From NCBI GenBank assembly GCA_947598825.1, contig CANQFM010000023.1, positions 1 to 43,987 on the forward strand: a DNA stretch of 43,987 nucleotides, written 5' to 3'. The notes below the pieces were generated by a model. The model ran no database searches and was not told where the DNA came from. It saw nothing but the letters and a program-made list of their open reading frames with translations. The stretch is from an uncultured Eisenbergiella sp. (lineage in GTDB: Bacteria > Bacillota > Clostridia > Lachnospirales > Lachnospiraceae). Both the position numbers and the translations under genes were made by a program. Within the stretch, counting starts at the first letter, position 1. Each line of letters opens with the position of its first letter. Positions 1-43,987 of the stretch are shown here, piece after piece.

Positions 1-855
1 CGATATCCGCTGCGCCATCCACTGAGCATTTCCGCTCTGAGAATAATATACAACAAGTGTTTTCATTTCTGCCCTCCTGATTGTCAACAATAAAGACAAA
101 TAGTTTGCTATACCGTCTTCATCGTTACTCCCAATGACAAGATCCGCCTGTTTCTTCACATCGCTGACCGCGTTTCCCATGGCGATTCCCGTTCCGCAAA
201 GCTTCAGCATGCCGATGTCCGCATAATCATCTCCAAAGGCCGTTATTTCATTCGTACCAATGCCGCAGATGGAACACAATTCCCTGATGGCCTGTTCTTT
301 CGTTGCTTCCTTTTTCGTAAACTTATACCAATATCCATCCGAAAAGCGGACGCAATCGCACCCGTCCAGCAGCTTTGCGAGTTGTTTTGCCTGAGCTTCC
401 TCAAAAATCTCTACGCACATTTTCAGAGCGCTTTCCTCAAAATCCAAAAAATCCGTATAAACGCTCTCTCCCCAGCTAGGATCCTGTTTTTTCGGTTCGA
501 TCTTATAATTCCAGTAATGCGCATCCGCGGTATCAATGGTTATCTGGCAGTCCTGGCCGCACACTTCTCTGGCCAGACCGATCATCCGCCTCGTTGTCTC
601 TTTGGAAAACCCGGCCCTGTAAACATACTCCCCTTTGTATTTCACCAGCGCCCCGCCGCTTGTGATCAGTACGTCAGGCTGCAGTTCCTCTATGAAAGCC
701 AATGCGTTCTGTTCACTTCTGGACGTGGATATCCCGATCCACATGCCTTTCTCCCGGCAATCGCGCAGTGCATTCAGCGTTGCCGGTGAAATGGTCTTAT
801 CACTGCGAAGCAAAGTCCCGTCCAAGTCAAACAGGAGAAGCCTGCATTTTTCCAT
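1..855 (-). CDS. Cof-type HAD phosphatase running in frame into a flavodoxin (partial)
   Basis: Open from ATG 855 to the window edge with no stop, so the product is at least 285 residues and its C-terminus is missing. Residues 1-263 are a complete Cof/IIB HAD hydrolase: DLDGT near residue 10 (Asp nucleophile and acid/base), STSRS near 47, a TKKEATK lysine region and GDDYAD as the metal motif. Such enzymes dephosphorylate sugar phosphates or other small phosphates in the cytosol. Residue 264 begins MKTLVVYYSQSGN, the FMN phosphate-binding start of a flavodoxin. Codon phase is identical across the junction and I found no stop in frame. An AGGAGG lies just before Met264, so the flavodoxin may also start independently. 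The GGAGGGCGTCAG before ATG 855 fixes the first start. It is either a true fusion or a lost stop between two coupled genes. Confidence 0.85.
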   Translation of the reverse strand, partial: MEKCRLLLFDLDGTLLRSDKTISPATLNALRDCREKGMWIGISTSRSEQNALAFIEELQPDVLITSGGALVKYKGEYVYRAGFSKETTRRMIGLAREVCGQDCQITIDTADAHYWNYKIEPKKQDPSWGESVYTDFLDFEESALKMCVEIFEEAQAKQLAKLLDGCDCVRFSDGYWYKFTKKEATKEQAIRELCSICGIGTNEITAFGDDYADIGMLKLCGTGIAMGNAVSDVKKQADLVIGSNDEDGIANYLSLLLTIRRAEMKTLVVYYSQSGNAQWMAQRIS

Positions 856-927
856 CTGACGCCCTCCAGATCTGATGTTTCCCTATTTCCCATTCCCCAG
901 ACTTTATCCGTCCGCCAGTCTCGCTTC

Positions 928-957
928 TTGACAAAATGTCCCGCCTCTGTGTATGAT
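928..957 (+). promoter_or_regulatory. sigma-A-type promoter for the DUF3237 gene
   Basis: TTGACA at 928-933 and TATGAT at 952-957 are separated by 18 bp. It points at the DUF3237 gene and leaves a leader of about 75 nt. Confidence 0.65.
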
Positions 958-1039
958 TTCATCATATCAGCCAGCGGGCAATTCGGCAAGGAAAAATGGC
1001 GTTGTAAAGGGAATCTCAAATTTTGTCGGGGTGAAAAAT

Positions 1040-1441
1040 ATGCGGGAAATTCTGAGAGTGAACGTATCGCTGAACGATTTCATGGAAGTAAACGGAGCCG
1101 GGCACTCCGCCTGCATGGCCGTGTTCTCCGGCACGGCGGACGGCCCGTATTTTCAAGGCAGGATCCTGCCTCACGGAGTGGACATGCAGATGCGCGCAGA
1201 GGGAAAGCCCGTAACACTGTCCGCCCGCTATATTCTGGAGGGTACAGACGATCAGGGAAAGCCGTGCCGCATCTTCATCGAAAACAACGGCACGGAAGAT
1301 CCCGATCATGTGATCCGCACCCGCCCAGTCGTCGTCACGGACAGCGCCTCGCTCGCCTGGATGGAATATGCCGATCTGCGTGGCACGGTCGAGGGCACGG
1401 CGGACGGCGTCATCATTCACATCCTGGCAGACGCCGTATGA
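1040..1441 (+). CDS. DUF3237 family protein
   Basis: 133 residues beginning MREILRVNVSL. The pattern of short beta strands, with a central GPYFQGRILPHGVDMQ stretch and a later MEYADLRGTVEG stretch, matches my memory of DUF3237 beta-barrel proteins, whose biochemical role is not settled. The ATG at 1040 follows a GGGGTG at good distance. An in-frame GTG at 1031 is possible but has no ribosome site. It is one of only two complete plus-strand genes here, has its own promoter, and its 3' end lies 40 bp from the convergent end of the next gene. Confidence 0.75.
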   Translation: MREILRVNVSLNDFMEVNGAGHSACMAVFSGTADGPYFQGRILPHGVDMQMRAEGKPVTLSARYILEGTDDQGKPCRIFIENNGTEDPDHVIRTRPVVVTDSASLAWMEYADLRGTVEGTADGVIIHILADAV

Positions 1442-1480
1442 AGATGCCTTCATTGCTCAAAGGCCCGATCTGCTTTTCCC

Positions 1481-2827
1481 TTAGAAAGATGTGATTGAAG
1501 TCTCCTCTGCCCCAAAGAACATTACATCATAAATTGGCAGATATGTGATCTTTCCTTTTGTTGTGATCTCGCGTGTATTGGACAGGACAAAAGCCTTTTT
1601 TACATGATAATCGTCGTTCTTTACGAAGGTATTCAGCGCGCTGTGAACTGTGTAATCCTTGCCGGATTTCACTTCGATGGGGACTGCAGAGAGACTGTCA
1701 TAACTATCGATCAGATAATCAACCTCGCCCTTACTACGGTTATCGTAGTAATAAAGCTTGAAGCCGTGCGCGATAAGTTCGCTGGCGACTACGCTTTCAT
1801 ATACAGAGCCGAGGTTAATGCTTTTCTCGTCATCCAAGATCGCCCGAATATTGTTGCCATACAAGATGGAAGTGAGAATGCCCACGTCGTTCAAGTATAA
1901 CTTCAACAGATTCTTGCCTGAGGATTCGATCAACGGGAATGTTGGCGTAGAAATGGCCTGCACGTTCAATGCAATGCCGGCACTGATCAAATATTCAAAC
2001 TCGTCTTCATAGTTGGCAAAGGTGCTGCCCTTTTTACCCTCAATCTGCTGTGCGACCACGCGCTTCTTTTTGTTCTCCAAATTGGAAGGGATTTGATCAT
2101 AAATCCGACGAATCTTCAGTTTGCGCTCTGCTTCATACTTTGATGCGTCTGCGGCATAGTAATCATGAATCTCTTGTTGGATCTCGCGCACAGCCTGGAT
2201 ATTCTTCGTTTCCAGATAGACATTGACCGCTGCAGGCAAACCGCCGACCAAAAGATAACGCTTGAAGAAGTCCATCATCTTTCCATGCATCGCCTCATCC
2301 AGTGATTCCCGCGCCTCATATTTCTTTCTTAGCGCAAGGATGGCAAATTCGTTCATACCATTCGCATAAAGAAATTCCTCGAAATCCAAAGGGAACATGC
2401 GGACCTTACGAATACTGCCCATAGGGATGGAAGTTGTCTCTGAGAGCGTCACGCCAAGTAAAGAGCCGCTGGCGATATAGGTAAAACGATTGTCATCCCG
2501 GAGGAATTTCAGCATCGTAAGGAAATGAGGATATGCCTGGATCTCGTCAATAAAAATCAGGGTATCCTCCACCCCACCCATTTTATCGCCCGCAATCATG
2601 CTGACCCGAAGATAGAAATCTTCCACCGTGGTGGTTTTTTCAAACAGTTTGTTGCCGATGGAATCTTCCAGCATATTGATCTCAATGAAATTGGGGAACA
2701 ACTTTTTCCCTACATAACGAATGATATAAGTTTTTCCGACCTGCCGCGCACCATCAATCAGCAAAATGCGCTCAGAACCGGAATGAAAATGCTGTTCAAT
2801 CAGGTTCTCTATTTTACGTTTCAACAT
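1481..2827 (-). CDS. AAA ATPase with DUF4143 domain
   Basis: 448 residues. The N-terminal AAA_14 domain shows Walker A GARQVGKT at residues 26-33, Walker B LIFIDEIQ near 90 and a sensor-like YIASGSLLG near 120. The C-terminal half has the DUF4143 pattern, including LYLNDVGIL and the nuclease-like GEVDYLID...PIEVKSGK stretch near 370-395, reminiscent of the PD-(D/E)XK fold. This family is abundant in anaerobes and its role is mostly unknown; defence or mobile-element functions have been guessed. It stands alone with its own AT-rich promoter and has no recognisable partner. ATG 2827 follows GAGGTGG. Confidence 0.85.
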   Translation of the reverse strand: MLKRKIENLIEQHFHSGSERILLIDGARQVGKTYIIRYVGKKLFPNFIEINMLEDSIGNKLFEKTTTVEDFYLRVSMIAGDKMGGVEDTLIFIDEIQAYPHFLTMLKFLRDDNRFTYIASGSLLGVTLSETTSIPMGSIRKVRMFPLDFEEFLYANGMNEFAILALRKKYEARESLDEAMHGKMMDFFKRYLLVGGLPAAVNVYLETKNIQAVREIQQEIHDYYAADASKYEAERKLKIRRIYDQIPSNLENKKKRVVAQQIEGKKGSTFANYEDEFEYLISAGIALNVQAISTPTFPLIESSGKNLLKLYLNDVGILTSILYGNNIRAILDDEKSINLGSVYESVVASELIAHGFKLYYYDNRSKGEVDYLIDSYDSLSAVPIEVKSGKDYTVHSALNTFVKNDDYHVKKAFVLSNTREITTKGKITYLPIYDVMFFGAEETSITSF

Positions 2828-2861
2828 GACGAACCACCTCGCAAGAGCTTTTCAACTATAT

Positions 2862-2890
2862 ATTACCCATTTATATATAACTTTTCAATA
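2862..2890 (-). promoter_or_regulatory. promoter of the DUF4143 ATPase
   Basis: On the minus strand TTGAAA (2890-2885), a 17-bp spacer and TAATAT (2867-2862) lie in a very AT-rich stretch about 35 bp above the start codon. The interval 2891-3011 holds only AT-rich DNA and no gene that I can see. Confidence 0.55.
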
Positions 2891-3011
2891 TAAAAAATGC
2901 ATTAAAAATCCAACTTTTCAAAAAATATGCATACGAAGAACATTGATCTTTCTTTTCGATCTGTTCCTCCCCATTTTTTTGTCTGCCTGCGCTCCAGGAC
3001 GTCCTCTAAGC

Positions 3012-4589
3012 TTAAAACTCCACCGTCTTCGTGGCAATCTGCTCGCGGAAGCGTACATCATGCTCGACAAACAGCATGGTCGGCTGACAGGAAAGCAGCA
3101 GCTTCTCGATCTGCATACGCGAAAAAACGTCGATATAGTTCAGCGGTTCGTCCCAGATGTATATATGGGCGGGCGAAAGAAGGCTCGCCGCGATCAGCAC
3201 CTTCTTTTTCTGGCCTTCGGAGTAATCCTCCATATTTTTCAAAAACTGCGCCCGTTCCATATCGAGCTGTCTTAAAATTGCGCAGAATAAGCTTTCCTCC
3301 AGTCCCCGCGCCCTGCAGAATGCCCGGATACTGCCTTTCAGAAAGGAAGTGTCCTGATTGATATAAGAGATCACCAGCCCGGCTGCCGTCTCGCAGACGC
3401 CGGATTCTGTCACCGGAAGTTTTACACCTGCGCCGTTTTTCTGCCGCCCCGGCAAAGCGCACGCCTCCTGATCCCCTGCCCCGATGCCCGCCTTTTGCAT
3501 AACCAGCTTGATCAGGGTGGATTTCCCACACCCATTTTCCCCGTGAAGCGCCACCCTCTCCCCCTGCATCAGATCAAAGGTCAGATCAGAAAATACCGGG
3601 TGGGCCGAACCCTCATAGGCGACGGTAAACTCGCGGATATGGATCAGCCGCTCCTTGTGGTGGCGCAAAGGCATAAGCTTCAGATCCACCGGTTCCTCCA
3701 GGTCGGCAAGCAATCCTTCCTTTTCCTCGATCTCCCTCCCGATCCGCTTTTGCATCTGCGATACCCGGCTCTGCATTTTTTTCGTCTTCGCCCCCAAATA
3801 GGCGCGGGTATTTATGAAACGATCATGTTCTTTCACCGGATCAAAGCCGATCTTTGTCCGTTCATTTCGGTCTGCCCACTGCGCTATTTGCGCTGCGGAC
3901 TGTTTCAGCTTACCGATCTCTTTGATATGCTTTTCATTCTCCGCGCGCACAAACTGATCCCTGCGCTGTTTATTCTCCCACCAGACAGAAAAATTGCCGT
4001 TCTGCACGTCAATGCTTTTCCGATTCAGCACCAGCACATGATCCGTACAGGCGTCCAGCAGATCCCGGTCGTGGGATACCAGGATAAAACCCTTTTTCGA
4101 TGCCAGATAATCCTTTACATTCTCCCTGGACGCCTGATCCAGATGATTGGTCGGCTCATCGATCAGCAGAAAATCATTCTCACCGGAAAACAGGACCGCC
4201 AGCATGACCTTCGTGCGTTCCCCCGGGCTTAACGTGCGAAACGGGCGGTACAAAACCTCCGCATTTCCACGAAGCTGATCCAGTTCCGCAAGAACGCGCC
4301 ATAGGGCGCTTCCCGCTTTCCACTGTTCCAGAAGTTCTGCAGCCGAAAGCTCCATCTGTCCCGGCGCGACCGGATAGGGAAAATAGTCAAAGGCGGTAGA
4401 GGCGCTAATGCTGCCGCTATACTCATACTTTCCCAACAACAGGTTTAAAAACGTGGTCTTTCCTTTCCCGTTGCGCCCCAAAAAACCGAGCTTCCAGTTC
4501 GTATCGATGGAAAAAGAAATATCCTCAAAAATATTGTCAAAGCTGCCCTCATAGGCAAACGTCAAATGATCCACCCGTATCTGTGCCAA
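3012..4589 (-). CDS. ABC-F ribosomal protection protein, Lsa/CplR-like
   Basis: 525 residues, two ABC domains and no membrane segments, so an ABC-F protein that binds the ribosomal E site rather than a transporter. NBD1 has GRNGKGKT and a signature TLSPGERTK, then FLLIDEPTNHLD. A charged linker separates it from NBD2, which has GENGCGKS and IWDEPLNYID. The opening QIRVDHLTFAYEGSFDNIFEDI resembles Lsa and CplR proteins giving lincosamide, streptogramin A and pleuromutilin resistance. The TTG at 4589 is chosen because AAGGGAG precedes it by about 8 nt and families start just before QIxVxxLTF. An in-frame ATG at 4616 abuts the terminator T-run and has no ribosome site. Expression is probably attenuated (see leader). 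The exact drug range cannot be read from sequence. Confidence 0.85.
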   Translation of the reverse strand: MAQIRVDHLTFAYEGSFDNIFEDISFSIDTNWKLGFLGRNGKGKTTFLNLLLGKYEYSGSISASTAFDYFPYPVAPGQMELSAAELLEQWKAGSALWRVLAELDQLRGNAEVLYRPFRTLSPGERTKVMLAVLFSGENDFLLIDEPTNHLDQASRENVKDYLASKKGFILVSHDRDLLDACTDHVLVLNRKSIDVQNGNFSVWWENKQRRDQFVRAENEKHIKEIGKLKQSAAQIAQWADRNERTKIGFDPVKEHDRFINTRAYLGAKTKKMQSRVSQMQKRIGREIEEKEGLLADLEEPVDLKLMPLRHHKERLIHIREFTVAYEGSAHPVFSDLTFDLMQGERVALHGENGCGKSTLIKLVMQKAGIGAGDQEACALPGRQKNGAGVKLPVTESGVCETAAGLVISYINQDTSFLKGSIRAFCRARGLEESLFCAILRQLDMERAQFLKNMEDYSEGQKKKVLIAASLLSPAHIYIWDEPLNYIDVFSRMQIEKLLLSCQPTMLFVEHDVRFREQIATKTVEF

Positions 4590-4616
4590 TGTCCTCTCTC
4601 CCTTCTGCGGTTCCAT

Positions 4617-4649
4617 AAAAAAAGGAACCGTCCGTCACCAAACAGTTCC
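4617..4649 (-). terminator. attenuator terminator in front of the ABC-F gene
   Basis: Minus-strand stem GGAACTGTTTG (4649-4639) pairs with CGGACGGTTCC (4634-4624): 11 pairs including G-U, GTGA loop, then seven T (4623-4617). It ends exactly where an in-frame ATG begins and 27 nt before the favoured TTG start. A terminator inside the leader of its own gene implies premature termination as the default. Confidence 0.8.
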
Positions 4650-4716
4650 ATTACGCATCATAACCATACAGGGAGAGCCTGCGATTCTTCTATTTCTGTA
4701 AACAAAAAGAGAGCGG

Positions 4717-4755
4717 TTATGAGAACATAATCCACTTTTGGCAACATGAAATCAT
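4717..4755 (-). CDS. putative 12-residue leader peptide of the ABC-F gene
   Basis: ATG 4755 opens a 12-codon frame, MISCCQKWIMFS, ending in TAA at 4719-4717, between the promoter and the attenuator. AAGG sits a few bases upstream. Inducible ABC-F genes are known to use short leader ORFs on which drug-stalled ribosomes favour antitermination. This one fits by position and length only, and a shorter frame (MKVR) starts at 4766. Confidence 0.35.
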   Translation of the reverse strand: MISCCQKWIMFS

Positions 4756-4821
4756 CGTACCTTCATGCGTTCAAAAGTAAATTATCTCCTCATCTTTTCA
4801 CCCCTCTCATTTGCTGGCTGA

Positions 4822-4851
4822 ATTATAACATATGGCAAAAAGGCCTGTCAA
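4822..4851 (-). promoter_or_regulatory. strong promoter of the ABC-F leader
   Basis: Consensus TTGACA (4851-4846), 18-bp spacer and TATAAT (4827-4822). The predicted start near 4815 gives a leader of roughly 225 nt, far longer than needed for translation and consistent with attenuation. Confidence 0.8.
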
Positions 4852-4883
4852 CCCAAAATTGGGGCAAAAGTCCCGTACCGTGC

Positions 4884-5468
4884 CTAATTTGCGGCGCTTT
4901 CCCGAAAGCGGGATCCCGAAAGATCTTCCTTTAAGAGGCCGTAATAACATTCATCACATATGCCCTGATTGTTCTGGCCAGAACTCCGCAAAGTCCCTTC
5001 ATACTTCATCCCGCACTTTTTCATGACTTTGCCGGAGTTGGGGTTTCTCGGATCGTGCCTCGCCTCGATACGGTTGGCTCCTACCTTTTCAAAGAAGAAA
5101 TCGATAACCGCTTTCATGGCCTCAGAAGTGATCCCCCGATGCCACCAGGCCTTTCCGATACAATATCCGATATGAACCATGGAAACAGCTTCGTTCATAT
5201 GTACGGCGCCGATGCTGCCGATCGGTTCGTCGCCGTTTTCCTTCAGGACGATGGCCCATTGATAACTTTTTTCATCGGAATAGGAGTTGACCCAGTTTTC
5301 TATTACGGATCTGCTGACATCGATATTGGGATGGGTGGGCCATGTCAAATATTTCGTCACCGCCTCGTCAGACGCCCAGTTTTTGTACATCGCTTCGGCA
5401 TCTTCTCTGGCAAATCTTCTTAAGAGCAGTCTTTCTGTTTCTATCCTTTGCGTTCCGTGATGGTTCAT
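4884..5468 (-). CDS. GNAT N-acetyltransferase, RimJ/RimL type
   Basis: 194 residues starting MNHHGTQRIETERLLLRRF, the classic opening of RimJ/RimL acetyltransferases. The acetyl-CoA site is seen in HIGYCIGKAWWHRGITSEAMKA, motif A with R/Q-x-x-G replaced by WHRG, and in NSGKVMKKCGM near the end. It transfers acetyl from acetyl-CoA to an amine on a protein N-terminus or small molecule. Start at 5468 follows GGAGGAG. An upstream ATG at 5498 overlaps the stop of the previous gene (ATGA) and also has a ribosome site; it would add ten residues. Either way it is translationally close to the XRE-methyltransferase gene and probably shares its transcript. Confidence 0.85.
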   Translation of the reverse strand: MNHHGTQRIETERLLLRRFAREDAEAMYKNWASDEAVTKYLTWPTHPNIDVSRSVIENWVNSYSDEKSYQWAIVLKENGDEPIGSIGAVHMNEAVSMVHIGYCIGKAWWHRGITSEAMKAVIDFFFEKVGANRIEARHDPRNPNSGKVMKKCGMKYEGTLRSSGQNNQGICDECYYGLLKEDLSGSRFRESAAN

Positions 5469-5494
5469 CCCGTGATCTCCTCCATAAACCGGCC

Positions 5495-6328
5495 TCATAA
5501 TCGTTCTCCCTCCCCGATCTTCTGCGCGATCAGGGTATCCATGCAGTGCTTGTGCGGCACGCCTCCGCTGTTGCAGTCGAATATTTCCTCCCTGCAGGTA
5601 TGGAAAAGCCAGTCGTGATAATAGCCAAACAATTCTCCTGACAGCCATGGAAAGCGCCGCGATTCATCCCGCGTGCTGTCAGGCGCCCGGACAATAAAGG
5701 GCTTCTTCACAAAGACATTCAGCACGTTGTAGCCGCCTGTCACAGTGTGCGCCTTTAGATTTTCACATATTTCTTTCCGCAGGGGCGCGTCCAGAAAGTG
5801 CAGCATGCCGCTCGAAAAGATGATATCATAGCTGCGGTCAGGGCAAAAGTCCACAAGATCCGCTTTGATCAGATTCACGTCAACGCGGTTATGCTCTGCA
5901 AGCCGTCTGGCTTTTTCCAATCCCGTTTCCGAAATGTCGAACGCCGTGACCAGATACCCGCATTTTGCCATAAAAACGGCATCTTTGCCCTCTCCGCAAC
6001 CGATATCCAGGACGCGGAAGGGCCTGACGGGCGGAAGCAGCTTCATGATCTCAAAACATAACCGGTTCGGCTGCAGGCCCCAATAATAGTCCTCAGAAAG
6101 ATAACGGCTGTCATAATCCGCCGCGACGCCATTATATCCAACCAGAGCGTCAACCGAGGTTCCAAGCACGGCGGCAAGACGGGGCAGCATTTCTATGTTG
6201 GGGGATGCCGCGTTGTTCTCCCATTTGCTCACGGCCTGAAAGGAAATATGCAAGGCATCCGCAAGCTGCGCCTGCGTCAGGCCAAGCGCCGTCCTTTTTT
6301 TACTGATAACCTCGCCGATTTTATACAT
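5495..6328 (-). CDS. XRE-type HTH fused to a class I SAM methyltransferase
   Basis: 277 residues. Residues 1-60 are a helix-turn-helix (KKRTALGLTQAQLADALHI, then FQAVSKWENNAASP), the XRE fold. Residues 70-277 are a TehB/Methyltransf_11-like domain with motif I VLDIGCGEGKDAVFMA, acidic end of strand 2 AFDIS and a DIIFSSGMLHFL strand 4. The C-terminus (HDWLFHTCREEIFDCNSGG) resembles tellurite-resistance TehB-like proteins. The fusion suggests a regulator that methylates a ligand or senses SAM, or a methyltransferase controlling its own operon; neither is shown. ATG 6328 has GGGGA upstream; a GTG at 6349 is the alternative. The GNAT gene follows 27 bp after, or overlaps. Confidence 0.85.
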   Translation of the reverse strand: MYKIGEVISKKRTALGLTQAQLADALHISFQAVSKWENNAASPNIEMLPRLAAVLGTSVDALVGYNGVAADYDSRYLSEDYYWGLQPNRLCFEIMKLLPPVRPFRVLDIGCGEGKDAVFMAKCGYLVTAFDISETGLEKARRLAEHNRVDVNLIKADLVDFCPDRSYDIIFSSGMLHFLDAPLRKEICENLKAHTVTGGYNVLNVFVKKPFIVRAPDSTRDESRRFPWLSGELFGYYHDWLFHTCREEIFDCNSGGVPHKHCMDTLIAQKIGEGERL

Positions 6329-6382
6329 ACCATACGTCCCCTTTTTCACCTGCCGCAGACAGGCAGTTCATCGTTTACCGCC

Positions 6383-6411
6383 ATTATGGCATATAATTGA
6401 AAGCGCCACAA
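6383..6411 (-). promoter_or_regulatory. promoter of the XRE-methyltransferase/GNAT pair
   Basis: TTGTGG (6411-6406), 17-bp spacer and CATAAT (6388-6383), about 55 bp above the start codon at 6328. Confidence 0.5.
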
Positions 6412-6471
6412 TAACGTATCCTGAGAATTTTGGGACATCATTCTATCGTTGGTTGAATATCGGCCTGTCGA

Positions 6472-7425
6472 TCAGCAGGAGACGATATCGCCTTTTGCCA
6501 ACAGATTATCTTTCCCCATCCCGCAGACATACGGGTTCTCATCATATTGATAACAAAACTCCAGAAAATCCATGCGCTGCTGCCGATCCTCCATGATTTT
6601 GACAAGTATCTCGTTGGGGATGGTTCTGGCGTATGCCCCGGGGCCTGCCATCTCGATATTTTCAACGCCGAACCGGCGCAGCAGATTTTCCAGTTCATCC
6701 GGCATGAAAGTGTAGGTGATGCACCAGGGCGCACCGCCCTTTTCATATTCGGCGATCTCATCCTTACCGCCCATAAGCCCGTCAAGGAGCATCTGTTCCA
6801 GGCGGGCCTTCTCAAAACGAAAATTCCGAATCCTGTCCTGTCTAGTTGAGAGCAGCCATTGTACAAACGAATCTTCAGAACATTCATCCAGAATAAATTG
6901 ATTTTTCTGGATAGGATTCGCCAGATACGGCAAACTCCCAAGGCGACTGGAAACGCTTAGCATGATCCGCTTTTTTGCGATACGCACAAGTTCGCCGATT
7001 ACTTTCTCTTGATGAGGATAGGTGTACGAAATCGGCGAATCAAAGGAAATCACCATGTCAAAGGCATTGTCGGCATAGGCGCTTAAATCTTCCAACGCGC
7101 CTTTCACAAACGTGATCCTGTCGGCAACGCCGGCCTGCTCCGCCAGTTCTTTCGCTTTTTCGATCATGGGCTGAGAAATATCGAAATGCGTGACCCGTAG
7201 CCCATGCTTTGCGAGCAAAATCGAAAACCGGCCGCAGCCCGCGCCGCCGTCAAAGACCGTTTCGATTCCCTCCAGATTAGACAGGAGTTTTCTTTCGATA
7301 TGGTCCTTCTGAATAATATCATCAATCCACGTTTTTTCCCGATGACTTTCCAATTCTCCCTTATCCGGCAAATTCCACATGCGCTCCGATATTTTTCTGC
7401 TGTAGTCTTTTATAATGTCCTCCAT
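6472..7425 (-). CDS. class I SAM-dependent methyltransferase
   Basis: 317 residues with a central Rossmann methyltransferase domain: motif I TVFDGGAGCGRFSILLA near 70-85, THFDIS as the ribose-binding acidic strand, FVKGALEDLS and then FDMVISFDSPISYTYP. The flanks (N-terminal 60 residues and C-terminal 120 ending GKDNLLAKGD) match no substrate class I can name. Start 7425 is preceded by GGAG; a longer frame to 7485 overlaps the previous gene and looks non-coding. It follows the nucleotidyltransferase-like gene by 40 bp and is probably co-transcribed with it. Confidence 0.8.
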   Translation of the reverse strand: MEDIIKDYSRKISERMWNLPDKGELESHREKTWIDDIIQKDHIERKLLSNLEGIETVFDGGAGCGRFSILLAKHGLRVTHFDISQPMIEKAKELAEQAGVADRITFVKGALEDLSAYADNAFDMVISFDSPISYTYPHQEKVIGELVRIAKKRIMLSVSSRLGSLPYLANPIQKNQFILDECSEDSFVQWLLSTRQDRIRNFRFEKARLEQMLLDGLMGGKDEIAEYEKGGAPWCITYTFMPDELENLLRRFGVENIEMAGPGAYARTIPNEILVKIMEDRQQRMDFLEFCYQYDENPYVCGMGKDNLLAKGDIVSC

Positions 7426-7465
7426 GATTTCAATTCTCCATAATATCAAATCAACAGCAGGATTT

Positions 7466-7942
7466 TCACAGCCCTTTTTTGTCAAGCGCCTGCTTTATCA
7501 ATTCAATTTTATAACTGTCGTCCTTATTCTTTGTGTTTTTCCTGTATCCGTCCTTTGAAGACGCCGAATACACTTTTAGATACGCCTGTAAATCCAACAG
7601 GTAATATCGAACGCCTTCTTCTTCCGCAAGGGGAATTTCCGTTAGATCAATACCCGCAAAAGGCGTCAGATCCTCTATGGACGCAAACGCCACATGCAGT
7701 TCTGCCTTTCTGAACTCGTGTTCATGCAGATCATAAAGAAGATACCCATTGTCTTTCATAACGGAAACGAGGTCATTCCATTTCTCGCGCAGAACAGCTT
7801 CCGGGATCAATATATCAATATCCTCCGCGTTAAGATCCATCTGCAGCCGTTGTTCCAATCCCAGGGAACCATATAACAGCGGCACAAAATGAAAGCGATC
7901 ATAAAGCTGATGGGCTATTTTGAGGAACTCTGTTTTTTTCAC
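7466..7942 (-). CDS. nucleotidyltransferase-fold protein
   Basis: 158 residues. LLYGSLGLEQRL followed by AEDIDILIP gives the GS...D-x-D arrangement of the polymerase-beta superfamily, similar to aminoglycoside nucleotidyltransferase-like and MazG-adjacent small proteins of Firmicutes. These transfer a nucleotide to a small molecule, RNA or protein; the substrate is unknown here. The start is GTG at 7942, with GAGGG eight bases above; no ATG fits. The C-terminus is rich in Lys and Asp (KNTKNKDDSYKIELIKQAL). It sits between the DUF402 gene and a methyltransferase on one strand with short gaps. Confidence 0.65.
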   Translation of the reverse strand: MKKTEFLKIAHQLYDRFHFVPLLYGSLGLEQRLQMDLNAEDIDILIPEAVLREKWNDLVSVMKDNGYLLYDLHEHEFRKAELHVAFASIEDLTPFAGIDLTEIPLAEEEGVRYYLLDLQAYLKVYSASSKDGYRKNTKNKDDSYKIELIKQALDKKGL

Positions 7943-7975
7943 TTGCTTTCCCTCTCAAATTCAAAGATTACGCAG

Positions 7976-8506
7976 CTATTTTATTTCATTTAAGCAGGCA
8001 TATGTGTAAGTTATAAAGCCCCTGATATTACCCAGCAAGCCCTCTTGCAGCCGCCGACCGGTATCAAGCGCCAACTGATATTGTTCTTTTGAAATATCTT
8101 TCAAGACAAGCGCTTCTTCCAATTCGTCCCTGTCATCCTCAATGATCGTTCCATCCGGATATACCACTAAATCCAGATAGAGATCTTCAAAATACGGGAC
8201 TCCATCCCGGTCAATCCCCTGAGACGCTATCATATCTATATACCATAAAAGAACGTCGCTTTTTTCATCTAACATCGCCGTAATACAATAAAAGTCGTTT
8301 TCAGGCAATATTGATAACCATTTCAGGCCGTTATCGCACACAACGATATTTTCCCCATTAAACTTCCATATCTGCGGGATTGTCACCTTTTCTATATTTA
8401 TAAGCCCAAGGTAACCCTGAAACCAGTCTGTTTTTATACGTTTTCCGTAAATTTGCTTTTTCTCAATACACTTCCACTCATCGTAAGATAACCTGCTTCT
8501 TTTCAT
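7976..8506 (-). CDS. DUF402 (FAU-1/Ntdp-like) family protein
   Basis: 176 residues. The core DVLLWYIDMIAS...YFEDLYLDLVVYPDGTIIEDDRDELEEAL is the diagnostic DUF402 stretch with clustered Asp residues that bind divalent metal in nucleoside tri- and diphosphatases of this fold. The last helix, LDTGRRLQEGLLG, is also typical. Members hydrolyse nucleoside phosphates or, when fused to S1, act in RNA processing. Start 8506 is preceded by GGAG at 7 nt. The upstream ceramidase-like gene stops 24 bp away, so the pair is probably one transcript. Confidence 0.8.
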   Translation of the reverse strand: MKRSRLSYDEWKCIEKKQIYGKRIKTDWFQGYLGLINIEKVTIPQIWKFNGENIVVCDNGLKWLSILPENDFYCITAMLDEKSDVLLWYIDMIASQGIDRDGVPYFEDLYLDLVVYPDGTIIEDDRDELEEALVLKDISKEQYQLALDTGRRLQEGLLGNIRGFITYTYACLNEIK

Positions 8507-8530
8507 ATGTATTCTCCGCAAACCTGAAAT

Positions 8531-9784
8531 CTATATATCTGTCATTCTGTTTTTGACAACAAATGATATCACTTCATCCGCCGCCTCCCGATCGTATGGG
8601 TATACACGTCCGTAATCGGCATAATACAACAGCATTGCCCAATATACTTCATATCCTCCCAGATCATATTCTTCCTTTGTAGGGAAATAGGAACTACATC
8701 CATTTGTATAACCGTTAAAATAAAAATAGGGGTTTCCTGAAAGCCCCTCCGCTTCAAGCGCAAACTCTGCCATTGTTTCATTGGGTATCCCGCACAGACA
8801 CCAATCGCCCATGCAAAAATATTGTACCTCTAAATTTTGTTCTTGTATGAAAATCCCCCTGTTTTGCAGATGTTCAATCTCGTTCAACCAGTTCTGACCG
8901 TCTATGCTGCAATATTTCCATGCGTCCTCAGCTATTTGACGGGCATCCTCTATATCTGGGATCTTTGATCGCAGCGTTATGTATTTTGAATACACATTCA
9001 ACCGGATATCGCTTTTTGTATTGATTTTATTGAATACGGATTCGGCCTTATGGAATACTTCCTGCGCCATGCTATCCAACGCGTTATCACAGTTGATATA
9101 TTCTTCCCCACGGCCGTCAACGGGCGTAAATGCGGCCTTATAATATTTAGGGGCAATATTCCCGGCCGATCCCTGCACGACCATAACCGGACAGCGGTGC
9201 TTTTCTCTGAAAATTTTTCGGACAGCGCCAAAATAGTCCGCCGAAATGAGATAATTGTCGCTTTTCAGGACATTACAATGGGCTGTCAGGCGCAATATGA
9301 TCAGCCGCAGATCATCGCTGTCCTTTGCGCAGATTTTGAGTATCCCAACCCGTCTGTCAATCGCAGCATGAACCCCGCGCCTGTTTACGCCAATTACCGC
9401 CTCGGTATTCTCCCATCCCACCGCGACTTCGCGCATAGAGGATGCCGCCGTCTCGGCAACCTTGCAGATCTTATGACAAAGATCCGCATAATATTCTTTT
9501 TCAATATCGACATTAGGCGCCGCATGGGTATGGGAAAATGACAGCATAACCTTTTCCCTGGACGTACCAACGATCACACCGATCTTATCCCGAAGCAGAT
9601 CTGCCTCCCTTTTATTAAAGCCAATATTATCTATAGTTGTCAGACAACAGATCCCCTCATCCTCCCAAACAGAAACCTGCGCTGTCAGGCAATCCAATAC
9701 GCCTCTGGATACGTTGTCCGCGCGGTTAAATCCAACCATAGTGACAGGCGTCTCAGGCGTAATGTCTGTTTCGGCAAACCCCAT
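8531..9784 (-). CDS. neutral/alkaline non-lysosomal ceramidase-like hydrolase
   Basis: 417 residues. The N-terminus MGFAETDITPETPVTMVGF and the SFSHTHAAPN stretch near residue 87 match the N-terminal catalytic domain of neutral/alkaline ceramidase-family proteins, where these histidines bind zinc. VVQGSAGNIAP near 205 is the nucleophile region. No signal peptide is present, so it acts in the cytosol, and the C-terminal Ig-like domain of true ceramidases is missing. In bacteria such short members are of unknown substrate and a ceramide substrate is not implied. A TTG two codons upstream (9790) has the better-spaced GGAGG and may be the real start. It heads the DUF402 gene. Confidence 0.75.
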   Translation of the reverse strand: MGFAETDITPETPVTMVGFNRADNVSRGVLDCLTAQVSVWEDEGICCLTTIDNIGFNKREADLLRDKIGVIVGTSREKVMLSFSHTHAAPNVDIEKEYYADLCHKICKVAETAASSMREVAVGWENTEAVIGVNRRGVHAAIDRRVGILKICAKDSDDLRLIILRLTAHCNVLKSDNYLISADYFGAVRKIFREKHRCPVMVVQGSAGNIAPKYYKAAFTPVDGRGEEYINCDNALDSMAQEVFHKAESVFNKINTKSDIRLNVYSKYITLRSKIPDIEDARQIAEDAWKYCSIDGQNWLNEIEHLQNRGIFIQEQNLEVQYFCMGDWCLCGIPNETMAEFALEAEGLSGNPYFYFNGYTNGCSSYFPTKEEYDLGGYEVYWAMLLYYADYGRVYPYDREAADEVISFVVKNRMTDI

Positions 9785-9827
9785 TCTCAATCTCTCTTCC
9801 TCCCCTGCATCGCATACTTCCAGACTG

Positions 9828-10218
9828 TCAATTTTTCAAGTCATATTGTACGGATCTACGATCCGCCGTCTGGACGTCGGAAATGATCATTTCAACCGTT
9901 TCCTCAAAAGACATTTTTTCTGTGATCATCTTTTCAGGAATAAAACCGATGTAGTCTTTTTCATTCCACCATCGGCGCATTTCCTTTTCTCCGAACTCAA
10001 ATCTGTTTGTCTTTGACTCATGGCGTTTCAAGGTTTCTGCAAAAGGCAGATCATAATAATAGGCGAAGATATCCCTGCCATATAACTCGAGTGCGATTTC
10101 AAATAGAGGTCTGTACCATTTTGCATTCAGTATTCCTTCCGAATTTCCTCTGGAGTTCCCTGGCGACAGTGATTTTTCCGCTCCCCGAATTCCCTCTCAG
10201 AATGATCAGCTTGCCCAT
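9828..10218 (-). pseudogene. P-loop kinase pseudogene with internal deletion
   Basis: ATG 10218, after AGGAGCAAGG, opens MGKLIILRGNSGSGKITVAREL, a Walker A in which the usual GKT/GKS is GKI. After about 30 residues, near 10130, the frame changes and a stop follows. The other frame then reads LNAKWYRPLFEIALELYG, DIFAYYYDLPFAETLKRH and a WWNEKDYIGFIPEK tail to a stop at 9828. That is the second half of the AAA_33-type small kinases of Firmicutes. The middle part expected between them (roughly 50 residues with the Walker B region) is absent, so an internal deletion rather than a point frameshift best explains it. It lies between the M24 gene and the ceramidase-like gene. Confidence 0.75.
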
Positions 10219-10265
10219 TTCCTTGCTCCTGTGTGATATCCCTTGCCGCCTTTTCGCTATGCGGC

Positions 10266-10976
10266 CTATATTTTTATCAGCCTGTCGTTATCAAAATAAT
10301 AGATATCTTCTCTCTTGTATCCATATTTGGAACCGGGGATGCTGATATGCGGTTCAAAAGTAAACATTTCGACGTCCGACAGTCTTTTACAATTCCCCTT
10401 TTCAATATAAATCCTGTCATTTTTATTTTTTACAATGGAATGCCCCAGATTTCCAAGAAAGTCCAGGTTCAGAAATCCCTTTTTCACGATCAGGTCGTTC
10501 ATATAATCGTATAATTCTTCAAAGGTCATATCCGATGCTGCCACATCGAGTAAGGTTTTATGCAGATATTCTTCCATTTGAAGTCCGTTTCTCCACTCCT
10601 CTTTTTTGATTCTGGCACTTTCATCGCATACTGTACCGTTTTCAATAACGAGTGTTCTCGCATAATCCCCCCAAATGCTATCCTTTTGGGGACTCAGATC
10701 AATCGTGATGATATCGTCTTTCTGTATGGCCCTATCCGACACCCGGTAGTCCCTGCCTGACACAGAAATAGCGGTTTCATCTCCGGCAAAGACAAAGGCT
10801 CCCACATCCCAATACCAAAATGAATCTGCGCCGTTTTTCAGCAAATAATCTTCACACAATGCTCTCACATCCCGCAGCTTCATCCCTTCTTTAATGATTC
10901 CGACAATATATTTGATCGTCGCTCTGTTTAAATTTTGCATTGCGGCATACAAATCGTGATCCTGGGTTCTATACAT
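10266..10976 (-). CDS. M24-family metallopeptidase (Xaa-Pro aminopeptidase fold)
   Basis: 236 residues comprising only the pita-bread catalytic domain. All five metal ligands can be placed: Asp in IITIDLSP, Asp in WGDYART, His in GNLGHSIV, Glu in FTFEPHIS and Glu in YKREDIYYF. The family cleaves N-terminal residues (methionine or X-Pro) using two metal ions; some members are creatinase-like, so the substrate stays open. The N-terminal domain of prolidases is lacking. Start 10976 has GGAG upstream; ATG 10991 would add five residues. The pseudogene follows 47 bp downstream. Confidence 0.8.
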   Translation of the reverse strand: MYRTQDHDLYAAMQNLNRATIKYIVGIIKEGMKLRDVRALCEDYLLKNGADSFWYWDVGAFVFAGDETAISVSGRDYRVSDRAIQKDDIITIDLSPQKDSIWGDYARTLVIENGTVCDESARIKKEEWRNGLQMEEYLHKTLLDVAASDMTFEELYDYMNDLIVKKGFLNLDFLGNLGHSIVKNKNDRIYIEKGNCKRLSDVEMFTFEPHISIPGSKYGYKREDIYYFDNDRLIKI

Positions 10977-11008
10977 ATGTGGTATCTCCATGTGCTGCTT
11001 TTTTCTCT

Positions 11009-11116
11009 TCAGGGTTTTGCCGTCAAAATACTTTCCTCTGGACTTTCTCTTGCTTCATCCCCGGCTTTTCCAATCAAGCCAACTGTCTTTACAACATCGA
11101 GGATCTCCGCGAACAC
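11009..11116 (-). CDS. possible small ORF or gene remnant
   Basis: A GTG-initiated frame of 35 codons, VFAEILDVVKTVGLIGK and then an acidic stretch ending LTAKP. The frame is open to about 11130 and is protein-like in composition (amphipathic helix). There is no good ribosome site and I recognise no family. It may be the 3' remnant of a lost gene between the palindrome array and the M24 gene. The rest of 10977-11251 holds only the array and no clear promoter. Confidence 0.2.
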   Translation of the reverse strand: MFAEILDVVKTVGLIGKAGDEARESPEESILTAKP

Positions 11117-11152
11117 TTTATAAAGCCCCGTGTTTTTCGCTCATTCACCCGG

Positions 11153-11196
11153 ATTCAGCGAATATTCAGCGAATATTCACTGAATATTCGCTGAAT
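11153..11196. repeat. four tandem 11-bp palindromes, ATTC-N3-GAAT
   Basis: Exactly four abutting units: ATTCAGCGAAT, ATTCAGCGAAT, ATTCACTGAAT, ATTCGCTGAAT. Each is palindromic in its outer four bases and differs only in the centre. The period of 11 bp is close to one helical turn, so four dimers could bind one face, or the RNA/DNA could fold into a long hairpin (the outer units are complementary). It lies 56 bp after a methyltransferase gene and 177 bp before the M24 start. Confidence 0.85.
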
Positions 11197-11251
11197 GTAG
11201 TGAACAAATGAATGAATTTAGTGCATAAGAGGGAGCTTTCCAACAAACCGA

Positions 11252-11947
11252 TCAGCTTTTCCGGCATACAATGACCGCCGCATCCTCATCCATGATGTCC
11301 TCGATCTGGAATCCGGCGCTTTGCAGCAGGGATGTTTCATGCGCCATCGTCAGCGGAATATCAAAATGGACAAAACGATCCTCCGGGATCGCAGACCGCT
11401 TTCTCCGGCTCAGATAGACGTCCCGCAAAAGCGTTTCCTCCTCGTCGCAGCAGGCGATATAGTCGCCCAGGATAAAAACGCCGCCTGCCTTCACGCTGCG
11501 GTAAATTTTCCCATACAGTTCCTTTTTTCGCTCCGGCAGGAAATGATGCAGGCTTTCAAAAGAAACCACGGCGTCCCACTGTTCATGGCCGGGATCATAT
11601 TGAAAATAATCCTGGCATACTGCGGTAAAACGCTTGTCCGGATGTTTTGCCGACAGCTTCTCCAGCATATCCCGGCACAGATCCACACCCGTTACCTCTA
11701 TGTTCGGATCCTTTTTCCAGATCTGATCCAATTCCAGGCCGGTGCCGCATCCCAGATCCAGGATTTTCCTGCATTCGTCCGGCACCGCTTCAGCCATCAG
11801 CCGATAAGATTTTTCCCAGATGGACATACGCTCCTCATAGTCGTCCAGCCGCTTTGCAAAAAAATCCGACATTTCCTCCAAAGGGACATCCTCCGTATCC
11901 CTAAGCCACCGCTTTAATCCCTGTAAATACTCTTCCTGTGTTTTCAT
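11252..11947 (-). CDS. class I SAM-dependent methyltransferase
   Basis: 231 residues. Motif I ILDLGCGTGLELDQI near residue 63, motif II acidic TGVDLCRDML, and WDAVVSFESLHHF as strand 4, followed by SVKAGGVFILGDY. This is the Methyltransf_25/11 type acting on small molecules; the substrate is not evident. Its ATG overlaps the stop of the CD3324-family gene (ATGA), so it is translationally coupled to that putative regulator. No terminator is seen after it, only the palindrome array at 11153-11196. Confidence 0.85.
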   Translation of the reverse strand: MKTQEEYLQGLKRWLRDTEDVPLEEMSDFFAKRLDDYEERMSIWEKSYRLMAEAVPDECRKILDLGCGTGLELDQIWKKDPNIEVTGVDLCRDMLEKLSAKHPDKRFTAVCQDYFQYDPGHEQWDAVVSFESLHHFLPERKKELYGKIYRSVKAGGVFILGDYIACCDEEETLLRDVYLSRRKRSAIPEDRFVHFDIPLTMAHETSLLQSAGFQIEDIMDEDAAVIVCRKS

Positions 11948-12267
11948 AAAATCTGCCTTTCCGATCCTTGCAACCCGTCCCTGTCAGGACGCGCATCCCC
12001 TGTCGGCAAAACATCGGCTCTCAGGATCCTCTGGATACTTTTTTCGGAGAGCGAATATTCCCCCGCAAGGGATCTTACTGAAATTCCGCCCGCATATTTC
12101 CAACGGATCTCTTCATTTCTCTTCCGATAATACTGCCGGGTTTTTGTCTGGCTTCCCCATTCCTTTTTCTCTTTGCAGGGAATGTATATGCTCTTTCCGC
12201 TTACATACTGCTGGATCGCCTTTATCAGATCTTCCGGCAAAATTTCCTCTGCTCTGACATAGCTCAT
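11944..12267 (-). CDS. CD3324 family protein (putative HTH regulator)
   Basis: 107 residues starting MSYVRAEEILPEDLIKAIQQYV, then YIPCKEKKEWGS, KRNEEIRWKY and a helix-turn-helix-like SVRSLAGEYSLSEKSIQRIL. This is the pattern of the small CD3324 family common in Clostridia, related to Mor/C-type HTH proteins; function unproven. The C-terminal 20 residues (DVLPTGDARPDRDGLQGSE) extend past the usual end. The ribosome site AAAAAGGAGGATCAC is near perfect. It is coupled to the methyltransferase by ATGA and has a leader with a hairpin and a possible small ORF. Confidence 0.8.
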   Translation of the reverse strand: MSYVRAEEILPEDLIKAIQQYVSGKSIYIPCKEKKEWGSQTKTRQYYRKRNEEIRWKYAGGISVRSLAGEYSLSEKSIQRILRADVLPTGDARPDRDGLQGSERQIL

Positions 12268-12296
12268 GTGATCCTCCTTTTTCCTGGGAGATTCAT

Positions 12297-12330
12297 CTGA
12301 GCTTAACCCTTTGTTTTATTTTAAGCTCAG
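12297..12330 (-). promoter_or_regulatory. 10-bp inverted repeat in the CD3324 leader
   Basis: CTGAGCTTAA (12330-12321) and TTAAGCTCAG (12306-12297) are perfect inverted arms around a 14-bp A-rich spacer, 30 bp above the start codon. No T-run follows, so it is an operator or mRNA hairpin rather than a terminator. Confidence 0.6.
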
Positions 12331-12331
12331 A

Positions 12332-12361
12332 CTACCGAGCCATAACATATTTTTTCCTCAT
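12332..12361 (-). CDS. possible 9-residue leader ORF
   Basis: ATG 12361 opens MRKKYVMAR followed by TAG, with AAAGGAG ten bases upstream. It ends 2 bp before the inverted repeat, a leader-peptide geometry. Very short, so it may be chance. Confidence 0.25.
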   Translation of the reverse strand: MRKKYVMAR

Positions 12362-12393
12362 AAGACGCCCGCTCCTTTCGCTCATTTACAAAC

Positions 12394-12422
12394 AGTGTAT
12401 CTTTTGCGGCTTACGATTGCAA
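12394..12422 (-). promoter_or_regulatory. promoter of the CD3324-methyltransferase pair
   Basis: TTGCAA (12422-12417), 17-bp spacer and TACACT (12399-12394). The leader to ATG 12267 would be about 120 nt. Confidence 0.5.
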
Positions 12423-12436
12423 CCTCGTCCTTATTT

Positions 12437-12472
12437 ATAAACAAACCTGTCCCTCTGCGGACAGGCCGGTTT
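12437..12472 (-). terminator. Rho-independent terminator after the metallophosphoesterase
   Basis: CCTGTCC and GGACAGG (12465-12459 with 12452-12446 on the minus strand) form a 7-bp stem with a short loop, followed by TTTGTTTATAA. It begins within 12 bp of the stop codon. Confidence 0.75.
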
Positions 12473-12476
12473 TGTT

Positions 12477-13361
12477 TTACCTGTAATCGGGCACCCCTAC
12501 CCGTCGCGCCGCTTCCTCCCAATACTGATCCTCTGCAAAGCCCTGTTCGCTGGCTTCTTTTGCCAACCGGTTCGCCAGTTCGACCAACTGTGAGCAACGA
12601 TCGGTCCCTGTTAACAAAATCTGTATCGTGCTGTTTACAAACCATGGCGCCCTGTCAAGCAGGCCGCTTTCCCTGATATCCCGCACGACCCGCTGATTGT
12701 CATAAGGGATTTTCAAAAAAATGGGATTCCAGACCGTCCGGCCGTCGATGCAAACATCCTCGATCACCATACAATGCGCATAACCGCAAGTGTCAAGGGC
12801 GATCCCTGCCGAACCGCAATTATAGTAATGTTTCCCGTCAGATTCCGATTCCCCCTGCAAATGAGTATGCGCGCAGATGAGATAATCCGTATCGACGTCT
12901 TTTAACCATTTTTTCGTATTCTCCCCTTCCATGAGCAGGCTTTCACGGGAATTTGCCGGGGAACCATGGCAAAGGGTCACAGGCGGATACCCGGTTTTCC
13001 GGTAGCAGAAGCTGATGGGTAACTGCTCAAAAAAGGAAAAATCTTTTTCCTCTAATTGCTGATAGGTAAACAAAAGGTTGCCTGTTGCCGATCCCCATTT
13101 CCACCTTCCCTCTTCTATGCCCTGCGCGATGATCCTTCTTTGTTCCAGCATATAATCTTCCTGATTTCCTCTAAGGAACAGACAATTATGCTTTGAGGAA
13201 AAATCGTACAGATAATCCATGGTTTCCCGTGTATAGGGAGTATCTGAAACATAATCCCCCAGAAACAGGTATTCCTCACAGGGAAGAGCCGTCAAATAGG
13301 AAATGCAGGCCTTGAGCGCAACGATATTGCTGTGTATATCCGACAGGATACCGATTTTCAT
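12477..13361 (-). CDS. calcineurin-like metallophosphoesterase, YfcE/DUF-type
   Basis: 294 residues. Metal motifs appear in order: ILSDIHSN (residues 4-11, D-x-H), FLGDYVSD near 34, RGNQED near 64 (Gln in place of the usual His), TLCHGSP near 133 and CAHTHLQ near 167. It is a cytosolic phosphoesterase of the YfcE/ApaH-like group. The C-terminal 80 residues, ending EEAARRVGVPDYR, are an added helical part. The Asn-Gln-Glu variant may change activity. ATG 13361 follows AAGGAGACGCTT. It lies 35 bp after the AAA kinase gene and likely shares its promoter. Confidence 0.85.
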   Translation of the reverse strand: MKIGILSDIHSNIVALKACISYLTALPCEEYLFLGDYVSDTPYTRETMDYLYDFSSKHNCLFLRGNQEDYMLEQRRIIAQGIEEGRWKWGSATGNLLFTYQQLEEKDFSFFEQLPISFCYRKTGYPPVTLCHGSPANSRESLLMEGENTKKWLKDVDTDYLICAHTHLQGESESDGKHYYNCGSAGIALDTCGYAHCMVIEDVCIDGRTVWNPIFLKIPYDNQRVVRDIRESGLLDRAPWFVNSTIQILLTGTDRCSQLVELANRLAKEASEQGFAEDQYWEEAARRVGVPDYR

Positions 13362-13396
13362 AAGCGTCTCCTTCCTCTCTCTTTCGGTTCTTCGCC

Positions 13397-13936
13397 TCAG
13401 TCCATCTCCAGCGTCTCATCAACTGTCGGATCAATGTCAATCCTGTACTCGTCGTCGATCAGCACATAATTTACCTTGTGGGTTTGTGCAAGTGATAAAA
13501 ACTGCGCGTTGTCTGCCAATACGCTTTCCAGCATACACGCTTCATCCTTCAGACGATTTTCAATGATACCCGCATATTGCCTGATCTTATCAAAATGCGT
13601 CCTTATGTAATGCTCACTCATCACAAGGCAATAATATCTGATATTGGCAAGATATTCGTTACCAAAATCTTTTGCCCAATCGAAAGGGATATAGCAGCCC
13701 TCAATGACAAGGTTCTGTCCGTTCTCTATGACAGTTTTGATCATTTCCCGGACAACAGGCCAGAGATAAGCCGTAAGCTCTCTGTCGTCTTCGGGCGTAA
13801 GCGTCGTATACCCGCTGCGGATCAGGCCCATTTTTAAATGGTCTATCGATAAGTAAGGAAATTTATATTTTTCGAGCAAATTCTGAGCAAGGGCAGTCTT
13901 GCCCGTATGAGATGCCCCCGTTATCAGAACCACCAT
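13397..13936 (-). CDS. AAA_33-type P-loop kinase-like protein
   Basis: 179 residues. Walker A GASHTGKTAL at residues 6-15, LSIDHLKMGLIRSGYTTLTP as a substrate-binding D-x-x-K/R region and NLVIEGCYIPFDW as the Walker B equivalent. It resembles adenylate kinase or 2-phosphoglycerate kinase-like small kinases found as singletons in Firmicutes; substrate unknown. It is related in type to the damaged kinase at 9828-10218. ATG 13936 follows AGGGGTG. It is the first gene behind a divergent promoter pair. Confidence 0.8.
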   Translation of the reverse strand: MVVLITGASHTGKTALAQNLLEKYKFPYLSIDHLKMGLIRSGYTTLTPEDDRELTAYLWPVVREMIKTVIENGQNLVIEGCYIPFDWAKDFGNEYLANIRYYCLVMSEHYIRTHFDKIRQYAGIIENRLKDEACMLESVLADNAQFLSLAQTHKVNYVLIDDEYRIDIDPTVDETLEMD

Positions 13937-14002
13937 TATGTTTCACCCCTAATTGTGCCTTGCGCAGTCCCGCGCCTGCTATGATAATAATGCGGTTATT
14001 CC

Positions 14003-14032
14003 AGTATAACAAAAAAGGGCCTATGCTTTCAA
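14003..14032 (-). promoter_or_regulatory. promoter of the kinase-phosphoesterase operon
   Basis: TTGAAA (14032-14027), 18-bp spacer and TATACT (14008-14003), pointing left. Confidence 0.6.
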
Positions 14033-14064
14033 CCGCATCCATGCAGATTTCCGAAGAACTCATA

Positions 14065-14093
14065 TTGATTTGTTTTGATTGGCAGGCTATAAT
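14065..14093 (+). promoter_or_regulatory. promoter of the MATE gene
   Basis: TTGATT (14065-14070), 17-bp spacer and a perfect TATAAT (14088-14093), about 60 bp before the start codon. It is divergent from the promoter at 14003-14032; the -35 boxes are 32 bp apart. Confidence 0.7.
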
Positions 14094-14153
14094 GGGGGCG
14101 AAACGGCGACAACCAAAGAAATGGTAAGGCATTTTATCCAGGAGTACATCCCT

Positions 14154-15494
14154 ATGGAAAAAACTTATGATCTGACAAACGGAAGCGTACCAAAGCTGAT
14201 CCTTCGCTTCTTTTTCCCAATATTGTTTACCAACCTGCTGCAGCAGGTCTATTCTATGGCGGACACGGTGATCGTAGGGAAAGGGCTGGGCGACCGGGCG
14301 CTGGGCGCGGTGGGGAATCTGTCCTCGCTCACGCTTCTGGTCATCGGTTTCTGTACCGGCATGATGGGCGGCTTCTCGATCGTCATCGCGCAGCGCTACG
14401 GCTCCGGCGACCGCTGCGCGCTTCGGCAGTCCATCGCCCTCACGGTCAAACTGAGCGCTGTCCTGTGCATCCTCCTGACCGTTGTGGGGATTCTGTTCCT
14501 GCGGCCGGTCCTGCTTCTCATAAGAACCGGGGAAGAGATTCTCGATGACAGCCTGCTTTACGGATACATCATCCTGGGCGGCCTGACGGCCACCGCCGCG
14601 TACAATCTGTGTACCTCCATCCTGCGCGCGCTGGGCGACAGCCGGACGCCGTTTCACGCGATCATTATCTCCTCCGCCGTCAACATCCTTCTGGACTGTT
14701 TCCTGATCTTCGGGCTGGGGGCAGGCGTGGAAGGGGCGGCCGCCGCGACGGTCTTTTCGCAGGCCCTTTCCGCCCTTATCTGTTATCGGAAGCTTCACCG
14801 GATCGACCTGGTCCGCCTGCGCCGTGAAGATTTCCGTTCTGACGCCGCCACCTACCGGGAGCTGCTGAAAAACAGTCTCCCGACAGCGTATATGAACTCC
14901 CTGATCGCGGTCGGCTGCATGATCGTACAGGGATTCATCAACAATCTCGGCGTTGTCTACACCTCCGCCTATTCCGCCTGCAGCAGATATCTGAACCTTT
15001 TTATCCTGCCCGGAATCACCGTCGGATCCGCGCTCCTGACCTTCACGAGCCAGAATTACGGGGCAAGAAAACCGGAGCGGATACGGGAAGGTATGCGCTT
15101 TGGCGCCATGCTTTCGATCCTGTTCTATCTGCTGTCCCTTGCCGCCATATATCCTTTCGCCGAAACGCTCGCAGGCGCCATCCTCAACGAAGCGGAAACG
15201 ATCCGCCTTACGTCCGGATATCTCCGCGTCATCGCGGCCTCGCTGTTTCTCGTGAATTTCCTGTTCCTGCTGCGAAACTGCGTGCAGGGCATGGGGCATC
15301 CGCTGATCCCGATGTGTTCCGGCATCGCCGAGATGGTCCTGCGGATCCCGATCATGATGTACTTTCTTCCAAGGACAGGCTTTTCGGCGGCCGCCTGGGC
15401 GGAAGTCGCCGCCTGGACCGGTTCGCTGCTGCTCAACGGGATCGCCCTGCGCTTCTATATCCGCCCTCTTTCGTCCGAACGAAAAAATATGTGA
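14154..15494 (+). CDS. MATE family efflux transporter
   Basis: 446 residues with about twelve hydrophobic segments. The opening DLTNGSVPKLILRFFFPILFTNLLQQVYSMADTVIVGK-like region is the MATE signature; GSGDRCALRQSIALT, LRALGDSRTPF and the repeat QNYGARKPERIREG in the second half are conserved loops. It exports drugs or toxic cations in exchange for Na+ or H+ at the cell membrane. The ATG at 14154 is chosen because AGGAG precedes it and the homologue N-terminus fits; the open frame starts further upstream. The 3' end lies 14 bp from the convergent blaR1-like stop with no terminator between. Confidence 0.9.
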   Translation: MEKTYDLTNGSVPKLILRFFFPILFTNLLQQVYSMADTVIVGKGLGDRALGAVGNLSSLTLLVIGFCTGMMGGFSIVIAQRYGSGDRCALRQSIALTVKLSAVLCILLTVVGILFLRPVLLLIRTGEEILDDSLLYGYIILGGLTATAAYNLCTSILRALGDSRTPFHAIIISSAVNILLDCFLIFGLGAGVEGAAAATVFSQALSALICYRKLHRIDLVRLRREDFRSDAATYRELLKNSLPTAYMNSLIAVGCMIVQGFINNLGVVYTSAYSACSRYLNLFILPGITVGSALLTFTSQNYGARKPERIREGMRFGAMLSILFYLLSLAAIYPFAETLAGAILNEAETIRLTSGYLRVIAASLFLVNFLFLLRNCVQGMGHPLIPMCSGIAEMVLRIPIMMYFLPRTGFSAAAWAEVAAWTGSLLLNGIALRFYIRPLSSERKNM

Positions 15495-15508
15495 AGTACC
15501 AAACCCGG

Positions 15509-17224
15509 CTACTGCTGATCCGATCTTATTTCCAATAATTTCACGGGGACCCAGACCCCGTCCTCTTTTACCTGCGCCATCTCAAAGACCGCCTCTCCGT
15601 ATTCCCACCCGTAGGTGATCCGGATCCAGCTCTGTCCTTTCTGCGGCGCAATTTCTTTGACCTCTCCGCCCTCCAGGTGCAGACATTTTTCCAGCGCATA
15701 ACCCGGATCGGTAAAACCGCCATAATAGTCCGGATCGGCGCCTTCCTCAAAATGCTGCTGCAGCCATTCGCCCGCCGTCTGACCTCCCAGATCATAAGCG
15801 GTGAAATCCCAGATCCCCTGCCCATAGGCATTGATACAGTCGTCCATGGCGGCGACCTCTGTATACATCCGGGACAGCCAATTTGTCACCTGATAGGTTT
15901 CCCCGTCCGGCTCCAGCGTAAGCCAGCCTTTCCACATATACAGCTCCGGCGATGACGTGAGGGCCGTCACCCGGTATTCGATGCGATACTCTTGAATAGA
16001 ATCCTCCGGCATATAGGAAACTTCCAGATCTTCACCGGCAAAAGGGCTGGAAAAGCCCATGACGCGCACGCCGTCCTGCATAAATATTCCAAACTCTTCC
16101 GCCCTTTCCTGGAGTTTTGGGGCCAGCATGGCATAGACGGTATCCGCGTCCCGGTTCACCGCAGCAGACGCAAATTCCCGGGCAAAGGCCAGTTGGGCAT
16201 CGTCCTTTGTCAGCCTGGCTCCGTCCCGTTCCGATGAAGCTTGCACCGGATCGCTCATACAGCCGACCGCTGTCAGCGCCACCAGCAATACGGCTGCCGC
16301 AGTCACGCTCCCTTTGGCTTTCCGATACCGGAGCGCATTTTGTATACGGATGCAGACGTCATTCTCCCCAAATGCCAGAGGCGTCCCCTTTAACCCTCTG
16401 GCCGGAGCCGCCAGGGCCAGCAGCGCGTCTCCGTAATCCGCCCGCCCCTGTCCATCCAGGTTTTTCAGCACGCTTTCGTCACAGGAGATCTCCATATCGC
16501 GCCCCATGAGCCAAAAGGACACCCACAGCAGGGGATTGAACCAGTGGAGCAGCAGAATCAGCCAGGCCGCCGCCTTGATCTGATGGTCATGCCGCCGGAT
16601 ATGCGCCCGCTCATGCTCCAGGATCAGTCGGACATCGGAGGAAGAAAGTCCCTTTGGCAGATAGATCCTGGGGCGAAAAATTCCCAGCACAAAGGCCGTT
16701 TTTATCCGATCCGTTTCATAAACGCCTTCTTCAACGCGCACGGCAAACGCTACGGTCCGTTTCAGTTTCCAAAAGGAATACAGGCTTCCCAAAAGAAACA
16801 AGCAGACGCCGACCAGCCACAAAACCCCCAACAGAAAAAATATGCTTTCTCCATCCGCCGCTGTTTTCGCAAGTCCCTGCGCCCGCCCCAAAGATAGGCT
16901 GCCTGCGCCCGTTTCCGTACTCAGGGCTGCAGCTATTTGCGCCAGCCCTACGGCCTGTCCGGCGGCATCCGGCGTCCCGCCGCTTCGCATGCCCATTGTC
17001 CCGATCCGAAAAAGCGCCGCCCGGCCCAGTTGTCCCAGGCCCTGAACGCTGAATACAGAAGAAAAGGATACTGGCAGCGCCGCCCGGAGAAATACGAGAA
17101 GCCACAGCAAATAAGAGTAAATCTTCGGGGCGCGCTTAAGCAGCAGGCGCACGACAAGCACTGCCAGAGCCGTCCAGGACGCCGCCGCGCTGAGCCTGAA
17201 TAATTCCGTCATCCAGCCCTCCAT
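15509..17224 (-). CDS. BlaR1/MecR1-like M56 metallopeptidase with a non-penicillin-binding sensor
   Basis: 571 residues. The N-terminal 320 are BlaR1-like: membrane segments near 14-30, 36-52 and 127-150, then the cytosolic zinc protease with HERAH at 204-208 and a third ligand in DMEISCDE near 245, then a fourth hydrophobic segment at about 308-320 ending AVGC. Beyond it about 250 residues should be extracellular. They lack any SxxK penicillin-binding motif and instead look like two small NTF2/DUF4829-like lobes, so the signal is probably not a beta-lactam bound covalently. On sensing, the protease would inactivate the neighbouring BlaI repressor. Its ATG touches the blaI stop (TGAATG), with GAGGAGGG as ribosome site. 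Confidence 0.85.
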   Translation of the reverse strand: MEGWMTELFRLSAAASWTALAVLVVRLLLKRAPKIYSYLLWLLVFLRAALPVSFSSVFSVQGLGQLGRAALFRIGTMGMRSGGTPDAAGQAVGLAQIAAALSTETGAGSLSLGRAQGLAKTAADGESIFFLLGVLWLVGVCLFLLGSLYSFWKLKRTVAFAVRVEEGVYETDRIKTAFVLGIFRPRIYLPKGLSSSDVRLILEHERAHIRRHDHQIKAAAWLILLLHWFNPLLWVSFWLMGRDMEISCDESVLKNLDGQGRADYGDALLALAAPARGLKGTPLAFGENDVCIRIQNALRYRKAKGSVTAAAVLLVALTAVGCMSDPVQASSERDGARLTKDDAQLAFAREFASAAVNRDADTVYAMLAPKLQERAEEFGIFMQDGVRVMGFSSPFAGEDLEVSYMPEDSIQEYRIEYRVTALTSSPELYMWKGWLTLEPDGETYQVTNWLSRMYTEVAAMDDCINAYGQGIWDFTAYDLGGQTAGEWLQQHFEEGADPDYYGGFTDPGYALEKCLHLEGGEVKEIAPQKGQSWIRITYGWEYGEAVFEMAQVKEDGVWVPVKLLEIRSDQQ

Positions 17225-17626
17225 TCAGCGGCCCTCCTCTCTTTTGGATCCGTCGGAAAGTCCCGTCTGTTTCTCCCGGCTCTGATCGATCAGCCGTTTT
17301 AATTCCTCGGCCTCCTGTTCCGACAGGCTGCATCCGTCCAGAAAAGCCGCCACAAACCTGGGCAGGGACCGGGAAAACCGTTTCCCCACCAGTTCCCTGC
17401 TGTCATAGCTTAAGATCTCTTCTTTTTTCACCCGGGACGTCACTATGGAATCCGTGTTCTGCAAAAGCCCCCTCTCGCAGAGCTTGCGCAACATGGTATA
17501 GGTGGTGGATTTCTTCCATCCAAGCCTGGGCAGGCACTCCTTATACAACTGCGTAGAAGTTACCGGCTCCAACTCCCAGACGATTTCCATCAGGCGGTAT
17601 TCCCCGTCGCACAGCTTATAATCCAT
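17225..17626 (-). CDS. blaI: BlaI/MecI/CopY family repressor
   Basis: 133 residues. MDYKLCDGEYRLMEIVWELEP, TSTQLYKECLPRLGWKKSTTYTMLRKL and GLLQ are the winged helix of the BlaI family; the helical C-terminal part (FVAAFLDGCSLSEQEAEELKRL) is the dimerisation and cleavage region. It binds operators as a dimer and is removed by the M56 protease encoded next. The start at 17626 follows GGAGGAG; upstream in-frame codons belong to the promoter. Autoregulation is likely because a palindrome overlaps the -10 box. The target genes beyond its own operon are unknown; MATE is a neighbour but points the other way and has no such site. Confidence 0.85.
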   Translation of the reverse strand: MDYKLCDGEYRLMEIVWELEPVTSTQLYKECLPRLGWKKSTTYTMLRKLCERGLLQNTDSIVTSRVKKEEILSYDSRELVGKRFSRSLPRFVAAFLDGCSLSEQEAEELKRLIDQSREKQTGLSDGSKREEGR

Positions 17627-17660
17627 ATCTTCTCTCCTCCCGTCTTTTCGCTGTCGTCCG

Positions 17661-17699
17661 ATCGGTTTATATGAATAGATCGGTTTATTTATATAAACC
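17661..17699 (-). promoter_or_regulatory. probable BlaI operator
   Basis: GGTTTATTTATATAAACC (17682-17699) is palindromic at 16 of 18 positions. A second, direct copy of ATCGGTTTAT lies exactly 18 bp away (17661-17670 and 17679-17688). The palindrome overlaps the -10 box of the blaI promoter. It does not match the classic TACA-TGTA blaI operator closely. Confidence 0.6.
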
Positions 17700-17725
17700 A
17701 TATCACGGCAGGAGGAAAAAAGCAA
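17697..17725 (-). promoter_or_regulatory. promoter of blaI-blaR1
   Basis: TTGCTT (17725-17720), 17-bp spacer and TATGGT (17702-17697), running straight into the operator-like repeats. Confidence 0.55.
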
Positions 17726-17775
17726 CCGCATTTTTTCTGTTTTCTGTCCGATGCTTCTGCTATTTGGCCCCTCTG

Positions 17776-19641
17776 TCAATCTGTCTTTTGATAGTACCCT
17801 GCCTGCGCCTCCCAGAGCTGCTTATACTTCCCCTCCCTGCTGAGCAGTCCCTCATGTCCGCCGTCCTGAACGATTTGCCCGCTGTCGAACACCAGGATCC
17901 TTTCGCAGAATCTGCAGCTTGAGAGCCTGTGGCTGATGAATACCGACGTTCGGTCCTTTGAGATTTTATTGAAATTTTCATATACCGCCGCCTCGGCAAG
18001 CGGGTCTAAGTTCGCGGTCGGCTCGTCCAAAATTACGAACGGCGCCTCTTTATAGAGGGCGCGCGCCAGCGCGGTCTTCTGTTCCTCACCGCCTGAAAAA
18101 TCCATGCCCTCTATATCGTATTCCCTGCCCATGCAGTAATCGAGCGCGGATTTTCTCTCCTTTTTTGCCTTTTTGTCAAGGGCGTTAAGCTTTTCCCCCA
18201 TTCCCGCCCGTTCAAGGCAGTCCCTCGCCCTCTTTTCCTCATAGCCAAAGCCCGCAGATACGTTGTCTCCAAGAGAAAAATCAAACAACCGAAAGTCCTG
18301 AAAAACCACAGAAAACAGGGACATATACTCGTCATACCGATACCGCGTAACGTCGATTCCGTTAAGCAGAATTTTCCCCTCAGTCGGGTCATAGAGGCGG
18401 CAGAGAAGCTTGATAAAGGTCGATTTCCCCGAGCCGTTTTCCCCGACGATCGCGATTTTGTCGCCGATCTTAAACTTCATCGAGACATGACGAAGCGCCC
18501 AGTTTTCGATGCGCGGGTACTGAAAGCTCACGTCACGAAACTCGATCTCGTAGTCGAGATCGTCCCGTTTTTCGACTGCAAGCGTGCCCTTATACATGCT
18601 GTTCGGCAGATCGAAAAATTCATAGGTCGTTTTCAGATACCCCGTGTTGAAACGAAGCTCCGTGATGCCCGTCGCCAGATCGTCAATGGCGCTGACGAAA
18701 CGACTTATCGCGCCCTCGTACAAAACGAAGCTGCCTATCCCGAAAGCCCCGCAAAAGGCCTTTGCCGCGATGTAGAGGTGGATCAGGATCTGCATGGCAG
18801 CGTTTTTCGGAGCGTCAAGAGCGCCGAAAATAAGGTTGATCCTCTGGAGCTTTAAGAGCCACGACGGCCGCAGGGTGTATTTACGGTACTCGTCCAAAAC
18901 GATCGGATGTAGCCCGAAAACCGTCATATCAGCGCCCCAAAGTTCACCGTACGCGCCGTAACGGCGGTTGTTGAGCGAAATCTCCGACCTCGCTTCATCC
19001 TCGCGCTTTCTCTGGATGACCCTGAGCCTTGCGGTCAAAAAGGAAAACATTCCGATCAATAGGAGCATGATTGTCGCAGACCACGGGGAATTGATAAATC
19101 CCAATATTCCGCCGAACCGCCCCGGGGCCAGTGCAAAGAGCGCGGCGACCGTTAAGGACAGCGACAAAACAAGCTCCGTCAGCGATTCTATCAGATTCGG
19201 CACGCTGTATAAAACGTTCATCAGCCCGCCGTAGATGGTTCGGGTGTTCGCGTCTATGCGCTCGCTCAAAAGCCTTACATCGGGATCTTCAAGATGTTCA
19301 TACTGCAGCCTGCAGTTTTCATCGAACATAATAAGGAAATAACGGGCGTAACTCTGACTGTCCAAAACCGATGTCTTCATCTGCATGACGCGGGTGATCA
19401 CCGAAAACAAAAATCCGAAAAGGACGGTCAGGCACGCAAATAAAATTAACCTGTCCTTATCTCTTGCGCCCGAGATTTCGTCAAGGAGAAACGCCGACAT
19501 CGTCAGTGAAAAATACGCCGATGCCCTCTGCAGGATCCTCTGGAGGATCGCAAAGCTCCAGCACTTCGGCGCATAACTGCGCCATAGCCTTATCGCCCGC
19601 CGGAGGCAGGAAAAATCATCTTTCAGGGTGATCTTAGCCAT
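17776..19641 (-). CDS. ABC exporter half-transporter 2, cassette A
   Basis: 621 residues: a membrane domain (residues about 20-330) and a nucleotide-binding domain with GENGSGKST, VVFQDFRLFDFSL as Q-loop region, signature FSGGEEQK, VILDEPTANLD and FISHRLSS. The signature deviates from LSGGQ/E by FSGG. It forms a heterodimer with the upstream gene; both keep the catalytic Glu. The membrane domain has a long loop with DPDVRLLSERIDANTRT, typical of the Lachnospiraceae exporters linked to LytTR/GHKL regulators. ATG 19641 overlaps the previous stop by 8 bp and has GGAGGT above. Substrate unknown; there is no C39 peptidase domain, so leader-peptide cleavage is not expected. Confidence 0.85.
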   Translation of the reverse strand: MAKITLKDDFSCLRRAIRLWRSYAPKCWSFAILQRILQRASAYFSLTMSAFLLDEISGARDKDRLILFACLTVLFGFLFSVITRVMQMKTSVLDSQSYARYFLIMFDENCRLQYEHLEDPDVRLLSERIDANTRTIYGGLMNVLYSVPNLIESLTELVLSLSLTVAALFALAPGRFGGILGFINSPWSATIMLLLIGMFSFLTARLRVIQRKREDEARSEISLNNRRYGAYGELWGADMTVFGLHPIVLDEYRKYTLRPSWLLKLQRINLIFGALDAPKNAAMQILIHLYIAAKAFCGAFGIGSFVLYEGAISRFVSAIDDLATGITELRFNTGYLKTTYEFFDLPNSMYKGTLAVEKRDDLDYEIEFRDVSFQYPRIENWALRHVSMKFKIGDKIAIVGENGSGKSTFIKLLCRLYDPTEGKILLNGIDVTRYRYDEYMSLFSVVFQDFRLFDFSLGDNVSAGFGYEEKRARDCLERAGMGEKLNALDKKAKKERKSALDYCMGREYDIEGMDFSGGEEQKTALARALYKEAPFVILDEPTANLDPLAEAAVYENFNKISKDRTSVFISHRLSSCRFCERILVFDSGQIVQDGGHEGLLSREGKYKQLWEAQAGYYQKTD

Positions 19642-21466
19642 TTTGCGAAACCTCCTCCCGATAATATTTTGCCTGAACGTCAAACAGTTCGCGGTATTTT
19701 CCGTTTTTCTTCATCAGTTCTTCATGGGTGCCGGCCTCGGCAAAATTCCCGCCGTCCAAAAGAAAGATCCTGTCGCAGAAACGGGTCGAAGCAAGGCGGT
19801 GAGAGATAAATACCGAGGTGGCATTTTTCGATATCTCGTTGTAGCGGCGATACATTTTATCCTCGGCGATGGGGTCCAGCGCCGCCGTAGGCTCGTCTAA
19901 GATCATGCAGAGCGGGTTTTTGTAGATGAGCCTTGCGAGGAGCAGCCTCTGCTTTTCGCCGCCCGAGAGGTCGACCGCATCGTCGTTTACAGTGCGGTTC
20001 AGCGGCGTTTTCAGCCCCATCGGCAAGCTGTCCGCCTTGCCCTTAAAGCCCGAAAGCTCCACCGCGCGAGAGAGCCTCTCACGATCGATGTCCTCTTCGT
20101 TTACGGTACACGCGATATTTTTTTCGAGCGATACCGGCAGGAGGTTATATTGCTGCGGGATCACCCCGAACAGCGAATACATCTCATCGCGGTTATATTC
20201 AAAAAGCGTGTGGCCGTCTAAAAGCACTTCGCCTTCGTCGGGCAGTATCAGCCCGCACATCAGCCGGACAAGCGTGGTCTTTCCCGCGCCGTTAAGCCCC
20301 ACGAGCGCGATCTTCTCGCCCGCTTCGATCCTGAACGAGACATTTTCAAGAACATTTTTCTCTCCCTGGGGATATTTATAGGTGACGTTTTTAAACTCGA
20401 TGGAGAACGGCCTCTGGGGAACGGCTATGCCCTCTCCGTGGTTGAGCCTGCCGTCGTATTCAAGCAGTTCCCTGAGATCGCTTATCTGCGCCGAGCCCTC
20501 TTTGACCTGCTGGAAACGCCAGGCAATGCCGCCCAAAAGCCCCGCAAGGGAGCTTATTGCGGAGAAATAAAGAACGAACTGCGCCGCGTCGACCTCTCCC
20601 AGCAGAGCCTTATGGATAAGGATCGCATACGCCAGGCCGTCGCGGAATAAAACGATCAGAAAGTCGGTGAGCGAGACGACGAGCCCCCGGCGCTCATGCT
20701 TTTCCTGCCACGCGAGAGCTTCCCCGATATGCTTTGAAAAGCGCTCATGCAGGGGCCCGGCCATGTTGAACAGGCGGATCTCCTTTTGATACTCGAGGTT
20801 TTTGGCGATACTCCATGCGATATAATTTTTCCTGCGCTCGACAGCGTTGCGCCCGTCGCGTTCCCTGTAATGCCTTGCCCACTGCCAGTTTGACATGCGG
20901 CGGCTCACGACCGCGCCGATCACCAGGACGACGACCAGCGCCGGGTGAAGCATCGAGACCGTCGCGCCGAAAAGGAAGAATTTTACGATCTCTCCGACCG
21001 TTTCGGCAAATATCATCGGGAAGTGCGTCGCATGGGAGTGGTCGTTGACGGCAACGTCGGCCCTTTGCCGTATCTCCTGATAGGAAACATCATAACGCAG
21101 ATAATTATCGGCGGTCCGCGTCTTACGCTGTTCCTGGTACATCTGCAAACTGGTGATATGAAATTCGGCGTAGGAAACGACCTTCTGAAGCATACCGTTC
21201 GCGGCGTCGACTATCGCCCGGGAAAGAACGATCCCTGCGATAATAAGCGCGATATAGCCGAAGTCGGAATATCCGCCGATGGCGTTGAGGATCGCAGGGG
21301 AGGCATAGAGCCCGAACGCCGCCGCCAACAGCGACAGCGGCACCACAGCAATCCCGACGAACACCAGAAACCGCTCGTTTTCCCAGAGCAGCCGGTAGAT
21401 GTAGCCCACGCAGGAGAACATACCGTATTTCGGCTTGTGCTTTTTTTCTGTTTCTTTTTTGGACAT
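19634..21466 (-). CDS. ABC exporter half-transporter 1, cassette A
   Basis: 610 residues with a Lys-rich cytosolic N-terminus (MSKKETEKKHKPKYGMFSC), six predicted membrane segments to residue ~330 and an NBD: GLNGAGKTT, GVIPQQYNLL, LSGGEKQR, MILDEPTAALD, FISHRLAS. It is the partner of the next gene (8-bp overlap). The same KPKYGM opening occurs in the paralogue at 26886-28796, supporting cassette duplication. Start 21466 has AGGTGATAAA upstream. The gene is preceded by a 21-bp-period direct repeat, the likely site of its LytTR regulator. Confidence 0.85.
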   Translation of the reverse strand: MSKKETEKKHKPKYGMFSCVGYIYRLLWENERFLVFVGIAVVPLSLLAAAFGLYASPAILNAIGGYSDFGYIALIIAGIVLSRAIVDAANGMLQKVVSYAEFHITSLQMYQEQRKTRTADNYLRYDVSYQEIRQRADVAVNDHSHATHFPMIFAETVGEIVKFFLFGATVSMLHPALVVVLVIGAVVSRRMSNWQWARHYRERDGRNAVERRKNYIAWSIAKNLEYQKEIRLFNMAGPLHERFSKHIGEALAWQEKHERRGLVVSLTDFLIVLFRDGLAYAILIHKALLGEVDAAQFVLYFSAISSLAGLLGGIAWRFQQVKEGSAQISDLRELLEYDGRLNHGEGIAVPQRPFSIEFKNVTYKYPQGEKNVLENVSFRIEAGEKIALVGLNGAGKTTLVRLMCGLILPDEGEVLLDGHTLFEYNRDEMYSLFGVIPQQYNLLPVSLEKNIACTVNEEDIDRERLSRAVELSGFKGKADSLPMGLKTPLNRTVNDDAVDLSGGEKQRLLLARLIYKNPLCMILDEPTAALDPIAEDKMYRRYNEISKNATSVFISHRLASTRFCDRIFLLDGGNFAEAGTHEELMKKNGKYRELFDVQAKYYREEVSQNG

Positions 21467-21520
21467 ATTTTTATCACCTCATGCACCTAGCATAGCATAA
21501 TCGCGTGGGAAAATGTCCGG

Positions 21521-21556
21521 TTCGGGTACAGAATGCTGTTTTGGGGGAACAGAATG
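21521..21556 (-). promoter_or_regulatory. 21-bp-period direct repeat before the cassette A exporter
   Basis: Minus-strand CATTCTGTTCCCCCA (21556-21542) and CATTCTGTACCCGAA (21535-21521) begin exactly 21 bp apart. A TATGCT -10 candidate lies about 22-27 bp downstream (two overlapping copies within 21489-21499) and there is no good -35 box. This is the expected layout of a LytTR/AgrA-type activator site. Confidence 0.7.
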
Positions 21557-21575
21557 TCAATCAGAGATTAGATTG

Positions 21576-22247
21576 TCAGAAGTCAGAGGAAAGAAATAAC
21601 GGTATCAGGATTTCCGCCGTGAAGCCGCCGTCCTCGCTGTCTGCCGAAAAATAGCCGTCGTACTTTTTGACGATGGATTCGACCCGCGAGAGCCCGAAGC
21701 CACAATCTACGCCCTTGGAAGATACGAAATGGCTTCCGCTTTTCGCATGCTTTTTGCCTGCGGCATTCGTCACCAAAAGATAAAACTGCGTGTTTTTCTT
21801 GCCCATATAGACGCGGATAAAGCGGGACTGCTGATCGAGCCGCCTGTTTTCCTCGATTGCGTTGTCCAGAAGATTTCCGATGATAACGCAGAGGTCGATG
21901 TCGGAAACGGGCGTGCCATCGGGGATCTTCGCCTTGGCATTCACGGGGATCTCATTCTGGGCGGCGATATTCAGCTTGCTGTTTAAGATCGCGTCGACCA
22001 TCACCCGCCCCGTCTTTATGACCGTGTCTACCGTCGTCAGGTCGTCGTTGAGGTCGGAAAGATAGCGGTTCACCTCGTCGTATCTGCCAAGGGCCATCGA
22101 AGCCTGCATCGCCTGAATGTGGTTGTGATAGTCATGCCGCCAGCCCCGCATTTTCCGATACATCGACTCGACCTCGCCGCAGTATTTCTGCAGCAGCTCA
22201 GATTGGTAACGTTCGATTCGTTTGTTGATCAGCTTATCTAAAATCAT
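21576..22247 (-). CDS. GHKL sensor kinase without membrane sensor, cassette A
   Basis: 223 residues. The phosphoacceptor region MRGWRHDYHNHIQ (His in HDY) follows a 25-residue coiled N-terminus; the ATP domain has IIGNLLDNAIEE (N box) and GFGLSRVESIVKKYDG (G box). This is the cytosolic half of AgrC/NatK-like kinases. The usual 5-7 membrane segments are entirely absent and there is room for none, so input must come from a soluble signal or a partner such as the exporter. Start ATG 22247. It follows the LytTR regulator by 52 bp and is paralogous to 28960-29625. Confidence 0.85.
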   Translation of the reverse strand: MILDKLINKRIERYQSELLQKYCGEVESMYRKMRGWRHDYHNHIQAMQASMALGRYDEVNRYLSDLNDDLTTVDTVIKTGRVMVDAILNSKLNIAAQNEIPVNAKAKIPDGTPVSDIDLCVIIGNLLDNAIEENRRLDQQSRFIRVYMGKKNTQFYLLVTNAAGKKHAKSGSHFVSSKGVDCGFGLSRVESIVKKYDGYFSADSEDGGFTAEILIPLFLSSDF

Positions 22248-22299
22248 CGCCTTGCCCTTAAATCTCTCAATAGGTTTTCCTAATTTTCAGCCCAATTTT

Positions 22300-22992
22300 T
22301 CAGAACAGTTCAATGATCCTCTTCCCTACGGTCTTTCCCATGCCCCTGCTAATCGGGACGGCTTCGCCGCTTTTTAGTATCACCTCAGCGCGGTTTATTC
22401 TCAGAACCTCCCGCAAGTTTACGATAAAAGAACGCTGAACGCGTAAAAAATACTCGTCAAGCCGCGTTTCAAGCTCTGAGATCGGGGTTTTCAGACGATA
22501 TTCCCCAAAAACCGCATGTATCACCGAATACTGCCGCTGCGCCTCAATAAAGCGTATTTCGTGAAGCGGCAGAGCGATCTCCCCGCCGTCAAAGGGCACA
22601 AGAATTTTCTTCTCGGCTCGTGAGATCTTAACAACCGCGCGGTCGAGAACCTCGCCAAGCTTTCTCGCCGTGACCGGCTTCAAAAGATAATGCAATGCCT
22701 CGACCTCGTAGCCCTCGGAGAGGAAGTCGGAATATCCCGTGATAAAGACGATCTGCACCGCCTCGGCCCTCGCACGAAGCGACTTGGCGAGTTCGACCCC
22801 GTTCATCCCCGGCATTTCGATGTCCAACAAAAGGATATCGGGGCAGTGATCAGCGTAATCGAACAGCAGCGCCTCGGCCGACGGATATTCGAGGACGCTT
22901 ACGCCCGCCCCCGACCGCAAGGACCAGTCGAGAACGAGAGACTTTATATAGGCGCGTTCGGAAGCGTTGTCGTCGCAGAGGGAGATAAGCAT
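22300..22992 (-). CDS. LytTR-family response regulator, cassette A
   Basis: 230 residues. Receiver domain with the acidic pair CDDNASE at 6-12, phospho-Asp in ILLLDIEMPGMNG near 55, FITGYS and the Lys in YLLKPV near 105. LytTR DNA-binding domain from about 130 (EIRFIEAQRQYSVIHA, LRVQRSFIVNLREV, VPISRGMGK). It is AgrA/LytR-like: phosphorylation by the adjacent GHKL kinase should drive binding to direct repeats. The likely target is the repeat at 21521-21556. ATG 22992 follows AGGAG. Paralogous to 29686-30381. Confidence 0.9.
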   Translation of the reverse strand: MLISLCDDNASERAYIKSLVLDWSLRSGAGVSVLEYPSAEALLFDYADHCPDILLLDIEMPGMNGVELAKSLRARAEAVQIVFITGYSDFLSEGYEVEALHYLLKPVTARKLGEVLDRAVVKISRAEKKILVPFDGGEIALPLHEIRFIEAQRQYSVIHAVFGEYRLKTPISELETRLDEYFLRVQRSFIVNLREVLRINRAEVILKSGEAVPISRGMGKTVGKRIIELF

Positions 22993-23029
22993 GGTGGGGA
23001 CTCCTTACATTTGACGGAGCGCTGCCCTG

Positions 23030-23785
23030 TCAGTCCTTCACCGCCACAGCGGTAAATTCGCCCGGCAATTTTTCATTTTCCCAGGCGGGATGCTCGTCAA
23101 ACCGTTTCAAGGTAAAACCGTTTTGCAGGATCGAATTGAGGATTTCGCTGACGGTATATTTTCGGTAAATACACTTTGGCATCCGTCTGCGGACATCTTC
23201 CTCATAAAACCGGGCGTGCGCCATTTCGCCCTCGAAGGTTTCCGTTGCAAAATAACTCATCGTAGGCGTCCCCAGCCCCAGGCTGTCCTGTATTTTGTTG
23301 AACGGGTGGAAATCGCTGCATATCATTTTCCCGCCCGGTTTCAGCAGGGCATACATGATCTTCATGAACTCGTCAATATCATGGAAATAGTGCAGAATGC
23401 CTCCCTCCATAAACACAACGTCAAAATAAGCTTTATATTTGGACAGGTCGATCTCCAGAATATCGCAGACTTCAAAATGGATCCGGACGTTTGCCGCCTC
23501 CGCCGTCTCACAGGCGTATCTCTTATTGTCCTCGGATATGTCAAATATCGTTACGTCTGCGCCCAGCAAAGCCAGCGGGATCGCTTTCTTCCCGCAGGAA
23601 CCGCAGATATTCGCGATCCGCACTCCCTCATATTTATCGAAATATTTCGCATACCGTCTGAGCATCCCCACAGGATCCGCCACGTCTTCGCGCGCTCTTT
23701 CGGAAGGCGTGCCGGCTGTTTTCACCCAAAAATCATAGGCGTCAAATTCCCATGCCACTTTATTCTGTCTGCTGTAATCCTTCAT
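23030..23785 (-). CDS. class I SAM-dependent methyltransferase
   Basis: 251 residues starting MKDYSRQNKVAWEFDAYDFW. The SAM loop is unusual: RIANICGSCGKKAIPLALLG, with Cys in glycine positions of the GxGxG motif; the acidic VTIFDIS, FDVVFMEGGILHYF and LLKPGGKMICSDF are normal. Small-molecule methyltransferase of unknown substrate. GTG at 23794 has the better GGAGG spacing and may be the true start; ATG 23785 is given because it matches the usual N-terminus. It stands between degV and cassette A with a 37-bp gap to the regulator, so it may be co-transcribed with the cassette. Confidence 0.75.
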   Translation of the reverse strand: MKDYSRQNKVAWEFDAYDFWVKTAGTPSERAREDVADPVGMLRRYAKYFDKYEGVRIANICGSCGKKAIPLALLGADVTIFDISEDNKRYACETAEAANVRIHFEVCDILEIDLSKYKAYFDVVFMEGGILHYFHDIDEFMKIMYALLKPGGKMICSDFHPFNKIQDSLGLGTPTMSYFATETFEGEMAHARFYEEDVRRRMPKCIYRKYTVSEILNSILQNGFTLKRFDEHPAWENEKLPGEFTAVAVKD

Positions 23786-23837
23786 TTTTTGCACTTTGCC
23801 TCCTATCTTCCGCTTCATCAGGGTCGTTGGCGCTTTT

Positions 23838-23853
23838 GCGGTCCGCCGACCGC
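23838..23853. other. short perfect hairpin after degV
   Basis: GCGGTC and GACCGC form a 6-bp stem with a 4-base loop, 8 bp past the degV stop. No T-run follows on either strand, so a terminator role is doubtful. Confidence 0.3.
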
Positions 23854-23860
23854 TATCCGT

Positions 23861-24757
23861 TTACGCTTTTTTCAAAAATCCCACCCCAAGAGGATACGGG
23901 CCGGTATGCACGGCGATCGTGGCGCCGATCTGATAGATCCGGATCTGTTCCACATCCAGGACATTGCGAAATCTCTCTTTGATCTCGGAAAGAAAAGCTT
24001 CCGCTTCCGAAATATCGTAGCCATACCCCACATCCACCACATAGTCCGCCATATTCTCCCCGGCGGCTATCAGGGCTTTCACATGGTTGTCCAGCAGATT
24101 CATCACTGCTTCCATAGATTTCCTGCGGCTTCTCGCCAGCCCGGACGGAAAGATCTCGCCTTCCTTCAACGTGATCAGGGGCCGGATCTTTAACACGGAG
24201 GCTGCGATACCGGAAAGCTTGCCGATCCGCCCCCCATGCTTTAAATAGTCCACATTCCCTACCGTGAAAAAGATCCTTCCCGTATCCCGGATGCTCAAAA
24301 GGCGTCGGATGGCTTCCTCATAGGGCACGCCCTGCTCCTTCAGCTTTACCGCCTCCAGCACATACATGCCCTGCAGGACGGTGTTCACCGTGCAGTCGAT
24401 GACCTCTATCTTCGCGTCCGGATAAGTCTCCAGCAGAATATTCCTGGCGTTCATCGCCGCCTGATAGGAACCGCTGAACTTTACGGTAATACAGATGCAG
24501 ATAATGGGGATCCCCTGCTTCACATATTTTTCAAAGGAAGCGATATAGTCCTCGATCGACGGCAGTGAAGATTTGGGGAAAACAACATTTTCCTTTTCCA
24601 CCATCAGATCGTAAAACTTCCGTATAGGCATTTCCTCTATTTCTTTATAATAAGTCTTATCGTCAAAGGAGACGTAGAACGGAACTACCTCTACTCCCTT
24701 GTCCTTCGCCAACTGTTCGGGCAGATCGCAGGACCCGTCGCTGATGATCTGGTACAT
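23861..24757 (-). CDS. DegV family fatty-acid-binding protein
   Basis: 298 residues. The N-terminus YQIISDGSCDLP and VVPFYVSFDDKTYY are the DegV opening; FPKSSLPSIEDY contains the Ser-Pro/Thr motif contacting the lipid carboxylate, SGSYQAAMNAR is the second lipid-binding stretch and DYLKHGGRIGKL the conserved HGGR. FakB-type proteins bind a fatty acid so that FakA can phosphorylate it for phospholipid synthesis. No fakA (Dak domain) is in this window, which is usual because several degV copies are scattered. ATG 24757 follows AAGGAAAGAAGG. Confidence 0.9.
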   Translation of the reverse strand: MYQIISDGSCDLPEQLAKDKGVEVVPFYVSFDDKTYYKEIEEMPIRKFYDLMVEKENVVFPKSSLPSIEDYIASFEKYVKQGIPIICICITVKFSGSYQAAMNARNILLETYPDAKIEVIDCTVNTVLQGMYVLEAVKLKEQGVPYEEAIRRLLSIRDTGRIFFTVGNVDYLKHGGRIGKLSGIAASVLKIRPLITLKEGEIFPSGLARSRRKSMEAVMNLLDNHVKALIAAGENMADYVVDVGYGYDISEAEAFLSEIKERFRNVLDVEQIRIYQIGATIAVHTGPYPLGVGFLKKA

Positions 24758-24822
24758 AATTTTCCTTCTTTCCTTGTGCGTAAAACTTTGTGATTTGGTT
24801 TCCGCATTTTGTTATATAGTTC

Positions 24823-24850
24823 ATTTTACTACATGCAGGGGATTTTGCAA
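24823..24850 (-). promoter_or_regulatory. promoter of degV
   Basis: TTGCAA (24850-24845), 16-bp spacer and TAAAAT (24828-24823). The remainder of the 246-bp gap to the cassette B exporter gene (24758-25003) shows no gene. Confidence 0.45.
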
Positions 24851-25003
24851 GCCATTTTTCCGGCAAATACCTTGCGTCAAATGCCTTGCGGCCCAAATCG
24901 GGATATGATAGAAGAAACGTTGGTAAAATCCCAAAAACAAATTCACGCAAAAGGGTAAGACCATCGCGAATCTCAAGGGTCTGACAAGACGCCTGCCATT
25001 TCC

Positions 25004-26902
25004 TTAAAGGTACTTCTTGTCCTTCTCATATTGCCTGGCCTTCTCGTAGTATTTGGCCTGGGCCTCCCAGAGTTCCCGGTATTTCCCCCGGGCAGCGAGA
25101 AGTTCTTCATGGCTCCCCCGCTGGACGATCCCGCCGTCCTCAAACACCAGGATCTGTTTGCAGAATCGGCAGCTTGACAGCCTGTGGCTGATGTAGATCG
25201 CGGTGCGATCCCCTGAAATTTCGTCAAACTTCCGGTAGATCTCCGCTTCCGCGACAGGATCCAGGCTGGCCGTGGGTTCGTCCAGGATAATAAAAGGCGC
25301 GTCTTTATAAAGGGCCCGGGCGATGGCGATCTTCTGCCGCTCTCCGCCGGAGATCTGGATCCCGTCTTCGTCAAAATCCTTATACAGCCAGGTATCCAGG
25401 CCGTCCGGCAGTTCTTGCAGCCGCTCCTTAAAGCCGGCGTCCTCCAGACACTTTACCGCCCTTTCTTCGTCCACGTCACAGGAACCCGCCACATTCTGAC
25501 CCAACCGATGGGCCATCAGCCAGAAGTCCTGGAACACCACGGAAAAGATAGCCATGTATTCCTCATAGCGGTATTTTTTAATATCCACGCCGTTTAAGAG
25601 GATCTCCCCCTCCTGGGGATCGTAAAGGCGGCAGAGAAGCTTGATAAAGGTGGATTTCCCGGAGCCGTTCTCTCCCACCACCGCCAGCTTGTTCCCCACC
25701 TCAAAGCGAACGGAAACGTTCTTCAGTGCCCAGCGTTCCGTATTGGGATACCGGAAACTCACGTTCCGAAACTCCACGTTATATTTCCTGTCCCGCCGTT
25801 TTTCCGTGGTCAGGCTTCCCTGATACATCCTGTTTGGCAGATCCAGAAAATCAAAAATCTTTTCCACGAACCCGGCGTTGATCCGAAGATTATTTGCCGT
25901 CGTCAAGAAACCCATCAGACTGAGGATCAGCTTGCTGACGGCGCCCACATACTGCGCCACCTCCCCGATGCCGAAGGCTCCCGCATAGGCTTTCAGGCAG
26001 ACAAACAGATAGATCGCGCCCAAAAGGGTCTTTTCGCCCAGAACCTTGAACATCCGGCGGAATACAAGACCGCTTTTATTCTGCCTGTCAAAGATCCCGC
26101 CCACAAAAAAGGTCCTTTCTTTAAAGGCATAATATCCCGCGATCTTCGCCTGAGGATACATCCGATACTCCGCCATGCTGTCGGCGTCCGGCCGCAGATA
26201 TCCAAAGTGGCCAAACAGACGGTTTCCCAGCCTTGCGGAATCGGCCAGGGACGCATACTTTTCCGAGGACTTCGCCTCCTGCCGGGGAGCAATCAGGGCG
26301 ATCAGGATCATCGAGGCAAAAAAAGCGAATACCGTCAGCGGGTGGTTTAAAAAAACCAGCTTGCTCTCCTTTGGGACCCGGCTGAGAAAAAGGCCCGCCG
26401 AAAGCCCCACCGCGCCGGCCAGCATGAAGAAATGCCGGACAAAGTTTTCAAAATTCCAGGAGATCTTGGCAAAACCCCATCCGCTCCAGCCAGCGTTTTG
26501 CTGGATCTGGTCGTAAAGATCCCGGATCCTCTGATCCTCCACGTCGCAGTAATCCATGGTCAAAAACTTTTCTTCCTCGATCCGTTCCATAGTGATCCAG
26601 AACAGGGCGTTACGGCTCTCATAGGCGTGATACAAAAGGCCCCCTGCGATCCCGAAGGCCGCCGCCGAAAGGATCGCGGCAAGGGACCAGAACGTCAGGG
26701 CTTCCGCCCGCCTCTCTCCCGCCAGTTCCCCGATCAGCCTTCCCATGATAAAAAGGGCCGTGTAGGAGGAAGCCGTATCGGCCAGGGCCTTTAAAACGGC
26801 GCAGGGGAACAGGGATTTATTTTTGGAGGCCAGGAGCCGGATAGCGCGGATATTGATTTTCACAGCCGCCGGCCAGCTTATTTTTTCAGATCCCGTTGAC
26901 AA
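25004..26902 (-). CDS. ABC exporter half-transporter 2, cassette B
   Basis: 632 residues: membrane domain to ~350, NBD with GENGSGKST, SVVFQDFWLM, ISGGERQK, IILDEPTASLD and YISHRLSS. The NBD core (STFIKLLCRLYDP) is almost identical to its cassette A counterpart. Catalytic Glu is present. The start is taken as TTG 26902, eight bases after AAAGGAGG and inside the end of the previous gene (17-bp overlap); the frame can be read to ATG 26956 but that region codes for the upstream protein. Partner of the next entry; substrate unknown. The tail ends in Lys/Tyr-rich YEKDKKYL. Confidence 0.85.
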   Translation of the reverse strand: MSTGSEKISWPAAVKINIRAIRLLASKNKSLFPCAVLKALADTASSYTALFIMGRLIGELAGERRAEALTFWSLAAILSAAAFGIAGGLLYHAYESRNALFWITMERIEEEKFLTMDYCDVEDQRIRDLYDQIQQNAGWSGWGFAKISWNFENFVRHFFMLAGAVGLSAGLFLSRVPKESKLVFLNHPLTVFAFFASMILIALIAPRQEAKSSEKYASLADSARLGNRLFGHFGYLRPDADSMAEYRMYPQAKIAGYYAFKERTFFVGGIFDRQNKSGLVFRRMFKVLGEKTLLGAIYLFVCLKAYAGAFGIGEVAQYVGAVSKLILSLMGFLTTANNLRINAGFVEKIFDFLDLPNRMYQGSLTTEKRRDRKYNVEFRNVSFRYPNTERWALKNVSVRFEVGNKLAVVGENGSGKSTFIKLLCRLYDPQEGEILLNGVDIKKYRYEEYMAIFSVVFQDFWLMAHRLGQNVAGSCDVDEERAVKCLEDAGFKERLQELPDGLDTWLYKDFDEDGIQISGGERQKIAIARALYKDAPFIILDEPTASLDPVAEAEIYRKFDEISGDRTAIYISHRLSSCRFCKQILVFEDGGIVQRGSHEELLAARGKYRELWEAQAKYYEKARQYEKDKKYL

Positions 26903-28796
26903 AAAAATCCCCTCCTTTCTGATAATATCTTGCCTGAATCTCAAACAGGCGGGCATACTTTTGGCCCTTTTTCATAAGGCTGTCATGGGTACCTTCCTCG
27001 GCGATCCTCCCTTCCTCCAGATACAGGACCCTGTCGCAGAATCTGGTAGAGGCCAGCCGATGGGAGATAAAGACCGAGGTTTTCCCCGCCGTCATCTCGT
27101 GATACTTTTGATACAGGTCCCGCTCCGCCAAAGGGTCCAGCGCCGCCGTAGGCTCGTCCAGCATCAGCACCGCCCCGTCCTTATAGAGCGCCCGGGCCAG
27201 CATCAGCCGCTGGTACTGGCCTCCGGAAAGCAGGATGCCGTCCAGGTACACGCTACGCCCCAGATGGGTATCAAGGCCTGCGGGAAGGCTGGCTACCGTT
27301 TCCGTAAGCCCTGCCTTTTCAATGCAGTCCTCCACCTTTTCCCGATCCACGTCTTCGGCGGACTGGGCCACCGTCTCCGCCACGGTGATATCAAAGAGGT
27401 TGTAGTGCTGGAACACCGCCGAGAACAGACTGTAATACTCTCTCCGGTCAAACAGCCGGATATCGGTGCCGTTTAGCATCACCCGGCCCTCGTCCGGATC
27501 TAAAAGCCCGGTCATGAGCTTGACCAGCGTGGTCTTGCCCGCGCCGTTTAAACCCACCACCGCCACCTTTTCTCCCCGCCCTACGGTCAGATCCAGGCTG
27601 TCGATGGTTTTTTGCTCCGCTCCCGGGTAGGTATAGCTCACCTTTTCCAACCGGATTTCATAGGTATCCGCCTGCGGGACCGGGATCCCTCCCTCAAAGC
27701 AAAAAGGTTCCTCATAATACAGACATTCCAAAAGGCTGGAAAGATCCAGACATTGATTTTTCAGCTCCAAAATCTGGTTTAAAACGCCGCTTAACTGAGC
27801 GTTAAAGGAACTAACCGCCGAAAAATAGAGCATGAACTCCGCCGCGCTTAAGCTTTTGTCCAGGCACATATGAAGCAGGATAAAACAGGCGGCTCCGGTT
27901 CTGAGAAACTCCAGGGCCGTACTGGAAAAGGTACCGATCAGATAAAAGGCATGCTCCCGTTTTGCGTAGGCCTGACGGGCCAAAAACGCCTTATCGGTGA
28001 GCCGCCCGATCCAGCTTCCCAGGCCGAAAAGCCGGATGTCCTTGGCCACGGACAGATCCCGGGGAAGCCCTACCAGATACCAGAGCTGTCTGTCCAGATG
28101 GGAAAGCTCCTCCCGGTGCCGGTAATTGTACTTATAGACATAGGCGGATATGAGAAAATCCAGAAGGCTGAGCGACGCCGCCACTCCAAAAAGCAGCGGA
28201 TGAACGTAGGTCAGCATGGCGGTAAAAAAGCAAAACATCGCAGACTGAACCCCAAGATTTTGCAGGATATGCCAGATGACCTCACAGGCAGAGTTATTGG
28301 CGTTGCAGCAGTCTCCGGCCCTTTCTACCAGCCGCTGCCACTTCGTGTCCAGACAGTTGCAATAGGATGTGTTGGCCTTCTTATCCGAAAGCTCCTTCAG
28401 GATATAGGAGCGCAGCTCCACCTGATACGCCATTTTCAACCCCCAGGCACCGATCCCGTTTCCCAGGATCTCCACCGCTACGTCGGAAAGGAAACATCCC
28501 CCGAGCAGGATGGCCGCCGTCAGCAAAAGCTCGTTTGCTGGACTTTTCGCCTCCAGCCGGGCCAGGATCATCGGAGATAAGTAAAATCCGAAAATGCCGC
28601 TTGCAATGTTAAAAACGATTTGGAAAAACAAAAGAACCGGGACCTCCGGCCGGTAGCGAAAGGCCCGTGAGAACATAAAGCCCACGCAGCGCCCCATGCC
28701 GTATTTGGGCTTTTCCTTTTTGGAGACCGCCTTTTGACGGACTTCCTCCTGAGGATTCTTTTTTTCACTCTTGTTGTTTTTGGATTCCCCGGACAT
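26886..28796 (-). CDS. ABC exporter half-transporter 1, cassette B
   Basis: 636 residues. Highly charged 32-residue N-terminus, then KPKYGMGRCVGFMF, six membrane segments and an NBD with GLNGAGKTT, SAVFQHYNLFD, LSGGQYQR, LMLDEPTAALD and FISHRLAS. The SYCNCLDTKWQRL/AGDCCNANNSACE stretch in the membrane domain is unusually Cys-rich. ATG 28796 has a GGGGGC ribosome site; in-frame codons upstream include the -10 box and are not translated. It is preceded by the 21-bp-period repeat at 28861-28892 and a TATAAT box. Confidence 0.85.
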   Translation of the reverse strand: MSGESKNNKSEKKNPQEEVRQKAVSKKEKPKYGMGRCVGFMFSRAFRYRPEVPVLLFFQIVFNIASGIFGFYLSPMILARLEAKSPANELLLTAAILLGGCFLSDVAVEILGNGIGAWGLKMAYQVELRSYILKELSDKKANTSYCNCLDTKWQRLVERAGDCCNANNSACEVIWHILQNLGVQSAMFCFFTAMLTYVHPLLFGVAASLSLLDFLISAYVYKYNYRHREELSHLDRQLWYLVGLPRDLSVAKDIRLFGLGSWIGRLTDKAFLARQAYAKREHAFYLIGTFSSTALEFLRTGAACFILLHMCLDKSLSAAEFMLYFSAVSSFNAQLSGVLNQILELKNQCLDLSSLLECLYYEEPFCFEGGIPVPQADTYEIRLEKVSYTYPGAEQKTIDSLDLTVGRGEKVAVVGLNGAGKTTLVKLMTGLLDPDEGRVMLNGTDIRLFDRREYYSLFSAVFQHYNLFDITVAETVAQSAEDVDREKVEDCIEKAGLTETVASLPAGLDTHLGRSVYLDGILLSGGQYQRLMLARALYKDGAVLMLDEPTAALDPLAERDLYQKYHEMTAGKTSVFISHRLASTRFCDRVLYLEEGRIAEEGTHDSLMKKGQKYARLFEIQARYYQKGGDFFVNGI

Positions 28797-28829
28797 GGTT
28801 TGCCCCCTTTTCAGATAACAGTTTTCTCC

Positions 28830-28835
28830 ATTATA
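28830..28835 (-). promoter_or_regulatory. -10 box of the cassette B exporter
   Basis: Perfect TATAAT (28835-28830) 33 bp above the ATG. At 17 bp upstream only CGTCCT is found, no -35 consensus, as expected for an activator-dependent promoter. Confidence 0.6.
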
Positions 28836-28860
28836 AACCCCAAATTCCAAAAAGGACGTT

Positions 28861-28892
28861 TGGGGGACGAAATGCGCATTGTGGGGGACGAA
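28861..28892 (-). promoter_or_regulatory. 21-bp-period direct repeat before the cassette B exporter
   Basis: TTCGTCCCCCA occurs twice, perfectly (28892-28882 and 28871-28861), starts 21 bp apart. The proximal copy ends 25 bp above TATAAT. The GTCCCCCA core is shared with the cassette A repeat (GTTCCCCCA). Confidence 0.8.
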
Positions 28893-28959
28893 TCGTCAGA
28901 AACGCTTTTGCCCTTAGAAAGATCAGGGCAGAGAGATCAAAAACACATTTGCTTATTTG

Positions 28960-29625
28960 TCACTTTATGGCCTCCGGAAGCAGGATCTCCGTGGTAAAAG
29001 CCCCGTCCTCTGAGTTGCGGGACAGATACCCGCCCAGCCTCTTTACCACCGCGTCGATCCTTTCCAGGCCAAGCCCGTGATCGCTACCCTTGGTGCTTTT
29101 GAAAAGATCGCCGAACTTTTTGAGTTTGCCCCGATCCGTAAAGTTCAGAAAAGAAATATAGAGCTGGACGCCCTTCATGTCCATATAGACCCGGATCACC
29201 CGTTTTTCCGGCGGCAGAGAGACGCTGGCCTCGATGGCGTTGTCAAAGAGGTTGCCCAGGATCGTGCAAAGATCCACCGCCGAGAGGCGTAAGAGCGCGG
29301 GGATATGAGCGTCCGCCTCCACGCGGATCCCCCGGTCGTTGGCAAGGGCGATCTTAGAATTTATGATGGCGTCCGTCATGGGATTGCCGGTCTTGATCAC
29401 CGTATCCACGGTGTAGAGATCCGTCTCCAGGTCGTCGAGATAGGAAATGACCGCCGCCAGGTCGCCCTTTTGGGCATAGGTTTTTAAGACCTGGATGTGG
29501 TTGCGGTAATCGTGCCGCCAGCCCCGCATCTTCCGATACATATTGTCGACCTCGGCGAAGTGGGTCTTGAGCAGTTCCTGCTGGTACGCCTCTATTTTTC
29601 GGTCTGTTTTTCGGGAAAATCTCAC
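28960..29625 (-). CDS. GHKL sensor kinase without membrane sensor, cassette B
   Basis: 221 residues, GTG start at 29625 after AGGAGAGGTGACAAC. MRGWRHDYRNHIQ carries the phosphoacceptor His; TILGNLFDNAIEAS and HGLGLERIDAVVKRLGG are N and G boxes. Like its cassette A paralogue it begins with a ~30-residue charged helix (RKTDRKIEAYQQELLKTHF) and has no membrane segment. The two kinases share the VDTVIKTG, NSK and MYRKMRGWRHDY blocks, so they are recent relatives. It lies 60 bp after its LytTR regulator and 163 bp before the exporter pair. Confidence 0.85.
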   Translation of the reverse strand: MRFSRKTDRKIEAYQQELLKTHFAEVDNMYRKMRGWRHDYRNHIQVLKTYAQKGDLAAVISYLDDLETDLYTVDTVIKTGNPMTDAIINSKIALANDRGIRVEADAHIPALLRLSAVDLCTILGNLFDNAIEASVSLPPEKRVIRVYMDMKGVQLYISFLNFTDRGKLKKFGDLFKSTKGSDHGLGLERIDAVVKRLGGYLSRNSEDGAFTTEILLPEAIK

Positions 29626-29685
29626 GTTGTCACCTCTCCTGCTGCCTCATAATACCCCGCCCTCACTTTTTTACTCAAAGCTCGA

Positions 29686-30381
29686 TCATGCCTGCCGTAT
29701 GATCGCCTGATTGACCATTTCATACGCGCCTCTGGGAAGGGGGATCGTGCCGCCGTCCCTCAGAAAGATCTCCGTCCTGGTCACGCGGGAGATAAAGCGC
29801 AGATTGACGAGGTAGGATCGGCCTACCCGCAGAAAGCGCTCATCCAGCTCTGCTTCGATCTCTTTCAGCGTTTTCTTTACGGTATAGTCCCTCTTTGCAT
29901 AGATGGTGACGTAGTTTTTGACCACCTCGACATAACGGATCTCATAGATCGGGAGAACCGCCGTCTCTGCCGAAGTCCCGATCACAAGCTTCTTTCCGTC
30001 GGTCTTTTGCCTTTCCATAGCGCGATCCAGGGTGGAAAAAAATTTTTCCGGCGAGACGGGTTTTAACAGATAATGCAGCGCCGCCACCTCGTACCCCTCG
30101 GCGATATACTCCGAATAACCCGTGATAAAGACGATCTGGATCAGCTTGTTTTTTGCCCGAAGGCGCTTCGCCAGTTCCACGCCGTTCATCCCCGGCATCT
30201 CGATATCCAGAAGCAGGATGTCGGGCGCAGCATCCTCATAGGCAAACCAGAAAGCCTCGGCGGTGGGAAATTCACAGATACTCACGTCCCTCCCGGAGCG
30301 CTGCGCCCACTTTTTCACAAGGGCGTTCAGAGAAGCGCGTTCCTCCGAAGCGTCGTCGCAAATACAGATCTTAACAGACAT
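29686..30381 (-). CDS. LytTR-family response regulator, cassette B
   Basis: 231 residues. CDDASEE acidic pocket at 7-13, phospho-Asp in ILLLDIEMPGMNG, FITGYSEYIAEGYEVAALHYLLKPV, then a LytTR domain (EIRYVEVVKNYVTIYAK, FLRVGRSYLVNLRFI, IPLPRGAYEM). Nearly the same receiver surface as the cassette A regulator, so cross-talk is conceivable. Likely target: repeat at 28861-28892. ATG 30381 follows AAGGAG. The PHP gene stops only 12 bp upstream, so it can be read from that operon. Confidence 0.9.
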   Translation of the reverse strand: MSVKICICDDASEERASLNALVKKWAQRSGRDVSICEFPTAEAFWFAYEDAAPDILLLDIEMPGMNGVELAKRLRAKNKLIQIVFITGYSEYIAEGYEVAALHYLLKPVSPEKFFSTLDRAMERQKTDGKKLVIGTSAETAVLPIYEIRYVEVVKNYVTIYAKRDYTVKKTLKEIEAELDERFLRVGRSYLVNLRFISRVTRTEIFLRDGGTIPLPRGAYEMVNQAIIRQA

Positions 30382-30393
30382 AGCAGGCTCCTT

Positions 30394-31095
30394 CTATCCC
30401 AGGACAATATCCACCGGCTTACCGCACAAAAGCTTTCCTTTTCCCGAAAGGATCAGCCGTCCGTAATCCGCCGCCTCTTTCAGCGGGCTTTCTGCCTCCA
30501 CCCCGCAGGGATAGATCCTGCTTAAATGATGGCTGTCCGCCCCGGCGGTATAGGCCAGGCCGTACATATCCGCATACATCTTCGCAAACTCATCGCACCG
30601 GCCTTTCCCTTCGTGGGCGCCGTTTAGGATCTCCACGGCGTCGGTGTGCCACGGGAACAGGTGAACGCTGCTGATGTAATCCCGCTTTCGGAAAGGATGG
30701 GCCTGTACGATAAAAGCGCCGTCCTTATGCATCAGGTCAAACGCGTCCTCAGGCCGCATCCGGTCGACGTCTTTATGCTCCATCAGCCATTCGCGGTTTA
30801 AGTTATAAACCAGGAAATCCGCCGTTCCCACCGCGTATTCCATCCCGAAAAACACCTGCAGCCCGATTCGATCCCCCTCTTCCTTCGCGTGTTCATACCC
30901 GCTGCAATAGAGGGCTACCCGCTCCCGCCAGGGCAGATCCTTCGGAACCGCCGTGTTGCCGTTAAAAAAATGATCCGTGATAAAGATCCCGGCATAGCCC
31001 AGTTTCCGATAAGCGTCGGCCATCTCCCTGCCCAAAGCTGAAGCGCAGGCGCTGGCCTCCTTCGTATGCGCGTGTGTCTCGTATCGATAACCCAT
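30394..31095 (-). CDS. PHP domain phosphoesterase
   Basis: 233 residues. The PHP metal motifs appear in order: YETHAHTKEAS, FITDHFFNG, FGMEYAV, VQAHPFR and GADSHH. The family includes histidinol phosphatase and 3',5'-nucleotide phosphatases; no histidine genes are near, so the substrate is open. Start 31095 has GGAGGAAGAA in front, within the longer frame that begins at ATG 31107. It follows the phosphodiesterase-family gene by 61 bp and precedes the LytTR regulator by 12 bp. Confidence 0.8.
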   Translation of the reverse strand: MGYRYETHAHTKEASACASALGREMADAYRKLGYAGIFITDHFFNGNTAVPKDLPWRERVALYCSGYEHAKEEGDRIGLQVFFGMEYAVGTADFLVYNLNREWLMEHKDVDRMRPEDAFDLMHKDGAFIVQAHPFRKRDYISSVHLFPWHTDAVEILNGAHEGKGRCDEFAKMYADMYGLAYTAGADSHHLSRIYPCGVEAESPLKEAADYGRLILSGKGKLLCGKPVDIVLG

Positions 31096-31156
31096 TTCTT
31101 CCTCCATGCTGCCGGTTCCGTTATGCCAAAATCTCCCGATAATGCCGCCGTTTCCT

Positions 31157-32449
31157 CTACGCCAGTATCTCCCGGATCACGCTGCCGTCGGCCTGCCCCA
31201 GATCCAGCCCCATCAGCGCCGCCAGCGTCACGCCCTCGTCCCAGAGGGCGATCCTCCTTTCCAGGACGCCCGGACGGATGCCGCAGCCTCCAGCGGCAAA
31301 AAACGTCTCATAGTCCTCCCCCTGGGGAAGATAGCCGTGGGTTCCCCGAGTGGCGTGCCGTTTTTCTTCCTGCACCTTTTTGACCGGCGTTTCCCATTCG
31401 TCCAGAAAACACCAGCCCGGTTTCGCCTCCAGCATTGCAAAACAGGCGGGATCCGCCCCCAATCCGGCCGCCTGCCGGCTGTCAAAAATCTGCCGGATGC
31501 CGAAATCCTCCTGTCTTTCCAGTTTTTGTAAAAGGTTTTGCAGGCTTTCCTTCATTTTATTATCATTGCGGTATCTTTTGTTCAGATAAATATAGGCGCT
31601 GCCGTCGCAGCTTTTCGCCACGGCCTTCCAGCTTTTGAGCCGTCCGCCGGACAGCTCCAAAAATCCCTCCTGCTGGAGAAAAAAATTGACAAAGGCGATC
31701 TTTTGCACATCCTTCTGGTAATGATCCCCCAGCAGGATCACCGCCGTTTTTTCCATGTCCCCGGTCCGCGCCAGAGCGTCCAGCAGTTCCCCCAGCCGCT
31801 TATCCTGCCGCCGCAGGGCTTGTACAGCCTTCTCATGATGCACCCCGTAAATATGCCGGTTGGTATCCACATCCGTCAGATGCAGGAAAAACAGATCCGG
31901 GTTATAACGGCGGATCGTATAAAGCGCGCTGGCATGAATGAAATCGTCCAGCGCCGGCTGGCGGACGCCGTCCCGCAGATGACCGAACCGGCGGTTTAAG
32001 TCCAGTTGATACCGGATCGGCCCATTCAGCGCATTTACAAGAATCTGGGACTGCCATTTCCTGGTCACCATCATCTCCGGCACCGCATAGGGGATACGGC
32101 TTCGTCCCACTACGGGCCAAAGCAGGGCGGCCACCCGCCAGCCGTTCTTTCGCGCCTCATCGTAAAGCGTCGTAGAGCGGATATATTTGCGCTGACAGAT
32201 CCAGTCCGGCTTTTCCCGCCCCGGCTGCAGCTTCGTATTGTGAACCACGCCATGGTTTTTGGGCATCCGGCCGGTGAGGATCGACGTGTGGGCCGGATAG
32301 GTCAGCGACGGATACACGCTCTGCACATGAGGGCAAAGCGCCCCTTTCCGGAAAAAGGCGCCGAAGTTTGGCAGCGACTGCAGGAAAGGCAGATCCTCCC
32401 GTCCCACCGCGTCAAAGGATATGATCATCACCCGCGCCGGTTTTGGCAT
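31157..32449 (-). CDS. alkaline phosphatase-superfamily protein, nucleotide pyrophosphatase/phosphodiesterase type
   Basis: 430 residues, no signal peptide. Metal and nucleophile residues of the NPP fold are seen: ISFDAVG (Asp), PSLTYPAHTSILTG (Thr nucleophile), LTDVDTNRH (Asp, His), LLGDHYQKD (Asp-His) and TRGTHGYLP (His). It hydrolyses phosphodiester or pyrophosphate bonds in a nucleotide or lipid-like substrate; cytosolic location is unusual for NPPs but common for these Firmicute forms. ATG 32449 follows AAGGAG and lies 38 bp inside the rarA gene, implying translational coupling. Confidence 0.85.
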   Translation of the reverse strand: MPKPARVMIISFDAVGREDLPFLQSLPNFGAFFRKGALCPHVQSVYPSLTYPAHTSILTGRMPKNHGVVHNTKLQPGREKPDWICQRKYIRSTTLYDEARKNGWRVAALLWPVVGRSRIPYAVPEMMVTRKWQSQILVNALNGPIRYQLDLNRRFGHLRDGVRQPALDDFIHASALYTIRRYNPDLFFLHLTDVDTNRHIYGVHHEKAVQALRRQDKRLGELLDALARTGDMEKTAVILLGDHYQKDVQKIAFVNFFLQQEGFLELSGGRLKSWKAVAKSCDGSAYIYLNKRYRNDNKMKESLQNLLQKLERQEDFGIRQIFDSRQAAGLGADPACFAMLEAKPGWCFLDEWETPVKKVQEEKRHATRGTHGYLPQGEDYETFFAAGGCGIRPGVLERRIALWDEGVTLAALMGLDLGQADGSVIREILA

Positions 32450-33779
32450 GGGACTCTCCTTCCTCTGCCCGGATCCGGCGCATATGGGCCCGGATCTTTT
32501 CTTCGTAGCCGTTGCCGGAGGGGCTGTAAAATTCCCGTCCGGTCAGTTCATAGGGCAGATATTGCTGTTTCACATAGTGATTGGGATAGTCGTGGGCGTA
32601 CTTGTAGTCCAGCCCGTGGCCCAGTTTGGCCGCCCCTTTGTAGTGGGCGTCCTGTAAATGGGGCGGAACCGGCAGACTGCCGGTGGCCTCCACCTCCTGC
32701 ATGGCCCGTCCGATGGCCGTGACCGCCGCGTTGCTCTTGGGCGCGCAGGCCACATAGGAAGCGGCATGGGCCAGAATGATCTGGGCCTCCGGCATACCGA
32801 TGCGCTCCACCGCCAGCGAAGCGGCTACCGCCACCTGCAGCGCCTGGGGGTCGGCATTGCCCACATCCTCCGAAGCGCAGATCATGATCCTGCGGGCAAT
32901 AAACTTGATATCCTCTCCCGCGTACAGCATCCGGGCCAGATAATAGACCGCCGCGTCCGGATCCGATCCTCTCATGCTCTTGATAAAAGCGGAAATCGTA
33001 TCGTAATGCTGGTCGCCGGTCTTATCGTATCGGACGGCCCGCTTCTGAATACACTCCTGGGCCGTCTCCAGCGTAATATGGATCTTCCCGTCAGCGCTAC
33101 GCTGCGTAGTCAGAACCCCCAGTTCCACCGCGTTGAGGGCATGCCGTGCGTCGCCGTCCGCGATATCGGCCAGAAAATCCGCCGCATCCTCGTCGATCAC
33201 AGCCTGATAGGCGCCCATCCCCCGTTCGCTGTCATAAACCGCACGGTGGATCAGTTCTTTGACGTCCTCCTTGGACAGCGGCTTTAACTCAAAAATAACG
33301 GAACGGGACAGCAGCGCCCCGTTAACCTCAAAATAGGGATTCTCCGTAGTGGCGCCGATCAGTACGACGGTCCCATCCTCCACAAAAGGGAGCAGATAGT
33401 CCTGCTGCCCCTTGTTAAAACGATGGATCTCATCGATAAACAGGATCGTCTTTTTCCCGTACATCCCCCGCAGCTTCCGGGCGGCCTCCACCACCTCTTC
33501 CATATCCTTCTTACCGGCCACAGTGGCGTTGATCTGCGTAAACTGCGCGCTGGTGGTATTGGCGATCACTCTGGCCAGCGTGGTCTTGCCCGTCCCAGGC
33601 GGGCCGTAAAAAATAATGGAAGAGATCTTGTCCGCCTTGATGGCGCGATACAAAAGCTTGTCCCTGCCGATAATGTGCTGCTGCCCCACCACCTCTTCCA
33701 GCGTCCTGGGCCGCAGCCGCGCCGCCAGCGGCGCTTCCTTCTCCTGACTGTTCTGTCTCATATAGTCAAACAGATCCAT
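32412..33779 (-). CDS. rarA: replication-associated recombination protein RarA (MgsA)
   Basis: 455 residues. PLAARLRPRTLEEVVGQQHI is the family opening; Walker A GPPGTGKTT, Walker B ILFIDEIHRF, sensor GATTENPYFEVN, arginine-finger region LLSRSVIFEL and the C-terminal tetramerisation part (SFIKSMRGSDPDAAVYYLARML, then VPPHLQDAHYKGA) are all present. RarA acts at stalled replication forks with SSB. The start at 33779 has GGAGGTAGAG; the frame extends to 33815 without a ribosome site. The gene probably leads the rarA-NPP-PHP run. Confidence 0.95.
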   Translation of the reverse strand: MDLFDYMRQNSQEKEAPLAARLRPRTLEEVVGQQHIIGRDKLLYRAIKADKISSIIFYGPPGTGKTTLARVIANTTSAQFTQINATVAGKKDMEEVVEAARKLRGMYGKKTILFIDEIHRFNKGQQDYLLPFVEDGTVVLIGATTENPYFEVNGALLSRSVIFELKPLSKEDVKELIHRAVYDSERGMGAYQAVIDEDAADFLADIADGDARHALNAVELGVLTTQRSADGKIHITLETAQECIQKRAVRYDKTGDQHYDTISAFIKSMRGSDPDAAVYYLARMLYAGEDIKFIARRIMICASEDVGNADPQALQVAVAASLAVERIGMPEAQIILAHAASYVACAPKSNAAVTAIGRAMQEVEATGSLPVPPHLQDAHYKGAAKLGHGLDYKYAHDYPNHYVKQQYLPYELTGREFYSPSGNGYEEKIRAHMRRIRAEEGESHAKTGAGDDHIL

Positions 33780-33893
33780 CTCTACCTCCACACCGGCATT
33801 GTAACTGATTCCCATTATATCGGGATGTAGGCAAAATGCAAGGGGGAAGAATGGAAACCGGACAAGGGGCTCCCGCGCGCAGCAACCCGCCCC

Positions 33894-34604
33894 TCAATCA
33901 AACATGATCTCTTCCACCGTCACAAACTCATAGCCCTGCTTCTGCAGTTCATCCACGATCTGCAGCGCCGCCTTTACCGTAGAAGGATATTCGTCGTGCA
34001 TCAGGATGATGGCATTTTCCCTCGCTTTGGATATCACGTCCCTTACAATGCGCGACGCGTCCCTGCGGCTCCAGTCCAGCGGATCGATATTCCACAGCAC
34101 GGGAAACATATTCAATTCCTCTTCAAAGGATTTGTCCCAGGTGCCATAAGGAGGCCGTACAAATACGACCTCCTCTCCTGTAATACCTGATATGATCTCG
34201 TTGGTCCGGATCAGTTCTTTCTTAAAACTGTCCCGATTATTCTTGGTGAGCTGTATATGGCTATAGGTATGATTCCCGATCAGATGGCCCTCATCATAAA
34301 TACGCTTTACCAGCTTTGGATAGCGTTCGGCATTTTTGCCGGTGAGAAAGAAACTGGCCTTTGCGCCCCTTTTTGCCAGACCGTCCAACAACTGCGGCGT
34401 ATAACGGGGATCCGGCCCGTCGTCAAAGGAAAGGCAGATCTTCTTATCCTCCTGACGCTGCATTACGACATGCGGGTCATCTGCGCTGATGGTCGTGTCA
34501 TTCATGTGCTGACGCATATATATCCGGCTGGCGTTTAAAACCAGCAGAGCCAGAATCAAAAGCTCCACTGCCTCCAGGAGGCTGTTTTTGTTAACCTTCG
34601 GCAT
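33894..34604 (-). CDS. membrane-anchored polysaccharide deacetylase (NodB/PdaA-like)
   Basis: 236 residues. A hydrophobic segment at 13-28 after a short basic N-terminus serves as signal anchor. The CE4 motifs follow: LSFDDGPD near 60 (Asp base and metal Asp), GNHTYSH near 110 (metal His pair), RPPYGTWD near 150, NIDPLDWS near 172 and LMHDEYP near 202 (His acid). It removes N-acetyl groups from peptidoglycan or another exported polymer at the outer membrane face. Start 34604 has only a weak AGGG above. The gap to rarA (114 bp) and to the dehydrogenase contain no other gene. Confidence 0.88.
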   Translation of the reverse strand: MPKVNKNSLLEAVELLILALLVLNASRIYMRQHMNDTTISADDPHVVMQRQEDKKICLSFDDGPDPRYTPQLLDGLAKRGAKASFFLTGKNAERYPKLVKRIYDEGHLIGNHTYSHIQLTKNNRDSFKKELIRTNEIISGITGEEVVFVRPPYGTWDKSFEEELNMFPVLWNIDPLDWSRRDASRIVRDVISKARENAIILMHDEYPSTVKAALQIVDELQKQGYEFVTVEEIMFD

Positions 34605-34679
34605 GGCGTCTGCCCTATGATCGCGTTATCTCTTTATTATATGCCAAAAGATCTGGGAAATGATCCGCCTGTTCTGCGA

Positions 34680-35624
34680 TCAGCCCACCACGTTCTGGGG
34701 ACAGCCGTCCAGATATTTTACAATATTCTCAAAAACAATGACCGCCCGCTTGTAAAGCGCCTCTTTTGTCGCAAAGGCCACATGGGGCGTCGCGATCAGG
34801 TTCGGGCAGGAAAGCAGCGGATGTTCCGCGCTGATCGGCGGCTCCGTCTCAAAGACGTCTACCGCCGCGCCGGCCAGGCGGCCTTCCTTCAACGCCCGCG
34901 CCAGGGCGGCGCTGTCCACCACAGGCCCCCGGGCCGTATTGATCAGCACCGCGTCCGGCCTCATCAAAGAGAGCTTTTCTTCATCGATCAGGCCCTTGGT
35001 CTCCTCCGTCAGCGGCACATGCAAAGACACGATATCGCATTCCCTCAGAAGGGTATCCAAGTCCGTCATCTTCACACCCTCTACGGTTTTGGGGCTCCTG
35101 TTGTACGCATATACCTGGCACCCGAAAGCTCTGGCCAGCCTGGCGGTCCTGCTGCCGATGGCGCCCAGTCCAACGATGCCGAACTTCCGCCCTTCCAGTT
35201 CCAGGCCGATCAGCCCGGTCTTGTCCTTCTCCCGCCGTACCGCCTCGTTACAGGGAATAATGTTCCGGTACAGGCTCAGCGCCAGGCCGATCACCAGTTC
35301 CGACACCGCCGTGTTGGAATACCCCGCGCAATTACATACCAGGATACCGCGCTCCCTGCAGTAATCCATCGCCACATGATCCACGCCTGTAAAGGCTACC
35401 GAGATCATTTTCAGCTTTTTGCAGCGTTCCAGTACCTCCTTTTTGAAAGGGAGATTGGAAAATGCGAGGATATCCGCGTCCTCCGCACGCATGACAAGTG
35501 TGTCGGTATCTGTTTTCCGCGTGTCATAATAGACGATCTCCACCCTGTCACACAGTTTTTCTTTTGCCAGCGCAAGAAGCCGCGTCTCCTCTACGCCCAG
35601 CGGTTCAATGATCACCAGTTTCAT
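34680..35624 (-). CDS. D-2-hydroxyacid dehydrogenase
   Basis: 314 residues. The NAD site GIVGLGAIGSRTA lies near 148-160, followed by AYNRSP. Catalytic Arg in INTARGPVVD, Glu in DVFETEPP and His in ATPHVAFAT complete the triad. It reversibly reduces 2-keto acids with NAD(P)H; phosphoglycerate, glycerate and hydroxypyruvate-type substrates cannot be separated by eye. Length is normal for the short members without an ACT domain. ATG 35624 is preceded by AAGGAGGTACGGA, one of the best ribosome sites here. Confidence 0.9.
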   Translation of the reverse strand: MKLVIIEPLGVEETRLLALAKEKLCDRVEIVYYDTRKTDTDTLVMRAEDADILAFSNLPFKKEVLERCKKLKMISVAFTGVDHVAMDYCRERGILVCNCAGYSNTAVSELVIGLALSLYRNIIPCNEAVRREKDKTGLIGLELEGRKFGIVGLGAIGSRTARLARAFGCQVYAYNRSPKTVEGVKMTDLDTLLRECDIVSLHVPLTEETKGLIDEEKLSLMRPDAVLINTARGPVVDSAALARALKEGRLAGAAVDVFETEPPISAEHPLLSCPNLIATPHVAFATKEALYKRAVIVFENIVKYLDGCPQNVVG

Positions 35625-35699
35625 TCCGTACCTCCTTTTCCCACGTTACGGCAGCTTTACAGTTTTTGCCGCGCACAAACAGCGCAAAAGCGGACGCCG

Positions 35700-36011
35700 T
35701 TACAGAAGCCGGACGGCTGTCCCATAGGCAATGCACTCCGCAGCCCCCTGCATTACCGAAGAAGAGGAATAACGAACGTTAAGCACGGCGTCCGCGCCCA
35801 TCGCCTCGGCCTCATCCACCATCCGTTTCGTGGCAATCCCTCTGGCCTCGTTGAGCATCTTGGTATAATCCACGATCTCGCCTCCCACCAGCGTTTTCAC
35901 CGCCGCCATAAAATCCTTGCCAAAGTTTTTTGAGTAAACCACGCTTCCTTTTACGATCCCCAGCGCTTCCGCGTTCTTTCCGGGAACATGATCAATATTG
36001 AGCAGCAACAT
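35700..36011 (-). CDS. YbjQ/UPF0145 family protein
   Basis: 103 residues. MLLLNIDHVPG, then VVYSKNFGKDF, the central EARGIATKRMVDEAEAMGADAVLNVRY and the C-terminal GTAVRL are the YbjQ pattern; the fold forms pentamers and has been called a heavy-metal-binding domain, with no proven biochemical role. Start at 36011 is preceded by GGAGGAGAAGAAG and overlaps the 3' end of the MerR gene by 20 bp, so it is coupled to it. Confidence 0.85.
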   Translation of the reverse strand: MLLLNIDHVPGKNAEALGIVKGSVVYSKNFGKDFMAAVKTLVGGEIVDYTKMLNEARGIATKRMVDEAEAMGADAVLNVRYSSSSVMQGAAECIAYGTAVRLL

Positions 36012-36642
36012 CTTCTTCTCCTCCTTCAATCTCTTTTAATCTCTGTACCAGCGCGATCATCGTTCCCGCGATAAATACCGCCGGGACGGCGATGAACACC
36101 GCCAGGACGAAAAATGGCGGCGCCGCTTCGGGGTCCGTCCAGACAGCCCACAAAAACAGGGCTTCCACTGCGATCATCAGAACGCTAAATACCATCGCCG
36201 CCAGCAGGGAACCGCGTTTTTTCTGCACCCGGTCCTGTCGTTTGACATCCATAAGCCGTATTCCCTCCTTTTCCATCTGATCCAGCTTTCCCAGCCATGC
36301 ATCCGCATCCATCTGCCAAAACGGCTCCTGCGCCTCCAGGATCTGCGCGCAGGCGGCCTGCACCTTTAAAAGATTGTCACTCTGCTCTTCCAGGACGATC
36401 ATATGGCGTTTCAGTACGCTTTCCATAGCCATCTCGCCGTCCAGAAGCTTTCGGATCTCCTCCAGGGGGATCGACAGCCTGCGCAGAAGGCGGATCCGCT
36501 TTAGAATCTCTACCTCCTTTTCGCTGTAATCCCGGTATCCGTTTTCCAGATTCCGCTGGGGATGCAAAAGATTTTCCTTCTCGTAAAAGCGGATGTTCTT
36601 TTTGCTGATCCCGACCAGCCGTTCCACCTCGTTGATCTTCAC
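35992..36642 (-). CDS. MerR-family regulator with C-terminal membrane segments
   Basis: 216 residues, GTG start at 36642. Residues 1-70 are a MerR winged helix: VKINEVERLVGISKKNIRFYEKENLLHP, GYRDYSEKEVEIL and LRRLSIPLEEIRKLL. A coiled dimer helix follows (residues 75-130). After QKKRGS two hydrophobic segments (about 146-165 and 177-198) predict membrane insertion, with a charged tail. Membrane-bound MerR proteins are uncommon; input may come from the envelope. ATG upstream at 36675 lacks a ribosome site and would add non-homologous residues. Coupled to the YbjQ gene. Confidence 0.85.
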   Translation of the reverse strand: MKINEVERLVGISKKNIRFYEKENLLHPQRNLENGYRDYSEKEVEILKRIRLLRRLSIPLEEIRKLLDGEMAMESVLKRHMIVLEEQSDNLLKVQAACAQILEAQEPFWQMDADAWLGKLDQMEKEGIRLMDVKRQDRVQKKRGSLLAAMVFSVLMIAVEALFLWAVWTDPEAAPPFFVLAVFIAVPAVFIAGTMIALVQRLKEIEGGEEDVAAQY

Positions 36643-36711
36643 GCTTCGTCCCTTTCCTTTAAGCTGCAAAACCAAACCGTTTCCGCATCTTTAGACGCGT
36701 CTGTAAGGAGA

Positions 36712-36738
36712 AAATACACCTTCCACAAAGGGGAAGGT
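36712..36738 (-). terminator. weak terminator after the RACo-like gene
   Basis: ACCTTCC (36738-36732 on the minus strand) pairs with GGAAGGT (36724-36718), 7 bp, loop of seven, followed by GTATTTTC. The T-run is short. A perfect 10-bp palindrome AGACGCGTCT (36693-36702) sits just beyond, in front of the MerR gene. Confidence 0.45.
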
Positions 36739-36760
36739 CAAGGAAGATTTTCAAATTTTT

Positions 36761-38311
36761 TTAAAAATTCAAATGTTCCAGATAAATAGGTTCAAAATCG
36801 GGATCCTGGGCTAGATTGACCGCTTCGCAGATCCGCCGGACTTCGCCCGCCTGCCTGCCGCCCGATCCCGCATATAAAAAGGCGCCCGCCAGGGAAGTAT
36901 TGCCCACCGCCTTCACTTTTTCTTTCAGTTCCTTCGGAAACAGCCCGATCTGCGCCGCCCGGTCGGTGTCCAGAAAATAGCCGAACCCTCCGGCCAGCCA
37001 GACCGCAGAGATCTGGTCGCAGGTGACGCCATATTCCTTCATCAGAACACAGATCCCGGCATACACGGCGGCCTTTGCCATCTGGATCGCGCGGATGTCC
37101 TCCTGGGTAACAGACACGGCGGGTTCTTTTTCCCGGGTTTCCTCTTTCCCGCTCCCGGCCTTCCAGGGATACCCATTTTCAAACCAGGGTTCCGCCAGCA
37201 GCCCCGTTTCGTCTATAACGCCGTCCTCCAACAGCCTGCCCACTACCGCGATCCGGTCCGTCCCCTGCCCAAGGGCCGCCGTTCCGCCCTCAAAGGCAGG
37301 CCCTGCCGCGGTGGCCGTACACAGCAGCCTCTCCCGGTTTCCCAGAACCAGTTCCCCGTTGGTGCCCAGATCGATGAGCAGGGTGATCTCCCTGCGCCGA
37401 TGCATCCCACAGGCCAGCACGCCCGCCAGGATATCCGCCCCCACAAAGGCAGAGATCCCCGGCAGAAGCGTCCAAGGCATCCCTCCGGCCATCCGACCGT
37501 CCGAGGGCTGGTCCGGAAAAATCCTCTGTTCCTCCAGCGTCACCGGCAAAAACGGATGGCGGCTCAGGCCCTCCACCGATAGCCCGGCCAGCAAATGCTC
37601 CATTACCGTATTGCCCGCCACATAAATCCCCGTCAGACCGGCAACGGCTGCCGAAACAGGCGGCGTACCGTCCTGCTCCCGGGAGGCCCCCGTCCATCCG
37701 GTTTTTTCCGTCAGTTCCCGGATACCTCTTTGCAATGTCTCTCGAACGAGGCGCCGCAGCGTCTCCCCCTGCCCCTCCAGGGCCGCCTGCATCCGCGATA
37801 TCACATCCGCTCCGAACCGCCGCTGGGGATTCAAAGAAGTCCATTCCGCCAGCACGTCGCCCGACGCCAGATCCCTGGCCTGCATCGCGATGGTGGTAGT
37901 GCCAAGATCGACGACGATGCACCAGCCGCCCGGGCCGGATCCCGAAGTCCCGCCTTTATGTCCGGCATCCTCCTTTGAAACGAGCCGCTGCAGATCCGGT
38001 TCGGTCAGATCCTCCGTGACGACCGAGGGGCCAGTCCCCGAAAAAAACTCTGTTTCGATCTCGCATGAACCGGATAGCCGGTGCAGGCAGGCCATACGCA
38101 CACCGCTGCGAAGCTCCTCCGGCGTCAGCATACGGCGCTCCCGCACGTCCGGCAGAGGCGCGCCGGCCAGATAGCGGACGCGGCATTTCCCACAGCGCCC
38201 TGTCCCCCTGCATCCGTCCTCCAGTATATAACCCTTTTCTTCCAGCGCGGCCAGCAGCGTCTTTCCCGATCCGGTTTCTTTTTCAGACAAACTGATTTTT
38301 CTGCGCGTCAT
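36761..38311 (-). CDS. RACo-like ferredoxin/ASKHA ATPase (DUF4445)
   Basis: 516 residues. The N-terminus is a plant-type [2Fe-2S] domain with Cys34, Cys40, Cys43 and Cys75 (DGCRGTGRCGKCRV...MACLHR). The rest is the ASKHA ATPase domain: CIVVDLGTTTIAMQ, VAGNTVMEHLL, LLPGISAFVGADI, TLLIDLGTNGELVLG and VWLAGGFGYFLD. RACo-type proteins use ATP to reactivate corrinoid methyltransferase cofactors from Co(II) to Co(I). No corrinoid protein or methyltransferase partner of that kind is in the window, so the client is elsewhere. It overlaps the DUF4250 gene by 29 bp. Only a weak GGATAGGA ribosome site precedes ATG 38311. Confidence 0.88.
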   Translation of the reverse strand: MTRRKISLSEKETGSGKTLLAALEEKGYILEDGCRGTGRCGKCRVRYLAGAPLPDVRERRMLTPEELRSGVRMACLHRLSGSCEIETEFFSGTGPSVVTEDLTEPDLQRLVSKEDAGHKGGTSGSGPGGWCIVVDLGTTTIAMQARDLASGDVLAEWTSLNPQRRFGADVISRMQAALEGQGETLRRLVRETLQRGIRELTEKTGWTGASREQDGTPPVSAAVAGLTGIYVAGNTVMEHLLAGLSVEGLSRHPFLPVTLEEQRIFPDQPSDGRMAGGMPWTLLPGISAFVGADILAGVLACGMHRRREITLLIDLGTNGELVLGNRERLLCTATAAGPAFEGGTAALGQGTDRIAVVGRLLEDGVIDETGLLAEPWFENGYPWKAGSGKEETREKEPAVSVTQEDIRAIQMAKAAVYAGICVLMKEYGVTCDQISAVWLAGGFGYFLDTDRAAQIGLFPKELKEKVKAVGNTSLAGAFLYAGSGGRQAGEVRRICEAVNLAQDPDFEPIYLEHLNF

Positions 38312-38456
38312 AGCGATATCCTATCCCCGCCAGTTTTTCCGTCAGTTCGGGTTCGCTGACGTCCAAATCCTCACAGCAGCTTGCCAGATCGGGGTAATAA
38401 TCCCGCAGTTTCAGATTGATAACGCTCAACAACATGACCGGATCCTGGGGCAGCAT
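38283..38456 (-). CDS. DUF4250 domain protein
   Basis: 57 residues: MLPQDPVMLLSVINLKLRDYY at the start and YRYDAQKNQFV at the end, the two ends of DUF4250, a small family of Clostridia and Bacteroidetes with unknown function. Start 38456 has GGAGGGAAATAGTG. An extended frame to 38510 is not supported by a ribosome site. It overlaps the RACo-like gene and lies 25 bp after the AlgJ-like gene. Confidence 0.85.
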   Translation of the reverse strand: MLPQDPVMLLSVINLKLRDYYPDLASCCEDLDVSEPELTEKLAGIGYRYDAQKNQFV

Positions 38457-38481
38457 CACTATTTCCCTCCTTTTACAGTCC

Positions 38482-39624
38482 TCACTCAATAAAATCAAGC
38501 TGCAGCACAAGCGGAACCGTATCTTTCAAAGCGGACTCTGCGCTTTCAAATACCACGATATCCGGCTGATAAACAGCAATCACCTCATCCAATATAGAAA
38601 TATTCAGCCAGTCAACGCTCAAAGTATGGGCAAAGCCTTCCGCAATATCATCCTTGATAAACTGTCGGATAAAACTGTCTCCTACCAGAAGCATCCGCAG
38701 ATCATTGCTACAAGCAGGATTTATATACTCATGCGTATGCTCCTTATATTGCAGGAAGGCCCATTTTTCCTGAGTCTTATCTGTAATTTCAGATGCCATC
38801 TGCTCCTTTATACGATATATAGGGGCATACTCTTCAAAAGGATAGGAAAACCCGTACAAATTCGTTTCCCTTTGCACCTGCTCTATTTCATAATCATTTT
38901 CTTCTAAAATATGCACCTGCGGAAAATCATTACATACCGCCTGCATCAAACACCGATATCCTTCAAATGCTCCTTTTTCATTCCAATGCGTTAAATCCGA
39001 ATAAGGAAAATAAATCTGTTCATCCGATAATTGCTTCAACCTTTCCTTAACGGAAATAATATTCACCTCTGTATCTGACCGCAGCATATCCAAAATCTGA
39101 TCCGCGCGGGAAAACGATCCTATCTGATACACACCTTGAGCATATTCATCAGGAAATATACTCTCTTTATCAAAACACTGCAAATAATAAAACGCAATCC
39201 CCCGCTCCTGCAAATATCCAGACAATTCCTGCATTTTTACCGCATATTCTTTTGCAGTTTCCTCCGGCAACAGATTCAAATGCTGATATTCCCTTATAGA
39301 ATTATCATCTTTATAAAACAACCATCCATTTTTACCCTGCAGGACATCGCTTTTTACCACTCTGCCAAATAAGTTGTACTGTAAAGTCGAAAACAACTCT
39401 ACCATGACCGCCCTGCCCCGAAGATTATCCTGAAGCCAGGTTTCAAACTCTTTCGGAAATAAAGGATTCCATTTTCCGTCGATCACCAAAGAAGGATATG
39501 GACTTAACATCCGATTTTCCATCTCTGAAACTCTTTGCTCCCCGACACGATGCGCGAATAAATATGGGAGAAAAATCATCATCATAAAAAGCATAATAAA
39601 GGCACAATTTATTCTTCGTCTCAT
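38482..39624 (-). CDS. DHHW/AlgJ-like SGNH-fold O-acetylation protein
   Basis: 380 residues. A hydrophobic N-terminal segment (about residues 6-24) anchors or exports it. The catalytic blocks are YSDLTHWNEKGAF near 213 (Asp/His) and LLVGDSF near 310 (Ser nucleophile), as in AlgJ/AlgX-type acetyl transferases; the usual DxHW is DLTHW here. It should move acetyl from the membrane partner encoded upstream to an extracellular glycan. ATG 39624 is chosen; a GTG at 39633 is the alternative and neither has a strong ribosome site. It starts 14 bp after the MBOAT stop. Confidence 0.8.
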   Translation of the reverse strand: MRRRINCAFIMLFMMMIFLPYLFAHRVGEQRVSEMENRMLSPYPSLVIDGKWNPLFPKEFETWLQDNLRGRAVMVELFSTLQYNLFGRVVKSDVLQGKNGWLFYKDDNSIREYQHLNLLPEETAKEYAVKMQELSGYLQERGIAFYYLQCFDKESIFPDEYAQGVYQIGSFSRADQILDMLRSDTEVNIISVKERLKQLSDEQIYFPYSDLTHWNEKGAFEGYRCLMQAVCNDFPQVHILEENDYEIEQVQRETNLYGFSYPFEEYAPIYRIKEQMASEITDKTQEKWAFLQYKEHTHEYINPACSNDLRMLLVGDSFIRQFIKDDIAEGFAHTLSVDWLNISILDEVIAVYQPDIVVFESAESALKDTVPLVLQLDFIE

Positions 39625-39638
39625 AATATTCACACTTT

Positions 39639-41057
39639 CTAGAATTGAAAATAAATGAAAGGATTATAAGTACCCGTCACAATATAAAGCATTGAAATCC
39701 CTATCATCCCTAACGCTATTATATCCGCAACGCAAACCACTGCAGCAGGCGGTATACGTTTCCCCAAATAATCAAATAATTGTTTCCCTAATGGAAGCAT
39801 CGCGATAAAGCAAGCAGCTAAAATAAAAATCTCATAAGGATGAAGGTAATAAAAAAACCCAAACCCCACTTCATGCAACGGAATAAACCCGAATAAGGAA
39901 CGATAAAATAACAGGCTTTCACTTAAAGTCCCTGTTCTAAAGATTACGATGCCCATCATCCAAAGGAACATCGTTATGATCCAATGAATAAATCCCGGCA
40001 GATGGATCTTCCCTTTAAACCTGGTTTTGCACAGACGTTCCAGAATAACAATTATACCGTTATAAATTCCCCATACAATATAATTCCAGGACGCTCCGTG
40101 CCAAATACCGGACAATAAAAATACCAGAAACAGGTTGCGATATACTTGTTTCGTTCGACCCCCCCCCAGAGGAAAATAAACATAATCGCTGAACCAGGAA
40201 GATAACGAGATATGCCATCTTCTCCATATTTCCGAAATAGAACGTGATATAAAAGGATAGTTAAAATTCCTCGGGAACTGAAAACCAAACATTTTCCCGA
40301 TCCCGACCGCCATATCGCTATAACCGGAAAAATCAAAATATAACTGAAACGTATAGCTAATCAATCCAAGCCATGCTGTCGATGGCGTATTCTGCCAGGT
40401 GGGAAGCGCGAAAATCCCATCTGCCATTACAGCAACAGAATTAGCGAGTACGGCTTTTTTGGCCAACCCTACCGCAAATAATCTCACTCCGGAAGCAAAT
40501 TTTTCCACCGAATGTGTTCTATAGAACAATTGTTTTTCTATATCCGTATATCTTACGATCGGCCCCGCGATCAATTGGGGAAATAATGAAATATACAGGC
40601 CAAGCTTCCATAAACTTTTCTGTGTTCCGGCTTCGCCTCTGTAAACGTCAATGATATAGCTCATTCCCTGAAATGTAAAAAAAGAAATGCCTATTGGCAG
40701 GGCTATCTCAGGTACCGCAAACTGCATACCTGTAAGTTCTTTAAGAGATCCCAGCAAAAAAGTTGCATATTTCCAGTACCCAAGCAGCAAAAGATTACAA
40801 AGGATACCGGCTATAAAAATAAGTTTCCGTATCTTATCATATCCGCCCTTTTCAAAACATCCCAGCAGCAATCCACTCACATAATTTATTATAATTGAAC
40901 AAATCATAACCGGGAAAAAAGCAGGGCCACCCCAAAAATAAAAAAACAGGCTCATAATCAAAAGCCATATATTTTTCCCCTTATCTGGTATCAGAAAATA
41001 GCCGATCAACGTAACCGGAAGGAAAAAAAAGATAAATATCGTCGAACTAAAAACCAT
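39639..41057 (-). CDS. MBOAT O-acyltransferase, AlgI/DltB-like
   Basis: 472 residues, roughly 10-12 membrane segments. Signature blocks: FFTFQGMSYIIDVYRG, FPQLIAGPIVRY, YTFQLYFDFSGYSDMAVG, WRRWHISLSSWFSDYVYFP and LSGIWHGASWNYIVWG (catalytic His in WHG). It carries an acyl group, usually acetyl, across the membrane to the AlgJ-like partner. A G9 tract encodes the PLGGGR turn at 40159-40167. An extended -10 promoter lies 36 bp upstream. A ribosome site is poor (GAGAGG 14 nt away). No other exopolysaccharide genes are in the window, so the acceptor glycan is unknown. Confidence 0.9.
   Translation of the reverse strand: MVFSSTIFIFFFLPVTLIGYFLIPDKGKNIWLLIMSLFFYFWGGPAFFPVMICSIIINYVSGLLLGCFEKGGYDKIRKLIFIAGILCNLLLLGYWKYATFLLGSLKELTGMQFAVPEIALPIGISFFTFQGMSYIIDVYRGEAGTQKSLWKLGLYISLFPQLIAGPIVRYTDIEKQLFYRTHSVEKFASGVRLFAVGLAKKAVLANSVAVMADGIFALPTWQNTPSTAWLGLISYTFQLYFDFSGYSDMAVGIGKMFGFQFPRNFNYPFISRSISEIWRRWHISLSSWFSDYVYFPLGGGRTKQVYRNLFLVFLLSGIWHGASWNYIVWGIYNGIIVILERLCKTRFKGKIHLPGFIHWIITMFLWMMGIVIFRTGTLSESLLFYRSLFGFIPLHEVGFGFFYYLHPYEIFILAACFIAMLPLGKQLFDYLGKRIPPAAVVCVADIIALGMIGISMLYIVTGTYNPFIYFQF
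40159..40167 (-). repeat. G9 homopolymer inside the MBOAT gene
   Basis: Nine consecutive C on the plus strand, read as CTG GGG GGG GGT (Leu-Gly-Gly-Gly) in the conserved PLGGGR turn. One-base slippage would shift the frame about 300 residues into the protein. Confidence 0.9.
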
Positions 41058-41092
41058 GCTTCTGTTTATTCCTCTCTGGATACTTCCCGCAA

Positions 41093-41101
41093 ATTATATC
41101 A
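41093..41101 (-). promoter_or_regulatory. extended -10 promoter of the O-acetylation genes
   Basis: TGATATAAT (41101-41093) is a TGn-TATAAT extended -10. No good -35 box at 17 bp, which the extended element tolerates. Confidence 0.6.
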
Positions 41102-41135
41102 TTTTTTCTGTAAGATTACCATATGATTTTACCCC

Positions 41136-41159
41136 GTTACTACAATATTTTGCAGTAAC
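41136..41159. promoter_or_regulatory. 24-bp inverted repeat upstream of the MBOAT promoter
   Basis: GTTACT...AGTAAC arms continue inward as CAA/TTG after one mismatch. It lies about 35 bp above the -10 box and next to the clpB terminator. Candidate operator; no factor can be named. Confidence 0.4.
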
Positions 41160-41201
41160 AAAAAAACCCGCCCCGGGAAACTTTTTTGCCCCAGGGCAGG
41201 G
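41160..41201 (-). terminator. strong Rho-independent terminator after clpB
   Basis: GC-rich arms CCCTGCCCTGGG and CCCGGGGCGGG pair with one bulged T, then seven T, 33 bp past the clpB stop. It isolates clpB from the O-acetylation genes. Confidence 0.9.
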
Positions 41202-41234
41202 TCAATTTGTCGAAATATCGTTTTTTTACATTCC

Positions 41235-43823
41235 TTACTGCAGCTTCTTCCCGGCCGTCAGCGCGCCGTTCTCCAACGAGATCAGGATCGTATCGCCCAT
41301 CTCCACCTGATCCGCCAGGATCAGCTTCGCGGACAAAGTCTCCACATACTTCTGAACGTAGCGTTTCAGCGGACGAGCGCCATAGACCGGATCATAGGCG
41401 TTTTCCACGATATAGTCCTGGGCTTCCGGCGTCAATTCAATAGCGATCTGCCGTTCCTCAAGCCTGCGGTTCAAGTCGTCCACAATGAGGTGGATAATGC
41501 CGCCGATGTTTTCTTTCGTCAGAGGCTTAAAGAGGATCGTTTCATCCAGACGGTTCAGAAACTCCGGCCTGAAATGGTTCCGCAGTTCATTCATCACCAT
41601 GTTCTCGGCCTCCGGGCGGATGGTGCCGTCGCTCTCGATGCCGTCCAGCAGGTACTGCGCCCCGATGTTGGAGGTCATGATCAGGATGGTATTCTTAAAA
41701 TCCACCGTGCGGCCCTGGGAATCGGTGATCCGTCCGTCGTCCAACACCTGCAGCAGTACGTTGAATACGTCCGGATGGGCCTTTTCGATCTCATCAAAAA
41801 GCACCACCGAATAGGGTTTGCGGCGCACCGCCTCGGTGAGCTGGCCGCCCTCTTCGTACCCTACATATCCGGGCGGCGCCCCGATCAGCCTGGATACCGC
41901 AAACTTCTCCATATATTCGCTCATATCGATACGCACCATGTTGTTTTCATCGTCGAACAGCGCGGCCGCCAGGGACTTGGCCAGTTCCGTCTTGCCCACG
42001 CCGGTAGGCCCCAGAAACAGGAAAGAACCGATGGGTTTTTCAGGGTCCTTGATCCCGGCCTTGGAACGGATGATCGCCTCCGTCACCTTCGTCACGCCCT
42101 CGTCCTGACCGATGACCCGTTTATGGAGTTCTTCATCCAGATGCAGCGTCTTATTGCGCTCGCTCTCCGTCAGCTTCGCCACCGGGATGCCAGTCCAGCG
42201 GGAAATAATGCGCGCGATCTCCTCCTCCGTCACCGCCTCATGTACCAGGGAAAATTCGTCCTTTTTGACCTTCTCTTCCTCGATCTCCAATTGCCGTTTC
42301 AGCGTAGGCAGTTTCCCGTAGGAAAGTTCCGCCGCCCGCTCGTAATTGCCTTCCCGCTGGGCAATCTGGATCTCGCTGTTCATGGCCTCGATCTCCTCCC
42401 GCAGTTTGGAAAGCTTCTCTACGCCGGCCTTCTCGTTATCCCACTGGGCCTTGCGGTTATCGAACTCCGCCTTCAGCTCCGCCAGCTCTTTCTGCAGCAC
42501 CTCCAGCCGTTCCCTGCTCAGATTGTCCTCTTCTTTTTTCAGGGCGGTCTCCTCGATCTCCATCTGCATCACGCGCCGGTTGAGTTCGTCCAGCTCGGTC
42601 GGCATGGAATCCAGTTCCGTCTTGATCAGCGCGCAGGCTTCGTCCACCAGATCGATGGCCTTATCGGGCAGGAACCGGTCGGAAATATAGCGATGGGACA
42701 GCGTGGCTGCGCTGACCAGGGCATTGTCCAAAATCTTTACGCCGTGATAGACTTCATAACGCTCCTTCAGTCCCCGCAGGATGGAAATGGTGTCCTCTAC
42801 GGTGGGCTCATCTACCATGACCGGCTGGAAACGCCGCTCCAGGGCCGCGTCCTTCTCAATATATTTACGGTATTCATCCAACGTGGTAGCGCCCACGCAA
42901 TGCAGCTCGCCCCGGGCCAGCATGGGCTTTAAAAGATTGCCCGCATCCATGGCGCCGTCGGTCTTGCCCGCGCCCACGATGGTGTGCAGCTCGTCGATGA
43001 AAAGGATGATCTGCCCTTCGCTCTTTTTCACGTCCTCCAGCACCGCCTTCAAACGTTCTTCAAACTCGCCGCGGTACTTGGCGCCCGCCACCAGCGCGCC
43101 CATATCCAGGGAAAAGATCTTTTTATCCTTTAGCCCCTGGGGCACGTCGCCCTGGACGATACGCTGCGCCAGCCCTTCCACCACGGCGGTCTTGCCTACG
43201 CCGGGTTCGCCGATCAGCACAGGATTGTTTTTGGTCTTGCGGGAAAGGATACGGATCACGTTGCGGATCTCCGCGTCCCGGCCGATGACCGGATCCAGCT
43301 TCTGGGCCCTGGCCCGCTCCACCAGATCCTGCCCGTATTTTTCCAGCGTATCATAGGTGGCCTCCGGATTGTCGCTGGTCACCCGCTGGTTGCCCCGCAC
43401 CGAGGAAAGAGCCTGTAAAAACCTCTCCCTGGTGATGCCGTATTCTTTGAAGATCTGGCCGATCTCCCGGTTGGGATGGGCCAGCATCGATAAAAACAGA
43501 TGCTCCACGGAAACGTATTCGTCGCCCATCCGCTTGGCCTCGTCCTCTGCGGACAAAAGAACCTGATTCAAATCCTTGCCGATATACACCTGGCCCCCGG
43601 ACACCTTCACCCGTTTCTCCACGGCCTGCCGCGCCCGGTTCACAAAATGCTCCTTCTGGATCTCCATTTTCTCGATCAGCTTTAAGATCAGGCTGTCCTC
43701 TATGGTCAGAAGGCTGTATAACAAATGCTCCTGCTCGATCTCCTGGTTGCCGTACTCATAGGCCAGCTTCTCGCAGCCCTGCACAGCTTCCATGGATTTC
43801 TGCGTGAATTTGGAAATATTCAT
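41235..43823 (-). CDS. clpB: ATP-dependent disaggregase ClpB
   Basis: 862 residues, the family's normal length. Clp_N repeat domain at 1-145; AAA1 with GEPGVGKT near 205 and [14 protein letters not shown]; a coiled middle domain at about 400-520 ([20 protein letters not shown] and so on), which separates ClpB from ClpA; AAA2 with GPTGVGKTE near 605, [15 protein letters not shown] and the pore loop [12 protein letters not shown]2-small domain to the end. It extracts polypeptides from aggregates together with DnaK. ATG 43823 has GGGGGTAATCGT upstream. Monocistronic, with its own heat-shock-type promoter and terminator. Confidence 0.97.
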
Positions 43824-43879
43824 ACGATTACCCCCTTTTTGCTGTTCTATTTCAAATATAACAGTTGGTCTCTAAGGCT

Positions 43880-43908
43880 ACTATAGCACCTGTTGTTAGC
43901 CACGTCAA
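43880..43908 (-). promoter_or_regulatory. promoter of clpB
   Basis: TTGACG (43908-43903), 17-bp spacer and TATAGT (43885-43880). The -35 box lies inside the CIRCE-like element. Confidence 0.75.
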
Positions 43909-43922
43909 GGAGTGAGTGCTAA
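43896..43922 (-). promoter_or_regulatory. half-degenerate CIRCE (HrcA) element
   Basis: The consensus is TTAGCACTC-N9-GAGTGCTAA. One arm here is perfect (GAGTGCTAA, 43914-43922), the spacer is exactly 9 bp, and the other arm keeps only TTAGC (43896-43900, followed by CACG). It covers the -35 box, a position suited to repression by HrcA. Confidence 0.6.
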
Positions 43923-43975
43923 TTCTTTTATAAAAAATTTGTGAAGTCCCGAATTTGAGGAGCAGGGCATTTGCA

Positions 43976-43987
43976 ATGGATAAACAA
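43976..43987 (+). CDS. possible start of a plus-strand gene (four codons)
   Basis: ATG GAT AAA CAA runs off the right edge; GAGGAGCAGGG lies upstream at a longish distance. Divergent from clpB. Too short to identify. Confidence 0.2.

Follow-up and report, generated by a model that had tools for sequence, protein, structure and literature searches.

Two four-gene cassettes of an uncultured Eisenbergiella sp. each encode a LytTR response regulator (RR), a GHKL histidine kinase (HK), and two ABC exporter halves (ABCA and ABCB). We propose, with modest confidence, that each cassette forms a self-contained two-component circuit coupled to a transporter, in which the regulator drives its own exporter and the exporter provides the input of the kinase. 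Sequence comparisons support the predicted gene set, the absence of a sensor, the architecture of the putative binding site, the single target, and the distinct sites of the two cassettes.

Two cassettes with minimal kinases and their distribution in Clostridia

Both cassettes lie on contig 23 of a 3.05-Mb genome (G000), within a stretch of 43,987 nt (the window). All eight genes are on the minus strand, from 22992 to 17776 in cassette 1 and from 30381 to 25004 in cassette 2 (Table 1). Gene coordinates and Pfam searches bore out the original prediction that the same gene order occurs twice in the window. The regulators combine a receiver with a LytTR domain, the kinases combine SPOB_a with HATPase_c_5 (GHKL), and ABC_tran was found in all four transporter genes. 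As had also been predicted, the cassettes match in all four proteins, with pairwise identities of 36 to 50%: RR1 and RR2 are 50% identical and share an unchanged stretch, LLLDIEMPGMNG, around the phosphoacceptor, and the identities are 49% for HK1 and HK2, 36% for ABCA1 and ABCA2, and 39% for ABCB1 and ABCB2. In a kinase tree with long outgroup branches and one faulty row (L024_agr, a 63-aa capture), HK1 clustered with the L039 kinase, from a different genus, and HK2 with Acetatifactor. Because HK1 and HK2 group apart, the two cassettes are, judging by this tree, old paralogs; the tree rules out a recent or local duplication as their origin. The start of ABCA2 is probably the ATG at 28796 rather than the TTG at 28850, because a -10-like box sits between the two.

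Table 1. Genes and predicted regulatory elements of the two cassettes
Feature	Coordinates	Strand	Basis
RR1, receiver + LytTR response regulator, cassette 1	22300..22992	-	Pfam and alignment with RR2
HK1, minimal GHKL histidine kinase, 223 aa, no transmembrane segment	21576..22247	-	Pfam, stop-to-stop frame of 236 aa
Cassette 1 LytTR-type direct repeat CATTCTGTTCCC-9-CATTCTGTACCC, period 21	21524..21556	-	sequence
Cassette 1 exporter promoter, candidate -10 element TATGCTATGCT	21489..21499	-	position by eye
ABCA1, first exporter half-transporter, 610 aa	19634..21466	-	Pfam
ABCB1, second exporter half-transporter, TTG start as called, overlapping ABCA1	17776..19683	-	Pfam
RR2, receiver + LytTR response regulator, cassette 2	29686..30381	-	Pfam and alignment with RR1
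HK2, minimal GHKL histidine kinase, 221 aa, no transmembrane segment	28960..29625	-	Pfam, stop-to-stop frame of 228 aa
Cassette 2 LytTR-type direct repeat CGATTCGTCCCC-9-CATTTCGTCCCC, period 21	28863..28895	-	sequence
Cassette 2 exporter promoter, candidate -10 element TATAAT	28830..28835	-	position by eye
ABCA2, first exporter half-transporter, preferred ATG start at 28796	26886..28796	-	Pfam
ABCB2, second exporter half-transporter, start as called	25004..26956	-	Pfam

The stop-to-stop frames of HK1 and HK2 span only 236 and 228 aa, so no choice of start could add a membrane domain. Hydropathy and these short frames confirmed the earlier view that both kinases lack a membrane sensor. Likewise, none of the 80 kinases of the named loci (the best 80 of 540, see below) had an N-terminal transmembrane segment, as called with a simple hydropathy window and no dedicated predictor (L125 was read separately). 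Beyond the phosphoacceptor helices and the catalytic domain, the kinases have only an N-terminal helix, with no known ligand domain according to Pfam.

To define the distribution of the cassette, we searched 150 genomes of the same family, including its own genome, with both kinases. We found 22 kinase matches in 16 genomes at E <= 3e-65, followed by a sharp gap: one partial match reached 7e-42, and AgrC-like kinases appeared from 3e-35 on. Class-wide, 11 of 291 genomes had a kinase match at E <= 1e-60. A scan of named genomes yielded 540 stretches encoding some kinase relative (E <= 1e-3), and the best 80 of them were analyzed as loci; they came from Lachnospiraceae, Oscillospiraceae, Christensenellaceae, Roseburia inulinivorans, Butyrivibrio, Faecalibacterium, and others. 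Several families of Clostridia carry the cassette, which is widespread in this class.

The order RR-HK-ABCA-ABCB, with all four parts, was found in 67 of the best 80 of 540 loci, which answers the survey of gene order that had been suggested with the original prediction. In 54 of the 80, the cassette was clean, that is, with the RR within 200 nt, both ABC genes at full length, and the first ABC gene within 600 nt of the kinase. Another 13 were ordered but flawed, by wider spacing or genes between RR and HK (L079, L098, L102, and L103), genes between HK and exporter (L106 and L111), broken or fragmented exporter genes (L096, L101, L105, L131, and L133), or a gene truncated at the contig end (L084, L134, and also L111). 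Contigs were too short to judge in 11 loci (L061, L063, L076, L082, L085, L104, L107, L109, L113, L118, and L119), and two (L094 and L126) had no exporter in order and carried it elsewhere in the genome. Among 20 loci from the family search, 10 were intact and in order. L044 had two extra ORFs, the second ABC gene of L047 was split over two frames, L056 lacked a regulator at the contig end, L040, L042, and L054 left the contig inside the first ABC gene, L050 stopped after the kinase, L043 lacked the first ABC gene, and L037 and L048 had no adjoining exporter. When HK2 was searched against plasmid and phage records, we obtained one plasmid match (33% identity) and 40 matching phage records, all below 60% identity.

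A LytTR-like repeat and the exporter behind it

The gap between kinase and exporter contains a LytTR-like direct repeat of the ATTCGTCCCC type with a 21-nt period (consensus CAATTCRTCCCC-9-CAATTCGTCCCC), which overlaps the end of the kinase gene in some loci. Among the best 80 of 540 loci, a strict repeat pair was present within 350 nt after the kinase in 38, each time with a period of exactly 21; the pair was absent from all 71 regions upstream of the RR and all 61 regions downstream of ABCB, and its mean in 50 shuffles was 0. A matrix trained on the very loci that it scored, and hence not independent of them, found the site in 74 of these 80. The six loci lacking a matrix site were L076, L107, L118, and L119, where the contig ends less than 200 nt from the kinase, and L094 and L126. 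In 50 of the 74 site-bearing loci, the second repeat extends into a terminator-like hairpin with a T run. A -10-like hexamer follows the repeat in 45 of the 74, versus 24.9 expected by shuffling, and the best such hexamer begins 21 to 30 nt past the repeat in 68.

Outside these 80 loci, we inspected 16 gaps for a period-21 repeat with at least 10 of 12 matches, a threshold reached by 5.8% of shuffles. W1, W2, L039, L046, L051, and L052 had such a repeat, the matches in L047 and L054 look like chance, and eight gaps had none at this threshold. The matrix site was detected in 10 of the 20 family loci (L037, L038, and L040 to L047). No repeat was recognized in L049 and L053, which are intact cassettes of a more distant, partly membrane-anchored clade; only part of the loci of that clade showed a clear repeat.

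Several loci in which the exporter is detached or separated from the kinase were informative. In G030, the RR-HK pair stands alone with a decayed site, and an exporter pair lies ∼68 kb off on the same contig, behind an intact site and the final ∼20 codons of a kinase gene. In G029, an exporter on another contig is preceded by a 21-nt-period repeat of the distant-clade type (judged by eye). The only 1-mismatch site in the L126 genome precedes an exporter gene, and the L094 genome has a 2-mismatch site before an exporter gene, with two other matches and one control match at that level. Where foreign genes lie between HK and exporter (L044, L106, and L111), the site stays on the exporter side. 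As the site remains with detached or separated exporters, it belongs to the exporter, and the detached exporters imply that cotranscription of kinase and exporter is dispensable. We discarded the exceptions in gene order as evidence against coupling, since the four examined (G030, G029, L094, and L126) have a repeat-preceded exporter elsewhere. L106 carries a NUDIX-like gene (named by eye) between the site and the exporter, and other inserted genes in this locus are preceded by another copy of the site.

We then asked how many such sites a genome contains. When up to 3 mismatches were allowed in the genome of the window, the ATTCGTCCCC-type pattern matched cassette 2 (with 1 mismatch) and a single unrelated position (with 3 mismatches), and its reversed control gave one match. 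The cassette 1 pattern, at the same tolerance, matched cassette 1 only, and its control matched nothing. Neither pattern detected the site of the other cassette; given these different half-sites, cross-talk between the cassettes should not occur. In 11 of 12 chosen named genomes, we found exactly one site with at most 1 mismatch, each at the kinase-exporter junction, and none with the control; in the 12th, R. inulinivorans, the site differs from the pattern at 2 positions. The presence of the repeat before the exporter, including the four detached exporters, strongly supports a link that lay outside the original prediction, namely that the target of the regulator is its own exporter, the sole recognizable one.

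The exporter is composed of two different half-transporters of ∼600 to 650 aa with one nucleotide-binding domain (NBD) each, which score best with MsbA-type models and ABCB-type chains. The two halves occur together, and their distances are correlated (0.92 for A versus B). The Walker-B Glu, the SGG signature, and the H-loop His were invariant in 38 first and 34 second subunits, and none of these had a degenerate nucleotide site of the kind present once in BmrCD/LmrCD heterodimers. Since both nucleotide sites retain their catalytic residues, the exporter is probably an active pump. Among 19 exporter loci fetched separately, 15 had neither a kinase nor a matrix site, some of them with little upstream sequence and only a few inspected by eye for distant-type repeats; the remaining four were L152, L155, L161, and L163. 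The existence of these kinase-less relatives indicates that the exporter does not depend on the kinase. The exporters lack a large extracellular domain of the BceB sort, and sensing would therefore differ from that of Bce systems.

Candidate inputs of the kinase

The mechanism that we infer, comprising DNA binding, activation, the exporter-kinase contact, the signal, and the substrate, would run as follows. The regulator and kinase genes have no recognizable LytTR site of their own. Once phosphorylated, the LytTR regulator would bind the 21-nt-period repeat between the kinase and exporter genes and switch on the exporter promoter directly behind it; in many loci, this promoter stands right behind a terminator-like hairpin that otherwise would keep the exporter silent. 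Basal exporter at work on its substrate, perhaps an amphipathic peptide, a lipid, or a drug, would contact the kinase at its N-terminal helix/DHp region and thereby activate it. Demand on the pump would thus call up its supply, by analogy with Bce modules.

Two points make the exporter the most likely input: the kinase lacks a sensor domain, and the exporter constantly accompanies it. The absence of a sensor or fifth gene, a parallel second group of kinases, a weak HK-ABCA correlation, and the BceS-BceAB and BmrD-KinA pairs also favor this reading. The partial distance correlation (n = 54) was 0.29 for HK-ABCA, a weak value, after removal of RR and ABCB, and -0.005 for HK-ABCB. Residue coevolution between HK and exporter was computed over 54 cassettes (Meff of 47), an analysis in which the positive control, HK-RR, did not stand out. 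The original prediction had put forward the exporter as a possible sensor: the constant partnership and the sensorless kinase stood, and we infer the sensing role itself.

A cytosolic signal had been offered as the alternative, and the solubility of the kinase in the core clade agrees with it. A substrate or damage signal inside the cell would act on the kinase directly or via an unlinked protein, and the exporter would be output only, as its place as the sole recognizable target would allow; detached exporters keep their site, so such a link can work in trans. However, no ligand domain is known in the kinase, membrane anchors occur in some of its relatives, and no partner gene is conserved nearby. 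We regard a cytosolic sensor as rather unlikely and rate the exporter as the likelier input.

We examined the flanks of the cassette for other partners. No separate membrane sensor gene was constant within 3.5 kb of the cassette in 77 loci, a search that an unlinked gene would escape; an ever-present sensor gene of this kind would have spoken against the original prediction. No conserved small peptide gene was found beside the cassette either, the largest cluster of similar small ORFs bearing a sequence like a ribosome-binding site (RBS) being limited to 2 loci, and we set aside a small peptide signal for now. This agrees with the expectation that no peptide precursor or peptidase accompanies the cassettes, since no peptide or protease gene is conserved in the flanks, and it answers the proposed search for conserved small peptide ORFs near other copies. 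ABC and RR relatives aside, no family reached more than 6 of 77 flanks on either strand, the largest being a MATE-like transporter (6/77, named by eye) and DegV (5/77), so these flanks show no conserved fifth cassette gene. An MTase was likewise rejected as a cassette part: a 78% identical copy lies behind the L044 cassette, and none was named among the listed neighbors of the best 80 of 540 loci. A membrane sensor encoded elsewhere in the genome, feeding the kinase as in three-component systems, would suit a kinase lacking its own sensor, and distant genes escape a neighborhood test; yet the cassette recurs as a unit in several Clostridia families with no conserved fifth gene, and we consider such a sensor improbable. 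Least of all do we expect the kinase to be a degenerate AgrC remnant, or a constitutive phosphatase/kinase lacking a regulated input, with the repeat setting a basal exporter level: its catalytic module does resemble the Staphylococcus aureus AgrC kinase module, the closest solved structure by sequence (PDB 6e52, E of 1.9e-8), but H38, N125, D128, and N129 are invariant in 43 aligned kinases, and site and gene order are kept across a wide range of genomes.

Among kinases of the wider clade, L049, L053, and L056 have no membrane segment, L048, L050, L051, L052, and L055 have one N-terminal anchor, and L054 has three membrane segments. The anchor is preceded by 2 to 6 residues in four of the anchored relatives and, in L048, by 27 residues as called or 2 if Met26 is the start; with so few residues, the anchored kinases have no room for an outside sensor domain. 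Among 38 long multi-pass GHKL kinases with room downstream (out of 40 fetched), an ABC ATPase followed in 9, by BLAST with the ABC proteins of the window, queries that limit the detection of ABC genes.

A second group of minimal GHKL kinases, 25 to 31% identical to HK2, was also identified. In all 7 loci found in the 150 genomes (L181, L183, L184, L186, and L230 to L232), the order was regulator-kinase-ABC ATPase; six contain two ATPases and two ABC-2 permeases, and the L186 contig ends in the first ATPase. Of these kinases, four lack a membrane segment and three possess a single one. A 21-nt-period repeat precedes the ATPase genes in three of the four gaps examined (L181, L183, and L184, not L186). 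The ABC-2 transporter of this group is unrelated to the MsbA-like exporter pair. As for other short kinases, L179 and L180 have no ABC ATPase downstream, L187 has none in the 1.9 kb left, L178, L182, and L185 are truncated at contig ends, and L188, with one anchor, precedes an FtsX-type permease and an ATPase. On a broader proposal, we are nearly evenly divided and lean slightly toward doubt: soluble or anchored sensor-free GHKL kinases might form a Clostridia-wide class that senses the activity of an ABC transporter from the cytosol, assembled at least twice with unrelated folds (the MsbA-like half-exporter pair and ABC-2 with two ATPases and two permeases) and with a LytTR site before the transporter genes.

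Comparison with known systems

The original prediction knew of no named system with this exact composition, and we found no description of the cassette in the open-licence full-text literature, which is weak evidence of absence. What is new here is the repeat and -10-like box between kinase and exporter, which would tie the regulator to the exporter. A widespread circuit of gut bacteria thereby gains a wiring diagram with one regulator, one site, and one target. A single-site regulon and two copies with distinct sites in one genome also provide a compact model of LytTR specificity.

The cassette resembles canonical LytTR two-component systems in its receiver-LytTR regulator, in its histidine kinase with an H-box and N/G boxes, and in ∼21-nt-period direct repeats located before the predicted target promoter. 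In Bacillus subtilis, the NatK-NatR two-component system reportedly regulates the operon of the NatAB ABC transporter, which is said to extrude sodium; NatR is of the LytTR type and adjacent, and the likeness lies in a two-component system that controls an ABC transporter operon. With Agr, the cassette shares the GHKL catalytic module (the 6e52 match) and a LytTR regulator, and AgrA binds direct repeats. Unlike Agr, it lacks a multi-pass sensor, and its flanks contain neither a peptide gene nor a protease gene that is conserved.

Passages of PMC6193735 describe the LytTR regulatory systems (LRS; HdrRM and BrsRM) as autoregulated pairs of a LytTR regulator and a membrane inhibitor, some of them linked to ABC transporter genes, with 9-nt direct repeats and mostly 12-bp spacers before the target promoter. 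The period of 21 in the cassettes equals such a 9-nt repeat plus a 12-bp spacer. In contrast to the LRS, the cassette has a receiver domain and a kinase and no membrane inhibitor beside the regulator, and the lack of strict repeats before its regulator (0/71) gives no sign of such autoregulation. BmrD, of the exporter BmrCD, is named as an interaction partner of the kinase KinA in B. subtilis in a passage of PMC7828314, which likewise pairs an ABC exporter subunit with a histidine kinase; KinA, however, is a sporulation kinase and not one devoted to regulating the exporter.

The Bce systems offer a parallel in logic. As described in passages of PMC10314905, BceS has transmembrane helices and a HAMP domain with no dedicated sensing domain, is activated through BceAB, and acts with a regulator that raises expression of the transporter genes; BceB has a large extracellular loop, according to a passage of PMC7828314. 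Shared features are a kinase lacking an extracellular sensing domain, an adjacent transporter, and a regulator site before the transporter genes. How a sensorless kinase learns when its pump is required is the flux-sensing question of Bce systems, posed here in a soluble kinase, for which purification and reconstitution should be simpler. The cassette differs in that its kinase is of the GHKL type and soluble in the core clade (a single anchor occurs in five more distant relatives), whereas BceS, as described there, has transmembrane helices and HAMP; in addition, its regulator is LytTR, and its transporter is an MsbA-like half-exporter pair devoid of a BceB-like loop. Because two structural features of Bce systems fail, we keep the cassette apart from their members, as a variant of transporter-coupled two-component systems.

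Interruption and break-up of the cassette

In five loci from other genomes (L079, L103, L106, L111, and L119), the cassette of LytTR regulator, minimal GHKL kinase, and ABC exporter pair is interrupted by unrelated genes. One insert, in L079, encodes a phosphotransferase assigned to the APH family by Pfam, and further examples across these loci were named by eye as a hydrolase, a nucleoside phosphorylase, a dCMP deaminase, and a NUDIX protein. L106 carries two copies of the predicted binding site. A second trace of cassette break-up is provided by L155, where a remnant of the kinase C terminus and a diverged repeat both lie 5' of the exporter pair. Two tandem exporter pairs in L151 have no accompanying two-component system; their neighbors encode a protein with a subtilase domain and one with a GNAT domain.

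Next to cassette 1, the methyltransferase gene has a 78% identical counterpart in L044, located 3' of the second exporter gene of the L044 cassette. The BlaI-like repressor frame, as called, overlaps the end of the half-transporter gene ABCB1 by a few bases.

Coordinates of the features discussed
Feature	Sequence	Position	Remark
SAM methyltransferase	window	23030-23818	37 nt upstream of regulator gene RR1
BlaI-like repressor and BlaR1-type M56 peptidase	window	15509-17779	immediately behind cassette 1
Methyltransferase counterpart	L044	13266-14048	
Tandem exporter pairs	L151	3297-14262	
Kinase remnant and diverged repeat	L155	5400-5496	
LytTR regulator, GHKL kinase, FtsX-type permease, ATPase	L188	3622-7823	

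Other transporters paired with GHKL kinases

Minimal GHKL kinases also belong to a second kind of cassette (L181, L183, L184, L186, L230, L231, and L232), in which a LytTR regulator and a kinase with 0 or 1 membrane segments are followed by two ATPases and two ABC-2 permeases (PF06182-type); in L186, the first ATPase gene is cut by the contig end. In L181, L183, and L184, TTTATCCCA-type repeats with a 21-nt period lie ahead of the gene for the first ATPase. The L188 transporter, with an FtsX-type permease of 660 amino acids, is Bce-like and is paired with a GHKL kinase (one membrane segment) and a LytTR regulator.
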